Positions 1 to 64,000 of a stretch of DNA of 64,000 bases are shown one piece after another. Location of the stretch: the NCBI RefSeq assembly GCF_026210795.1, contig NC_089438.1, forward strand, positions 3,059,501 to 3,123,500, in the 5' to 3' direction. The notes under the pieces were generated by a model. That model ran no database searches. It saw nothing but the letters and a program-made list of their open reading frames with translations, and was not told the origin of the DNA. A program made the translations under genes and the position numbers. Numbering within the stretch: the first letter of the stretch is position 1; the number at the start of each line of letters is the position of its first letter. This DNA comes from Rhizophagus irregularis (Eukaryota; Glomeromycota; Glomeromycetes; Glomerales; Glomeraceae).

Positions 1-213
1 TATGTTGAAAGATAGTGTATTAAAAAGATGAAACGTGAAAGATAATATAGAAACATATTGAAAGATAACATATTAAAGATAGTATATAGATAGCATATAT
101 TAGAATAGAAAGTATCATAAAATTTGTATAAATAGAGAGCAGAGTTCAAAGTAATTCCACAGTTCTCATCCGCAGAACTCAATAAAATATAAGTTTCATT
201 TAATTATTTGTTA
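1..213. other. AT-rich flank left of the CACTA-like element
   Basis: This stretch contains no open frame of note. It has loosely repeated gaaagata words in its first 100 bases. It ends in TTA (211-213), which is read here as the left target-site duplication of the element that begins at 214. Confidence 0.4.
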
Positions 214-235
214 CACAGGTCAAAAAATGATCTAT

Positions 236-420
236 CCTACACATATCGGGTACCTATATATCGGTGACTAATCAGGTACATATTGGGCATTTTTACATAT
301 CAACCACATATCGGGTACCCGATTTGTCACCTACTCAAATTTGGTTAAAAAATACAAATTTAACAGGTGCCCGATATCCAAACTATTAGTCACCGATCTG
401 TTATATAATAAATATCTGGC
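236..420. repeat. left subterminal palindromic repeats
   Basis: Several degenerate copies of a palindrome centred on GGTACC occur here, for example ATATCGGGTACCTATA and CATATCGGGTACCCGAT, mixed with CGGTGACTAATCAGG words. The same motifs recur at 2905-2960 and 3890-4175 and, in the variant CAATCAGGTACCTGATTG, inside the neighbouring foldback element. Confidence 0.65.
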
Positions 421-529
421 ACCGATATCTGTATGATTTTTTTGTTTATAGATGAACGCATCAACTTGCATTACATAATCTGCAACATGCAGATTTTATT
501 CGTTCATTTTATTTTTTTATTTTTTTTAG

Positions 530-1339
530 AGCCAGAATGCTGTTCCAGACTCCTCATTTCGAAGGTAACACTTTTATTTTATTTTTTTTTATTTAATTTT
601 AGCGAAACATTTATACTAACGTTTTGAATTTTTTTTTTAGGTTCTGGAAGCCGAAAGTCAAGTTCCGGACTTCTCATTTCGAAGGTAACACTTCGAAATT
701 TTTTTTATTTTATTTTTTTTTATTTAATTTTAGCGAAACGTTTATACTAACATTTCGAATTTTTTTTTTTAGGTTCTGGAAGCCGAAAGTCAAGTTCCGG
801 ACTCCTCATTTTGAAGGTAACACTTTGAAATTTTTTTATTTTATTTTTTTTTATTTAATTTTAGCGAAACGTTTATACTAACGTTTCGAATTTTTTTTTA
901 GGTTCTAGAAGCCGAAAGTCAAATTCCGGACTCCTCATTTTGAAGGTAACACTTCGAAATTTTTTTATTTTATTTTTTTTTATTTAATTTTAGCGAAACG
1001 TTTATACTAACGTTTCGAATTTTTTTTTTTAGGTTCTGGAAGCCGAAAGTCAAGTTCCAGACTCCTCATTTCGAAGGTAACACTTTGAAATTTTTTTATT
1101 TTATTTTTTTTTTATTTAATTTTAGCGAAACGTTTATACTAACGTTTTGAATTTTTTTTTAGGTTCTGGAAGCCGAAAGTCAAATTCCGGACTCCTCATT
1201 TCGAAGGTAACACTTCGAATTTTTTATTTATTTTTTTTATTTTTTGTTTAGTTTTAGCGAAACGTTACTAACGTTTCGAAATACTTTTTTTTTCAGGTTG
1301 TGAAAGCCGAAGGTACAGTTCCGGACTCCCATTTTGAAG
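530..1339 (+). repeat. array A: seven tandem exon/intron-like units (about 130 bp)
   Basis: Seven exon-like blocks lie at 530-564, 641-684, 773-816, 902-945, 1033-1076, 1163-1206 and 1297-1339. Five are exactly 44 nt and one is 43. Each is followed by a donor-like GTAACA and an AT-rich spacer, then in most units a perfect branch-point word TACTAAC (for example 614-620, 745-751, 876-882), a T-tract and AG. The blocks are the GC-richer, best conserved part of the unit; they start GTTCTGGAAGCCGAAAG and end TTCGAAG or TTTGAAG. Because 44 is not a multiple of three, joined blocks cycle through all three frames. The consensus block is open in all three, but the unit at 902 has a TAG in one. No protein family is recognised. 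It could be a spliced repeat transcript or a satellite that arose from an exon-intron pair. Confidence 0.75.
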
Positions 1340-1373
1340 GTAACACCAACGGGTTATCTTAATCATTTTGTAG

Positions 1374-2829
1374 GTTGCCGGATTGGAATTATGTATAATA
1401 TTTCTTATTTTTTTTTTAAGAGAACGCTTCTAACGCTTCTCTTTTTCTTTTTTTTAGGTTGCCAGACGAATAATACGAACCAGACTTTGGAATTTAGGTA
1501 AAAGGGGTCGGGAGTGGGGTTTTTTATTATTATATTCTTTAAGAAATGTTATTAAACGTTTCTTTCTTCTTTTTTTAGGTTTCTGGACTTAGACGAACCC
1601 GGACTTTGGAATTATGTAAGCGGGTGGGGGATATTATTTATTATTATTTTTTTTTAAGAGAACGTTTCTAACACTTCTCTTTTTTAGGTTGCCGGATTTT
1701 TAGACGAACCCGGACTTTGGAATTATGTAAGTGGGGTAGGGGATAACATTATATATATATATTTTTTTAAAAGAACGTTTCTAACGCTTCTTTTTTTCTT
1801 TTTTTTTAGGTTGCCGGATGAATAATACGAACCGGACTTCGGAATTTAGGTAAAAAGGAGTTCGGGAGTGGGGTTTTTATTATTATATTCTTTAAGAAAC
1901 GTTATTAAATGTTTCTTTCTTCTTTTTTTTTAGTTGCCGGACTTTTAGACGAACCCGGACTTTGGAATTATGTAAGCGGGGTAGGGGGATAATATTTTAT
2001 ATTTTTTTTTAAGAGAACGTTTCTAACGCTTCTCTTTTTCTTTTTTTTAGGTTACCGGACGAATAATACGAACCGGACTTTGGAATTTAGGTAAAAAGGA
2101 GTTCGGGAGTGGGGTTTTTTATTATTATATTCTTTAAGTAACGTTATTAAACGTTTCTTTCTTTTTTTTTAGGTTGTCAGACGAATAATACGAACCGGAC
2201 TTTGGAATTTAGGTAAAAAGGGGTTCGGGAGTGGGTTTTTCTATTATATTCTTTAAGAAACGTTATTAAACGTTTCTTTCTTCTTTTTTTAGGTTGCCAG
2301 ACTTAGACGAACCCAGACTTTAGAATTATGTAAGTGGGGTAGGGGGATATTATTTATTATTATTTTTTTTTAAGAGAACGTTTCTAACGCTTCTCTTTTT
2401 CTTTTTTTTAGGTTGCCGGACGAATAATACGAACCGGACTTTGGAATTTAGGTAAAAAGGGGTTCAGGAGTGGGTTTTTCTATTATATTTTTTAAGAAAC
2501 ATTATTAAACATTTCTTTCTTCTTTTTTTTTAGGTTGCCGACTTTTAGACGAACCCTCTTCAACAAATTTTCATAAATTATGGGACTTTGGAATTATGTA
2601 AGCGGGGTAGGGGGGATAATATTTATATTTTTTTTTAAGAGAACGTTTCTAACGCTTCTCTTTTCTTTTTTTTTTTAGGTTGCCGGACTTTAGATGTACC
2701 TGGACTTTGGAATTATGTAAGCAGAGGAGGGGGATAATCTTTCTCTTTTTTTAAGAGAACCGTTTCTAACGCTTTCTTTTTCTTTTTTTTTAGGTTATCG
2801 GACTTTTGGATGAACCCGGACTTGAAATT
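1374..2829 (+). repeat. array B: thirteen tandem exon/intron-like units (about 115 bp)
   Basis: Thirteen further blocks lie at 1374-1392, 1458-1497, 1579-1615, 1688-1726, 1810-1849, 1934-1971, 2051-2090, 2173-2212, 2293-2329, 2412-2451, 2534-2597, 2679-2716 and 2794-2829. Each follows a T-rich tract ending in AG. Two block types are interspersed: one starts GTTGCCGGACGAATAATACG and ends TTTAG before donor GTAAAAAGG; the other contains AGACGAACCCGGACTTTGG and ends ATTAT before donor GTAAGCGGGG. The spacers carry TTCTAAC or ATTAAAC words ahead of the pyrimidine tract. One block (2534-2597) has a 27-bp insertion. Joined blocks do not stay open, because some type-1 blocks introduce stops, so this is probably not a coding array as it stands. 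Confidence 0.7.
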
Positions 2830-3339
2830 GTATGCTTAGGGATTTTTTAATATATCATAAATAATGTTTCTTTTTTTTTAATTTTATTTTTGAATTTTTG
2901 ATGAATTGGGTATCGGGTATACTGTATGTGACCGATAGGTGATCGATAGGTGACTAATTGATGTATACAGGTTGATTTTGTATTATTTAAAGCGATAAAG
3001 AATTTAACTTGCAATTGAGTGCAATTGAGTGCAATAATTCTAGTATAAATACATTTATATTAAACACTGGCCAATTTAAAATCAATAATTACCTAAATAG
3101 CCAATAAAAATTAATAGTTATTGTTAATCACGTGATAATGTGATTTTTTTATTTATTTATCTTTCGCGTTTATTTTTTTTTTTTTAAACCCTTTCTCTTA
3201 AAATTTTTATTTTATTGTTTTGTGTAAAATAAATACAAAAGGTACATTTTTTACTGATATTTTTCTACTTTTATTATATTATTAATATTTTTAACACTTC
3301 TTTTCTCTTCCTAATATATTATTTCTAATATGTATCTTC

Positions 3340-3590
3340 CTACTAACGTATGTTTTTACTAATATATTTTACTTCGTACTAAACATTTTTTTTATTAACA
3401 ATTATACATACTAACACAACGTTCATACTAATATATTCTATTACTAACTATTTTTATAATGTTTCTTTTCTTTTACTAACACTTCTACTACCATTTATAC
3501 TAACATTTCTTAATACTATCCCCTTTCTTTTTAACAATATTCATACTAATATCTCTAATACTAAAATACTTTTAATGTTTCTATTTCTTT
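3340..3590 (+). repeat. TACTAA-rich tract
   Basis: About a dozen TACTAAC, TACTAAT or TACTAAA words occur at loose intervals of 15-35 bp in a T-rich context, with no conserved exon-like block between them. The motif equals the branch-point word of array A. It may be a decayed extension of that array, or simple-sequence drift. Confidence 0.4.
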
Positions 3591-3889
3591 CTTTAAAATA
3601 TCAAATTAAATAGACATAAATAATGAAATGAAAATAAGCAGCAAATGAGTGAACACATTATTTGTAGTATAAAAGGAGATTTATATATGCATTTCACATA
3701 ATTTTAATTGAGTTTATATATCTAGAATAATGTTTTTATATTTTTTTGTAATATTCTTTAATATAATTAATAAAAATAAAATAAAACTTTTAATACAATT
3801 AAATGAATTAACTGTTAATATTATAAATATAATTTTTTTGGCATATTTCAAAATAAATAAATTCAGCTTAAATTATAAAAATTTTGGAC

Positions 3890-4175
3890 ACATATCGGAT
3901 ACCTATCAGTACGTCTGATAAGTGTGTGATATCTGTCTGATATTTATTAAAATCTATCGGGTATCAGATATGCTTACTATATATACCCGATATTTAACTA
4001 CCCGATATGTACCCAATATATATCTAATATGTATAATATATGTGTCCGATTTTTTACATTTGTACTACAGATATCGGGTACCCGATATGTGTAGGATTGT
4101 TAAATAAGTATTAAATATCGTACACATATCATATATCAGGTATATATCAGGTACCTGATATGTACCCGATAACAT
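3890..4175. repeat. right subterminal palindromic repeats
   Basis: This is a dense run of ATATCGGGTACCCGATATG-like palindromes and half-sites (TATCGGGTATCAGATAT, CCCGATATGTACCC, CAGGTACCTGATATG). It mirrors the left subterminal zone of the CACTA-like element and ends just inside its right terminus. Confidence 0.65.
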
Positions 4176-4292
4176 CAATTTTGACCAGTGTTAGTAAAGT
4201 TCAATATTAATTAAAGGTAATAGGTTCGCCCTAAACTTTAATTAATGTTTGCTTAATTAATTTTAATTGAATAAAATGAAGTGAATTAAATA

Positions 4293-4829
4293 CACAGGTC
4301 GAAAAGTGAAAAATCAGGCATCAATCAGTCACCAATTGGTCACCAATCAGGTACCTGATTGGTGACCGATTGGTGCCTGATTGGCATTTTCGCCAAATAC
4401 TGTCACCAATCAGGCAGTTTGCTAACTTTTGATCCAGTGATCAGAAAAAGATGAAATATAGCTCATTGGAATCGTCTCAACAAGACGAATCTAATGGTAG
4501 TAAAATCGCATCTCTAGGATTAATACTTGATGAGAAAGTAAGTAAAATATAAAAATGAAAATGTATCATTTATATTTTATTTAATTTTTTATTAACTATC
4601 AATCCTAGAGATGCGATTTTACTACCATTAGATTCGTCTTGTTGAGACGATTCCAATGAGCTATATTTCATCTTTTTCTGATCACTGGATCAAAAGTTAG
4701 CAAACTGCCTGATTGGTGACGGTATTTGGCGAAAATGCCAATCAGGCACCAATCAGGCACCAATCAGTCACCAATCAGCTACCTGATTGGTGACCGATTG
4801 GTGCCTGATTTTTCACTTTTCGACCTGTG
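4293..4829. mobile_element. CACTA-like foldback element with about 230-bp inverted arms
   Basis: The left arm is 4293-4522 and the right arm 4601-4829, around a 78-bp loop. Apart from small rearrangements in the inner palindrome zone, the arms match almost base for base, and the inner 130-150 bp look perfect except for one or two positions. The outer ends are CACAGGTCGAAAAGTG and its inverse, flanked by ATA on both sides (4290-4292 and 4830-4832), which fits a 3-bp duplication. The arms carry CAATCAGGTACCTGATTG palindromes and a segment (from the ATG at 4451) that would encode a short polar peptide starting MKYSSLESSQQDE. A good donor GTAAGT at 4538 lies in the loop and TCCTAG at the start of the right arm, so the arm may be a captured 5' gene end. 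Confidence 0.75.
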
Positions 4830-4967
4830 ATATACATTTTTGAAAAGTAATAATTCGTAGCGAAAGCTATCGAAGTTTGAAATTAAAGGTAAAGTGAATG
4901 AAAATTGATGAAAATTTAGAGAAGTTAAATTTTATTTTATGTCGTTCAACATTTTATATGGGTTCGG

Positions 4968-5106
4968 TTTATTTCACCGAAAAACATTTCACCGAAAATC
5001 AACTTACCGACAGTCACTTCACCAAAAATCATTTCACCGACAGGTTCATTTCACCGACAGGGTTATTTCGCCAAAAATCATCTCTCCGAAAATCATTTCA
5101 CCGAAT
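4968..5106 (+). repeat. MULE left terminal repeat with about 17-20 bp subrepeats
   Basis: There are about eight degenerate copies of a unit resembling ATTTCACCGACAGG or ATCATTTCACCGAAA. The right terminal region has the same units in inverted orientation. Short frames here are an artefact of the repeat. Confidence 0.8.
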
Positions 5107-5455
5107 TTTAATTTTTTACTGTAATTTGATAATCAATCACATAGCCACAATTATTAATTTAATATTTAATAGTTTTTATTGTGAAAAATAACATAGCCAC
5201 AATTATTAGTGAATTATTTATTGTGTAAAATTTTATTAATATACACATAAAAGGAATGTTATGTAATTTGAATATAATAAAATATTAATTTTTTTTATTT
5301 ATTGTTTGAATCGTTTTTTTACCACTCAAATAAATAAAGTGAGATGACAAAATTCTCTAGTAAAAATTTTACTTTCTTCAATATTCGTAGTATTTACAAG
5401 TAAAACTCAATTTTTTTCTAATAAATACTTTATCCTCTTCTTTATTTTTTTCAAA

Positions 5456-6880
5456 ATGGATATCTGTGAAGCTGTTTCTTCTATTCGAAATAAAAATAAA
5501 ATCAATGTTTGTGGCTATCTCATGGTTAAAGACAAAAAAAGAAACAACTCATATTACTGGTATTGTGAAAAACGGGATCAACTACGATGCAATGAACGAG
5601 CTACAACTATGTTTACCAAAGATCAACATCACCTTGTAAAGTTTACAGATCACAACCATGCTGCAGATGCAAGCCGAGTTATAGTTGTAAAAAGTCTCAA
5701 TTTATTAAAAGAACGGGCCCAACAAACAAATGACCAGCCTGTACAAGTTATTCAAAGTGTTTTGGCTGGTAGCTCACAGGAAATAGGTTCTCATTTGCCA
5801 TCTCGTGATGCACTTCGTCAAGCTGTCAAACGAGTTAGACGTGCTAATTTACCAGCAGAGCCACAATCTTTTGCAAATCTTATTATTCCTGATAATTTGC
5901 AAAAAACTTTAAGTGGTTCTGAATTTTTGATTAGGGATTTAAACATAGGTGATGAAAAAGTGCTAATTTTTACAACATTTAATAATGTCAACTATCTGTC
6001 TCAATCATCCTTTTGGATAATGGACGGTACTTTCAAGACTGTCCCAACAATTTTTAAACAACTCTATACAATTCATGGAAGTGTTGGAGGTAGTGAAAAC
6101 TCCCAAATTATGCCTCTTGTATTTTCACTAATGTCAAGTAAATCAGAGGAGTGCTATAGAGCATTGTTTCAAAATTTAATCAACTTTGGTGATGAACATA
6201 ACATTGATCTACAACCACAGTATGTATTAACAGACTTTGAAAAAGCTTCAATCAATGCAGTTCATATAGAATTACATGGTGTCCAAAATAAAGGCTGCCA
6301 TTTTCATTTGTCCCAAAGTGTATATTGTAAAGTGCAAGCATTTGGCCTTGCTTCTCAATATGCAAGTGACGAAAATATTAGTTTATTTGTTAGACATATC
6401 CCAGCACTTGCATTTTTGCCTTGTGATAATATTCCAGCTGCATTTGATGAATTAAGGAGTAACATGCCACCAGACATGCAACCAGAAGTCAATGAACTTT
6501 TGGATTGGTTTGAGATTTATTATGTCCATGGAAAGGTGATTCGTAGATTAAGAAATGGAAATGTGGTTCGTTCCGAGCCATTATTTCCACCATCTTTATG
6601 GTCAGTCACTGAAAATATAGAATATACATTTCCAAGAACACAGAATTCAGTAGAGGCATGGCATAGGAGATGGGAGACATTGGTGGGTCGTGCACATGTG
6701 GGATTATTTAAAATCATAAAGGAGTTGCAAAGTGAGCAGCATCAAATTGAGATTAAGGTTGAGTCAATTCTTCGAGGAAATCCACGACCTAAGCAAAAAA
6801 AACATGATAGGGAACATGAAAACAGAATCCAGGTGGTTTATAATGATCAGGAAAATAGACCATTATTAGACTTTCTTTGA
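5456..6880 (+). CDS. MULE transposase with FLYWCH-type zinc finger
   Basis: This is a single 474-residue frame without introns. Residues about 15-62 form a FLYWCH-like finger: NVCGYLMVKDK, then YYWYCEKR, then C...H-N-H around FTDHNHAAD. It probably binds the terminal subrepeats. The central region is a MULE-type DDE nuclease: first Asp in FWIMDGTFK, second Asp in YVLTDFEKA followed by GCHFHLSQ, and a later acidic residue in SVEAWHRRWE. The C-terminus is Lys/Arg-rich. The ATG at 5456 directly follows a T-rich leader and precedes the finger, so the start is well supported. The product should cut and join the element's own ends in the nucleus. No frameshift or stop is seen. The assignment rests on motif order and spacing. 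Confidence 0.88.
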   Translation: MDICEAVSSIRNKNKINVCGYLMVKDKKRNNSYYWYCEKRDQLRCNERATTMFTKDQHHLVKFTDHNHAADASRVIVVKSLNLLKERAQQTNDQPVQVIQSVLAGSSQEIGSHLPSRDALRQAVKRVRRANLPAEPQSFANLIIPDNLQKTLSGSEFLIRDLNIGDEKVLIFTTFNNVNYLSQSSFWIMDGTFKTVPTIFKQLYTIHGSVGGSENSQIMPLVFSLMSSKSEECYRALFQNLINFGDEHNIDLQPQYVLTDFEKASINAVHIELHGVQNKGCHFHLSQSVYCKVQAFGLASQYASDENISLFVRHIPALAFLPCDNIPAAFDELRSNMPPDMQPEVNELLDWFEIYYVHGKVIRRLRNGNVVRSEPLFPPSLWSVTENIEYTFPRTQNSVEAWHRRWETLVGRAHVGLFKIIKELQSEQHQIEIKVESILRGNPRPKQKKHDREHENRIQVVYNDQENRPLLDFL

Positions 6881-7194
6881 GGAATAGCCCACAATATTTC
6901 ATTTTAATTAGTTTATATATTTATATTTTATTCATTTTATGTATTAGAAGCATTAAGCATAAGTTTTTATCAGTGTTAATATACTGTATGATATGGAATT
7001 TCTAAGATATATATAAATTTTAATTACATAAGCATTAAATATAGTAGTATTATGAAATAATATGTTAAATATAGAAAACAGCTAAATAAAATAAAATTTA
7101 TAATAAATTTTTCATAATGCTATTTTTTTTTAATTTTTTTTATATAAAAATGCCAGGATAATAGGTTCCGGCATTTTTTTTTATTAACATTTTT

Positions 7195-7338
7195 AGTTGT
7201 CGGTGAAATGATCCTGTCGGTGAAATGATATTGTCGGTGAAATGATCGTCGGTAAAACAACTGTAGGTGAAACGACCCTGTCAGTGAAATGACTGTCGGT
7301 AAGTTGATTGTCGGTGAGATGATTTTCGGTGAAATAAA
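7195..7338 (-). repeat. MULE right terminal repeat
   Basis: About eight inverted copies of the left-end unit, read here as GTCGGTGAAATGAT, occur with variants such as TGTCAGTGAAATGACTG. Together with 4968-5106 they define the element. Confidence 0.8.
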
Positions 7339-10025
7339 TGCGTCCCGTTGACAATAATGCCAAGATGATATGAAATGGATCAATATAGTTCATGCAGAAA
7401 TTATTAGATAATACTGTAACTGGATATTACATGAATGGCCCGAAAAACTGATAATATTGAGGCACTACATGCCAATAACAAATAGTAACTGAATTATTTA
7501 TCACCTTAATACCCCAAAAATTTATTAAACGTCATTTGAATAATTTCCAAAAATTCAGATCTCGTCTCATGAAAACAACTTCCAGATTACAAATTTTAAG
7601 TTATCATTGAGCTCATGATAAAGTTTTATAAGCGAACTTTGATTGACTAAAATATTATGAACGTGTTTAAATCAATTTTGCATATCCCGTAATCCTATTG
7701 CTTACTAATATGTTTATTATCCATAGTGTTTGATAAAAAGAGTTGTAAGAAATGGAAAAAAAAATGAAAAAAAAAATTAATGGGAAATGAGAAAGAAATA
7801 TAAGAATGAAAAATCGTGAGAAATGAGAGTAGAAATTGTGAAATATGAAAAAAATGTTTGTAAGGAAATGAAAAAAATTAAAAAATATTTATAGAAATTG
7901 AGTTTCACATGAAATTATAAGGTTAGATTCTGGTATCACACGGTATAGTGTTCATATTTACTTTTTTCAAAAAATCGTTTTTCTAAGTAAAAAATCATAT
8001 AAAATATATTTATTCAAGCAAAAAAAAAATTATTTCTATTATATCACAGCACTTGCCCGATCCAAACCTAAAGAATGAAAAAACGAAAAAAAAATTGGTC
8101 AAATTTTTACATTCTAAATTATTTTAATAACTAGGGTAAATCAGGAATCAAGTTGGGACACTCCTTAATTATTCTTTTTATTATTATCATTAATCATTTA
8201 AAAAATTTTTTTTTATTTATATTGGTTTTAAACAATTTTATAAAAAGAAAGTTTGTATGAGCGTTATTAAATTAAAAATGAAATTAATATTTCGTGAATA
8301 AAATCCATTTTGACATGTAATTTTTTATAAAAAATTCGTTAGAATAATTTAAATGGGAAAACTTTTGTGTGATCACTACTTGTATCCCTTTGCATACTGA
8401 ATAAAAAATTCCAAATTTAAAAAAATTAACCCAAATTATCGTGATCCATATATTAAATATAATTGTCGATAATTTTGTTATTTTTAAAAAATCAAAAATA
8501 AGCTATAATTAACGTTAAGCTATAATTAAACTAAAGTCAATGGGTCACACGATAATATCGTTACGTGGCCAAATCTTTACCAATCATCTGCTATAATTGG
8601 TTAATAATTGTGATATTAATCGTTGCAAAGCACAATATATAACTTATAAATATAATTAGAGATTATATTACTCTTGAGATCATTGGTTTAATTCATTTAA
8701 TTCAGATAATCTTCTTTTAAAAGAGAAAAAAATGGTAGATTAAAAAAAAAGAACAAACTCCCATAAAGAAAATCTGTTAATTTAATAATTTACTGAGAAA
8801 TATTGTATTTTTCCTTTTTATAAAAATTAAAAGTAAACAGTAATTAACCATTTTTACCATTTTATTACGTAATATGTTCATCCTTTTGTTTTTTTTTCAT
8901 CATCACTTTTTTTCAATATATACTAACATACCATCTACGTAGGAGCTGATTGCGGATCCAATGCATAAAGCTTGACATATTTTAAACTTAAAAGTAAGCT
9001 TAAGCTTAAGCTTAATATGTAATGTTATAAAAATGCTGGCATCAGCAAACTAACCATATATTGGATTTCGATTAAAGTTAGACTCATTGTACAGATTTTC
9101 AGCATTCTTTTCTTCAAGCTAAAGAGTTGAATTTGAACATTATTCCTACAATAAAGAACCAACCAACATGAGTATTTATAACTCAACAGTACTTCAAATT
9201 TTGTCAAGTTTTCTCAGACAAAATTCAAACAATTCCTATTTGGAAATTGTCCATCATAGGTCAATAAAGTGTTTGGTTGCATCCATTGGTTGCATAACGA
9301 TAAGGAACTAGTGAATAAAAAATAAAACCAAATTTTTTCAAGAATTATTTAACAGGGTTTTACTAGACTATTAGTAATTATAATAATTTTTTATGACCTT
9401 CAGATTCTGTACCTTTTAAAGTTTTCAGTAAAATTAGGAACAAAAGTTATTTCCATGTGATGATTTCTTTCATGATTAAATATGACATTTATTACAGCAT
9501 TCTTTAGATTATGGATAATTAACTTATAACTTTTTATAAACATATAATATACTATATAAATAACCTAAAAAAATGCTTCATCCATGTACCTAATTTATGG
9601 CTTTGTAACGAACTCAATAATTGCGTGCAAAAATGATCGGCTAAAAATTTCAGCCCACATTACAATGATCAGGCATTACATAATTATGCATAAGTATCTT
9701 TATTATGGCATGAAGTTTAAATAATGGATAATTAGCTTATAACTTTATAGACTTATAATATATGGCATGAATAATATTAAAAAATTAATGAAATTATTTT
9801 TTTTTGGTTCAAAAAGTTTCACTTAATATTCGTGTTATTTTAGAAAAATTCACGTGCATTTAAATTGAAAATGATCGGCAAATAATTGGTTGAATTTTCA
9901 TAAAAATTTGTCTTACAATGATCAGCAATACATAATTATGCATAAATAAGTGAAATTTTTTTTTCTTACTACTACAAATTTTTTTTCTTTTTTATACGTA
10001 TGAATTTTAGTTGAAAAAACTCTCA
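7339..10025. other. gene-poor spacer with a local duplication
   Basis: No supported gene lies here. Frames on either strand at 9025-9360 are short and unrecognised. A short AAGCTT tandem run sits at about 8995-9015. Two imperfect direct copies of about 220 bp (roughly 9508-9700 and 9721-9950) share ATGGATAATTA, AAAATGATCGGC, ACAATGATCAG and CATAATTATGCATAA in the same order, just upstream of the kinase locus. The last 60 bases before the kinase ATG are T-rich, as expected of a fungal promoter or leader. Confidence 0.45.
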
Positions 10026-13000
10026 ATGGGCAAAAGTGTTAAAAAGCTGATAAACAAGTCACGTGATCATTGTGACTATGAATGTAACGCAAAATGGTTT
10101 AAACAAAATTTTAAAAATTGGACTAGCAGGAATCATCATATTGATAAATTTATTCAAAATACTCAGCTATTAGAACATACTTCTTTTGTAGAAAATGCAT
10201 TAGAGTGGATACCTTATGATAGACTTGATGATATTAAATATGTTGCGGATGATGAGTTTGGCAAAGTGTATAGTGCAAAATGGATTGATGGATGCATAAA
10301 TAAATGGGATGATGAAAATCAAAATTGGAAAAGAGAAAATCAAAATATGTTTGTAATTTTGAAATTATTAAATAATCCAGCAAAAATTACATCAGAATTT
10401 ATAAATAAGGTATAATAAATTTGTCAAGTTTCATTTTTTCGTGAATTATAATATAAATTAATCACATTGTGTCATTTGATGGAAAAAATTACCAGTTATT
10501 TTAAATTGCAAATAGTTGAAAATTTTATTTTTTACTAATATTTCTAACTTAAATATATTGTAGATTGCTGTATCTCATAAAGTTTATGGAATAACTCAAG
10601 ATTCAAAAACAAAGAATTTTATGGTGGTTATGAATGATATATGTAAAAAATGTAATAGAGTGTGTAATTCATTATATTTTCAACGAAATTTTAAAAATTG
10701 GACTAGTGGTAATAATGATATTGATAAATTTATTCAAGATACTCAGCTATCAGTACATCCTTATTTTGAGATAAAAAATGCATTAGAATGGATACCTTAT
10801 GATAGACTTTATAATATTAAATTTACAGATGTTGATAAGTTTGGCAAAGTGTACAGAGCAAATTGGACTGATGGATGTATAAATGTTAAGTTTTTCAGTA
10901 GTTGGGATAATAAAAATCAAAATTGGAAAAGAAAAGAAAATATCTTTGTAATTCTGAAAATTTTAAATAATCCAGCAAGTATTACACTAGAATTTATAAA
11001 TAAGGTATAATAAATTTACATTTTTTCGTGAATTATAATATAAATTAATCATATATTGTGTCATTTGATGAAAAAAATTACCAGTTGTTTTAAATAACAA
11101 ATAGTTGAAAATTTTATTCTTGCTAATATTTCTAACTTTAATATATTGTAGATTGCAGTATCTTATAAAGTTTATGGAATAACTCAAGATCCAAAAACTG
11201 GAAACTTTATGGTTGTTTTGAAGGATATGTGTGAAAAATGTAAAACAATGTGTAATTCAATGTATTTTCAACGAAATTTCGATAATTGGACCAGTAGTAA
11301 TAAAGATATTGATAAATTTATTCAATATACTCAGCTATCAGTACATACTTATTTTGAGATAAAAAATGCATTAGAATGGATACCTTATGATAGACTTTAT
11401 AATATTAAATTTACAGATGTTGATAAGTTTGGCAAAGTGTACAGAGCAAATTGGACTGATGGATGTATAAATGTTAAGTTTTTCAGTAGTTGGGATAATA
11501 AAAATCAAAATTGGAAGAGAAAAGAAAATATGTTTGTAATTCTGAAAATTTTAAATAATCCAGCAAGTATTACACTAGAATTTATAAATAAGGTATAATA
11601 GATTTACATTTTTTCGTGAATTATAATATAAATTAATCATATATTGTGTCATTTGATGAAAAAAATTACCAGTTGTTTTAAATAACAAATAGTTGAAAAC
11701 TTTATTCTTGCTAATATTTCTAACTTTAATATATTGTAGATTGCAGTATCTTATAAAGTTTATGGAATAACTCAAGATCCAAAAACTGGAAACTTTATGG
11801 TTGTTTTGAAAGATATGTGTGAAAAATGTAAAACAATGTGTAATTCAATGTATTTTCAACGAAATTTCGATAATTGGACCAGTAGTAATAAAGATATTGA
11901 TAAATTTATTCAATATACTCAGCTATTAGAACATACTTCTTTTGTGGAAAATGCATTAGAGTGGTTACCTCATGATAGACTTGATGATATTAAATATGTT
12001 GCGGATGATGAGTTTGGCAAAGTGTATAGTGCAAAATGGATTGATGGATGCATAAATAAATGGGATGATGAAAATCAAAATTGGAAAAGAGAAAATCAAA
12101 ATATGTTTGTAATTCTGAAATTATTAAATAATCCAGCAAAAATTACACTAGAATTTATAAATAAGGTATAATAAATTTGTCAAGTTTCATTTTTTCGTGA
12201 ATTATAATATAAATTAATCACATTATATTGTGTCATTTGATGAAAAAAAAATTACCAGTTGTTTTTAAATAACAAATGGTTGAAAAGTTTATTTTTACTA
12301 ATATTTCTAACTTTAATATATTGTAGATTGCTGTATCTCATAAAGTTTATGGAATAACTCAAGATTCAGAAACAAAGAATTTTATGGTGGTTTTGAATGA
12401 TATATGTAAAAAATGCAATGAAGTGTGTAATTCAATATATTTTCAACGAAATTTTAAAAATTGGACTAGTGGTAATAATGATATTGATAAATTTATTCAA
12501 GATACTCAGCTATCAGTACATACTTATTTTGAGATAAAAAATGCATTAGAATGGATACCTTATGATAGACTTTATAATATTAAATTTACAGATGTTGATA
12601 AGTTAGGCAAAGTGTACAGAGCAAATTGGACTGATGGATGTATAAATGTTAAGTTTTTCAGTAGTTGGGATAATAAAAATCAAAATTGGAAAAGAAAAGA
12701 TCAAAATATGTTTGTAATTCTGAAAATTTTAAATAATCCAGCAAGTATTACACTAGAATTTATAAATAAGGTATAATAAATTTATTTAAGTTTCATTTTT
12801 TTTGTTAACTGCCATTCTGTGAAAAAAAAAAAAAAATTCCAGTTATTTTAAATAACAAATAGTTGAAAATTTTATTTTTACTAATATTTCTAACTTTAAT
12901 ATATTGTAGATTGCTTTATCTCATAAAGTTTATGGAATAACTCAAGATTCAGAAACAAAGAATTTTATGGTGGTTTTGAATGATATATGTAAAAAATGCA

Positions 13001-15997
13001 ATGAAGTGTGTAATTCAATATATTTTCAACGAAATTTTAAAAATTGGACTAGTGGTAATAATGATATTGATAAATTTATTCAAAATTCTCAACTATCAAC
13101 TCATTATGATATAAAGAGAGCATTAGAATGGATACCTTATGATAGACTTTATGATATTAAATATATTACAGATGATGATAAATTTGGTAAAGTGTACAGA
13201 GCAAATTGGACTGATGGGTGTATAAATGTTGATATTCTGAGCAGTAGTTGGGATAATAAAAATCAAAATTGGAAAAGAGATCAAAATATGTTTGTAATTC
13301 TGAAAATTTTAAATAATCCAGCAAGTATTACACTAGAATTTATAAATAAGGTATAATAAATTTATCATAAGTTTCATTTTTTTTTGTTATTTATAATATG
13401 CTAATTATTAAACTATGCCATTTTGTGAAAAAAAAAAAATCTCATTTTAAATAACAAATAGTTGAAATTTTTATTTTACTAATATTCCTAACTTTAATAT
13501 ATTGTAGATTGCGGTACCTTATAAAGTTTATGGAATAACTCAAGATTCAGAAACAAAGAATTTTATGGTGGTTATGAATGATAAATGTAAAAAATGTGAT
13601 AGAGTGTGTAATTCAATATATTTTCGACGAAATTTTAAAAATTGGACTAGTGGTAATAATGACATTGATAAATTTATTCAAAATTCTCAACTATCAGCTC
13701 ATTATGATATAAAGAGAGCATTAGAATGGATACCTTATGATAGACTTTATGATATTAAATATATTACAGATGATAAATTTGGTAAAGTGTACAGAGCAAA
13801 TTGGACTGATGGATGTATAAATGTTGACAGTAGTTGGGATAATAAAAATCAAAATTGGAAAAGAGATCAAAATATGTTTGTAATTCTGAAAATTTTAAAT
13901 AATCCAGCAAGTATTACACTACTAGAATTTATAAATGAGGTATAATAAATTTATCATAAGTTTCATTTTTTTTTGTTATTTATAATATACTAATTATTAA
14001 ACTATGCCATTTTGTGAAAAAAAAAAATTCTCATTTTAAATAACAAATAGTTGAAATTTTTATTTTTACTAATATTTCTAACTTTAATATATTGTAGATT
14101 GCAGTACCTTATAAAGTTTGTGGAATAACTCAAGATTCAGAAACAAAGAATTTTATGGTGGTTATAAATGATAAATGTAAAAAGTGTAATAGAGTGTGTA
14201 ATTCAATATATTTTCAACGAAATTTTAAAAATTGGACTAGTGGTAATAATGATATTGATAAATTTATTCAAATTTCTCAACTATCAGCTCATGATGATAT
14301 AAAGAGAGCATTAGAATGGATACCTTATGATAGACTTTATGATGTAAAATATATTGCAAAAGGTGGGTTTGGAAAAATATATAGAGCAAAGTGGATTGAT
14401 GGTTATATAGTAGGTAAATGGGATAACCATGATCAAAATTGGAAAAGGAAGGATCAAAACATGGTCGTAGCTTTGAAAAGTTTAAATAATTCAAAAAATG
14501 TTACATTTGAATTTATGAATGAGGTAAATTAATCAATTATTCAGTTACCCAATATAAAATTATTTATTTATTGGTATTAATACTTATTTATAAATATACA
14601 GATTACATTACATTACAAAGTGAATTCGCACAAATGTATTATTAAACTTTATGGAATAACTCAAGCTCCAAAAGAAAAAAATTACATCATGGTTTTAGAT
14701 TATGCAGAGCATGGGAGTTTACGAAATTATTTAGATATAAAATATAATTATTTAAATTGGAATAATAAGATCAGTTATTTACATAAAATCGCACATGGAC
14801 TTAGAGATATACATGAAACAGAATTAATTCATCGAGATTTGCATATTGGTAATATATTAAGGCTTAAAAATCATACTTGTATAACTGATATGGGATTATG
14901 TAAACCTGCAGACTATAATGTACCAGAGAATGCAAAAAACAAATTATATGGTATTTTACCTTATATTGCGCCTGAAATTTTATGTGGACAAAATTATACC
15001 AAAGCTGCAGATATTTATAGTTTTGGTATAATTATGTATGAAGTAATTTCTGGATTACCTCCATATTATGATATAGGCCATGATATAAATTTAGCAGTGA
15101 AAATTTGTAAAGGACTTAGACCAAGGTTTAATATTAATGTACCCCAATTGATTGTGCATCTAATCAAAAAATGCTTGGATGCAAATCCATTAAATCGACC
15201 AAAAGCTGAAGAAATTGAAAAAACCTTAAGCAATTGGTTTAGGAAATCATATGATCTTAGTTATGCAGAGATAAATAATCAAATAAAAGAAGCAGAAATA
15301 ATTAATAAAAAATCACTGATTAATTGTACTACTACTAGTCTAGGAATATCATATAAAACACATTCAGAAGCAATTTATACCAGTAGATTACTTAATTTTA
15401 GTAATCTTCCTGAGCCAAAAAATTCTGATGATTATTATGAAGAAAATGATAATATAATTAGCATGAAATTTTCAGGTACTTATTAGTATTTTAAAATTAA
15501 TATGAAACTTTTTTTACTAATAAGGTTTTTATTATTAAATAGAATCCTTACAAATTGATATTTCTCAATTGAAAAATAACAATTCTTTTGAACTAAAAAA
15601 TTCTGATGATAGTAGTCACTATGAAAAGAATGATAATATTAAAATGGAATCTTCAGGTATATTTTTTAAAAAAAAAATTAATAAACTTAATTGTCAAAAT
15701 ATTAATAAATTTTTAATTCATTAAATAGAATTCTTACAAATTGATACTTTACTATTAAAAATTGATAATAATAATTTTCCTGAACAAGATAATTCTGATG
15801 TTTCTTACGAAAAAAATGATAATATAATTAGTATGGATTCTTCAGGTATTGATTAATAAAAAATATCCAGATCATTATTTAAAAATAAAATCACTAATTC
15901 TTTCCATTAAATAGAATCACTACAAATTGATATTTCCCAATTGAATACTAATAAAGATGGTGAATATTCCTTGGATACTATAGATAAAAGAAAATAA
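10026..15997 (+). CDS. TKL-type kinase with eight tandem N-lobe modules
   Basis: The model has 12 exons: 10026-10409, 10564-11004, 11152-11592, 11740-12165, 12327-12770, 12910-13350, 13508-13939, 14098-14523, 14602-15475, 15543-15656, 15729-15845, 15915-15997. They total 4623 nt, or 1540 residues plus stop. Exons 1-8 each encode a Cys motif (CKKCN..CNS), WTSGN..IDKFIQ, LEWIPYDRL, a P-loop region and a beta-3 Lys (ILK). Exons 2-8 also begin with a hinge-like VYGITQD. Only module 8 keeps a glycine-rich loop (KGGFGKIY). Exon 9 carries the rest of the kinase: hinge, HRDLHIGN, DMG in place of DFG, APE and a C-lobe. Exons 10-12 are acidic repeats. All joins in exons 1-9 are phase 0, later ones phase 1. 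The ATG at 10026 is the first in frame. It could instead be expressed as shorter forms by exon skipping. Confidence 0.7.
10564..14523 (+). repeat. tandem array of seven exon+intron kinase modules (about 590 bp)
   Basis: Units start at 10564, 11152, 11740, 12327, 12910, 13508 and 14098. Each holds a 426-444 nt exon, always a multiple of three; all but the last are followed by a 139-161 nt intron with donor GTATAAT, the shared branch region TTTCTAACTTTAATATATTG and acceptor TAG. The duplication breakpoint lies inside coding sequence: the hinge strand (NFMVV) runs straight into the Cys motif, and the frame is kept at all seven junctions. If an intron is retained, the donor itself gives a stop (GTA TAA) at once. 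Modules 2 and 3 are nearly identical, introns included. Confidence 0.85.
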
Positions 15998-18900
15998 GAC
16001 TATTGTATAATATACTTATTTTATTTGTTCATTTTTTAGACCAGGATAGCAAATCTAAAGGCAAAGAAAAAATTTAGACCAATTATAACTATTTGCTATT
16101 ATAGTTTAATATTTTAATTATCATTAAATCTTCAGTTGAAAGGTAACATTTTAAATTTTATTGAAATGCGGTCTTGTTTTTGCTTTTCAATAATTAGTGA
16201 ATTACAATTTTTATAAAACCATACAATATGAGTAGGAATAGAAATAATGATAGATAAAATTTTAAATTATACTAGCCCTATTTATTAACTTATATGTATT
16301 TATTCATTTATCTTATATTTATTTGATTAATTAATTAAATAAAAACTTTTTTAAAACTAAAATATAATTTAATTTTATTCCTAATAAATAAAATGTTCAT
16401 TATATTACTGATAATTTACCTACTAAGATCGAATTTGCATAAGAAACTATTAATCCATAAAATTAATATACAGAAAAAGAAAGTGTTTCGCAGCTTCAAT
16501 AAATAATACTTTTTTGTAATACCATTCTACTTTAATAAACCGGAACATTTTCACCCGAATTTCTATAACAAATTATTTTCGGTATTAGTATATGAACCCT
16601 ATTGTAAAAGGATTTATTAAAGTGATTTTACATAAAAATTTTGTTGATATTTATCGTTTATCATTTTTGTGACTTCTTAAAATTGTAACATAAATGGTTA
16701 AGATGCTTACAGTGAAATATCTATTAACTATGTTAACAGTTTAACGCTTTCATTATTACACTTTTGAAATTTACTAATTCTAATTCGTCTGATTCTGGCA
16801 GTAATTAGGATTTCATATATTTCGGTTAAATTAATGCTGACCAAATTGAAGACAAATAAATAGAATATGAAATTAACCCGATAAAGTCTTATAATAAAAT
16901 AATAGTAATAGTGATTCTCAAATCTCAAGGAACTAAGGAAGTAAATTAATTATGTGATGCGTGTATATCATTTTATAGTCAATTTAAAAGCTTAACTAAT
17001 TTTTTTTTATTAATGTAATATTCGGTTACGATTAAAAATACATACGAATAATATAATTGAATAATAATTTGAACTTGTTTCTTTCTCAATAACATTCGAT
17101 AAATGAATAAATAAATAAATAAAATCGAAATATTAATCAAAATTTTAATTATAGTCTGCCACTAGACACAGAAAGGTTGATCAAAACTTTTCAAGCACAT
17201 ATGGTAAAACCATAATATTCTTTGATAATTTAAATGGCTTAATAGAAAAAGAGGAGCGAAAGGAAATTCAAAGCAAGATAATAATTTTAATAAAAGATAA
17301 TACAAATGTCAACAACAGGAAAATGTAGTTACTTTTTCAACGTATAACTTAGTATTTTTTCTCCGCACAGGACTATTATGCTTGATAAAAATATGAGTAT
17401 AATAAATATTTATGCTAAACATCACCGGTGGTGAAATTATGATGTAATGCCGGCCAGTATTTTATTAGATTTTTAATTCTGGTCGAAAGTACATCATAAT
17501 GCTGGTACGGTGACCATCACCGCCGGTGAGCTTTAGCAATTTTCAATATTTATTACCATAAGGCATTAACAACATTTTCTATGGGAATTATAGAAGTTAT
17601 TATTTACTTGTTATCTAATTAAAAATTTCGACACTCTTTCAATATTACAATTGTATCCCTCATAATTCTTTTTTTACATCATCCTAAAATCACATTGAGA
17701 TAATCTTTTCATTATATTTTCTCTTGACTTAATTCTCGTTGTTGATGTCACTGTTGCTACCTTTGTCCATTAGACCCTGTACTTTTCAAAAATTACTGAA
17801 TCCTCCTGGATATTAACACTAATTCATAAATAATTTTTGAATACAAGGATTTGAAAATAAAGGTGGAAAGAAAGAACCTTGTTGCCAGATAAAGAAAATT
17901 ATTTGATCGACATTGGCATCTTCCTATATGTTCGTAGATAAATATTTTGATGACTTTTACATAAAATTTAAGTATAAAACCCTATAGACCATTTTAAAAA
18001 CTTCACAGGCAAATTTACTTGCAAGATACCTGTGATAAAATTTATTTGCTAATTTTGCTCATTTACATAAAAACTTGTATTTTCCAAATATTTTACTAAT
18101 TTTTCTATACTTATGGTACACTCATTATAGAGTAATTTAAGTTATATAAAAGTGATGCCTACCGTCATGTGAGGATTAGTGAAATTTAAAATCAAGGTAA
18201 TATTACAGTATTGACAATTACGATATATAATTTTTTATTTATTTATTTTATTTATAATTGGAAAAACAAACCCAACCCAGATCGCTGCACCAATCAGAAA
18301 TTATTTATATGATAAACAATAATGATATAATGAAATTCACGATAAAATGATTTTTTTTAGATTTTATCGTTATATATGGAACTTGTAAATTTCAAGTGTT
18401 GATTATCACGAAAATTTTGGACTTGTTAACATTAATTAAAGTTCGATTTTTATGGGTTACAAATACGATGAAGTTAATTTTGAAATTTGAAAAATAATGT
18501 ATTTTTCCATCATGACATTAAAAATGACTTGAAATTTTATTATTTTTTTATTTTATTTTAAGTGATGGTAAATTTTTTCCGTTTATTTATTTTAATGAAC
18601 ATCAGTAAATTTTTATGTGACCGGATACTTATCTGGAAAATTTCTATCCTATTTTGAAATAAACTTTAAAACACCTCTTTCTCCTTTTTAGGGACACACT
18701 TTGCCACTTTAATTTAGGATTTTCTTGTTTAAGAATGTGGTAAAGTTTTTTTTTTACTATGCTTCGCTCTCCCTTCTTTTCACATCTTTTTACTTCTGGC
18801 CTACTATTTTAAAATACCTTGTCTTTTTCTTAGGACACTTAAATACATTATTTCCATTTTTTTGTCTAAAACGCGTGGTGTTAATAATAATTCTTTTTTC

Positions 18901-20876
18901 TTTTTTTTCGTCTATACATTTTCTCTTTAGGAATATTTTTTGATTTTTTAATTTAAAAGATGTAAATTATATGTAATGTTAGTCAGCTTGGTTTATATAT
19001 TATCAGATATTAATGTTTTACAATTTTTTTTTTTATGTTAAAGAAACTTGATTTAGTACGCTTATTAATTATTTTTTGTAGTTGATAAGTTGATAGAGGT
19101 TTTCTTGTTTTATTGGGAAATATTAAATAAGTGAAAAAAGAAATAAACATCTTTATAATAATTTTTTTCAAAGTCCTTTTTGTTTAAAAATATTCAATCT
19201 GAAGTATAGTGTTAAATATATTTTTTAGTGCATGTTGTTATATTCTTCGCGAGCTCGCGTTTCACGAAAAATATATTATAAAAACATTTGTAGCTAGTTG
19301 TGCCACATTTTAAACCAATCATATTTAAAAAATACAGTCGTAAAGATAATATAGATAATATTTTTATTTTTATTTTTATAATAGAGACAAAATACAGAGG
19401 AGTAAAAGTATTTTCTAACACTAGAAAAAAACTATCTAAATTGAGTTTACTACCTAATCCTTAAATAAGACCATCCGTCCTACCTTTTATTTTCACCCCA
19501 TCATATTAAACAATATTATTATTCGTTATTGTAAGTCTAAGAATTGTATAAAATTTTGTATTACAAGTATCATGACAATGAACGAATAAGATCCTTGTTT
19601 AATGACAATAAAAAAAGCTAGAAGTTACATCGCACAATAATTCTATGAATTTCTGGTTTTCAAATTTTATATCAAAATGTTTTCGTAAGACTTTTTTTCG
19701 TAATTGTCACTATTGTCAGTAATATTGTAGCGCAACGACCAATACGAAACGCAAAAAAAATAATGAAAAAATGGTAACAATATACATCACTCAATGTTTC
19801 ATAGATTGGCTTTTAATTTGAGAAACGAATTATTTCCACAATTGACAATTATTTTAGTCAAATCGATATTAACAATCAGGATTTAGCACCAACTTATGGA
19901 ATTACCATATAAATTCAGCTGACTTCCATATTTCTTTGATTCTTTCTTTATAATATATGATGATAAATTTTTACCAAAAATTATATTGTCGTGTACATAG
20001 AAGAATATTATCAACAAAAAAAAATGATGGAATTCTTTTACATATAAAATTACCAAATATTTTACCTGAAATTTTTCAAAATAATCTTGAGGTACAAGAG
20101 AATTAAATAAGAAATTTGGTATAAAAATAAAAAATAAATAATTTTTATGTTACTATTTAAAATTTTTTTTATGTATATTAATGGAAGGAGGCTTTCTTTA
20201 GAGGAATAAAATCTTGATCACTGCCGGTAAACTTTGTTTTCAAGAATTAAATCCTTCATTTACAGTTATTTTTGATTTGAAAAAAAAAAACTAATGGAAT
20301 AAATTTTAACATGATATATCAAACAAGTTTTGAAAATGATTCTTTCATGAAATTACAAAATTTTGTACTGAATTGGTTGCGAGTGAAGTTGGCTAAGAAA
20401 AAAAAAGATGATGAAAAATAATTTTGGAGTTTCAAATTAAATTAATTAAGAAAACGCTGAACACTGAAATTAAAATTGTTTTACTTCTAAAGAATAAATA
20501 AAGTTTGAGCTAAAAAGAGGGAAAACGTGGAAAACGTGCGAGGGAAACAAAATTTATATTCCATATTATTTGAATATTTAATAAGTACAAATCAATAAAT
20601 ACGAATTATTAATTCACATCTCCTATAAATTTTTAAAATATCTCTAAAATGTTAAATCCACTACTTACCAAGTATTTCATTTATAAGAATGTAACAGCAT
20701 TAAGTTCGTCTATCATTATATCCTTTATAAATAAGAATTTGGGTTTGTTTTTAACAAATAATAACAAATGTGATTAACGTGATTAATAATTATCAAAAAG
20801 AAGCCAAGATTTGGTCTTATATATGTAGAACTTCAGTTTTATTTTTTTTATTTAACAAGAAATTATCTATTTTTAG
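15998..20876. other. long AT-rich intergenic region
   Basis: No gene is supported. After the kinase stop a possible alternative last exon (acceptor TTTTTTAG near 16039) would add a short Lys-rich tail, but no matching donor was found. The region holds one small inverted-repeat element (17414-17537) and a perfect CGCGAGCTCGCG palindrome at about 19248. Frames at 16728, 18725 and 19212 are low-complexity and unrecognised. Confidence 0.45.
17414..17537. mobile_element. MITE M1, TCACCGG(C/T)GGTGA terminal repeats
   Basis: This is a 124-bp element with inverted ends GCTAAACATCACCGGTGGTG and, from the other side, GCTAAAGCTCACCGGCGGTG. Each end is itself nearly palindromic. The interior has ATGCCGGCC and AATGCTGGTACGGTGA. 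Related copies are at 39899-40027 and 50822-50940. No coding capacity. Confidence 0.7.
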
Positions 20877-22324
20877 TTAGCTTCTTATTATTTGAAATAC
20901 TTCATAATCTTCTATTGAAAATTTATCTTCAGTGTCTCTTATATTTCTTTCATACATCATTTTCTACAATCATAAGATTTAGTATTTCTAGAAATTATGT
21001 TAAGATCTTAGTCGAAATGTGGACCACATGATCTGCTATAATCTAATGCATGTTTTGCATTTGTTACATTACTTAAATTTGCATCTTAATATTCTTATTT
21101 TTAAAAGAAATAATAAAACTTTTATTAGTATAACACCATTTGCCAGTATTTTCCCACTTCACAGGATTATATCCACCAAGAATTTCTTCATTTCCTTTTA
21201 CTTTAATAAATGTAACAGTATTAGTTTTGCCATTACATAATTTATGAAATATTTTAGGAGTAAATTCAAATTTGTATGGTAAATATAATTCCTAATAATT
21301 ATGGCTACTTTATCAACCCATTTTGAAACGGTTGAAATAATATTAGAACCAACAATTTTTGAATCAATAATTTGGGAATCAACAATTTTGACTACATATT
21401 TTTTCAAATTAATAAGATATATAGAAATTCAAAATAAAAATTGAAGAAATGTATTTCATCATTCTTAATTTTTCTTGGACGTAAAACGTTGGTATTTTGA
21501 CACACCACCAGGTTCCAAATAAGAATTCAATAAATCTTCATATAATTGTTGATCTAAGTTTTTGGTCGAACTTTTTGCGAGAATTCTCTAGATGATAAAC
21601 CAAAAAATCTAATTAAAAGCAAACAGCTTTGTAAAATATTTTTCATCGTTTTGAAATCATCATCTGACCAAGTTTTAGGATCCAGAATGAGAGTTGAATT
21701 TTGTGCAAGACCCCATTTTAATACATATTCACACACTTCGATTTCTTTCATTTGTAATTCATTATTTTTAATAAGTGAAATTAAAGATTTTTCAGAAAGT
21801 GCGGTGAAATTAAAAGATTTGAATATTTTTGTACAAAATTCTTGAAGTTCTAATAAATTATTAGATTGTGAATAAATTTGTTGAATAATTCCAAAATGTT
21901 GTTCTGCCAAATCTGACTTATTCTTAATTAAATATTTTTGTAAATAATCAACTAAATTCTTGAAGATGGAGGTTATCTGCAGCGGCCAAAACTTTAAGAG
22001 AATCTTAATCATTCCACCATAAATATATCTATATAACAAAAATCTCATAAATGTTGTTTATTATCCGTTAACATAGAATAATATTATATACTTTAAAATA
22101 TTTTGGAATATTTCTGGTGAAATATTTGATAATTTTATGTGAGCTAATATGTTATCATTGTTTTTTTTATTGGAAGATAAAATTCGTCGTAAATATGGAG
22201 AACGGTAACACAAAATATTCATGTGAGCACGAAATATTTTTACGTTAGGATCTTCGCCAACTTCATCTTTTAATAATTCAATTAATGTTTCATATTCGAT
22301 CAAATTTAGATATTTATCATTCAT
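20877..22324 (-). pseudogene. broken BTB-BACK-TLDc gene
   Basis: Reading the minus strand from 22324, the order is a BTB domain (EDPNVKIFRAHM, SPYLRRILSS, ISPEIFQNILKYI), a BACK domain (LVDYLQKYLI, NLLELQEFC, FTALSEKSLISL, EVCEYVLKWGLAQN) and a TLDc domain (IDSKIVGSNIISTVSKW, FIKVKGNEEILGGYNP, SFIISFKN), ending in RDTEDKFSIEDYEVFQ and a stop at 20877. The frame changes at least five times: after the BTB domain (about 22055), after BACK (about 21555), early and late in TLDc (about 21290 and 21095), and after the in-frame stop near 21010. A stretch that normally links the early BTB strands (YYDITIE-like) also seems missing. Intact relatives are typical substrate-adaptor-like proteins of mycorrhizal fungi. 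Family assignment is secure; this copy cannot make a full protein. Confidence 0.85.
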
Positions 22325-22546
22325 TCGTTACGCCAAATCTGCACAATCTGCGGCTTGTCTAACCAAGATTTTATCAGCTGATCATTCTCAAAATTTTATG
22401 TGAAAATAAATTAAAATTAATTATGACAGAATCTTTTACTATTTTTTTACTTTATTCCTTTAACTAAATAATATATTGATATACTACAGTAGATATGTAG
22501 AATTATGAAATTCCAACCAGCATTACATAATGTTAAAAGAATCTTG

Positions 22547-23664
22547 CTAATTTGCTCTCCGGGTGAAATCACCCAGGTGATTTCACTCATATATAAATTT
22601 ATTAAAATCAGGTGATTTCACCCATAATAAATCATGTATAAAATTTTTATTTTGATTTGCATATAAAAATAAATTTTTACGAACATTTATTGTGAATAGA
22701 AAAGTCTATAATAACGCTACACCATATATATGGTTTATATGATAACCCTTGATACCACCACTAAAGTTAAAAATAATTGAAATTATACTAAATTATAATG
22801 AACTAAAGATAAAATTAAATGAGATTAAATGAATTCAGAAATAAAAATATACAAGATTAGAATGAACCAAAACCAAAGAGAAGATAAATGAGTAACCAAA
22901 ATCGTAATAAAACCAAATCAAACACAAGTAAAAATGAAATCGTATAAAGAAAATAAAAAATCCCAACCAAAGGAAAAGTTGCCCAAGAAGAAACCCAAAA
23001 AAGAAACTCAAGAAAAAATCAAAAAAACCCGAAGAAGAAACACGAAAAGAAATCCAAAGAAAAACAAAAAAAATCCAAAGAAAAGACCCAAGAAGAACCC
23101 AAAAAGAAACCCAATGAAACCCAGAAGAAATCCAAAGAAAAGACCCGAAAAAAAATCCAAAAGAAATACAATGAAACCCAAGAAGAAATCCAAAGAAGAA
23201 GTCCAAGGAAAAATCCAGCCAAAATAGAAGAAACCCAAATGAAAAATAAAACTGGTTAGTTACTGTAAGGAAACTAGACTTCTGAAATTCTGAAAAACTT
23301 GAAACTTACCATTTACTACATTTACTAGGATACCGAAGTTGAAAAATCTACAAAAAGAAAATGGGTAAGTAAGGAACAATAGCAAATAAAAAAGTAAACA
23401 AATATTATAAAAAAAAAGCTTACCTTCAAAAGTCTAAGAAAAAAGAAAAAGCGTTAAAGAGCGTTAAAAGACGTTAAAAATGTTAAAGGTTGTCAAAAAA
23501 TGTTGAAGGATGTTAAAGAACGTTAAAAAAAGGTTATTCGTTATCTGATAAACAAATAAACAAAAGTGATATCACCTACGTTAAATAAATTTATTATCAT
23601 TATAAAAATAATAAAAATTAATAGGTGATATCACCTAGGCGATTTCACCCCAAGTGAAAATTAG
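22547..23664. mobile_element. non-autonomous element with GGTGAAATC(A/G)CC terminal repeats
   Basis: The left end reads CTAATTTGCTCTCCGGGTGA followed by AATCACCCAGGTGATTTCAC; the right end, inverted, reads CTAATTTTCACTTGGGGTGA then AATCGCCTAGGTGATATCAC. This gives inverted repeats of about 40 bp that also fold on themselves. An extra copy of AGGTGATTTCACCC occurs at about 22612. The interior holds a minisatellite (22934-23227) and a GTTAAA-rich tract (23440-23530). The terminal motif resembles that of MITEs M1-M3, so these may be one superfamily. No transposase. Confidence 0.65.
22934..23227. repeat. Lys/Pro-codon minisatellite
   Basis: This is a degenerate tandem repeat of units like AAACCCAAGAAGAAATCC (about 15-21 bp). 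It is open as a Lys/Arg/Pro-rich frame on the plus strand and as a Phe/Trp/Gly-rich hydrophobic frame on the minus strand. Splice-like signals lie on the minus strand just upstream: donor GTAAGTTTC with preceding ATG near 23310 and acceptor TTTTTGTAG near 23350. A minus-strand transcript is therefore possible, but no protein family is recognised. Confidence 0.5.
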
Positions 23665-23969
23665 TTATAATCATGTTAAAATTATATAAAGTTTATGTTG
23701 AATTATTAAACATTTGAATCTATTATATCTTTGCCGATATTGATATTGATCAAATATTATAGTTAACACTATGGAGATTTTGTGATTTAATGTCTGCTAG
23801 ATGCAAGCATAAAGTTGCTTTTGGTTGTGTTTGAATATTTTTGAATTTATCTTAATCCGCCTTTAAATTTTTTTTCTTCAATTTTATCACATTCTTTTAT
23901 TGTAAACAAATTTCACTTTTTATTCACTATCTTAACTAACTCCACTACTTTTATTTTAAAGTTTATTAT

Positions 23970-25030
23970 TCCAGTTTTTTAATATCTGTTGTAACTCTTC
24001 AATGGTTAGTAACCTATTTTCTTTTTCAGCATCTCAACATCTCATTATCAAACCTGCAATAATTTTGGTATATCTTTAGTAATTTTGGTTTAACTCCTTT
24101 ACATATTTTAAAATTCATCATTAAAATATTATTATAAGAAATTTTTTTTAGAAAGGAATTCATCTATTATTATTTCGAATAATAAGGGCGGTTTTCGGAG
24201 TTCATGAATTAATTACTAAACATCTGCTCCTTATGTATATTGATGACTACGTAAACCTTCTGGTGCAATATAGGTAATACTTCATAAATTCTTTCTTCAA
24301 CCATTTTGCCATTTACTGGTTGACACATTCCTAATCACTTATATATGAACTTACTATATTTCCTGAATGACTCTTGCAATTTATATACTTAAACAATTTC
24401 ATTATTAAATTTCTATTTTTACAATATCTTAAAACCATAATATAAATTTTAGTAATTGGATCTTGAGTTAAACCAAAACATCTAATAACGTCTTCAAAAT
24501 AAATGAAAAGATGGATTTAATCTAATATGAACATTAAAGGATGAGGAAAAAAAGACAAATTTATTTCTTATATAAAAAATTTACAAAAAATTTTATATAT
24601 ATGGAAAAATATAGATTTCGAATTATTTCATCTTTGTTTTATCAAAAGAATTATTCAAACTTTTAATACAACAATAAATACGATTTTTTTTATCAATTCT
24701 GATTCTCAATACCGACACCTAATGTATCATTCAGACCACTTAACCAAATAAATTTTACTAAATCCACAACTTGTAATATAGTAATATCTCGTAATATCTT
24801 TAGGAATTTCATAAGGTATCCATTCAAAACATTTTGTGACATAAAATTTTATCATTTTGAATTAATTCATCAATTTCTTTATTTTAATTAATCCAAATTT
24901 TAATATTTTCTTAAAATCTTTTAGCATAAGGTTGACATCAAAAACTTCCTGTTCAGGTTCATTAAATTCTCCACATATTCATTTACTCATTTTCTTTTTT
25001 CTAAATTATCCATTTAAATTATTTTTTAAT
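23970..25030 (-). pseudogene. decayed TKL-type kinase
   Basis: Traces of one kinase appear in order on the minus strand across several frames. There is an N-terminal FEWIPYEIPKDI followed by a degraded P-loop (ITSCGFSKIYLVKW) near 24830-24740, the hinge segment FGLTQDPITKIYIMVL near 24480, YIAPEGLR near 24270, and a C-lobe end resembling IAGLIMRC near 24055. Many stops and frame changes lie between, and the HRD loop could not be found. It is a dead relative of the kinases elsewhere in the window. Confidence 0.75.
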
Positions 25031-25844
25031 CCATTTCTTCTAATTCAGTAGTTTAACCAATGGTAAATGGAGCTTTTAATTATTTAAAAAATATTAGGCC
25101 TTACCATACCAATTTGATGACATCATGTATTTAAGAGGGGAAAGAATAGGAGAATAAATGAACAATAGTAAAAGTTAAACATTTATAATGAAGTTTTCAG
25201 AAAAAGTATAAAAAAAAAAGATTATGTCACATAAGGTACTATGTTTTACCATTAATTATTTATGGTCTTTTGTCTAAATGTGATCATATTAAACGAACTT
25301 TAAATTGGTGGCTTTTATCATTAAAATATATATAAACAATTAATTATATAGCATTTGTAAAAAATAAATTTTTTACATACTAATACTTTTTCCTATAATC
25401 ATGTTTCATAAATTCCTTAATCGTTCAGATTTCTTTTTTTTTTGATAATTCTATACTAGATTAATTTAAATTAATATATTTTTTTTATTTCATATTTCAT
25501 ATTTAATTATAATTATTAAATATTAAGTTAATACTAAATAACTTTATTTATTTCAAATTGTGTACAATGATAAATGAAAAGTTGAATTTGTAATTTTGAA
25601 ATAGGAATTTAAAATTGCATAAAAATCTATAATTACTATTCATCATGCACTAATTCACTATCTATCAACTTCTTTATCTACAATATAAAATAGTTTATCA
25701 ATCTCAATTAAGAAAGGGATACTACTAGCAGTAATAGTTTAAGTTGATTCAGTAAGACTAGCATAAATGTTACAACTTCAATAAATAAATTTTATGATAA
25801 TACTTGGATGCAAAGTTGCTATTATAGTTGGTATCCAAGTTCAT

Positions 25845-26395
25845 TTCACTAAAAACCCATTTTTCTGAAGAAATTTTGCAAGAGATGTTTCACTAAAGTA
25901 CCATTTCGCTAACAAACAATTTCCTAGATAGACATTCTCCCTAAATGGATATTTTGCTGAAAGACATTTTGATAAAGCCATTTCAGTGAAGGGACATTTT
26001 ACCAAAGATATAGAACTCTTAAATTTCTTTTATTTTAAAGACAAATGAATTATTTATACATTATATCAACTCATTTTTTTTTTATTAATTTTATTTGATC
26101 TCAAGTTTAAAAAAAGATAATGAAATCACCATACTCAAATTTTCTGAAACAACTGAAGAGAAAAAGAGAGTTTATTTTTTGAACATTTATTATTTTCTTT
26201 GTATTAAAATTGTTTTTTAATAAAGAAATATGTTAATAACTAACATTTTAAGCAAAATTTTCTCCACAAATAGATGATTCAGAGGAGGAAGAGTTAGCGA
26301 AATGCCCATTTGATGAAATGTCTTTTCTGCAAAACTTCCAGAACTTCCCTTTAGCGAAATGATTTTGGAAAAATGAGTTTATGCGAAACAGACTT
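25845..26395. mobile_element. non-autonomous MULE-like element with subrepeat termini
   Basis: The left terminal zone (25845-26005) has repeated words such as CATTTCGCTAA, TTTCACTAAA and GACATTTT. The right zone (26285-26395) has the inverted words TTAGCGAAATG and GATGAAATGTC. The outer ends align as TTCATTTCACTAAAAACCCA and, inverted, GTCTGTTTCGCATAAACTCA. Termini built of about 20-bp degenerate subrepeats have the same design as the MULE at 4968-7338, but with different bases. The interior (about 280 bp) has no frame. Assignment is by analogy. Confidence 0.55.
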
Positions 26396-26584
26396 TATAG
26401 GTAAAGTACACCATATCCATTATAATTTATATGAAATAAAAAAATAAAAATTTTGCATAAACGAACATTATTCAATAATTATTATACTTGTATTTAATAA
26501 TATTTATTTTATTACAAAATTGTAATTACATAATATAAATATTTTCTATATAATAACCAATAAATAATTCAATAAATAACAAGA

Positions 26585-29500
26585 TCATTGATTTTCAATT
26601 ATACATTCAAAACATTCAGACTTTTCTTGAACTAAGATTTCAGACTTTTCCTGAACTATGATTTCGGATTTTTCTTGAGCTAAAATTTCAGTAAATTTGC
26701 GAGTTGTATAATATGCTTGTGGATGAGATTGCATAATAGAAGTATTTGCTTGTTCTTGTGCTAAAGTTTTGTTTGCTTCTACAAATTCAAACATATCATC
26801 TTTTAATTGTTTATCAATATTAGGTACAATAAAGTTATATTCTCCATCCCTGTTTATTTCATAATATTCATTAATACATCCAATCCATTCAGATATAATA
26901 TCTTCAAGCATTCTTATGGTTGGTCTATTGGAGGGATTTGAATCCCAACATTTTTTCATTAAATCTATATAACATTTTGGAGTATTTTTTATAATTTCAG
27001 GACGTTTTCCTCTACAAATATCCAAGCTAAGGCGATGATCATGTGCTTCATGATAAAATGGAGGAGTACCAGATGTAAATTCCCACATTATCATTGAAAG
27101 ACTATAAATATCACTTGCTGGGGTATAGGGTTTGTTTCTTAATATTTCAGGAGCCATATAAGGTAAAACTCCATAAATTTCATCAACCTTATTACCAGAA
27201 TCACTTATAGGTTTACATAGTCCTAAATCAATAATAAATAACTCATTGTGATTATCTGACATTAAGACATTACCATCATGAAAATCGCCATGAGTTAAAT
27301 TTGATTCATGAATTACTTTAAGTCCTAATATAATTGTTTTCAATAATTGTAACTTATCTTGCCACTTAAATTTAATTATATCAGATAAACATTTTCTCAA
27401 ACTTCCTTTTTTCGCATAACTCATTACAATTATATAATTTAAATTATCTGGATCTTGAGTAATTCCAAAGAATTGAATAAATTTTGAAAATGATTTTTTT
27501 TGACAATCATAATGATATTTCCACTATATAGATGATAAAAAATTTATTAAATTTTTTTGCAAAAGAAAATAAAATTTGCTATAAAAATAAATACCATACC
27601 TCATCCAGAAATTTACTATTTAAACTTGATGAATTATTAAGTATTTTAAGAATAACCTCATAATCTATTTGTCTGTTCCATTGTTGTTTTTTAAAATTCC
27701 AACTATAAATAGGTCCATCTAACCAGATAGCTTTATGAATTTCACCAAATCCTCCTTTATCATAATAATCAATACTTGACAATTTATTATAAGGTATCCA
27801 TTCTAAAATTTCATAACTATTTTTAGCATTTAGTTGTGCTTCTTGAATAAATTTATCAATAAATTCATTTTTACTAGTCCACTTTGAAAAATCTTGTTGA
27901 AATCGTCTAGTATTACATTGTTGGCACCACTGATAATCAGTATATGGTTGCTTACATTCAATACAAGATTCAATTTCATTTTTAGGATTTCCTTTATCAT
28001 TTTCTGCTACTTTTTGATACCAATAAAAGGCTTTTTCTAAATTCTTCCTTGTCCCTTCTCCATTATTATAACATTTTACTAAACTAAGCATTGCTGTTTC
28101 AACACCATTTTCTGCTGCTTTATGATACCAATGAAAGGCTTTTTCTAAATTCTTTTCTGTTCCTTCTCCATTTTTATAACATATGGCTAAATTAAACATT
28201 GCTGTTTCAACACCATTTTCTGCTGCTTTTTGATACCAATGAAAGGCTTTTTCTAAATTCTTTTCTGTTCCTTCTCCATTTTTATAACATATGGCTAAAT
28301 TAAACATTGCTGTTTCAACACCATTTTCTGCTGCTTTTTGATACCAATGAAAGGCTTTTTCTAAATTCTTTTCTGTTCCTTCTCCATTTTTATAACATAT
28401 GGCTAAATTAAACATTACTGTTTCATCACCATTTTCTGCTGCTTTTTGATACCAATGAAAGGCTTTTTCTAAATTCTTTTCTGTTCCTTCTCCATTCTCA
28501 TAGCGTATAGCTAAACTATTCATTGCTTTAATATGATCTTTTTCTGCTGCTTTTTGATACCAATGAAAGGCTTTTTCTAAATTCTTTTCTGTTCCTTCTC
28601 CATTATAATACGTATTGGCTAAACTAAACATTGCATCTTCATCACCATTTTCTGCTGCTTTTTGATACCAATGAAAGGCTTTTTCTAAATTCTTTTCTGT
28701 TCCTTCTTTGTCTTCATAACATATGGCTAAATTAAACATTGCATTAGTATGACCATTTTCTGCTGCTTTTTGATACCAATGAAAGGCTTTTTCTAAATTC
28801 TTTTCTATTCCTTCTCCATTTTCATAACATATGGCTAAACTATTCATTGCATTAATATAATCTTTTTCTGCTGCTTTTTGATACCAATGAAAGGCTTTTT
28901 CTAAATTCTTTTCTGTTCCTTCTCCATTATAATACGTATTGGCTAAACTAAACATTGCATCTTCATCACCATTTTCTGCTGCTTTTTGATACCAATGAAA
29001 GGCTTTTTCTAAATTCTTTTCTGTTCCTTCTTTGTCTTCATAACATATGGCTAAATTAAACATTGCATTAGTATGACCATTTTCTGCTGCTTTTTGATAC
29101 CAATGAAAGGCTTTTTCTAAATTTTTTTCTGTTTCTTCTCCATTTTCATAACATATGGCTAAACTAAACATTGCATCTTCATCACCATTTTCTGCTACTT
29201 TTTGATACCAATGAAAGGCTTTTTCTAAATTCTTTTCTGTTCCTTCTCCATTTCCATAACATATGGCTAAATTATACATTGCACCAGTATAACCATTTTC
29301 TGCTGCTTTTTGATACCAATGAAAGGCTTTTTCAAAATTCTTTTCTGTTCCTTCTCCATTATAATACCCATTGGCTAAATTAAACATTGCTGTTTCATCA
29401 CCATTTTCTGCTGCTTTTTGATAGCAATGAAAGGCTTTTTCTAAATTCTTTTCTGTTCCTTCTCCATTTTCATAACATATGGCTAAATTATACATTGCAC

Positions 29501-30077
29501 CAGTATAACCATTTTCTACTGCTTTTTGATACCAATGAAAGGCTTTTTCTAAATTCTTTTCTGTTCCTTCTCCATTCTCATAGCGTATAGCTAAACTATT
29601 CATTGCTTTAATATGATCTTTTTCTGCTGCTTTTTGATACCAATGAAAGGCTTTTTCTAAATTCTTTTCCGTTCCTTCTCCATTCTCATAGCGTATAGCT
29701 AAACTATTCATTGCTTTAATATGATCTTTTTCTGCTGCTTTTTGATACCAATGAAAGGCTTTATCTAAATTCTTTTCCGTTCCTTCTCCATTTTCATAAC
29801 ATATGGCTAAATTATACATTGCACCAGTATAACCATTTTCTGCTGCTTTTTGATACCAATGAAAGGCTTTTTCTAAATCCTTTTCTGTTCTTTCTCCATC
29901 TCTATATCTATTGGCTAAATTAAACATAGCTACTTTATCACCATTTTCTGCTGATCTTTTTAAAGAATTAATACATTCTTCGCACCCCAATTCTTCAGTA
30001 AATGGTTTACAACAATTTTTGGTATTTATTGTATCAGTATCTTTATCTGAGATATTTAAATTAAGTTTAGTTTCCAT
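26585..30077 (-). CDS. Sel1-repeat (x18) TKL-type kinase
   Basis: There are two exons, 30077-27600 (826 codons) and 27523-26585 (312 codons plus stop), joined in phase 0 across a 76-bp intron, giving 1138 residues. After about 43 residues come 18 Sel1-like repeats of exactly 36 residues (consensus ENGEGTEKNLEKAFHWYQKA), expected to form a superhelical protein-binding scaffold. Next come a Cys motif (CIECKQ..WCQQC), WTSKNEFIDKFIQ, LEWIPYNKL and a P-loop GGFGEIHKA with VILK. Exon 2 holds the hinge FFGITQDP, a catalytic loop HGDFHDGN (HRD changed to HGD, Asp kept), DLG in place of DFG, and APE. The tail repeats an eight-residue unit ending QEKS three times. The catalytic Asp and Lys are present, so activity is possible. 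The ATG at 30077 is the first in a long frame. Confidence 0.88.
28005..29950 (-). repeat. 108-bp coding minisatellite (18 Sel1 units)
   Basis: There are eighteen units of 108 bp with very high nucleotide identity; the segment AATGAAAGGCTTTTTCTAAA recurs nearly unchanged. Units 9-11 and 12-14 repeat as a 324-bp higher-order block (NGHTN, NGDED, KD-type), and units 16 and 17 are almost identical. The pattern indicates recent unequal exchange, with no unit length change that would break the frame. Confidence 0.9.
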
Positions 30078-31912
30078 TTGGTTATTTTAGAAATTTATAT
30101 TATTGAAAAAAAAAATTTTTTTTATTTAATATGCCATGAATGAGTTACTAAAATGGAATATTTAACCAAAAGTAGAAGTTACAATAAAATGAATTTTTTT
30201 CGGGTCATATTTTTTCCGATGCACTGATCTGCATCAATAAATAAGCAGTCACGTTTTCCATAATATACCAAATACTTGAAAAGTTTTCTATTGAAACAGA
30301 TTGGTTCGATGTGTCAAATTTCACTGTTTAGTATAGTAAAACATACGCAAAATTTCAAACAATTTATGTATTTTAACATTCTATTATTTAAATAAACTTA
30401 ATTAAAGATTAAAAGCTCTATTTAAGTAGAATCTAAATAAAAAAAAGGTTAATGCAAAATAAACAAGCTTAATTTTTGAAAAATTTTAAGATTATAAGAA
30501 ACATTTTTTTTTATACAGAATGTTCTTTAATGAAATTGGTAGACAAATAAATGGGTATGAGTTGAATATTTCCACAAATAAAACTTATTATATAGGTGCA
30601 CAAAAATCGTTATACTAATATAATTGTAATAATTACATTTAATAGTAATTTTTTTATATTATAAAAAAATTTGACGATACATAGTATAATAAATGATTAT
30701 TATAAATTAAGAGTCCTGTTATACTCGTTATACTCATAAATATACTTTACAAATACACAAATAATATTAGAAAAAGAATTTTTTTCAAAAAAATTTTCTG
30801 GGTATCATATGCTTAATAATTAATAAAAGTTAAATATATAAATTAAATTTATTTTTGATAAAAAATAGATGTCAAAAGTTATAATAAATGAATCCTAAAT
30901 TTAGATTGGCCCATATGATATTACGTAATTCTAATTTTTGTATATTAATTAAATTTGAAAAAATTTCAAAAATTCTTCTAATGGTAAATAAGATTATAGG
31001 CATTTCTTATCCAATAACGCAAACAACCATAATGCAGATCAATGAAATATAGCCCGAAAAAATAAAAATCAACGAAAATTTCTAATTTTAGTTAAACATG
31101 CTTTATCCTCAAAGAAAAACGGCGATAAAAATTCGCCATAACAATGTAAAAATGTAATGCAGATCATTGTATTGGAAATAATACGGCCCCAAAAAAATAA
31201 ATAATCTTCTATTTTTAGTTAAAACCTTCCATTTTAGTAACGACAAATTGAATATCGTGGTTATTTTAAAAATAATGGGAATTATACTTATCATCAATTA
31301 AAAACTCCTTCGAATTTTTAACATGAACAACACGCACTAGTATTACATTTAAAAATGATCCAACAACCCAATTCAAACCAATCTCTTTCTTTTATTAATA
31401 AATTATTTAATGATTATATAAAAGCTAGCAAACATTATGAGCATTGATTATTTCTTCTCTTATACCATAAAATATTAAAGTTAAATATGGGACTACGATA
31501 ACAACAAGAAGAATCGCTTGACTTCCGACTATTAAAGAAAATAAGAAAGTTACATGCTATTTCCGGTTGAAACAACGAGAGTTAGACAAAGAATATCAGT
31601 TGAAAAACATCATTTATTATTTTGTTATATTTAAAGTGAATCACTATTTAAATTTACCTAACTATTTACCTAAATAAAATAATATATAGAATTATCAAAT
31701 AATGGTACGCTTCAAGATTACTCTAAGAATAATTTTAGTAATCTTACTTGGAATAATAAATTAGATATCGCTTATCAAAATATTATGATTGTAAATTTCA
31801 AAATTATTACATAAATTAAGAATTCATTAATAAAAAATCATATAAATCATGAAAAAAAAAACTAACAAAAAAATATAATAATAATTATTATTAATTGCAA
31901 ATTGTAAATAAA
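30078..31912. other. intergenic region
   Basis: No gene is supported. A degenerate direct duplication is visible at about 31027-31105 and 31156-31240 (AATGCAGATCA..., then TTCTATTTTTAGTTAAA-like words). The first 120 bases upstream of the Sel1-kinase start contain a TTTTTTTTAT tract and probably its promoter. Confidence 0.4.
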
Positions 31913-34900
31913 TCATATAATTTTACGCTTTTTCAATATTTCTAAGAAATTTGACATATAAATTTCCGCGAATGATGAAAAATAATACTGTTAAAAAAAA
32001 ATTTTCAAAAAATAGTTTTCGGATTATTAGTATTTATTAAATTATTAAAGAAAAAAAGTAAAAAAAGAAAAAAAACTTCACTTACTTCATGTTGAGAACT
32101 ATGATTTTGAATAAAATTATGCGCTAATTCATGACAAAATGTCATGAACCAATAAATCATTGCATTAATTGTAGGTTTGGTTTTACATTCGTTATCATGT
32201 AATCCAATGTAAAATTTTAAATTGAAAAATAATGATTTATCCCGATTAAATGCAATCGAATTTGATTGATTGTCATAAAATACATGAAGAGCTTGTGGCG
32301 TGATTTCAAATGCACTCGCAAGATCTTTTAATATATTTATAAAACGATTTAACGGATCAAAATTCGATTGAGATAGAATTTCCGATTGATTAAACCCTTT
32401 AGGATCATAAAGCTCAATTCCTTGTCTAGTTCCAACACAGAATAATAAGTGACCTAAAAGCGTAAAATATATAAGATAATTATGAAGTATTTGATATTAT
32501 AATTAAATGATATCGTATTATATTTACCAGGTATTACATCACAATATCCAGATTGACTCTCTTTAAGAATTGCCATACTAGCTTGACTATTTACAACATT
32601 TCCAAAATTAGAATGACATGCTTTTACAGCAATTTGTAGAGAATTTCGTAAATTTTGAGTTGTTTCAGGAGTTATAATAATTGGAACCTTTACAGATTCT
32701 AATTGTTGATCACATTTCTTAGCAACATTTTCTGATTTAGATTGTAAGGCACGATCAACTGGGTATCCTCTACGTTCCAAACTTGATAAAGATATAGTTA
32801 AAATCATGTTAGAATAAGATATTTCCATCCATTTGTGTGACATGTAAATTTTTTTACATATCGCTTCTGAAATATCAAGCTTATCCGGATCAGGTGTTAC
32901 ATAAAGAATCCATGTATACAAATTCATCTGCGCATTTTGAAGAATGCAAGCAGTAGTAGATTCTTTTATAGTTCTAGTAATATTTTCTAACTTATACGTT
33001 GTTTCTATTCGATCAATTTCTCTAACTTCTAATTTTTTGAGCCACTCTACGTCTTTAGCAATCTTATTACTAGGATAGTCATAAAAGAATAAATTTGCTC
33101 TTTCCCTGATTGTATTTTGTATTTCTTGAGAATTATTGTATGTTATTTTCATTACGCCTCTGGGAATTGTAGTTTCTAATACGGATTCACGTAACGATCT
33201 AGAACCAAGTTTCTAAGTTATAAATAATTTGTCATCAGTTTAAACATTATAGACAATTTGTTATGTTAATACTGAATCTCAATAAAATTAATAATAAACG
33301 CTATACCTCATACATATTTTCTAGTAAAGTATCTTCTGGAGCTACCGATGGGTTGAAAATTTTTTGATATGTTTCACAATCATTTATAAAAATTTCTCCC
33401 GCCGATTTCAGCTCATGATGATTCGTCTTTCTTCTACCATTGAACTCTACCACTTTGGCCAATAAAATAGGTTCCCTTTTCATCTCAGCAATTAAACTTG
33501 CTTTTTTGCTAGCTATAGTATCGAAATCAATGGCAATTCTTCTTAATATGTTTACATAAGTTTCTACACTATAGTCGGTTGATTTCCATAGTTCATATGA
33601 TGATTTCACTAACAATTCTGCAAATTCTATTGAAGATGGTTCATTTTTAACACCACAACTAAACAAAAATCTATTTGCTTTCTCTCCAAAATCAATATAA
33701 GTGAGAAATTCATACAAGCTAAAAAAAAAGTTATACGTAAAAAGTTAGATTTCTTTCTTTTTAAAAAAAAAAATTTAATGAGGTATATATTATACCTTTT
33801 TTTATGTGTTTTAAAGAAACAACCGCTCGGATTAGTATGGATTATTGCATGAGGTTGAAAGCGGTCTCTAACTGGAATAAATTTGAGATCAGCAAGGATC
33901 TTCAAATCAGAATGGTTAAAACGTCCCTGTTGTGTTGATAAATATTCGAAAATTTCCTTTGCCTTTTTATCATTTTGTGGTGGATAATCAACTAATCTTT
34001 TTATAAGTTCTTCGTTACTAGGATTTTGACAAACACCGAATTGTTCTGCATAAAACAATAAATCTTGACGTATGACATTGAAATTCATTTTCATGCATTC
34101 AAGGTTAGTGAAGCATTCTGAAGGCTTTGCGTAAATACCTTCATTTGAACAAGGCAAAAATGCAACATTGATTTCAGTTGATTTATAATTTGCAGAATAT
34201 TTTTCTTTAAAATTATCAATAAAATATTTAAGAGCCTTGCTACGAATTATGGGATCGGTTGGTGGTGCTACCAGCTCTAAAATTTTTTGAAGTGCAGGAT
34301 ATTCTTGTAGGCCAAACTCAATTAAAAGTTTCCCTAAGAATTTAAAAATACATTATTATTAACTATTGATTAAATAATTAATTAATAAAATAAAACAAAA
34401 TGATAATGAAATAATACCTTCTGGAGTGTTGCGAATCCATTTTCCTTTCCAATCAATTATAGGTAAACCAAACTCTCGATGCAATGGTAAAGGTATATAT
34501 AAATTTCTGGCATTGTAACGTTGAATTGCTGGTGCCGTATTTATTTTTTTGGATCCTTTCTTGTCAAGCGTTTTCATTTCTTTGGATTCATTCTTGTTAT
34601 GTGCTTTCATTTTTTTTTGCTCGTACTTATCAGGATGTGAATATTCCAAATTTTCTTTAGGCCAGATGGGTTTGTTCTTTAATATATTTATGTCATTTTC
34701 TTTGAGATCATTCATTCTTGAGGCTAGATATTTTATAAGTTGCACGTGATCCCAATTTCCTTGATTGACAAGACGATCAAAAATGAGTTGTAATTCAACA
34801 ACCTATAAATAAGGGATTAGCAATTAACAACTTAATATTCCAAAAAAAAAAATGAAACATGATTTTACCTTTCGGACGCCAAGGAGTTCCATTATATTCT

Positions 34901-37833
34901 GAACATTTGAAGGTTTTTGAAATTGAATCGTTGGCAAGTCGGGAAAAAGATTAACATTTTGAAAATAAGCTTCATTGGGAACCTTCATTCCAAACTTAGT
35001 TGGAATGCATTTCTTTTGTGCAAATAGTTTACGAATTGTTTCCTTATCATTTTGCGAAGTGTTATTTAAACCTTTTGCTAAAATACAGTGAACTTTCTCA
35101 GCAAATGCAAGATCAACTTCCAAATCAGATTTATTTACTATAAATCTTGCCCAATTTACCAAAGGTAATTCCGACCAATTAAGCCATTTTTCAAGATCCT
35201 GATTTTTAAAATTTTTGGAAATAGTATGTGGTAATACTTCAACTGGAACGTCCATATTTGGTGGAACTATGCCTGGATTCAAAAAGTAACAAATTGTATC
35301 CAAAGAACGGGATTTACTACCAATATGTGTAAGTTGCATAAACTGTTTATGTTCTGATGGATCAATTTTATTACCCTTCGACCTACGGGAGATCCACCAT
35401 TTTAAAAGTTCGACTAATTCGACTTCAGAAAGTGTCCTACTTTTTAATTCAAATAAAACATCTTTAAGTGATAACTCTTCTATAAGTTTAAACGAATCTT
35501 TTGCTTTCATAAAAAATAAATTACATTTTTCAAACGTAATTGTTGAAACAACTGGAACAGTTTTTAAGAAACCCTTCATTTCAGGATTAGGAATGCGAAC
35601 ATTAGATATTGGAAGGACGCCATTCGTTGATAAAATTGACACCGGTTTTTTTGAACATTCAAAAAATTGGGATTCCGATATTTTACCAACTTTCTCATTT
35701 GGTGTGCTTCTCCTGAACATAAAATGTGTCAAAGCATGCGTTGCTCGTCTATCAATCGATTCATGAAAGCCTTCTTCATCAGTCTTAGTATCAGCCTCAG
35801 TATCAGCCTTAGTATCAGCCTTAGTATTAGTCTTAGTATTAGTCTTAGTATTAGTCTTAGTATTAGCCTTAGTATTAGTATTAGTATTAGTCTTAGTATC
35901 ACTAATCATTTTATTATAAACTCGCGCTATTTGTGCCATTTCATGTTCATATAAAATCCTGCACAATGTTCCTGCTAAACTTAGCATTTCACCGTTGTAT
36001 ATTACCAAAGTTTTTTCTGCCAAATCAATTGACTCTCGTTCCACCTAAATATTATAAATTTTTAAATATATTAGATTAATATTACGTACTTTTTTTTTAA
36101 ATTAGATACTTCAAATGTATACGTACGGTAGGAATTACACGAGCTGCCAAATGAGAACAACATCCGGTGGTTTGATGAGTTGAAAAGCCGATATATACCC
36201 TTCCTAATTCTGGATATGGAAGTAAATCTTTAAAGACTCGAGAAACATTTTTATTATAATTTTCGTGTTCTTCAAATCCAGTAAAAATCATTTGAATGGT
36301 TGTTTTACTTGGAGGTTTTTTTTTAGTAATTCTTTCCATTTCTGCAGAAAATTCATTACTAATTTTAACGTTCAAATTCCCACTAGCGATTTTAAGAGAT
36401 ACAGATGCTTTCTCTATTTGAAAATCAGTAATTTGTAACGAACGCCAATGTTTTGCACTCATATTTTTTGGAATAAGTATTCTCGTAGCATCTATTTGGA
36501 CATTTCTAACGTCCACCGAAGTAAGTTGAAAAATTTTTTGTGGGGAATTTTTATTAATTTCGGATGCGATATTCATCGCTTTTGGGTCTTGCATTTTCTT
36601 TGATAGTCCTATTACCAATGTATCATTAAAATACACAGATAATTCTCGTAGATTTCCGGTAAATCCCTATGATTTAATTAAATATAAATACATATTATAA
36701 AACATTAATAATCATAACGTTAAAATTAAGTTTACCAACGAATTTGCCAAGAACTGGCCGAATTTTTCGATATCTGGAAACTAAATTTATATAAAAAAAA
36801 AAATTATATTAGCATATTAAAAAGGTTTAACTAGATGTAACGATATCATAACTATTTTAATAAATACTTTACCTCTAAGGGTTCTCTCGTGTCCATTAAA
36901 AATGTCGTCCAAACTCTATCTTCATCACCGGTCGGACCTTGCTTTGTGAATAATTGATTTCCTTGCCAAAAGAAGGCCATTCCTTGTCCACCAGATGAAA
37001 CACTATCAAATGAAATATTAGTTTAATAATCGCGATTTATTAAAAAAAAAGAAGAACCGCCTTTCTAATAACTTACAATGGTTCTTCACATATTGAAAAT
37101 AATGAATAAAATCCTACACCAAAAGCACCAATCTATAAATATTATATAAAAGTTAGAAGGAATTCACTTAATATGACAAAGTTATAAATATCTAAATAAA
37201 AGTTTCACTTTTTGTTCATCTGGATTTCCTTCAGCAATTTTCTTTAATCGATTCCAATCTTCATCTCTAAAAGGAAATCCATTATTTTTGAATATAATTC
37301 GCGTAATTTTATCTCCAAATTTATTACTATTATTACTCTTTATCCTTTTATCTATGCTTTCTTTAATTGGGTTGAATATATTTCTTATAACATTATTCTT
37401 TATTTTTTTATCTTTTGAAGTATTAGTGGTATTTGTAGCGTTTGTGGCGTTGGAAGCATTCGTGGCATTTACAGTTTCAAATATAATTTGTATACTTGAT
37501 GATTTCGCATCATCTTAATTAATATATAATTAATTTTTTTTATTAATATAACATTGAAAATCAAAGCGTGAGAAATAATAAAAATCAAAATTCTTACCAG
37601 AATTTTGTATCAGTTCCCGGTATATCACAAACTCAGAAGAATATCTAAAATTGAAAAAGATTTCTTATTAATAAAGAAATTAATATATATAAAATATATG
37701 ATCGAAAAAAAATAATAAATAATATTTTTTTGTACCGAGCCAAAATCTTATCAATCAAAAGTCTTTGATTGACTTCAACACGTTCTTCACTTAAACTCGA
37801 AAGAACTTTACGTTTAAAAGCATCCAAGGACAT
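31913..37833 (-). CDS. GHKL ATPase, sacsin/DUF3684-like, with C-terminal HExxH
   Basis: Fourteen exons on the minus strand: 37833-37736, 37644-37598, 37513-37209, 37132-37077, 37002-36873, 36780-36736, 36666-36127, 36044-34869, 34802-34418, 34333-33796, 33718-33307, 33212-32528, 32453-32086, 31987-31913. All phases agree and total 4860 nt, or 1619 residues. The N-terminus is an Hsp90/GHKL nucleotide fold: ELIQNSDDAKS (N box, split by an intron), NNGFPF, then KIGAFGVGFYSLFSI and SSGGQGMAFF. The middle is the long fungal DUF3684-type region (family recalled, not searched). A variable Thr/Asn/Lys/Asp tract lies in exon 8. The end carries FCHELAHNFIQNHSSQHE, an HExxH motif with further His and Glu, then YYFSSFAEIYMSN. 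One donor is GTGAAA and weak. The likely role is ATP-driven chaperone or quality-control work; a protease role is only a possibility. Confidence 0.8.
35790..35905 (-). repeat. coding 12-bp microsatellite in the GHKL gene
   Basis: Plus-strand units GTATTAGTCTTA and GTATCAGCCTTA repeat about nine times. They encode a polar Asp/Asn-Thr-Lys tract between the conserved GIYNKM-like helix and the ESIDRRATHALTHFM segment. All changes are in whole codons, so length should vary between strains without loss of frame. Confidence 0.8.
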
Positions 37834-38177
37834 TAGGAAATATTATACAGATTGAATAAACAAAATTTGGAAAGAATTTTTTTCGAAAAAAAAAAAGAAA
37901 AAAAAATTATATGATCTAGTCGTTCGTATTATTTATTTATTTATTTATTATTATTATTATTATTAGACTTCGTATTTAGTGATTGAGTCAAAATCGGTAT
38001 GTCGATCCTGATACAAAGCAGGTATATCTATATATAGAAAGTTACAAAAAAAAATAATGAAATGTCAAAAATTAAATAATTAATAATCAACCATTTACTT
38101 TACTCGATATAGAATTTTTCAGGAAAATCCCAAAACTGGACAAAAAGAAAAAAAAAGAAAGAAAAAAAAGTTTTGAA

Positions 38178-38208
<31 letters not shown>

Positions 38209-39898
38209 CATAATATACATACAACGAAAATTCATTTGCGCCGCCGTAAACTACTAATATATAATGGAACGACGATCATTGCTATATAAAAAAAAAACTT
38301 TTTTTTAACCAATGTAACTTGGAGTTAAAAATATACCAAATAAAAATAAGGAATATCAAAAAAAGGAAATATAATAAAAAGATATGCATAAATAAGATCA
38401 ATTACGGGAATTTAATTGTAACGTAAATAATGCTGAGGACTAACGACTAAAATATATTATAAGCAAACATATATGTGAACACTGCGTTAAATAAGGAGAG
38501 ATAATAGAAGTAAACAGATAACAATTAAATAAGGAAAGTAATGAAAGAAATTCCGATATAGAAATATAATAAAATTATTTTGTTTAGATTTATATGTTAT
38601 TGCACGTAGCAATCTAATACTACGGATACTACGGCTATTACGTTACTATGACGGTTACTACGGTTTCAGGATATTTGATTTTAAACTCCAACGGGTGTTG
38701 CCGACATATCAACCGGACAATGTATACTTTTTCTTTTTTTATTTATGATCGCCGTGAAAATTTTGCATTGTACTTAACTTTATTTAATGATCATATTTCT
38801 AAAATAAGTTTAAAATCATCGTTTGCCAAATATAGAAGATCAATCATTTTCTAAAATAGAAAATTATCATTTGCCGAAGATATTTTTAAAATCATTGAAT
38901 ATCCGATTGATGTACCATAAATACCGTATTGCGTCGATTAAAATACTAAAATCAATTTACCCGATTTGGGAACTACATATTTGTAGAAAAAATTCTACAT
39001 ATTAGTAAAAGATGCAGTATTCATAAGAGTATAAACATATAATCACAAATTCATTACACGAACATGGATTTTCTCTCTCTACAGTTGCTTAATTTCGCGC
39101 TTGGCTTCATTTTCAGAAGTTTTAGGTGTCATTTATTTATTGTTTTCTGTAGTTATTTGCTGTAATTTAAGTCAAAATTACATTGTTATCTATAGTATTA
39201 TTTGATTATGTTCGTTTCGTTTTAAAAGAAAATTTTTATCAGTTTTAAAAAATCAGCTGTTTATAAATTATTTGTAATTTTGGCCAAATTTATATAATTC
39301 CAGCCAGAATTATGAAGTCGCGAAGTCACGTGTAGGCAGTTGAGGCGTAGAGCCTCTGCAAGAATTAACGTCACGAGCAGTTACGATAAAGCGTATGTGG
39401 GTATCTACATATAAAACGAACATATCATTGAAAAAAGATGGATTGTTAGAGTCAGATGAAAATTTAATAAAAAATTATCAAACAATACATCTTTTTTGCG
39501 AAGTTGTAAAAAAATTGTTGCAGGACAAGAGAGAAAAAAATGAATAAAAAATTAATCTCTTTAATAGTATGTTTATTTAGCATGTTTGTTTAATTTTTAC
39601 TTTCCTCTCCCTCAATTTTTTCAGTCAAAAAGGACGTTAAATTATTAATCTGCAATGGCCTAACTAGAATCGAAAATTCGTACTATAATTTAATTTATTT
39701 GTTTCGCCTTCGTCCACTGAACCAATGATAATCACAAGAATTTAAGATTAAAAAATGGATATTTCGAGCAAAATACAAAAAATTGTTTAGATGTTGATAA
39801 TTTATTATGTTTATGACATGTATTAATTAATTTATTATTATACTACTATTACTTTAGATTATTCTATTATTAATTTTATTAGAGTATTGCTAAATATC
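37834..39898. other. intergenic region with simple repeats
   Basis: There is a TTATT-type run at about 37928-37965 and a (TA)n run at about 38178-38205, in the likely promoter side of the GHKL gene. A fragment at about 39268-39318 (GTAATTTTGGCCAAATTTAT) matches one end of the MITE at 48653-48763. No gene is supported; frames at 38648 and 38823 are unrecognised. Confidence 0.45.
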
Positions 39899-40027
39899 AC
39901 CGCTGATGATCGTCACATTACCAGAATTAGGGTAGAATTTTGGGCAGAATTAAAAATGTCATGAAATTCCGCCCATTAATATTTGCTAATGCTGGTACGG
40001 TGAAAATCACCTGCGGTGAGATTCAGC
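39899..40027. mobile_element. MITE M2, related to M1
   Basis: The left end is GCTAAATATCACCGCTGATG and the right end, inverted, is GGCTGAATCTCACCGCAGGT. The interior shares AATGCTGGTACGGTGA with M1. It is about 129 bp and non-coding. Confidence 0.65.
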
Positions 40028-40415
40028 CATTTTATTATATTTAATAAACTAAGTAATGTTATATCGTAATCGGATTGAAACCAAAGTTACCAAAGATGTT
40101 TCCTTTTTTGATGAAATTTGAATGTTTAATAATAGAAGATACTTTTAATTCTTTTTCATTTTTTAAAAAAATATTTTATATCACGATATATTCTTTTTTC
40201 AACGTTTTTAGTTAAATTAAAGATGCGTCAAGAAAAAAAATTTTGAAATAATAATTATTATTAAACAGACTGATTGAATATATAAATTCATTGTATTCCA
40301 AATTATATTTAATTTTAATGTTATGTTAATACCCAACTTAGAATAAATAAAAATTTTTTACTAATCAAATTTTAAAAATCTTGCTACTTTTTATCATTAT
40401 AATAGTGAAAAAAGT

Positions 40416-40715
40416 ACTCCGACCCTACCACAAGGGACTTCCTATGAAGTGCACTATGCTCCGCCCATGAAAGTTACGCATAGCACTATGCCGTTACCGC
40501 AACCAACCGGTCCTATCGCGGGACTGCAGCTAAAACCGGTACCCACGAGCTTACTATGAGTAAGCGCCTATGCTCCAACCCTCGCATAGTACTATACCGC
40601 TCCAAGAAAATTCCCAACCAACTGTGAGACTGCAGCAAAGTTGGTACTCACAGGCTTACAAAGTAAGCACGCTATGCTCCCACCCGTGCATAGCATCATG
40701 CTACTCCATCAAAAT
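40416..40715 (+). repeat. GC-rich tandem cassette with conserved RNA-like folds
   Basis: Two and a partial third copies of a 104-114 bp unit stand out from the AT-rich background. Each unit has: hairpin 1 CTATGC...GCATAG (40454/40478, 40568/40584, 40672/40688); then, in units 1 and 2, interleaved stems around a shared ACTGCAGC loop (ACCGGT 40506 with 40535 and GGG 40520 with CCC 40542; CCAACT 40618 with AGTTGG 40639 and GTGAG 40624 with CTCAC 40647), an H-type pseudoknot topology; then hairpin GCTTACT-ATG-AGTAAGC or GCTTAC-AAA-GTAAGC. Stem bases differ between copies while pairing is kept. It is not a tRNA by sequence. It could be a structured RNA, a mobile GC cluster or a mitochondrial insertion; strand is unproven. 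Confidence 0.6.
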
Positions 40716-40759
40716 ATACTCAAAACACCTACAATTTCTTAACGTAAAGACGAAAAAGG

Positions 40760-40975
40760 TATATGATAATATAAGGAAGAAGAAAAGGAAGGGAGTAAGC
40801 GAGAAGGGAGAGGAAGAAAAAAATGGAAGAAGTGAGAGAGGGAGAAATGACAAGAGTGGGAAGAAGAAGGAAGGGAGGAGTGAAAGAGACGAAGGGGAGA
40901 GTGAGAGAAAAGAGACGACAAAGAGAGGGAAGTTGGGAAGGTAATAAAGAGAAGGGTGATGAAGAGTGATAAGTG
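40760..40975 (+). repeat. purine-rich tract
   Basis: About 215 bases are almost pure A/G on the plus strand (GGAAGAAGAAAAGGAAGGGA and similar). It yields Lys/Glu/Arg-rich frames on one strand and Ser/Phe/Leu-rich frames on the other; none shows a domain. Such tracts can adopt triplex (H-DNA) structure. It directly follows the GC-rich cassette. Confidence 0.7.
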
Positions 40976-41221
40976 AAACACTTATTTTTTTTCCATTCAT
41001 GATTATAGATATAATAACATCATTGCGTGATTGCGTGCTCATACCACATATACCACATGATGAGAAAAATTATATAAGAACAAAAATTCACGATGATCCA
41101 CTTTACACATTAATAATTTAACAAAGTAAAAAATTTTTGCTATCTTCATAGTCATGAACCATTCATATCAGATAACTGTAAATAACGTTAATGTGGTTAA
41201 TAAAATAATTTATTTAAAATC

Positions 41222-41325
41222 GTATATACCCAATAAAAATTTATATATGCCCCAATAAAAATTATATATATACCTAATAAAAATTATATATATATACCCA
41301 ATAAAAATTATATATACCCAACAAT
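41222..41325. repeat. short tandem repeat, about 27 bp
   Basis: There are four imperfect copies of TATACCCAATAAAAATTATA, separated by TA runs, about 55-155 bp downstream of the F-box gene stop (that gene reads leftward). Confidence 0.75.
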
Positions 41326-41378
41326 AATAAAATGGATAAATAAATAAAAAAAATTCTATGTCATCTATTCTCACTCAA

Positions 41379-43037
41379 TTAATACATTTCTTTTATATAT
41401 TCATAACTATTAATATTTAAATCATCATAACTTTGAATTTTTATATTATAAGATTCAAATTTTTTCACCAAATCTTTTGAATAAAACAAATCACCTTTTT
41501 TCATATAATCTTCTTTAAAAGCCAAATAATTAACCCTACTCTTTTTCATAATATATTTTTCTAAATAAAATAAAATATCATTTTCACTAATTATTTGCAT
41601 CTTATTTCTAATTAATAATTTCTTAATAAAAATATTTTGAGAATTTTTTAAAAAAATTTCAAAATCATTTGAATCAATCATAAGAGATAAATTTAAATAT
41701 TCTAATTTTGTAGGAAGAATTTGACCCAATTCTTGTAATAATAAAGAATTAAGTTTAATAATTCCTTCATCATTTTGATCCAAAACACCAAATTTATAAA
41801 AATGAATAGAAAGGTAATTAAGATTAATTCCAATACTTTTAATTAAATCAAAAGCCAAATTAATATTTTGACTATTATAAAAACCAGGTAATTTAAGAAA
41901 TTTGATTTTTGTACAATATTCAGAAATTAATTCAAATAATTGTTGTTTTAAATCATAACTTGTTAAAGAACCAAAACCAACATTTTCTAAATAATCACCA
42001 GATTTTTGTAATAATAATTGAAAAGATCTAATTTCAAATAATTTACTTAAAAATAAAGTTCTTAATTTAAATGGTTTTGTAATATCAACAATTTGTTGAA
42101 TAAAATCAACTGTTAAAGAATAACAATAATGAATATGAACTGAATCTAAAACATTTAAATGTTCAAAAACTTCTTTAAAAACGCTTATATTTCTAAAATT
42201 AACATTATGAAATATAATTGTTCTTAAAGTATTTGAACAATTTGAATTTGATAATAAATGATGTAAAGGGGAAATTTTATAAGAAAATAATATTTTTTTA
42301 AGATTTTGTTGTAAATTAATTATACGTGATAAAAAATTTTCTATAAAAATATCATCACTTCTCTTTTTAAATTTAAAATGTAATGTTGAAATTGAATTAC
42401 AATTTGTTGATAATAATAATAAAAATGAATCAATTTTTGTTATATTTGTAATATTTGCTACCCTTTTACTAAATTTTAAATTTTTTATATTATTAATAAA
42501 ATTGGGATTTTGTAATATTAATTCTACCGTATCATTAAAATAATCATGATCATTATCTGTTGTCATTTCAAATTCAAAACTATTTAAATTTACTTCGCTT
42601 TCAATAAATGTTTTAAATAATAATTTGGATATTAATCTTGTAGAATTTGATATTTGACTAAATGTTGAACATGAATTTGATGAATTAACATTCCATTTTT
42701 CAACTGAACAAATTATTTTATGTGTATTTAAATTTTTAATATATCTAGGATAATTAAATACTGTATTTAAATTGGAATCTTTTTCTTCAATAATTCCATA
42801 TTCATTCAATTTTTTTTTATCATTTTCACTTAAATTATATAAATAAATTTCAATAAAATTGAAATTTTTTGTAGGAATTGAAAATGGATCCTCCCATAAT
42901 AATGGAATTGAAATACGACACCATAATCTATTAACTAAAATGCATGAGTGTAACGTTGAAAAATCATTTTGAAAATTTTGTATAATTTTGTTTATTAATT
43001 CAGGTAATCCACCCAAAAATATTTTTGAAGTTGCCAT
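41379..43037 (-). CDS. F-box protein with LRR-like body
   Basis: This is a single 552-residue frame without introns. Residues about 10-52 fit an F-box: LPELINKIIQNF, then LHSCILVNRLWCRISIPLLW, the usual surface for binding Skp1 in an SCF ubiquitin ligase. The rest has irregular leucine/isoleucine-rich segments spaced like degenerate LRRs (for example FINNIKNLKFSKRV, LEYLNLSLMI), as in the large F-box family of mycorrhizal fungi. The target is unknown. The ATG at 43037 is preceded by an A/T-rich leader, and a CACGTG site lies about 395 bp upstream. The C-terminus ends YEYIKEMY at 41379. No break is seen. Confidence 0.85.
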   Translation of the reverse strand: MATSKIFLGGLPELINKIIQNFQNDFSTLHSCILVNRLWCRISIPLLWEDPFSIPTKNFNFIEIYLYNLSENDKKKLNEYGIIEEKDSNLNTVFNYPRYIKNLNTHKIICSVEKWNVNSSNSCSTFSQISNSTRLISKLLFKTFIESEVNLNSFEFEMTTDNDHDYFNDTVELILQNPNFINNIKNLKFSKRVANITNITKIDSFLLLLSTNCNSISTLHFKFKKRSDDIFIENFLSRIINLQQNLKKILFSYKISPLHHLLSNSNCSNTLRTIIFHNVNFRNISVFKEVFEHLNVLDSVHIHYCYSLTVDFIQQIVDITKPFKLRTLFLSKLFEIRSFQLLLQKSGDYLENVGFGSLTSYDLKQQLFELISEYCTKIKFLKLPGFYNSQNINLAFDLIKSIGINLNYLSIHFYKFGVLDQNDEGIIKLNSLLLQELGQILPTKLEYLNLSLMIDSNDFEIFLKNSQNIFIKKLLIRNKMQIISENDILFYLEKYIMKKSRVNYLAFKEDYMKKGDLFYSKDLVKKFESYNIKIQSYDDLNINSYEYIKEMY

Positions 43038-44580
43038 AATCTACTTTGTGAACTGAAAAAAAAGGGGAAAAAGGAAAGAAAGTAATTTGTATGGTCAGGT
43101 TACATTAACGCCCAAAAAATTGATCTTCTTGTTACACGAGGAGCCGCATGATCATTTTGTGTTCTGCCAATCATTTTTTCTTTCCTAATACATGTCGTGC
43201 GTCAGATGCCGATTTGCGCCGGCCTACATTATCAGCCCAATATTGCCCAATTTTATAATGCCTTAAGTGAGTTGTCCAGCATTACTAAGCCAGCCGTTAT
43301 CTGACGCTTTTTTTTGCGATTAATGAAATCGAAAATTTTTAAAATTTTCAAGTTACAAAAAAGTTCAATTAATGTTGATTAAATTAATGGTGAAGAATTT
43401 GATTAATTACAGGAAAATTATTGATCTGTGATCACGTGACTTCAAAAAATATTAATTATAAATTTTTACGTTAATTGTGCAATAAAAGTAAACCATTTTT
43501 GTGAAGCATAATATCAAATTTAGAAAAAAGATAATGTTTCGGGATAATAAGTATTGGATAATGAGTGTCAAGAATAATCATGTTTCGGGATTTTGAATTT
43601 CGGAATTATGATTTTCCAGGATTGATTGCGAATGTCGGGTTTGCGTTAACCAGAATTTTGATTGTCAGAATTTCGTATATTGTACCTTTTTTTTAAAGAG
43701 AATTCGCACTTGTATAATTGTATTTATATTTCTCTTTATTTCCACTCTTTATTTCCACTCTTTGGTTAAAGTATTTAACGAATTATGAAATTTATCATTT
43801 GTTACAATTTTTTTGTCATTTATATTCCTAGTTCTGTTGTAAAGCAGTCCAACGAGGGAAGGGAAACGGACGTTTTCTTGGATTATCGGTGTAAGAAAAG
43901 ATTTGTAATAAGAAGAGAGAGAGGAGCGCGACAAGAAACACCTGAAGGGATAGACACGAATTGTTCAATTCCCCTTGCAAGAAGTTATCAAAAGGGGAGC
44001 GTGAACGTATAGAGGTGATTGATTCATTATTAAAGCGATATAGAGTAGTCTGATTTGCGCTTGGAGTTAATTTTCAGCATAGTTAAGAAAGCGTGCATCA
44101 AATAGACTATTGTGGAAAACTTCGTTCACAACTCCGCTCTTTATGTAAAAAAGAGCATGAAAGTTCTGATTGATGAATGGTGGATCGATAATCATGAAAA
44201 TAAGAGTATAATTTGATTTTCGATAACACTAAGGAGTCCACTTAATGAAGTACTATGAGCGTATTCATAAAGATAATGGTATTGGAATTATGAAATACAT
44301 AGAGAAGGACATTATTATGTCTTGATGGCAAATGGGCACTTTTTACAATTGTTCCTTTTCTAAAAAACATTCGAAATATTCTATGCGATTATACATATAT
44401 TTTTAAAAGAATGTTTATCAATTTCATGTTTGTGTTAATTTTACTGATAAGAAGATAAGTGTAAATAAATTGGCCCAATAAGGAGTGAAAGGAGTGATTG
44501 GCTTTAATCATAACAATCTTGAGATAACCTATTCTTGTGCGAAATCATTTATCAGATTGGCTGTACCGGATAATTTTATT
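43038..44580. other. intergenic region
   Basis: No supported gene. Degenerate TTCGGGATAAT and AGAATTTTG words at 43530-43670 look like old repeat debris. A frame at 43785-44012 has no recognisable domain. The CACGTG at 43433-43438 lies in the upstream region of the F-box gene. Confidence 0.4.
43433..43438. promoter_or_regulatory. CACGTG (E-box) upstream of the F-box gene
   Basis: The site reads ATCACGTGAC, about 395 bp 5' of the F-box ATG. It matches the core of fungal bHLH (Cbf1-type) sites. Regulatory use is inference from sequence and position only. Confidence 0.3.
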
Positions 44581-47500
44581 TTATTGTATGTTAAAATATA
44601 AATAAATAAATAAATTATTTAAATTACAAACTAAGAATCTTGAAAAACATCCTATCTTTCTACTCTAATCTTTGTGTTTAAATAATTTATAATAAGGTAA
44701 AATTAAGAGTGTTTGTAAAAATACACCTGTATCTAAATATCTAAATACATTATTTAAAAAAATTTAATTAATGATTTTAAAGTTTAATAGCATTTCAACA
44801 TTGATATAAAAATTAATCCTTACTTTCAAGAATTTCCAATTCATCTTGTTCTTCTGAATGAGGATTAGAATTATTGTGCATTTCAATCTCATCTATGTTA
44901 ATATAAATTAGCATTAATAAAAGCAACGTAAAATAAATTGTAGTCATTAAAAAATTATTTTATATACCATAAATATCAATATCCTTTCTTTGTTGTTGCA
45001 TTATTTCTTCTCCATAATAATTACTATTTTGAACATCTAAAGTATTAAATAATAAATTTAATGATATTGATAGACAATTTGTGATAATTAAATTAGTATA
45101 CTTTAATTAGGTTTACTTACCAGATTTTGAATTTATTTGTAATTTATTAAATACTTTAGATAAGTTTCTGTTATTATCTAGACAACAAATTATTATTAAT
45201 ATAATCATTTCTGTCGAAAATAAATCATGAATTTGACACTACCTTTATTAATTAAAGTATCATTATCTTTTTGACAAACTAATTTATCAAAATCATCAAC
45301 TAAAAAACATCAAATCAATTAGTTAATGCGCAAATTAGTATTAATTTAATAATACTTACTGTTATCAGGAATGCAAAGGTTATAGGATTCACTGTAAAAT
45401 TCTAAAACACCAAAAAATAATTAATCATCATTATCTTAATTGTTCAGTTATAAAATAAGAAAATTTAAAAAATAATTTATTACCTTCTAGTTCTTCTATT
45501 ATTTCAATTAAAAAATAATGTTATTAATAAATTAGTATTCTTTAAATAATTAACTAGGAAAGTAAATAACTAGTATATTATACCTTCTGTTGCATTTCTT
45601 GGTTTAGGAAGATTTTCAAATTGATAAACTTTGCTTCTACTAATCATATAATTTTTTATACTATTGATATTACTACCAATTTCTGAACCATTATACTCTT
45701 CTGGTTGAATTAATGATTCATTTGATTTACTTTGATAAAAGTAATTAATTTCAACGATTTTTTTCCAAAGTGTGCCAATATTAGGTCGCTTTGATGGATC
45801 AGCATCCCAACATTGTATCATTAAATTTTTATATTCTAAAGGAGTTCCTGATACAATTTTTGGTCTTAAACCATTAACAATATTCATAGCAAGATAATAA
45901 TTATGTTCATAATTAACAAATGGTGGTTGTCCAGAAGAAATTTCCCACATGAGCATTGCAATACTATAAATATCAGATTTAAAAGTCTGCTTTTTTCCAA
46001 TAATAACCTCAGGTGCTATATAAGGAAGATTTCCATATACACTTTTTAATGGTTTATCCGCAGGTCCACAAAATCCAAGATCACTTATACCAAATACAGT
46101 TTGAAATAATATATTTCCAGAATGCAAATCTCTATGAATTGAATTCTCACTATGAATTCGTAAAAGTGCTAGAATTATATTATCAGCAATTTGAAGTCTT
46201 TCTTTCCATTTAAGCTGATTATGATTTTGCTGTAAATATTTCCTTAAATCTGTATCAAATTTACGCATTACAAGCATATAACTTCCATTTTCTGGATCTT
46301 GTGTTAAACCATAACATCGGACAATTTCTGTCCATCTATTGCTTATAATCAAATGTGACTTAGCCTACAAAAAGATACATTTAATTTTGAGTAAAAAGTT
46401 TAGTCATTATATTCCTAAAATATTTCTAGATTACAAACCTCTTCAAACCAATTTCGATTTGCATTTTCAACATTTTCTAATTTTTTAAGTATTATTAAAT
46501 ATTCTCCATATCTTTTTAATCGTTGCTCTTTAGTATCCCATTCATTATACCATCCATTAATCCATTTAGCTGTATAAATTTTAGAGAATCCCCCTTTTGT
46601 TAGATATTTAATATTTCGAAAATTATTATATGGAATCCATTCTGGTATTTGATCTGGGCTTATTGCTTTCATCTGACATTCTTGTAACAAATTATCAATA
46701 TTATCATTTCCAGATGTCCAGTTTGAAAATTTTGCTTTTAAATAATTCCGAACACAATGCTCACAAAATGATGTAGCTAAACATTCTTTATTACAATTTT
46801 CACAAATTCTTTTTGTTCCTTCATTAATAATAAGTTTATCCCCATCATAGGATATAGTTAGAATATTTATTGCTTCAGATTTTTCATTTTCTGTAAGCGA
46901 TTCATCAGCAAGAATTGTTTGTTTTTTAAATTCATATTCTTTGTGTATATTATTGTAAATACTAAAATTTACTAAAGAATATGCTCTTTTAATTGCAGCA
47001 TGAACTTTATGAAAATCAGACATGCTTAAATTTTATTAAGAATGAATGAAACAAAAAAAAAATTCAGAACGAGGTTATTAGTGTCATAGCGTCATAACAC
47101 TTTACTTAATAAGTTAGTTTTATAACCTAATGAACGTTACATACTGTAAATCAAAAATGTACTACCTGATATATCTATATATATGTATATCTATATGTAT
47201 ATATCTTAATCTGTGGTACTGATTTATTTATCCGAAAAACATTCTATTGTTATGTGTTACACAAAAAAAAGTGATACAAATATAAAAGGAAATAAGTAGC
47301 TCAAAAAGGATTAAATGGATAAAGAAGAAAGGAAGGAAAAATTGCATGGGCTAAAGACCCAAACCGTCTAGTACGTGATTTATTTACACAGATTCATAAT
47401 AAGTGACAGACTTCTACGATTTCCGTTTACCTAGTATAATATTATATTATAAAAAACGTATATTTCATTTTAGGAATTGAGTATGAAAAAGTACTATTTA

Positions 47501-47810
47501 CATTTATTATTTCTCAAATAATAATTTTCATATGATACAGAAATATTTTTTCATAAAATTTTATTGAAATATGAAATAATAATTTAAATAACCCTAATCA
47601 ATTATTTTTGGTTTGAATGAATTTTTATTTTATATCATATTTTACTATATGTATAGTACTTATTATAGTATAAACTTGATGAATAATTAACAAGCAGTTT
47701 AATAAAGCATTATAAAACAGGAGTGAGACAAATTCTTTGCATATAAAATTTTATTCAGATAAGGCTATTATTATAAACTGAAGTGTTACGGAAAATACAA
47801 CAAGCAACTA
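44580..47810. repeat. segmental duplication, copy 1
   Basis: The copy includes 3' flank, the eight-exon kinase and 5' flank. Its left edge shares AAATAAATAAATTATTTAAA and following sequence with copy 2 (about 50950); its 5' flank shares GTCATAACACTTTACTTA and a later GAGTGAGACAAATT-like block. Similarity fades near 47810. Copy 2 is at 50950-53865. Confidence 0.8.
44813..47023 (-). CDS. TKL-type kinase, eight exons with a 12-nt microexon
   Basis: Exons on the minus strand: 47023-46439, 46364-45584, 45495-45484, 45401-45360, 45299-45243, 45177-45121, 45036-44968, 44892-44813, giving 560 residues. Exon 1 encodes a leader, a Cys motif (ICENCNKEC..FCEHC), FSNWTSGNDNIDNLL, PEWIPYNNF, P-loop KGGFSKIYTA (third Gly replaced by Ser) and ILKKL. 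Exon 2 encodes hinge CYGLTQDPENGS, HRDLHSGN, SDLG, YIAPEV and a full C-lobe. Exons 3-8 add an acidic tail in small phase-1 exons (12, 42, 57, 57, 69 nt and the last). The exon 1 donor is GTTTGT, which is weak but conserved in the second copy. Catalytic residues are present. The substrate is unknown. Confidence 0.82.
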
Positions 47811-47995
47811 GACAACTAGGCCGGAGAACCTACTAATAAAAATTAAATAAAAAGAATGCACATTTCTCAATTATACACCAACTCATATATCTGTTCCATC
47901 TGCAAATACAACAAATAATAATCCTCTTTGCATAATAAACGATCATGATTTCAACAAAGGAAAGAATAAATAAATCACATCTTATTATATTAATA
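47024..47995. other. 5' flank of kinase copy 1
   Basis: No gene is seen. The first part is the probable promoter and is shared with kinase copy 2 (GTCATAACACTTTACTTA near 47080). Further out is AT-rich sequence up to the Tc1-like element. Confidence 0.4.
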
Positions 47996-48288
47996 GTGTT
48001 AAGATCTGGACCAAGGTTAATCCGTCAATCCGGCGGGTATCCAATTCGAAATTCATTTGGATCATCCGCTAGAATTTCAGTCGGATGACGGATGAATCCG
48101 GATAAAAAAGCGGACAAATTCGGATAATTCGTTTACTGTCAGGATGCTATCATTGATATGCCGATCATTTCCTTTTTGGATTTGATAACATTATTTCCTT
48201 TTTTGGAATTATAATTCTGGCCGGCACTATAAACTCAGCCAGAATTAAGCATGAATCCAAAATCCATAATTCATCCGGGTCGTAACAC
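47996..48288. mobile_element. Tc1/mariner-type MITE
   Basis: It is 293 bp long, flanked on each side by TA (47994-47995 and 48289-48290), with ends GTGTTAAGATCTGGA and, inverted, GTGTTACGACCCGGA. The interior has repeated CCGGAT and GGATGAATCC words and a fragment like the AATTCTGGCC family of MITEs. It has no coding capacity. TA duplication plus short inverted ends fits a Tc1/mariner derivative. Confidence 0.7.
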
Positions 48289-48652
48289 TAATTATATATA
48301 CAATATCCATCAATTCGTGAGAGTGTAAAATAACGCAAATTAATATGACGTCTCAGCCATAGACCTATTCATTTGTAGGTAGTGTTTCTCTACTTCTTAC
48401 GTTGAATCCCTTCTTTGTGGAACATACTACGTGTCAAGCGCATTAGAACCTGGATTTGTTCGACACTTACATTGCAACTTTTTTTTCGTCACAAGTCAGG
48501 TATACAAATGATTTCACAAGTCTCATGAGCATCGAGTCTGGAATGGTATATCAAGTTACTGTAAAAGTGCAATTGATTATCTTTTACAAAAGATTATTAA
48601 ATAGTTGAATTTTTCATACGCAGTCATACGCACGTGATCGTAATCGATCGAC

Positions 48653-48763
48653 AGTAATTCTGGCTAAATTTGTAATTCCGGCCGGAATTAAAATATTGAA
48701 AATTGTGTATCACTAGTATCATGTCTCGTGATACCACCGGAATTATAAATTTGCCAGAATTAC
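48653..48763. mobile_element. MITE with GTAATTCTGGC ends
   Basis: This is a 111-bp element with inverted ends GTAATTCTGGCTAAATTTGT and CGTAATTCTGGCAAATTTAT, both continuing into AATTCCGG. A fragment of the same family is near 39268-39318. Confidence 0.75.
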
Positions 48764-49144
48764 GTTACGATCTGTGGATATTCATCTTCGGAGCAAGAAT
48801 GAATTGGGTGGTACAATATTTTTGCAATTAGCTGTAAGAATAGAATCTTTATGATAATTCATGAAACATTGTATTAGTCTAACTTCCGCAAGTTTATGAA
48901 GGATATTAATAATTATTAGCTTATCCTTTTCTCATAATTAGTTTGCACAAATATATTATAATTAAATGGACTCACATCTATAAAAAAGCCATTACGTGAT
49001 AATTTAAGATCATTGTAACCAAAATGAAGGTAAATAATTTACTGCCTTAATCATATTGTTTACATGACTTAATAAAATCTTTAATCTTATCTTTATCCTT
49101 AATTATACAAAGGTTGACCTCAACTACTAGAAGATTTCAATTTT

Positions 49145-49960
49145 GAAGGATTATATCTCGTCAGTTCCTTTAACTTCAATAAATGTAATCAACCCATCTT
49201 GAAATAGTCGAAATTATATTTAAATTAACGATCTTTGATTCAATAATGTTTCTTATTTTTAAGTCCTGGGAAGTGGAATGTTGTTATGTGGTTCAATATC
49301 AGGATCCATATGAGAATTTAATAAATCTTTATAAAGTTGATTCAAAAGCTTTTGTAAGGACTCATTTTGTGTAAAATTCTTTAGATGATGATAAACTAAT
49401 TAAAGGTAATAAATTTTGTATAAATTTTGTATATCATTTTAAAGTTATTATCTATAAAGTTTGAATACATGTTCCCAAATTTTAATTTCAATTTCCTTCA
49501 TTTGTAAATCATTCTCTTTTAATAAGTGAAATAACGATTTTTCGGGTAACGAAGAAAGCCAAGTGATTTAATTATTTTTTTTCAAGAGTTTTAGCCATTA
49601 AATTTGTACATAATTGTTGAAGTTCTAATAAATTGTTAGATTGAAAACTTTTCGATATGTTAGTTCAAAATGTTGTTATATCCACCAGTATTGTTGTTAA
49701 TTAAATATTTTTTAAATACTGTAATCATGTTATCAACAATAAGATTTTACTATAGTATCTTGTTATAAAGGTTTAATAATTTCAAATATTAAAATTTTTG
49801 ACATTTTAAACTTATTAACATGCATTAATTTACCTTAAAATAATTTGAAAGGTTTCTAGTGAGATATTAAAGTTCTCCGTGAAAATAGAGAACGGTGAAA
49901 TAGGGTATCAATCATATTTGCACGAAATATTCTTACGTTGGGATCTTCATTTCAATAGTG
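49145..49960 (-). pseudogene. fragmentary BTB-BACK-TLDc gene
   Basis: On the minus strand the remains read EDPNVRIFRANMI (BTB, near 49925), then SNNLLELQQLC, SLPEKSLFHLLKENDLQMKE and KIWEHVFK (BACK), then ESKIVNLNIISTISRW joined directly to FIEVKGTDEI (TLDc). Frames change several times and the middle of the BTB and most of TLDc are deleted. It is a more decayed relative of the pseudogene at 20877-22324. Confidence 0.8.
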
Positions 49961-50821
49961 ACGCAAAATTGGATAGAAATTTTTAGGTATAGTTCAAAAG
50001 AAAAAAAAAAAAGAATTTATCGGATCATTTATAGTTTATATAAAACATGCAAACAGAATATGTTTCGTCCATTTTTTTTTTTTGAAAAAAGGTTATTATT
50101 GATTTATTCACATATCATTCTATTTACTTGACCATAATCAAATTTATTTTTTTTAAAAAAAATTTTTTAAATAATGCTAATGAATAGCGTAAAACTAATA
50201 AAAATCAAAGTTAATGGGTGGAATCATTTTCGAAAGGAATAAAGTAATAAAATACGTTTTATTTTGCAATTAGATGAAGAGCCGGCAATAATATTAATAT
50301 GAAGATTAACTTAAACTACATCGTTAATATTTCGAATAGTAAATGAAAATAAAAATAACATTAATTACATTTAAAAGCTTTTCTGTTTTTGCTGTTTGAG
50401 AATTCTTATTACATATTAAATGATTATCAAATTGCTTTACACAGTTTTTTTTTGCATAATTTTAAATTTAACTAGAACTGATTTACTTGATATTGAAAGG
50501 GTTATAGATCCTTCATCAGATCTACACCCCTAGTTGTCAAAAGAATTTATTCACAATCATTAGGTTTAAAATTGAATTATGTAATGAGTTCTTAAAAAAA
50601 TTTGTCATGAATAAGTAAAACTCATTCAAAGCTTTGATAAACACTATTAATGATTTGGTTTATTTTTAATTTATTTTTACTTATCATTATCAAAAAAAAA
50701 CACTAAGTTATACCTCTAATTGAAATTTATTAAAAAATTTAGTAAAAATTTTATAATAGTTAAAATCGAAACTAAAATATAATCTTTTTATTATATGTTA
50801 AAATATAGAAATTTTCTAACT
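49961..50821. other. intergenic region
   Basis: AT-rich with no recognised gene or structured repeat until MITE M3. Confidence 0.4.
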
Positions 50822-50940
50822 ATCATCGGGGGTGATGATCACCGGTGACTGAAATTATGACAATCGACCAGCATTAAAAAAAATATAGTGCCGGTAAAAA
50901 TTGATAATTTTGGCCAACGGTGATGATCACCCCCGGTGAT
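50822..50940. mobile_element. MITE M3, related to M1 and M2
   Basis: The left end reads ATCATCGGGGGTGATGATCA and the right end, inverted, ATCACCGGGGGTGATCATCA; the interior has TAGTGCCGGT. It abuts the edge of segmental-duplication copy 2. Confidence 0.65.
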
Positions 50941-50949
50941 TTGAAGTAA

Positions 50950-53865
50950 AAATCTAAAATATAAATAAATAAATAAATTATTTAAATTACAAACTAAATT
51001 CTTGAAAACATGCTATCTTACTACTCTAATCTTAGTGTTTAAATAATTTATAATAAAGAAAAATTCAATTGAAATAGTGTTTGTTAAATATAAATCTGTA
51101 TCTAAATGTCTAAATATATTATTTAAAAAATTTAGTTAATAACTATTTAAAGACAAATAATATTTCAAAATTGATATAAAAATTAATCCTTACTATCAGG
51201 AATTTCCAATTCATCTTGTTCTTCTGAATGAAGATTAGGATTATTGTGTACTTCATCCTCATCTATATTTAAAATAAAATTAGAATTAAAAAAAAAATTG
51301 TGATTACAAATAATTATTTTGCATACCAATATCAATATTCTTTCTTTGTTGTTGCATTATTTCTTCTCTATAATAATTATTTTGAACATCTAAAGAATTT
51401 TTGATATTCAATTTGTGGTAATTAAATTAGTTACTTTAATTTAGATTACTTACCAGATTTCGAGTTTATTTGTAATTTATTAGGTACTTCGGATAAGCTT
51501 TTACTATTATCTAGACAACAATTTATTATTAATATAATTAATTATTCATGTTGAAAATAAAATAAATTTGTAATTACCTTTGTTAATTAAAGTATCATTA
51601 TCACTTTGATTAACTGATTTACCAAAATCATCAACTAAATAGTATCAAAATATTAGTTAATGCACATGATTTAGTTTAATATCAATCTAATAATACTTAC
51701 TGTTATCAGGAACGTAGAAGTTGAAAGATTTACTATAAAATGCTATAAGTTCAAAAAATAATTAATTTTCTTAATTATTTATAAAATAAGACAATTTAAA
51801 AATAATTTATTACCTTCTAGTTCTTCTATTATTTTGATAAAAAAAAATAATGTTATTGATACATTAATATTCTTTAAATAATTAACTAGGAAAATAAATA
51901 ACTAGTATAATACCTTCTGTTGAATTTCTTGGTTCAGGAAGATTTTCAAATTGATGAACTTTACTCGTAAATAATCTGCTGCTATTTGTATAGTTTTCTA
52001 AATCACCTATTTCCAAACTATTATCTTCTTCCAGTTTGGTTAATAATTCATTTGGTTTATCTTGGTAGTAAAAATTAAGTTCTCTTATTCTTTTCCTAAG
52101 TGTTTCAATATCTGGTCTATTCAATGGATTAGCATCCCAACATTGTATCATTAAATTTTTATATTCTAAAGGAGTTCCTGATACAATTTTTGGTCTTATA
52201 CCATTAACAATATTCATAGCAAGATCATAATTATGTTCATAATTAATAAATGGTGGTTGTCCGGAAGAAATTTCCCACATAAGCATTGCAATACTATAAA
52301 TATCAGATTTAAAAGTCTGTTCTTTTCCAATAATAACCTCAGGTGCTATATAAGGAAGATTTCCATATATACTTTTTAATGGTTTATCGGCAGGTCCACA
52401 AAATCCAAGATCACTAATATAAAATTTATCTCTAAATAATATATTTCCAGAATGTAAATCCCTATGAATTGCATTTTCATAATTAATTCTGCAAAGTGAT
52501 AAAATTATATTAGCGGCAATTTGAATTCTTTTACTCCAGGTTAGTTGATTATGATGTTGTTGTAAATATTTTCTTAAATCTATATCCATTTTATTCATTG
52601 CAAGCATATAACTCCCATTAGATGGATCTTGTGTTAATCCAAAACATTGGACAATTTCTGGCCACTTATTGCTTATATTTAAATGTGATTTAGCCTACAA
52701 AAAAAAAGTGGTATTAAACTTTTTTAAGTACAAATTATCTTTTTAAAATATTTCCAGATTACAAACCTCTTCTAACCAACTTCGATTTGCATTTTCAACA
52801 TTTTCTAATTTTTTAAGTACTACAGTTTGTATTAATCCAGATTCTCCAATTCTATTTAAACGTTGTTCTTTAGAATCCCATTCATTATAACATCCATTAA
52901 TCCATTCTGCTGTATAAATTTCGGAAAATCCACCTTCTGTTAGATATTTAATATTTCGAAAATTATTATATGGAATCCATTCTGGTACTTGATCTGGAGT
53001 AATTACTTTCATCTGACATTCTTGTAATAAATTATCAATATTATCATTTCCAGATGTCCAGTTTGAAAAATTTGCTTTTAAATAATTCCGAACACAATGC
53101 TCACAAAACAATGTAGCCAAACATTCTTTGTCACAATTTTCACAAAATTTTTATTGCTTTAGCTTTTTCATTTTCTGTAAGCGATTCATCAGCAAGAATT
53201 GTTTGTATTTTAAATTCATATTGTTTATGTATATTATTGCAAATATCAAAATCTATTAAAGCAAACGCTCTATTAATTGCAGCCCAAACTAATTTTTCAC
53301 GAATATAAGACATGCTTAAATTTTAATAAGAATGAAATCTGAAACAAAAAAAAAGAAAGAAAAAGAAGTTAGTGTCATAACGTCATAACACTTTACTTAT
53401 CAAGCAAGTCATATAACCTAAATAAACGTTACATAATGTAAATCAAAAAATTGTACTACCCGAGTATGTGGTACTGATTTATTTTATACTTGTAATATAT
53501 AAATTTAAATGAAAAAAAAAATAGGTTAATTCAGTTAATAAATTAGAAATATCATTGTAATATGGAATGCTCGTTTCCATTATTATTATTTCTTAATAAT
53601 TATCATAAGGAATATTTTTTATAAAATTTTATTGAATTATGAAATGAAAAATTTTTAGATTTTTATTAAGATATTCTAAATATTTACTTCGCCTTGGATT
53701 AATTTTTATTTTATATATTGTACAGCAAACTTGATAAATAATTAAACAAACAATTTAACAAAGCAATATAAAACATAAATTTGGTTGAAGTGAGACAAAT
53801 TTCTTGCATGTAAAATTTTTTTTTTTATAATATTATAAATTGAAGTACTAGCCAGAGAATTAAAT
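50950..53865. repeat. segmental duplication, copy 2
   Basis: This is a direct copy of 44580-47810 with the same gene order and orientation, diverged throughout but clearly alignable in introns and both flanks. It is shorter by several small deletions. Confidence 0.8.
51183..53313 (-). CDS. TKL-type kinase copy 2, frameshifted N-terminus
   Basis: The exon layout matches copy 1: 53313-52767, 52694-51914, 51825-51814 (12 nt), 51742-51701, 51634-51578, 51510-51454, 51389-51327, 51262-51183. From the ATG at 53313 the frame reads into a stop near 53150, where about 60 bp found in copy 1 (between AINIL and ICENC) are missing and the frame shifts. Beyond that point the protein continues with CEHC, WTSGNDNIDNLL, PEWIPYNNF, P-loop EGGFSEIYTA, HRDLHSGN, SDLG, APEV and the acidic tail. 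An in-frame ATG at 53012 would still give the whole kinase domain without the Cys motif. It may be a working N-truncated kinase or an early pseudogene; the rest of the gene is intact, including all splice sites. Confidence 0.7.
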
Positions 53866-55242
53866 TCTTTTACGTTAATTAAGATTAATTTTTATCTAAA
53901 CAGTCATATACATAATCGGTTTGAGTTATAATTACAAACAACTTCTAAATTTTTATTCGTTTTATTTATTTTTTTTAATGAAACATGCAACGAAAGTATA
54001 CCAATTAAAAATTGGGTTGCCTTGTACACAATTCTGTATTTAGTTAATTATAAAATAACTGTAATACAGCATCAGATCTAAAAGGATAAATGACATGTTG
54101 TATAATGTTGTGTAATGTTCCGCTTGCTTTAGCCCATCATTTAATCTTACCATTTCTTACCGACTGTAAACTTTAAAACTCGTACAACTTGCTAAAACCG
54201 GAACCAAAAAAGTACGTAAGGGACTTAAAATAAAATGAATAAAGTAGTAATTTTAGGAAAATGATCAGATTTAAATAATATTTCATTAAATATATTCTTA
54301 TAAGTGAATTTTATAAAATAATTTAGCGTGATAGAATATTAAAAAGTTTAATCACGACGATCACGACATATTTTTCAAAACGAAATATCCACGCAGATTA
54401 TAATTCTTTTTATCCGTTAACGTACGAAATTCTAAATCAGTTCGTTAAAATGACATAACTCAAATAATTTATTTTATTACAAAAATAAATAAATACTATA
54501 AAGTGTTTATACGTCGTTATGTTACTCTTTATTTAAATATTTGATCATAAGACAAAAATAAATTAATTAAAAGCATGATATCTTTATAGAAAGGATGTAC
54601 GACAATTGGATCTAGCTACGATATGAAAAATTAGAATGCACGAGAAATTTCAGGTCCTTCTTCCAATCTGAATGATTACATCATAATTAACTTGATAAAC
54701 TTCAAGTAATCAGATTCAAATTTGTATGATATGCCTAGTTAAATATTATAACGTAAGGAACAAAAATATTAAAGAAAAAAAAAATTTTTTTAATAATTAA
54801 ATGAATAAAAGCGTTTCAAAACTATTTCAAAAAAAAAAATTGGATATATTAAGATTACATTGAATCATCTGATAATCATTAAAAATTATGAAATTTGGTG
54901 TTATGACATTTACAATTAAATAAATAATTAACAATTTTATCGTGGAAATTAAATTATTGTCAATTTTCAAATTTAATCTCAACATTTATTTGTCACTGCA
55001 CACGTGACTGACGAGGACGGTGGACTTTGCCTATTTGTCATTTTGTCACCTCCGTGATGAAAAAACCACGCCCACAAAATGGAAGTGCGTTAAATTTATT
55101 GATGAACAGTCATGATTTACAAATTACGCCTTTATCGTAACACCAATTTCTATAAATAGTCCAAATTTTTTTTTTTCTTTTTTTTCAAACTCGAAATTAT
55201 TTCCATAGTAAAAAAACTACCGCTTTTCTATACTTAAAAACA
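53866..55242. other. intergenic region and promoter of the 55-kb kinase
   Basis: No gene is seen. GC rises at 54990-55080 (CACGTGACTGACGAGGACGG and CCACGCCCAC), followed by a T/C-rich leader directly before the ATG, so this is probably the promoter. Confidence 0.45.
55001..55006. promoter_or_regulatory. CACGTG (E-box) upstream of kinase-Sel1 gene 1
   Basis: The site reads CACACGTGACTG, about 240 bp 5' of the ATG. The paralogue at 59394 has one as well (58908-58913). Function is inferred only. Confidence 0.35.
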
Positions 55243-57330
55243 ATGTCTAATAACACTGAACTTAAAATTACTGATAATTCAAATGAATGGATTAATTGGA
55301 TTGAAGAATCTATTACGAAAAAACAAATTAAATATTATGACTATAATCATTTTAATAATATGCAAGAAATTGGTTTTGGAAATTTTGGAAAAGTCTATCG
55401 TGCAAACTGGAAAAGTTATCATAGTTATTTAGCATTGAAATCTTTTTCTAATTTCAATGTCATGGCTAAGGAAATTGTTAATGAAGTAACTAACTACTAT
55501 TATATATTTGTCTTTATAATATATTAACGTAAATTATGTTCCTAATTTGTCAATTCTATTTTTGTTTAGATTAAACTTCATCATGAATTTGATTTTCATG
55601 AAAATATAATTCGCTTTTATGGCATTACAACAGGTATTATAAATGTTTTGAACATTCAGTTATTTTAATAAAATAAAATAAAAATCTAAATAAATTTTTT
55701 TCTTAAAAAAGAAAATCAAAGCAACAATTCAAAAAAATACTTGTTAGTTATGGAATATGCCAATAATGGTACCCTTCGAAACTATTTAGATGGATGTTAT
55801 AAAAATCTTACTTGGAATGGTAAATTAAATCTAGCATTTCAATTAGCTAATGCTATATCATTTTTGCATGATGAAGGGATCGTGCATCGTGATTTGGTAA
55901 GTTATTTACTATTAACATTTTATTAAAATATACTATTTGTAAGATTATTACTTAATATTATTCCAATTAATAATAATAGCACTCTAATAGCATATTAGTT
56001 CATAAGGATACCATTAAATTGGCTGATTTTGGATTATCAAAAAGGATCGATGAATCTTCCAATATTCAATCAAAAATATTTGGAATGGTTACTTATGTTG
56101 ATCCACAAACATTTAATAGAAAAAGAGATAGCAACAACAAAGTTCAAATATATTCATTGAATAAAAAGAGTGATGTTTATAGTATTGGCGTACTCTTATG
56201 GGAAATATCTAGTGGGCGGCCACCTTTTTGTAATGAGCCATACGATGTTGGTTTGGCTATGGAAATATTACATGGTCTTAGAGAAAAACCCATTCCCAAT
56301 ACACCTGATGATTATACAAAATTATATACTGGTAAAATACAAATAAAATTTTATTATGTTAATAATAGTTACAGTTATTAATTACAAGTTTATTTTATAT
56401 TTAGATTGTTGGAATAATGAACCAGATAATCGTCCAACTATCAATCAAGTTGTTGCAAAATTACATGTCCAATTATCAAGTGAACAGCAAAATGTTGTTG
56501 AAACTCCTAGTAATAATTTATTACATGAAGAAATGTCCAAACTTATTCAAAATTTTAATAATATGAATACAAAAGAAATACAAATTTCAATATCATCAGA
56601 GAAAAATATTGACATAATAGTTAATGAAATAATTCTCCTTCTTGATAATGTAGAAATGGATGATAGAAAACATAAAATTATTAATTACCTTAATAATCAT
56701 AATATAATTTTACAAGAAATTTATAGTTGGTTATTAAATAACCATAATAATTCAAATTCTTTTTTTTTACTTGGAGTATTTAATCATTTTGGAATTCTAA
56801 TTAATGTTGATAAACAAAAAGCATTCGAATTATATCAAAATGCGGCAAATTTAGAAAATGTATCTGGAATAATTAGTTTAGGATATTGTTATCAAGCAGG
56901 AATTGGGACCAGTATTGATTATCAAAAAACATTTAAATTATATCAAAAAGCAACAAATTTAGGAAGTGCGCGCGGAATGTATAATCTAGGAAATTGTTAT
57001 TATAGTGGAATTGGAACTAATATTGACAAACAAAAAGCATTTAGATTATATCAAAAATCTGCAAATTCAGAAAATACACCTGGAATGTATTTTTTAGGAA
57101 TTTGTTATTATTATGGAATTGGAACCAATGCTTATAAACAAAAGGCACTTGAATTATTCCAAAAAGTTGCAAATTTAGGACATTATATGGCTCAATGTCA
57201 TCTTGCTACTATGTATGAAAATGGAGATGGAGTTAAAAAGGACATAAATAAAGCAATTTATTGGTATACAAAATCTGCAGAACAAGGATATCAAGATGCT
57301 CAAAATAAATTAAATACTTTAATAAATTAA
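55243..57330 (+). CDS. kinase-Sel1 protein 1
   Basis: Five exons: 55243-55485, 55570-55633, 55712-55896, 55980-56331, 56405-57330, totalling 1770 nt, or 589 residues. The kinase comes first: INWIEESI leader, IGFGNFGKVYRA (full glycine loop), LALKSF, hinge YGITT, VMEYANNGTLR, HRDLHSNS (split by an intron), ADFG, then YVDPQ where APE is usual, and DVYSIGVLLWEISSG. Exon 5 finishes the C-lobe (CWNNEPDNRPT), adds a helical linker and about five Sel1-like repeats (LGNCYYSGIGTN, KAFRLYQKSA), ending at NKLNTLIN. The order is opposite to that of the Sel1-kinase at 26.6-30.1 kb. Catalytic residues are present, so it is likely active. The ATG at 55243 gives the whole conserved N-terminus. Confidence 0.87.
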
Positions 57331-59393
57331 AAGAATATAGTACTTGTAATTACATTATGTTTTCCATAATTTTTCTATAAATATAGCATATTCAGATAAT
57401 TTATAATCTCATCAAATAATGTAAAGTATCAATTTTATTGATAATATAGCAGACTCATTGAAGAAATAATGAAATATTCATTAAATATAATAAAATTTAA
57501 AACTTTACTTGGTAACATAAAATGTAATTAGTAAATTTTAAAATAATTAAAAGTCTGCACTTTATATATGCATAGTACACAAATTATTAAATTCCAATAA
57601 AAATCATAGAATTTAATTTTTTCGAAATTTGGTAGATAATATCATAATAGCAACTCAGTCAAAATTAGCTAACTTTTTTCAATTGTTAAAATAAAAATCA
57701 TGAATGTTACACTTGCCGATAATAAATTGTAAATGGATAGATACATTAAGAATATTAACATTACTTTATTATTTTTTATATTAATTAATACGTACCTTTT
57801 TAAAATTAAACAATTTTTAATTGTAAAATATTTCTTTGTTATGTTAAATAAAAGAACTTATTTATTTTCACAGGTACAAGATGCATGAGATGGATTATTT
57901 CATTAAATGTAGAAAGGAATAAATAAATAAATATATATATATATAACCAAACGAATTTCTAATGATTTCACCCATAAATAATTTTAAAATCAGTTTCTTG
58001 ACTTTTACACCCAGATAATCATTTATCGAAAATTTACAACAATTGTGGATATTTTTTATGTTGATCATTTGTTGATCATTGTCAAAAATTTTAACTCCGG
58101 CAAGAAATTTTAGAAATTTTCTATTGCCAATCATTCCCTAATTTATTATTGATCTAGCCATTTTGGTAAAAAAAGGTCCATTTATCATTAATCTTAAAAA
58201 AAAAAAGTACTTAGTACAGTACATAAGACGCTGAGTTCTTCTGTGCCACTATTGACTTGATAGATCATGAAGAAATTTACATTTCTTACTTTTATGTTGA
58301 TCATCAAAAAATTTTTTTACACAAAACAAAAAAAATTTCTAATATTTTCTAGTGAAATTAATTAATTTATTAAAAAAAAAAAATGGGAACTATTTAAGTT
58401 TAAAGCAAGATATTATTTATTTTAGCAATAAATTAAAAAAAAAATTGTTTTATTTTATGTTTTATGGAATAAAAAAAATATGAACATTTTTTAATTTTAA
58501 TTTAACGTGGTGACACAGGCAACTAATTTATTTACGTTTTCGCATTTTTTTTTTATGAAAATTATTAATAAAAAACGTTTTTACAACATTTTTGTTAAAA
58601 CAATTAAAAAACATTTACCTACTTTTTTTAAATAAGACACTTTTTTTAATTTTTTAATAATAGAATAAATTGAGCAATTTTTATTAAAAATAATAAAAAT
58701 TTTTTTTAATTTAGAAAAAGAAATTGGCCAATTTTCTATTGAAAAATAAAAAAAAAATTTCAATTTTTATAAAGAAATTTCCCAATTTTTTATCATAAAA
58801 TAATGTAGCACAGTTGCCTCCACATTGTTATATAGTAAAAGGGGCAAAAGGGGAATAAAGGAGAAATAAACAAATTTAACTAATAACCGGAAATCAGTAT
58901 CCGAAGTCACGTGAGGTTCAGAAAATGAATCGGAATTCCAGCTACAATTTTTTCCGGGCGACGCTATGTAAAGTTGTCAATTACTGCGCTTAATAATATC
59001 AAATTATCCCATACGACTTTATAGATACTTAGCTTAAGTAACTTTTATGACTTATATTTTGAAATGGTCAAATTGTTCATGTAACCTTCAATAATGTATG
59101 TGAAGTTCCTCATTCGTTTTGACTATTTTCATGTGAATGTGCGTTTAGTATATGTACAGAAAATTCAAGTAAAATAAACTAAGAAAAAAAATTATAAATT
59201 CATATTTCCATTGAAAAAAACTTCTAGAAATTGTGTATAGAATTCTAAAAAAAATTCCTTGTATAACATTAATTATTGCGGCTGATCAACAATTTATTTT
59301 GATTTACGTAAAGTAAATTCCTTAAATAGATTTATTCGGACTTTCACCAAATTTATATTGCTTTACTTCACTCATTATTTCTAATAAAATAAA
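57331..59393. other. intergenic region
   Basis: No gene is seen. AT-rich with long A and T runs (58300-58800). The CACGTG at 58908-58913 and a C/T-rich leader lie upstream of the next kinase. Confidence 0.45.
58908..58913. promoter_or_regulatory. CACGTG (E-box) upstream of kinase-Sel1 gene 2
   Basis: The site reads AAGTCACGTGAGG, about 480 bp 5' of the ATG; its core is shared with the site upstream of the paralogue. Function is inferred only. Confidence 0.3.
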
Positions 59394-61320
59394 ATGTTAA
59401 ATAACGAAAATAACGAAAGTAATGAAAATATGGATGAATGTATTAATTGGATTGAAGATGCTATCAATAAAAAACATATTAAATATTACGAATTTGAAAA
59501 TTTTGAAAATATTCAAGAGATTGATTCCGGAGCATTTGGAAAGGTTTTCCGTGCAAATTGGAAGAGCTTTGATCATTATTTGGCGTTAAAATCTTTTTTT
59601 AATCTTAACATTACTTTGAAAGAAATTATTAATGAGGTAATTTCATTATTATAAATATCTGATACATTTTTTTAAAAGAGTTTATCTATGTGTACTCCTT
59701 TTGTAAACTTTCTTTAATTCTTTCACTTATTGTACGTTCATATTAAAATCAGATTAAACTTCAACAAGATGTAGATTTCCATGATAATATTATTCGCCTT
59801 TACGGAATTACAAAATATAAGTTAAGAACTGGTAAAATATTTTAATTACGATTATAACAGTCAAAGTTGAATGAAATAATCTTATTTACGCAATAACTAA
59901 TAATAATTACTTTTACTAGAAAATATATTTAATCCAACAAAAGATTATTTGTTAGTAATGGAATACGCTGACGGTGGTACGCTTCGTGATTATTTGAAAA
60001 ACAACTTCCATAGCCTTACTTGGGAAAATAAATACAGATTAGCATTCCAATTAGCTTGTTCTGTACTATGTCTGCATAAAGCGAGAATTGTTCACCGAGA
60101 CTTGGTAATTTTTTTTTTTTTAATACTAAACAACAAGATGATTATTTCCTAAAAGTTAACTTACTTTGTTTGTATATTATAATAGCATTCTTGTAATGTG
60201 TTGCTCCATCAAAATTCTATCAAGCTGGCGGACTTTGGTCTATCAAAAAGGATTGATGAAGCATCTAATTCAAAATTGAATTTATTTGGTAAGGTTCCCT
60301 ATATTGATCCAAAAGTATTAATGGGTAATTTAAAATTAAATGAGAAGAGTGATATATACAGTATTGGTGTACTGTTATGGGAAATATCAAGTGGAAAATT
60401 ACCATTTCATGAAGAAAATTATGATTTTAGTTTAATGTATAAAATCTCACAAGGTCGAAGAGAAGTAATTATTTCTGATACTCCTATTGATTATTCTAAT
60501 CTTTATACCGGCAAGTTATATTTCACTATATTAATTGTTTTATTTAGTATTTAGTATTTTTAATCAAGTATTAAATATATATTATTAATTACTAGAATGT
60601 TGGAATGGAGAACCAAATGAACGACCATCTATAGATGAAGTTGTTAATAGATTAAGAAAATTTATTCCAAATCCAATTTATCAACAAAATGACAATCAAA
60701 TTAATCCCATGCCAAGTGTAAATTTAATTCCAAATCGTACAAATACAAATGAGATATGCATAATGTCAAAGAATGATTTGAACATAATAGTTAATGAAAT
60801 AGTCGATCTCATTTGTGAGGAGACTAATAAAGGAAGTGTGGTAAAGCAACATGTTCTTGATTATATTAATAATCATAGTACAGATTCAATAATATTCCAT
60901 AATTGGTTATTATGCAATCAAAATAATGCAAATTCCATTTTTTTACTTGGTTATTTAAAATTTTGTGGAATTGGAACAATTGAGATTAAGGCAAAAGCAT
61001 TTATTTTATTTATTGATGCATCTAAACATGACCATGCATTAGCACAATTTTATGTTGGGATTTGTTATCAATTTGGATATGGATTCACGAAAAATGAAAG
61101 ACTTGGATTCAAATATGGAGTTGCAAAAAATGAAAGACTTGCATTCGAATATTACAAAAAAGTAGCTAATAAAGATTATGCAATGGGACAATATAAATTA
61201 GGTTGGTTTTATGAAAATGGACTAAGTATTAAAAAAGATTTAAAATTTGCTGCTTATTGGTATAAAAAAGCTGTAAATAATGGACATTTGGTAGCTGTGC
61301 ATAATCTTGGCCACTTATGA
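59394..61320 (+). CDS. kinase-Sel1 protein 2, with a GC-AG intron
   Basis: Five exons: 59394-59636, 59753-59831, 59920-60104, 60186-60510, 60596-61320, giving 518 residues. Intron positions and phases match the paralogue at 55243 exactly. The fourth intron begins GCAAGT instead of GT; the paralogue has GTAAAA at that site. Motifs: INWIEDAI, P-loop DSGAFGKVFRA, LALKSF, YGIT, VMEYADGGTLRDYL, HRDLHSCN, ADFG, YIDPK in place of APE, CWNGEPNERPS, then three to four Sel1-like repeats. The end looks truncated: after AVHNL the Sel1 continuation (ATYDEDGIS) lies in another frame, so one base has been gained or lost near 61310. The catalytic core is intact, apart from the first P-loop position (Asp-Ser-Gly). 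Confidence 0.83.
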
Positions 61321-62529
61321 TGAAGACGGTATTAGTAAAGAGCTTGTGAGCTACAACCAAATGAGAATATTCAATGATGATGTTAGGTAATAATATTGGT
61401 ATTAAATGTTATGCAAATTTTTTATATGGCGTTTATTAACAATTTTAAAATAGCATTTATTTATATAATTTTTTAGCATATAAATTTTAATATACATTGT
61501 TATTTAATATATATAGATGTATATTTTATTTTTGTATATAGTTTATTGGGTATATAAATGGGAATTAGAGGGTTGCTGGGTGCGGAAGTGGGTAAAATTT
61601 TTTGATCGAGAAATTTACAAATTGAATTGTATTGCGGATAATTTGGCCATCTGACAAATTGTCTTTTTGATGAAATTGTGCCAAACTTTCACTGATATTT
61701 AAGGGATAGGAGGAATAGCAATGATTTTACAGTCGTTTTCGTTAATTTTTTTGTAAATGAGTTTTTTGATATTTGTAAATAGGTAGTACAAACGTTACAG
61801 AGCGCCAGAGGCAGTAATATTGTCGTAATTCTGATCGTTTGCTAATAAAAACTTAAGAACCGTTTCCGAATAAACACCTTTTATTTCTTTTATTACAATT
61901 TTTTTTACTACAATCAAAACTCGGCATAACGAACCCTCCAGTTCACTGAAAAAAATAGCTATATCAAAATTTATAAGTTTGATATAGCGAATTTTGTATG
62001 TTTATATATAAGATAAAATATTAAAACATCGGTTTATCGTGAAATTTATTATATCACATAGCCAAATTGTTTGCTGATTATTGACCGTTGTCATAAAGTT
62101 ACATATTAAAATATCTATCTTTTCTTAATGTGAATATTATTTATCCATATATTTATTCATTTCCACTAGAACCTTCTAAAAGTGCAACATAGATCAATAA
62201 TTTTAAATGAAAAATTACTTCATTTTACTCTTGCATTATAAAAAAGTGTTTATCATATCATACAACTGTACATACAAAAACAATGCTATTTAGTTTTTAT
62301 AAATCGTACTTGCAACTTTAAGAACAGTAATCCCGCACCCGTGATAAAATTAGTTTTAATCACGTGTTTTGTCGCCTCAAAATTAAGTCGTGCCGTGTTT
62401 ACAATTCTCCAAGCTCACTTCATAACCACATAAATGTAAGAACTTAATTGTAATGTTTCATTATTAAATTATGCATTTAGGAGAAAGAAATTAACCGATG
62501 CAACAAAAACCTCGTTTCACATGTAGATA
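61321..62529. other. intergenic region
   Basis: The first 60 bases hold the displaced end of a Sel1 repeat from the preceding gene. Beyond that nothing is recognised; a CACGTG lies at 62361-62366. Confidence 0.4.
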
Positions 62530-62812
62530 AAATATTGCAGATATATAATTCTGAACAAGCCAAACTCAAAAGTGCCCCAAGTTCATTCCATATCCGCGCT
62601 CTAATGCAAAAATGCAGGAATATGAGGAAGAAATCCGCCAAATCCGTGAAGCACAAGTAGCTATAACCAATGAAGAGGCAGCCCGCCTGATGCAAATCGA
62701 TCCTCACCCGCATTATGAGGTAATTTTCGTGCGTCATGATCAGATACGTATAGGAAGAGAGTTAACAGACTCAAATTTCATGGCAAAAATATCCAGGACG
62801 AATTTAGCATGA
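62530..62812 (+). pseudogene. possible coding remnant, unknown family
   Basis: This GC-richer patch reads on the plus strand as a polar, helix-prone peptide (EEEIRQIREAQVAI, EEAARLMQIDPHPH) from the ATG at 62612. An overlapping frame just upstream also looks protein-like (SEQAKLKSAPSSFHI) and would connect through a frameshift near 62610. An acceptor-like TTGCAG precedes it at about 62535. No domain is recognised; it could be an old transposon or gene fragment, or chance. Confidence 0.3.
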
Positions 62813-63073
62813 AATATTTTTATAATTTAATAATCAAAAGATGTTGAATAATAAATAAATATAATTTATTTATAAAAATGTGAATAATTTAAAAGAAGAA
62901 TAAGATTTTTGTAAATAATAAAAATATAAATTTTGGCTTCTTCGTTCATCAAAATCATCTTAATCGTAGGACGTTCAACCTTTTTTTTAAATTGTAAAAA
63001 AAAAAATTAATTAATACATTAAAAATATCAAAAACATAAAAAGGAAAGTTTTATCTAAACTACTACCTGAAAT

Positions 63074-64000
63074 TCATGCATTAAGATTATCATCTTCGGG
63101 TTCTTATGTGATACATGTTAATAAAAAATCTACTTAAAAATAAATAATTAATCATATTGGTTGCTTACCTAAAATTTTTGGTTCATCATCACCATCTTCC
63201 TCATATATATCAAAATTATCAAGATCAAAATGTAAAGATTCTGAATAAAGAAGTAAAATCAGTATATTTATAATTAAAATAAATAGAAAACTTTTTTAAA
63301 AAAAAATTACCTGGAATGTCAAATTTGTGAGTAGCTTCAGAACTTAAAAGACTTTTATAATTCAAATGCCTACTAGTATAAACAGCTTGTGGATGCGTTT
63401 GATATGTAACTTTCGAACTATTTTGAGCTACTTTTTTATTTAATTTGTCCGCTTGAGCACATTGTTTAGATATTCCTGATTCATCAGGATCTCGATTTGA
63501 GAAGAGATTTTGTTCCCTTCTATCAGCAGATATATCAACAAAAAGTTTAGAGGTCATATTTTTCAATTTTTCTGCACTTGGTCGTTTTAAAGGATCTGCA
63601 TTCCAACACTGTTTAATCAAATCTGAGAGTAGTTGAGGTACATGATAATTTTTCGATTGTGGACGAAGTCCTTCACAAATTTTTAAAGCTAAATATTGAT
63701 CATGCGGTATATCACAATATGGAGGTAATCCAGTAATAATCTCATAAGAAATAATACCAAATGCGTAAATATCAGCTGCTTTTGTATATTTTTGACCTTT
63801 TAATACTTCAGGAGCAATATAAGGTAATACACCAAATATTTTTTTGTCCTCATTAACAGATTTTCCATCATCTATTTCACATAAACCTAAATCACCAATA
63901 CAAAAATTATGAGTATCTTTTATCAAGATATTTCCTGAATGAAAATCTCTATGAATTATATCTTTATCATGAATATCCTTCAAACCATCAATAATCCAAG
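63074..64000 (-). CDS. TKL-type kinase, 3' part (continues past the window edge)
   Basis: Exons on the minus strand: 64000(partial)-63311, 63240-63169, 63102-63074, joined in phase 1. The visible part begins at the helix before the catalytic loop (WIIDGLKDIH) and holds HRDFHSGN, GDLG in place of DFG, YIAPEV, AADIYAFGIISYEIITGLPP and CWNADPLKRPS. A polar tail with QTHPQAVYTSRHLNY follows; the same signature (THSEAIYTSRLLNF) follows the catalytic exon at 15.3 kb. The two small acidic exons parallel the acidic tail exons of the other kinases. Upstream exons, with the Cys motif and P-loop, lie outside the window. Confidence 0.85.

What the first reader, a model, noticed from the sequence alone, without database searches (positions are those of the whole stretch)
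10026..15475. Kinase N-lobe amplified eight-fold with frame kept at every coding junction
The duplication breakpoint lies within exons (hinge strand fused to the Cys motif), yet all seven junctions and all introns are phase-compatible, and every module exon is a multiple of three. A 1540-residue protein with eight partial N-lobes and one catalytic lobe is predicted. Random tandem duplication would rarely stay open seven times, so selection or recent origin is implied.
Basis: partly seen in the sequence, partly recalled or inferred. Interest (0 to 1): 0.85.

Follow-up and report, generated by a model that had tools for sequence, protein, structure and literature searches.

The report
Kinase with eight tandem N-lobes
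In what looks like the genome of a root-symbiotic fungus, half of a protein kinase (the N-lobe) has become a repeat unit that is strung together several times in front of one complete kinase, and the gene found here is one of dozens built the same way.

Summary
Window 10026-15997 (+) reads as a 12-exon, 1540-residue gene: eight kinase N-lobes, one C-lobe, three repeated tail exons. It is not a one-off: four capped searches of the window's genome found 298 places for the module in 78 clusters on 18 contigs. In 20 fetched arrays plus the window, 4-15 N-lobes run into one C-lobe. Other close relatives show one N-lobe and the same splice site.

Selection on frame is real all the same: 262-384 nonsense changes expected without constraint, at most 11 of 132 internal modules not intact. 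It may protect only the downstream kinase.

Internal lobes form their own class: degenerate Gly loop, VAIK Ala in 0 of 121, Lys and Cys mostly kept, shortened alpha-C/beta-4 segment. My reading: non-catalytic pseudo-N-lobes used as a variable docking array on an active kinase. The anatomy is well supported on sequence; the function is inferred; neutral expansion is a serious rival.

The parts
10026..10409 (+). Exon 1: ATG, Cys motif (HCDYEC), WTSxN..IDKFIQ linker, beta-1 to alpha-C of N-lobe 1; loop ADDEFG, FVILK
   Evidence: in-frame TAG at 10008-10010 read directly
10564..11004 (+). Exon 2: beta-4/beta-5 of N-lobe 1 fused to Cys-linker-beta-1..alpha-C of N-lobe 2
11152..11592 (+). Exon 3: same module (N-lobes 2/3)
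11740..12165 (+). Exon 4: same module (N-lobes 3/4); mosaic, 5' half 99.4% to exon 3 and 3' half 97.4% to exon 1
12327..12770 (+). Exon 5: same module (N-lobes 4/5)
12910..13350 (+). Exon 6: same module (N-lobes 5/6)
13508..13939 (+). Exon 7: same module (N-lobes 6/7)
14098..14523 (+). Exon 8: terminal module; the only N-lobe here with intact Gly loop (AKGGFG) and VALK
14602..15475 (+). Exon 9: alpha-C end with full-length segment (ITLHYKVNSHKCIIKLYG), beta-4, beta-5, hinge and catalytic C-lobe (HRD, DMG, APE)
15543..15656 (+). Tail exon 10, phase 1-1, first copy of a tail repeat (SLQIDISQL...)
15729..15845 (+). Tail exon 11, phase 1-1, second copy
15915..15997 (+). Tail exon 12, third copy, ends at the stop

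Best explanation
This is one member of a large family of kinase genes in which half of the kinase fold has become a repeat. The ancestral gene had two main exons split inside alpha-C: exon 1 (Cys motif, linker, beta-1 to alpha-C) and exon 2 (alpha-C end, beta-4, beta-5, C-lobe). A recombination fused the start of one exon 2, cut in the hinge, to an exon 1 in frame, making a symmetric phase 0-0 exon. That exon has since been gained, lost and mixed by unequal exchange and gene conversion. The product is a chain of N-lobes ending in one complete kinase. Only the last N-lobe keeps the whole set of ATP-site residues and can pair with the C-lobe to phosphorylate. The others have a conserved but non-catalytic sequence class, have no C-lobe of their own, and lack part of the alpha-C/beta-4 segment. 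I think they act as pseudo-N-lobe docking or sensing units whose number and sequence vary between paralogues, while the terminal kinase is the output. Shown on sequence: gene anatomy as an open reading model, family, junction, residue classes, mosaicism, copy-number differences among paralogues. Inferred: splicing as modelled, expression, the order of events, and that the array binds partners.
For: Anatomy. Family: 298 places, 78 clusters, 56 with two or more and 45 with three or more hits (from capped). 21 of 21 loci have modules followed by one C-lobe in the stretch fetched, with 4 to 15 N-lobes (three or four loci are cut at their start). Ancestral form: of 20 fetched C-lobes with no module hit nearby (of 51 such), 16 show a single N-lobe within the 1.9-2.0 kb fetched upstream and 4 show two or more, with a GT at the same alpha-C place. 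One fusion: 18 residues from the beta-4 Gly to the first Cys in 107 of 121 internal and 16 of 21 terminal modules; 8 residues before that Gly in 106 of 121 internal and 17 of 21 terminal modules against 17-21 in 38 of 41 C-lobe exons. Residue classes: first two Gly-loop Gly 21/21 terminal, 7 and 8 of 121 internal; VAIK Ala 21/21 against 0/121; VAIK Lys 21/21 and 113/121; the three Cys 120, 118 and 120 of 121 internal, against 17, 16 and 17 of 21 terminal. Tree: internal against terminal plus single needs 3 changes when first-exon rows are left out. pN/pS 0.84 internal against 0.36 terminal in beta-3/alpha-C and 0.74 against 0.32 around the Gly loop, but 0.61 against 0.64 in the Cys-linker. Frame kept. 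Copy number: the paralogues with C-lobes 96, 94, 94 and 92% identical have 4, 7, 4 and 8 N-lobes.
Against: No transcript, protein or second isolate. dN/dS of internal modules is 0.7 to 0.8 and 0.69 to 1.29 between close paralogues while the C-lobe is 0.15 to 0.42; the terminal N-lobes of the same pairs span 0.14 to 1.07, so the contrast with the terminal lobe is not clean there. Within arrays, exons are only slightly more alike than introns, in 15 of 20 loci, and less alike in 5. Sites with dN>dS number 9 of 141 at p<0.05, about what chance gives: diversifying selection is not shown. A stop upstream would remove the kinase, so frame selection alone does not prove that each lobe works. In 2 of 21 loci (L014, L019) the C-lobe match itself is broken into two frames, so those arrays may be dead. 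AlphaFold gave no usable model (mean pLDDT 38.3). With first-exon rows in, the internal label needs 11 changes on the N-lobe tree; the C-lobe tree needs 5 changes between array and single: one origin is not ruled out but not shown.
Confidence: 0.55

Rival explanations
1. Passenger expansion. Unequal exchange adds symmetric exons; they are tolerated because they keep frame and because the terminal N-lobe plus C-lobe does the work. The extra lobes have no role beyond not disturbing folding.
For: Internal dN/dS 0.73 in-array (median of 400 of 407 pairs) and 0.8 on the tree; up to 11 of 132 internal modules not intact; exon and intron identity nearly equal; constraint on the ATP half much weaker; copy number 4 to 8 among close paralogues.
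Against: 33 of 141 sites with dN<dS at p<0.05, at core, Cys, WTSGN, IDKFIQ and VxLK positions; an internal-specific consensus (D/E in the Gly loop, I/N in VAIK) and Cys kept better than in terminal modules, shared by arrays on different contigs; Cys-linker as constrained as in terminal modules; arrays in dozens of loci.
Confidence: 0.33
2. Cassette exons. Every module exon ends at the same alpha-C splice site as exon 8, so splicing any of exons 1-8 directly to exon 9 gives a complete single-N-lobe kinase or pseudokinase. The array is then a menu of N-lobes for one C-lobe rather than one long protein.
For: The window's module exons are 0-0 and share the alpha-C split with single-N-lobe genes.
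Against: Internal N-lobes mostly lack the Gly loop, and all 121 lack the VAIK Ala, that all 21 terminal lobes keep, so they do not look selected to pair with the C-lobe; no splicing data.
Confidence: 0.08
3. Decayed or misassembled array: a pseudogene, or copies made by assembly error.
For: Up to 11 of 132 internal modules in the fetched loci are not intact and the C-lobe match is split into two frames in 2 of 21 loci; repeats are hard to assemble.
Against: All window exons are open and the copies differ from each other (72 to 95% to exon 5); 262-384 nonsense changes expected without constraint; same architecture in 21 of 21 loci.
Confidence: 0.04

Closest known systems
Expanded tyrosine-kinase-like and Sel1 kinase families of Rhizophagus irregularis (PMC6123716 and PMC8647823, passages only)
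   Same: Same kind of kinase (PF07714), very high copy number; the passages mention tandem arrays of duplicate genes and nearby MULE elements, and this window holds a Sel1 kinase and a MULE transposase
   Different: Those passages speak of duplicate genes; none that I saw mentions an N-lobe exon multiplied inside one gene
Plant tandem kinase-pseudokinases, WTK1/Yr15 (PMC6170490, passages only)
   Same: Non-catalytic kinase-derived unit in one chain with a catalytic kinase; Gly loop among the least conserved residues of the pseudo unit; decoy role proposed there
   Different: TKPs join complete kinase and pseudokinase domains; here only N-lobes repeat, 4 to 15 of them, with one C-lobe
Brown algal LRR-ROCO genes with one repeat per exon (PMC11378527, part of the abstract and passages)
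   Same: A repeat unit in its own same-phase exon, multiplied inside the gene, in front of a signalling domain
   Different: The repeat is half a kinase fold, not an LRR; alternative splicing untested and diversifying selection not shown here
JAK kinases, JH2-JH1 (PDB 7t6f, named there a tyrosine-protein kinase, is the best sequence match of exon 8 + 9; that it is a JAK is recalled)
   Same: Pseudo unit ahead of an active kinase (recalled)
   Different: JH2 is a full two-lobe pseudokinase (recalled; the match has two stretches in one chain)

Membership tests
PK_Tyr_Ser-Thr protein kinase (PF07714), terminal unit | Profile match over the whole domain | tested here: met
   E 3.4e-46, residues 84-351 of exon 8 + exon 9, profile 5-258 of 258
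PK_Tyr_Ser-Thr protein kinase (PF07714), terminal unit | Gly loop, VAIK Lys, alpha-C Glu, HRD, DxG, APE (motif list recalled) | tested here: met
   AKGGFG, VALK, EFMNE, HRDLHIGN, DMG, APE in the window; over 21 terminal modules GG 21, Lys 21, Glu 19
PK_Tyr_Ser-Thr protein kinase (PF07714), internal modules | Profile match | tested here: not met
   No kinase-domain family at E<=1 for any of 7 module exons taken alone (the terminal exon is one of the 7) or at E<=10 for exons 5 and 6 joined. A single exon is a split N-lobe, so this alone says little.
PK_Tyr_Ser-Thr protein kinase (PF07714), internal modules | Own C-lobe with catalytic residues | tested here: not met
   One C-lobe per array in 21 of 21 loci, in two of them matched in two pieces
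Plant tandem kinase-pseudokinase | Complete kinase and complete pseudokinase domain in tandem | tested here: not met
   Only N-lobes repeat
Exon-per-repeat receptor arrays | Each repeat in its own exon of one phase | tested here: met
   0-0 exons in the window; AG and GT at the homologous codon boundary of most module exons elsewhere (which looked only at in-frame offsets, so its L%3=0 column is by construction)
Exon-per-repeat receptor arrays | Diversifying selection on repeat surfaces | tested here: inconclusive
   9 of 141 sites dN>dS at p<0.05, about the chance number
Exon-per-repeat receptor arrays | Alternative splicing of repeat exons | not testable with these tools
   No RNA data
Tandem array of separate duplicate genes | Each unit has its own C-lobe and stop | tested here: not met
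   One C-lobe per array; no module exon of the window holds a stop

The most novel reading that the evidence does not exclude
Half of a protein kinase, the N-lobe, has become a tandem repeat unit like an LRR or TPR, giving a genome-wide repertoire of poly-N-lobe receptors with an active kinase as output. Because every module exon of the array ends at the same alpha-C splice site, splicing can also place any N-lobe of the array on the single C-lobe, so that one gene encodes both a docking chain and a menu of kinases and pseudokinases.
Probability: 0.12. Interest if true: 0.9.

Novelty: new variant of a known kind. Interest (0 to 1): 0.7.

Why it matters
Kinases are normally thought of as two lobes that work only together. 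Here one lobe is copied 4 to 15 times in a chain, in dozens of loci of one genome, with its own conserved non-catalytic sequence class. If made as long proteins, these are a new kind of repeat-bearing signalling protein and a testable candidate for how these fungi sense partners. The window's module exons match no Pfam kinase model on their own, so automatic annotation may show only one kinase per gene and hide the arrays; I had no annotation of this genome to check that.

Tried and rejected
Site-level positive selection: tested, not shown. Exon-against-intron conservation as proof of selection: exons slightly more alike in 15 of 20 loci, less alike in 5, one locus without pairs (pairs under 80% exon or 75% intron identity were dropped). 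Gap lengths: among window exons 2-7 all internal gaps are multiples of three except one 2+1 pair, but over all arrays the crude pairwise alignments gave 646 of 1063 exon gaps and 343 of 1840 intron gaps as multiples of three; the pairs are not independent, so this is support only. AlphaFold on exon 5 with the six other module exons 2-8: mean pLDDT 38.3, not used. Relatives in viral contigs: 277 pattern matches, no relative. Bacterial promoter scan and an intron fold (z 0.57): uninformative. Papers: the listings show no title or abstract start that describes N-lobe arrays; several listings were cut (for example 20 of 232 and 10 of 53), the library lacks most subscription journals, and I saw passages of four papers only. 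Organism name: no call names it. Rhizophagus-like is my inference from 146.7 Mb in 32 contigs, base composition and gene types.

Rows dropped: 15 internal rows (11 modules, four of them split in two rows by a frameshift) were left out before residue, dN/dS and tree counts; some of the 11 only failed my splice-site rule. Two first rows were not usable. L017, L018, L019 and perhaps L016 start inside or at the edge of an array, so a few rows labelled F are not true first exons. A place counts as stopped only if every search that listed it showed a stop; hits within 120 bases were merged. The first 124 of 152 listed C-lobe rows were compared with the module list, and 20 of the 51 without a module hit were fetched.
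Full report
What is there. On the + strand, eight module exons (10026-14523) and one C-lobe exon (14602-15475) form an open reading model; with three short tail exons it ends at 15997 and gives exactly 1540 residues. All eight module exons are multiples of three and free of stops. Introns 1-7 are 139-161 nt with GT..AG, nearly the same splice sites and stops in every frame; intron 8 is 78 nt. The tail is itself a tandem repeat: exons 10 and 11 are phase 1-1 and exon 12 is a third copy (SLQIDISQL...).

Anatomy of the unit. Each of exons 2-8 starts at the end of alpha-C, runs through beta-4 and beta-5, and at the hinge passes into the N-terminal Cys motif, a WTSGN..IDKFIQ linker, and beta-1 to alpha-C of the next lobe (strand and helix names are assigned by eye from the kinase alignment, not from a structure). 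So a lobe is shared between two exons, and the protein is a chain of N-lobes ended by one C-lobe. The lobes are whole except for the alpha-C to beta-4 segment: 8 residues before the beta-4 Gly in 106 of 121 internal modules, 17-21 in 38 of 41 C-lobe exons. From general knowledge of kinases (recalled), this segment anchors the N-lobe to the C-lobe, so its shortening fits lobes that have no C-lobe.

Not a one-off. A search of the window's own genome with one module scored 150 of 4207 candidates; all 150 matched, most over nearly full length, 2 of them with a stop. Three more queries (candidates scored each) brought the union to 298 places in 78 clusters on 18 contigs; 6 of 298 carried a stop in every search that listed them. 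Thirty-seven of the 78 clusters lie in about 1 Mb of contig 2 (4.84-5.86 Mb; counted by hand). I fetched 20 of these arrays. In all 20 and in the window, modules are followed by one C-lobe, which in two loci (L014, L019) is matched in two frames and may be broken. N-lobe counts run from 4 to 15. Most module exons have AG and GT at the homologous codon boundaries.

Where it came from. A C-lobe search gave 124 rows that I compared with the module list: 73 had a module hit within 1.5 kb upstream. Of 20 fetched from the other 51, 16 show one N-lobe in the stretch fetched and 4 show two or more. Most of the single-lobe genes have a fuller Cys motif (CxxC..WCxxC), a few have a short one like the modules, and GT follows the same alpha-C place in all 20. 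The module exon is thus the start of exon 2 fused to exon 1 of such a gene. The distance from the beta-4 Gly to the first Cys is 18 in 107 of 121 internal and 16 of 21 terminal modules, which points to one fusion. On an N-lobe tree (180 rows, 118 columns, poorly resolved) internal modules against terminal plus single need 3 changes; with first-exon rows in, the internal label needs 11. On the C-lobe tree (25 array, 16 single) the labels need 5 changes; one origin is not ruled out.

Frame. Once a symmetric phase 0-0 exon exists, exchange between like copies keeps frame every time, so seven open junctions are one event, not seven. Selection on frame is still visible. The tree of 121 intact internal modules has 761 synonymous changes, which predicts 262 nonsense changes at equal rates, or 384 with the mutation spectrum seen in introns, that is two to three per module. 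At most 11 of 132 internal modules in the 21 loci are not intact. The caveat is important: a stop would also remove the downstream kinase, so this need not reflect a role of each lobe.

What is kept and what is lost. The first two Gly-loop Gly are present in 21 of 21 terminal modules and in 7 and 8 of 121 internal ones, where Asp (90) and Glu (75) prevail. VAIK Ala is 21 of 21 terminal and 0 of 121 internal (Ile 61, Asn 35). The VAIK Lys stays in 113 of 121, the alpha-C Glu in 91 of 121. The three Cys stay in 120, 118 and 120 of 121 internal modules but only 17, 16 and 17 of 21 terminal ones. In the window only exon 8 has the intact loop and VALK. pN/pS in the beta-3/alpha-C part is 0.84 internal against 0.36 terminal, but in the Cys-linker 0.61 against 0.64 (internal pairs within arrays, terminal pairs between arrays). 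The internal lobes thus lost constraint where ATP binds and kept it where the Cys-linker lies, which is why I place any function in docking rather than catalysis.

Results against a function. In-array dN/dS is 0.73 (median of 400 of 407 pairs), between arrays 0.62, terminal 0.43. Between the window and its four closest paralogues the C-lobe has dN/dS 0.19-0.36, the terminal N-lobe 0.46-0.70 and the internal modules 0.69-0.98; over all ten pairs of the group the ranges are 0.15-0.42, 0.14-1.07 and 0.69-1.29. Within arrays exons are only slightly more alike than introns (15 of 20 loci). Site tests gave 33 of 141 sites with dN<dS and 9 with dN>dS at p<0.05. So the modules are weakly constrained on the whole, with a conserved core, and diversification is not proved.

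Turnover. Exon 4 is a mosaic: its 5' half is 99.4% identical to exon 3, its 3' half 97.4% to exon 1. Arrays with C-lobes 96, 94, 94 and 92% identical to the window's have 4, 7, 4 and 8 N-lobes against 8 here. I infer that modules are exchanged, added and lost much faster than the catalytic lobe changes.

Verdict. The anatomy and the family are solid on sequence grounds. The most likely working model is a chain of pseudo-N-lobes that dock or sense, with one working kinase at the end; passenger expansion is the main rival. The paper listings I obtained show no description of such arrays, but they are partial. What the passages I saw do report for R. irregularis is a great number of tyrosine-kinase-like and Sel1 genes, tandem arrays of duplicate genes, and MULE elements near high-copy genes.

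Noticed in passing
5348-6880 (+): MULE transposase with FLYWCH zinc finger (Pfam), about 3 kb upstream of the array; PMC8647823 (passages) reports high-copy genes next to Mutator-like elements in R. irregularis.
   Followed up: partly
26585-30086 (-): Ordinary Sel1-repeat kinase: 18 Sel1 stretches (108-bp DNA unit, 18.1 copies, 88% matches), then one Cys/N-lobe, then a C-lobe exon. Its N-lobe has close matches in many places of the genome.
   Followed up: partly
15543-15997 (+): The C-terminal tail of the array gene is itself three tandem exons of one repeat, in phase 1.
   Followed up: partly
45570-47032 and 51882-53102 (-); 55570-57330 and 59940-61320 (+); 63420-63995 (-): Further kinase matches in the window; the first two look alike by eye and the two on the + strand are followed by Sel1-like repeats by eye.
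   Followed up: no
572-1346 and 1411-2823: Dense tandem repeats of about 131 bp and about 116-122 bp, not matched to anything.
   Followed up: no
32005-36666 (-): Several ORFs in a row on one strand; the 34824-36044 ORF matches DUF3684 at 8.4e-92. May be exons of one large gene.
   Followed up: no
G000 contig 2, 4.84-5.86 Mb: 37 of the 78 module clusters lie in this 1-Mb stretch near the end of a 6.14-Mb contig, a hot spot of poly-N-lobe genes.
   Followed up: partly
L004, L006, L008, L011, L015, L017, L019: Module rows that are not intact (frameshift, stop or no splice site by my rule) inside otherwise open arrays; being 0-0 exons they could be skipped in splicing without loss of frame.
   Followed up: no
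L042 and L053: Single-N-lobe kinases whose Cys motif is short, like that of the array modules, and whose C-lobes pair in the tree; possible relatives of the founder of the arrays.
   Followed up: no
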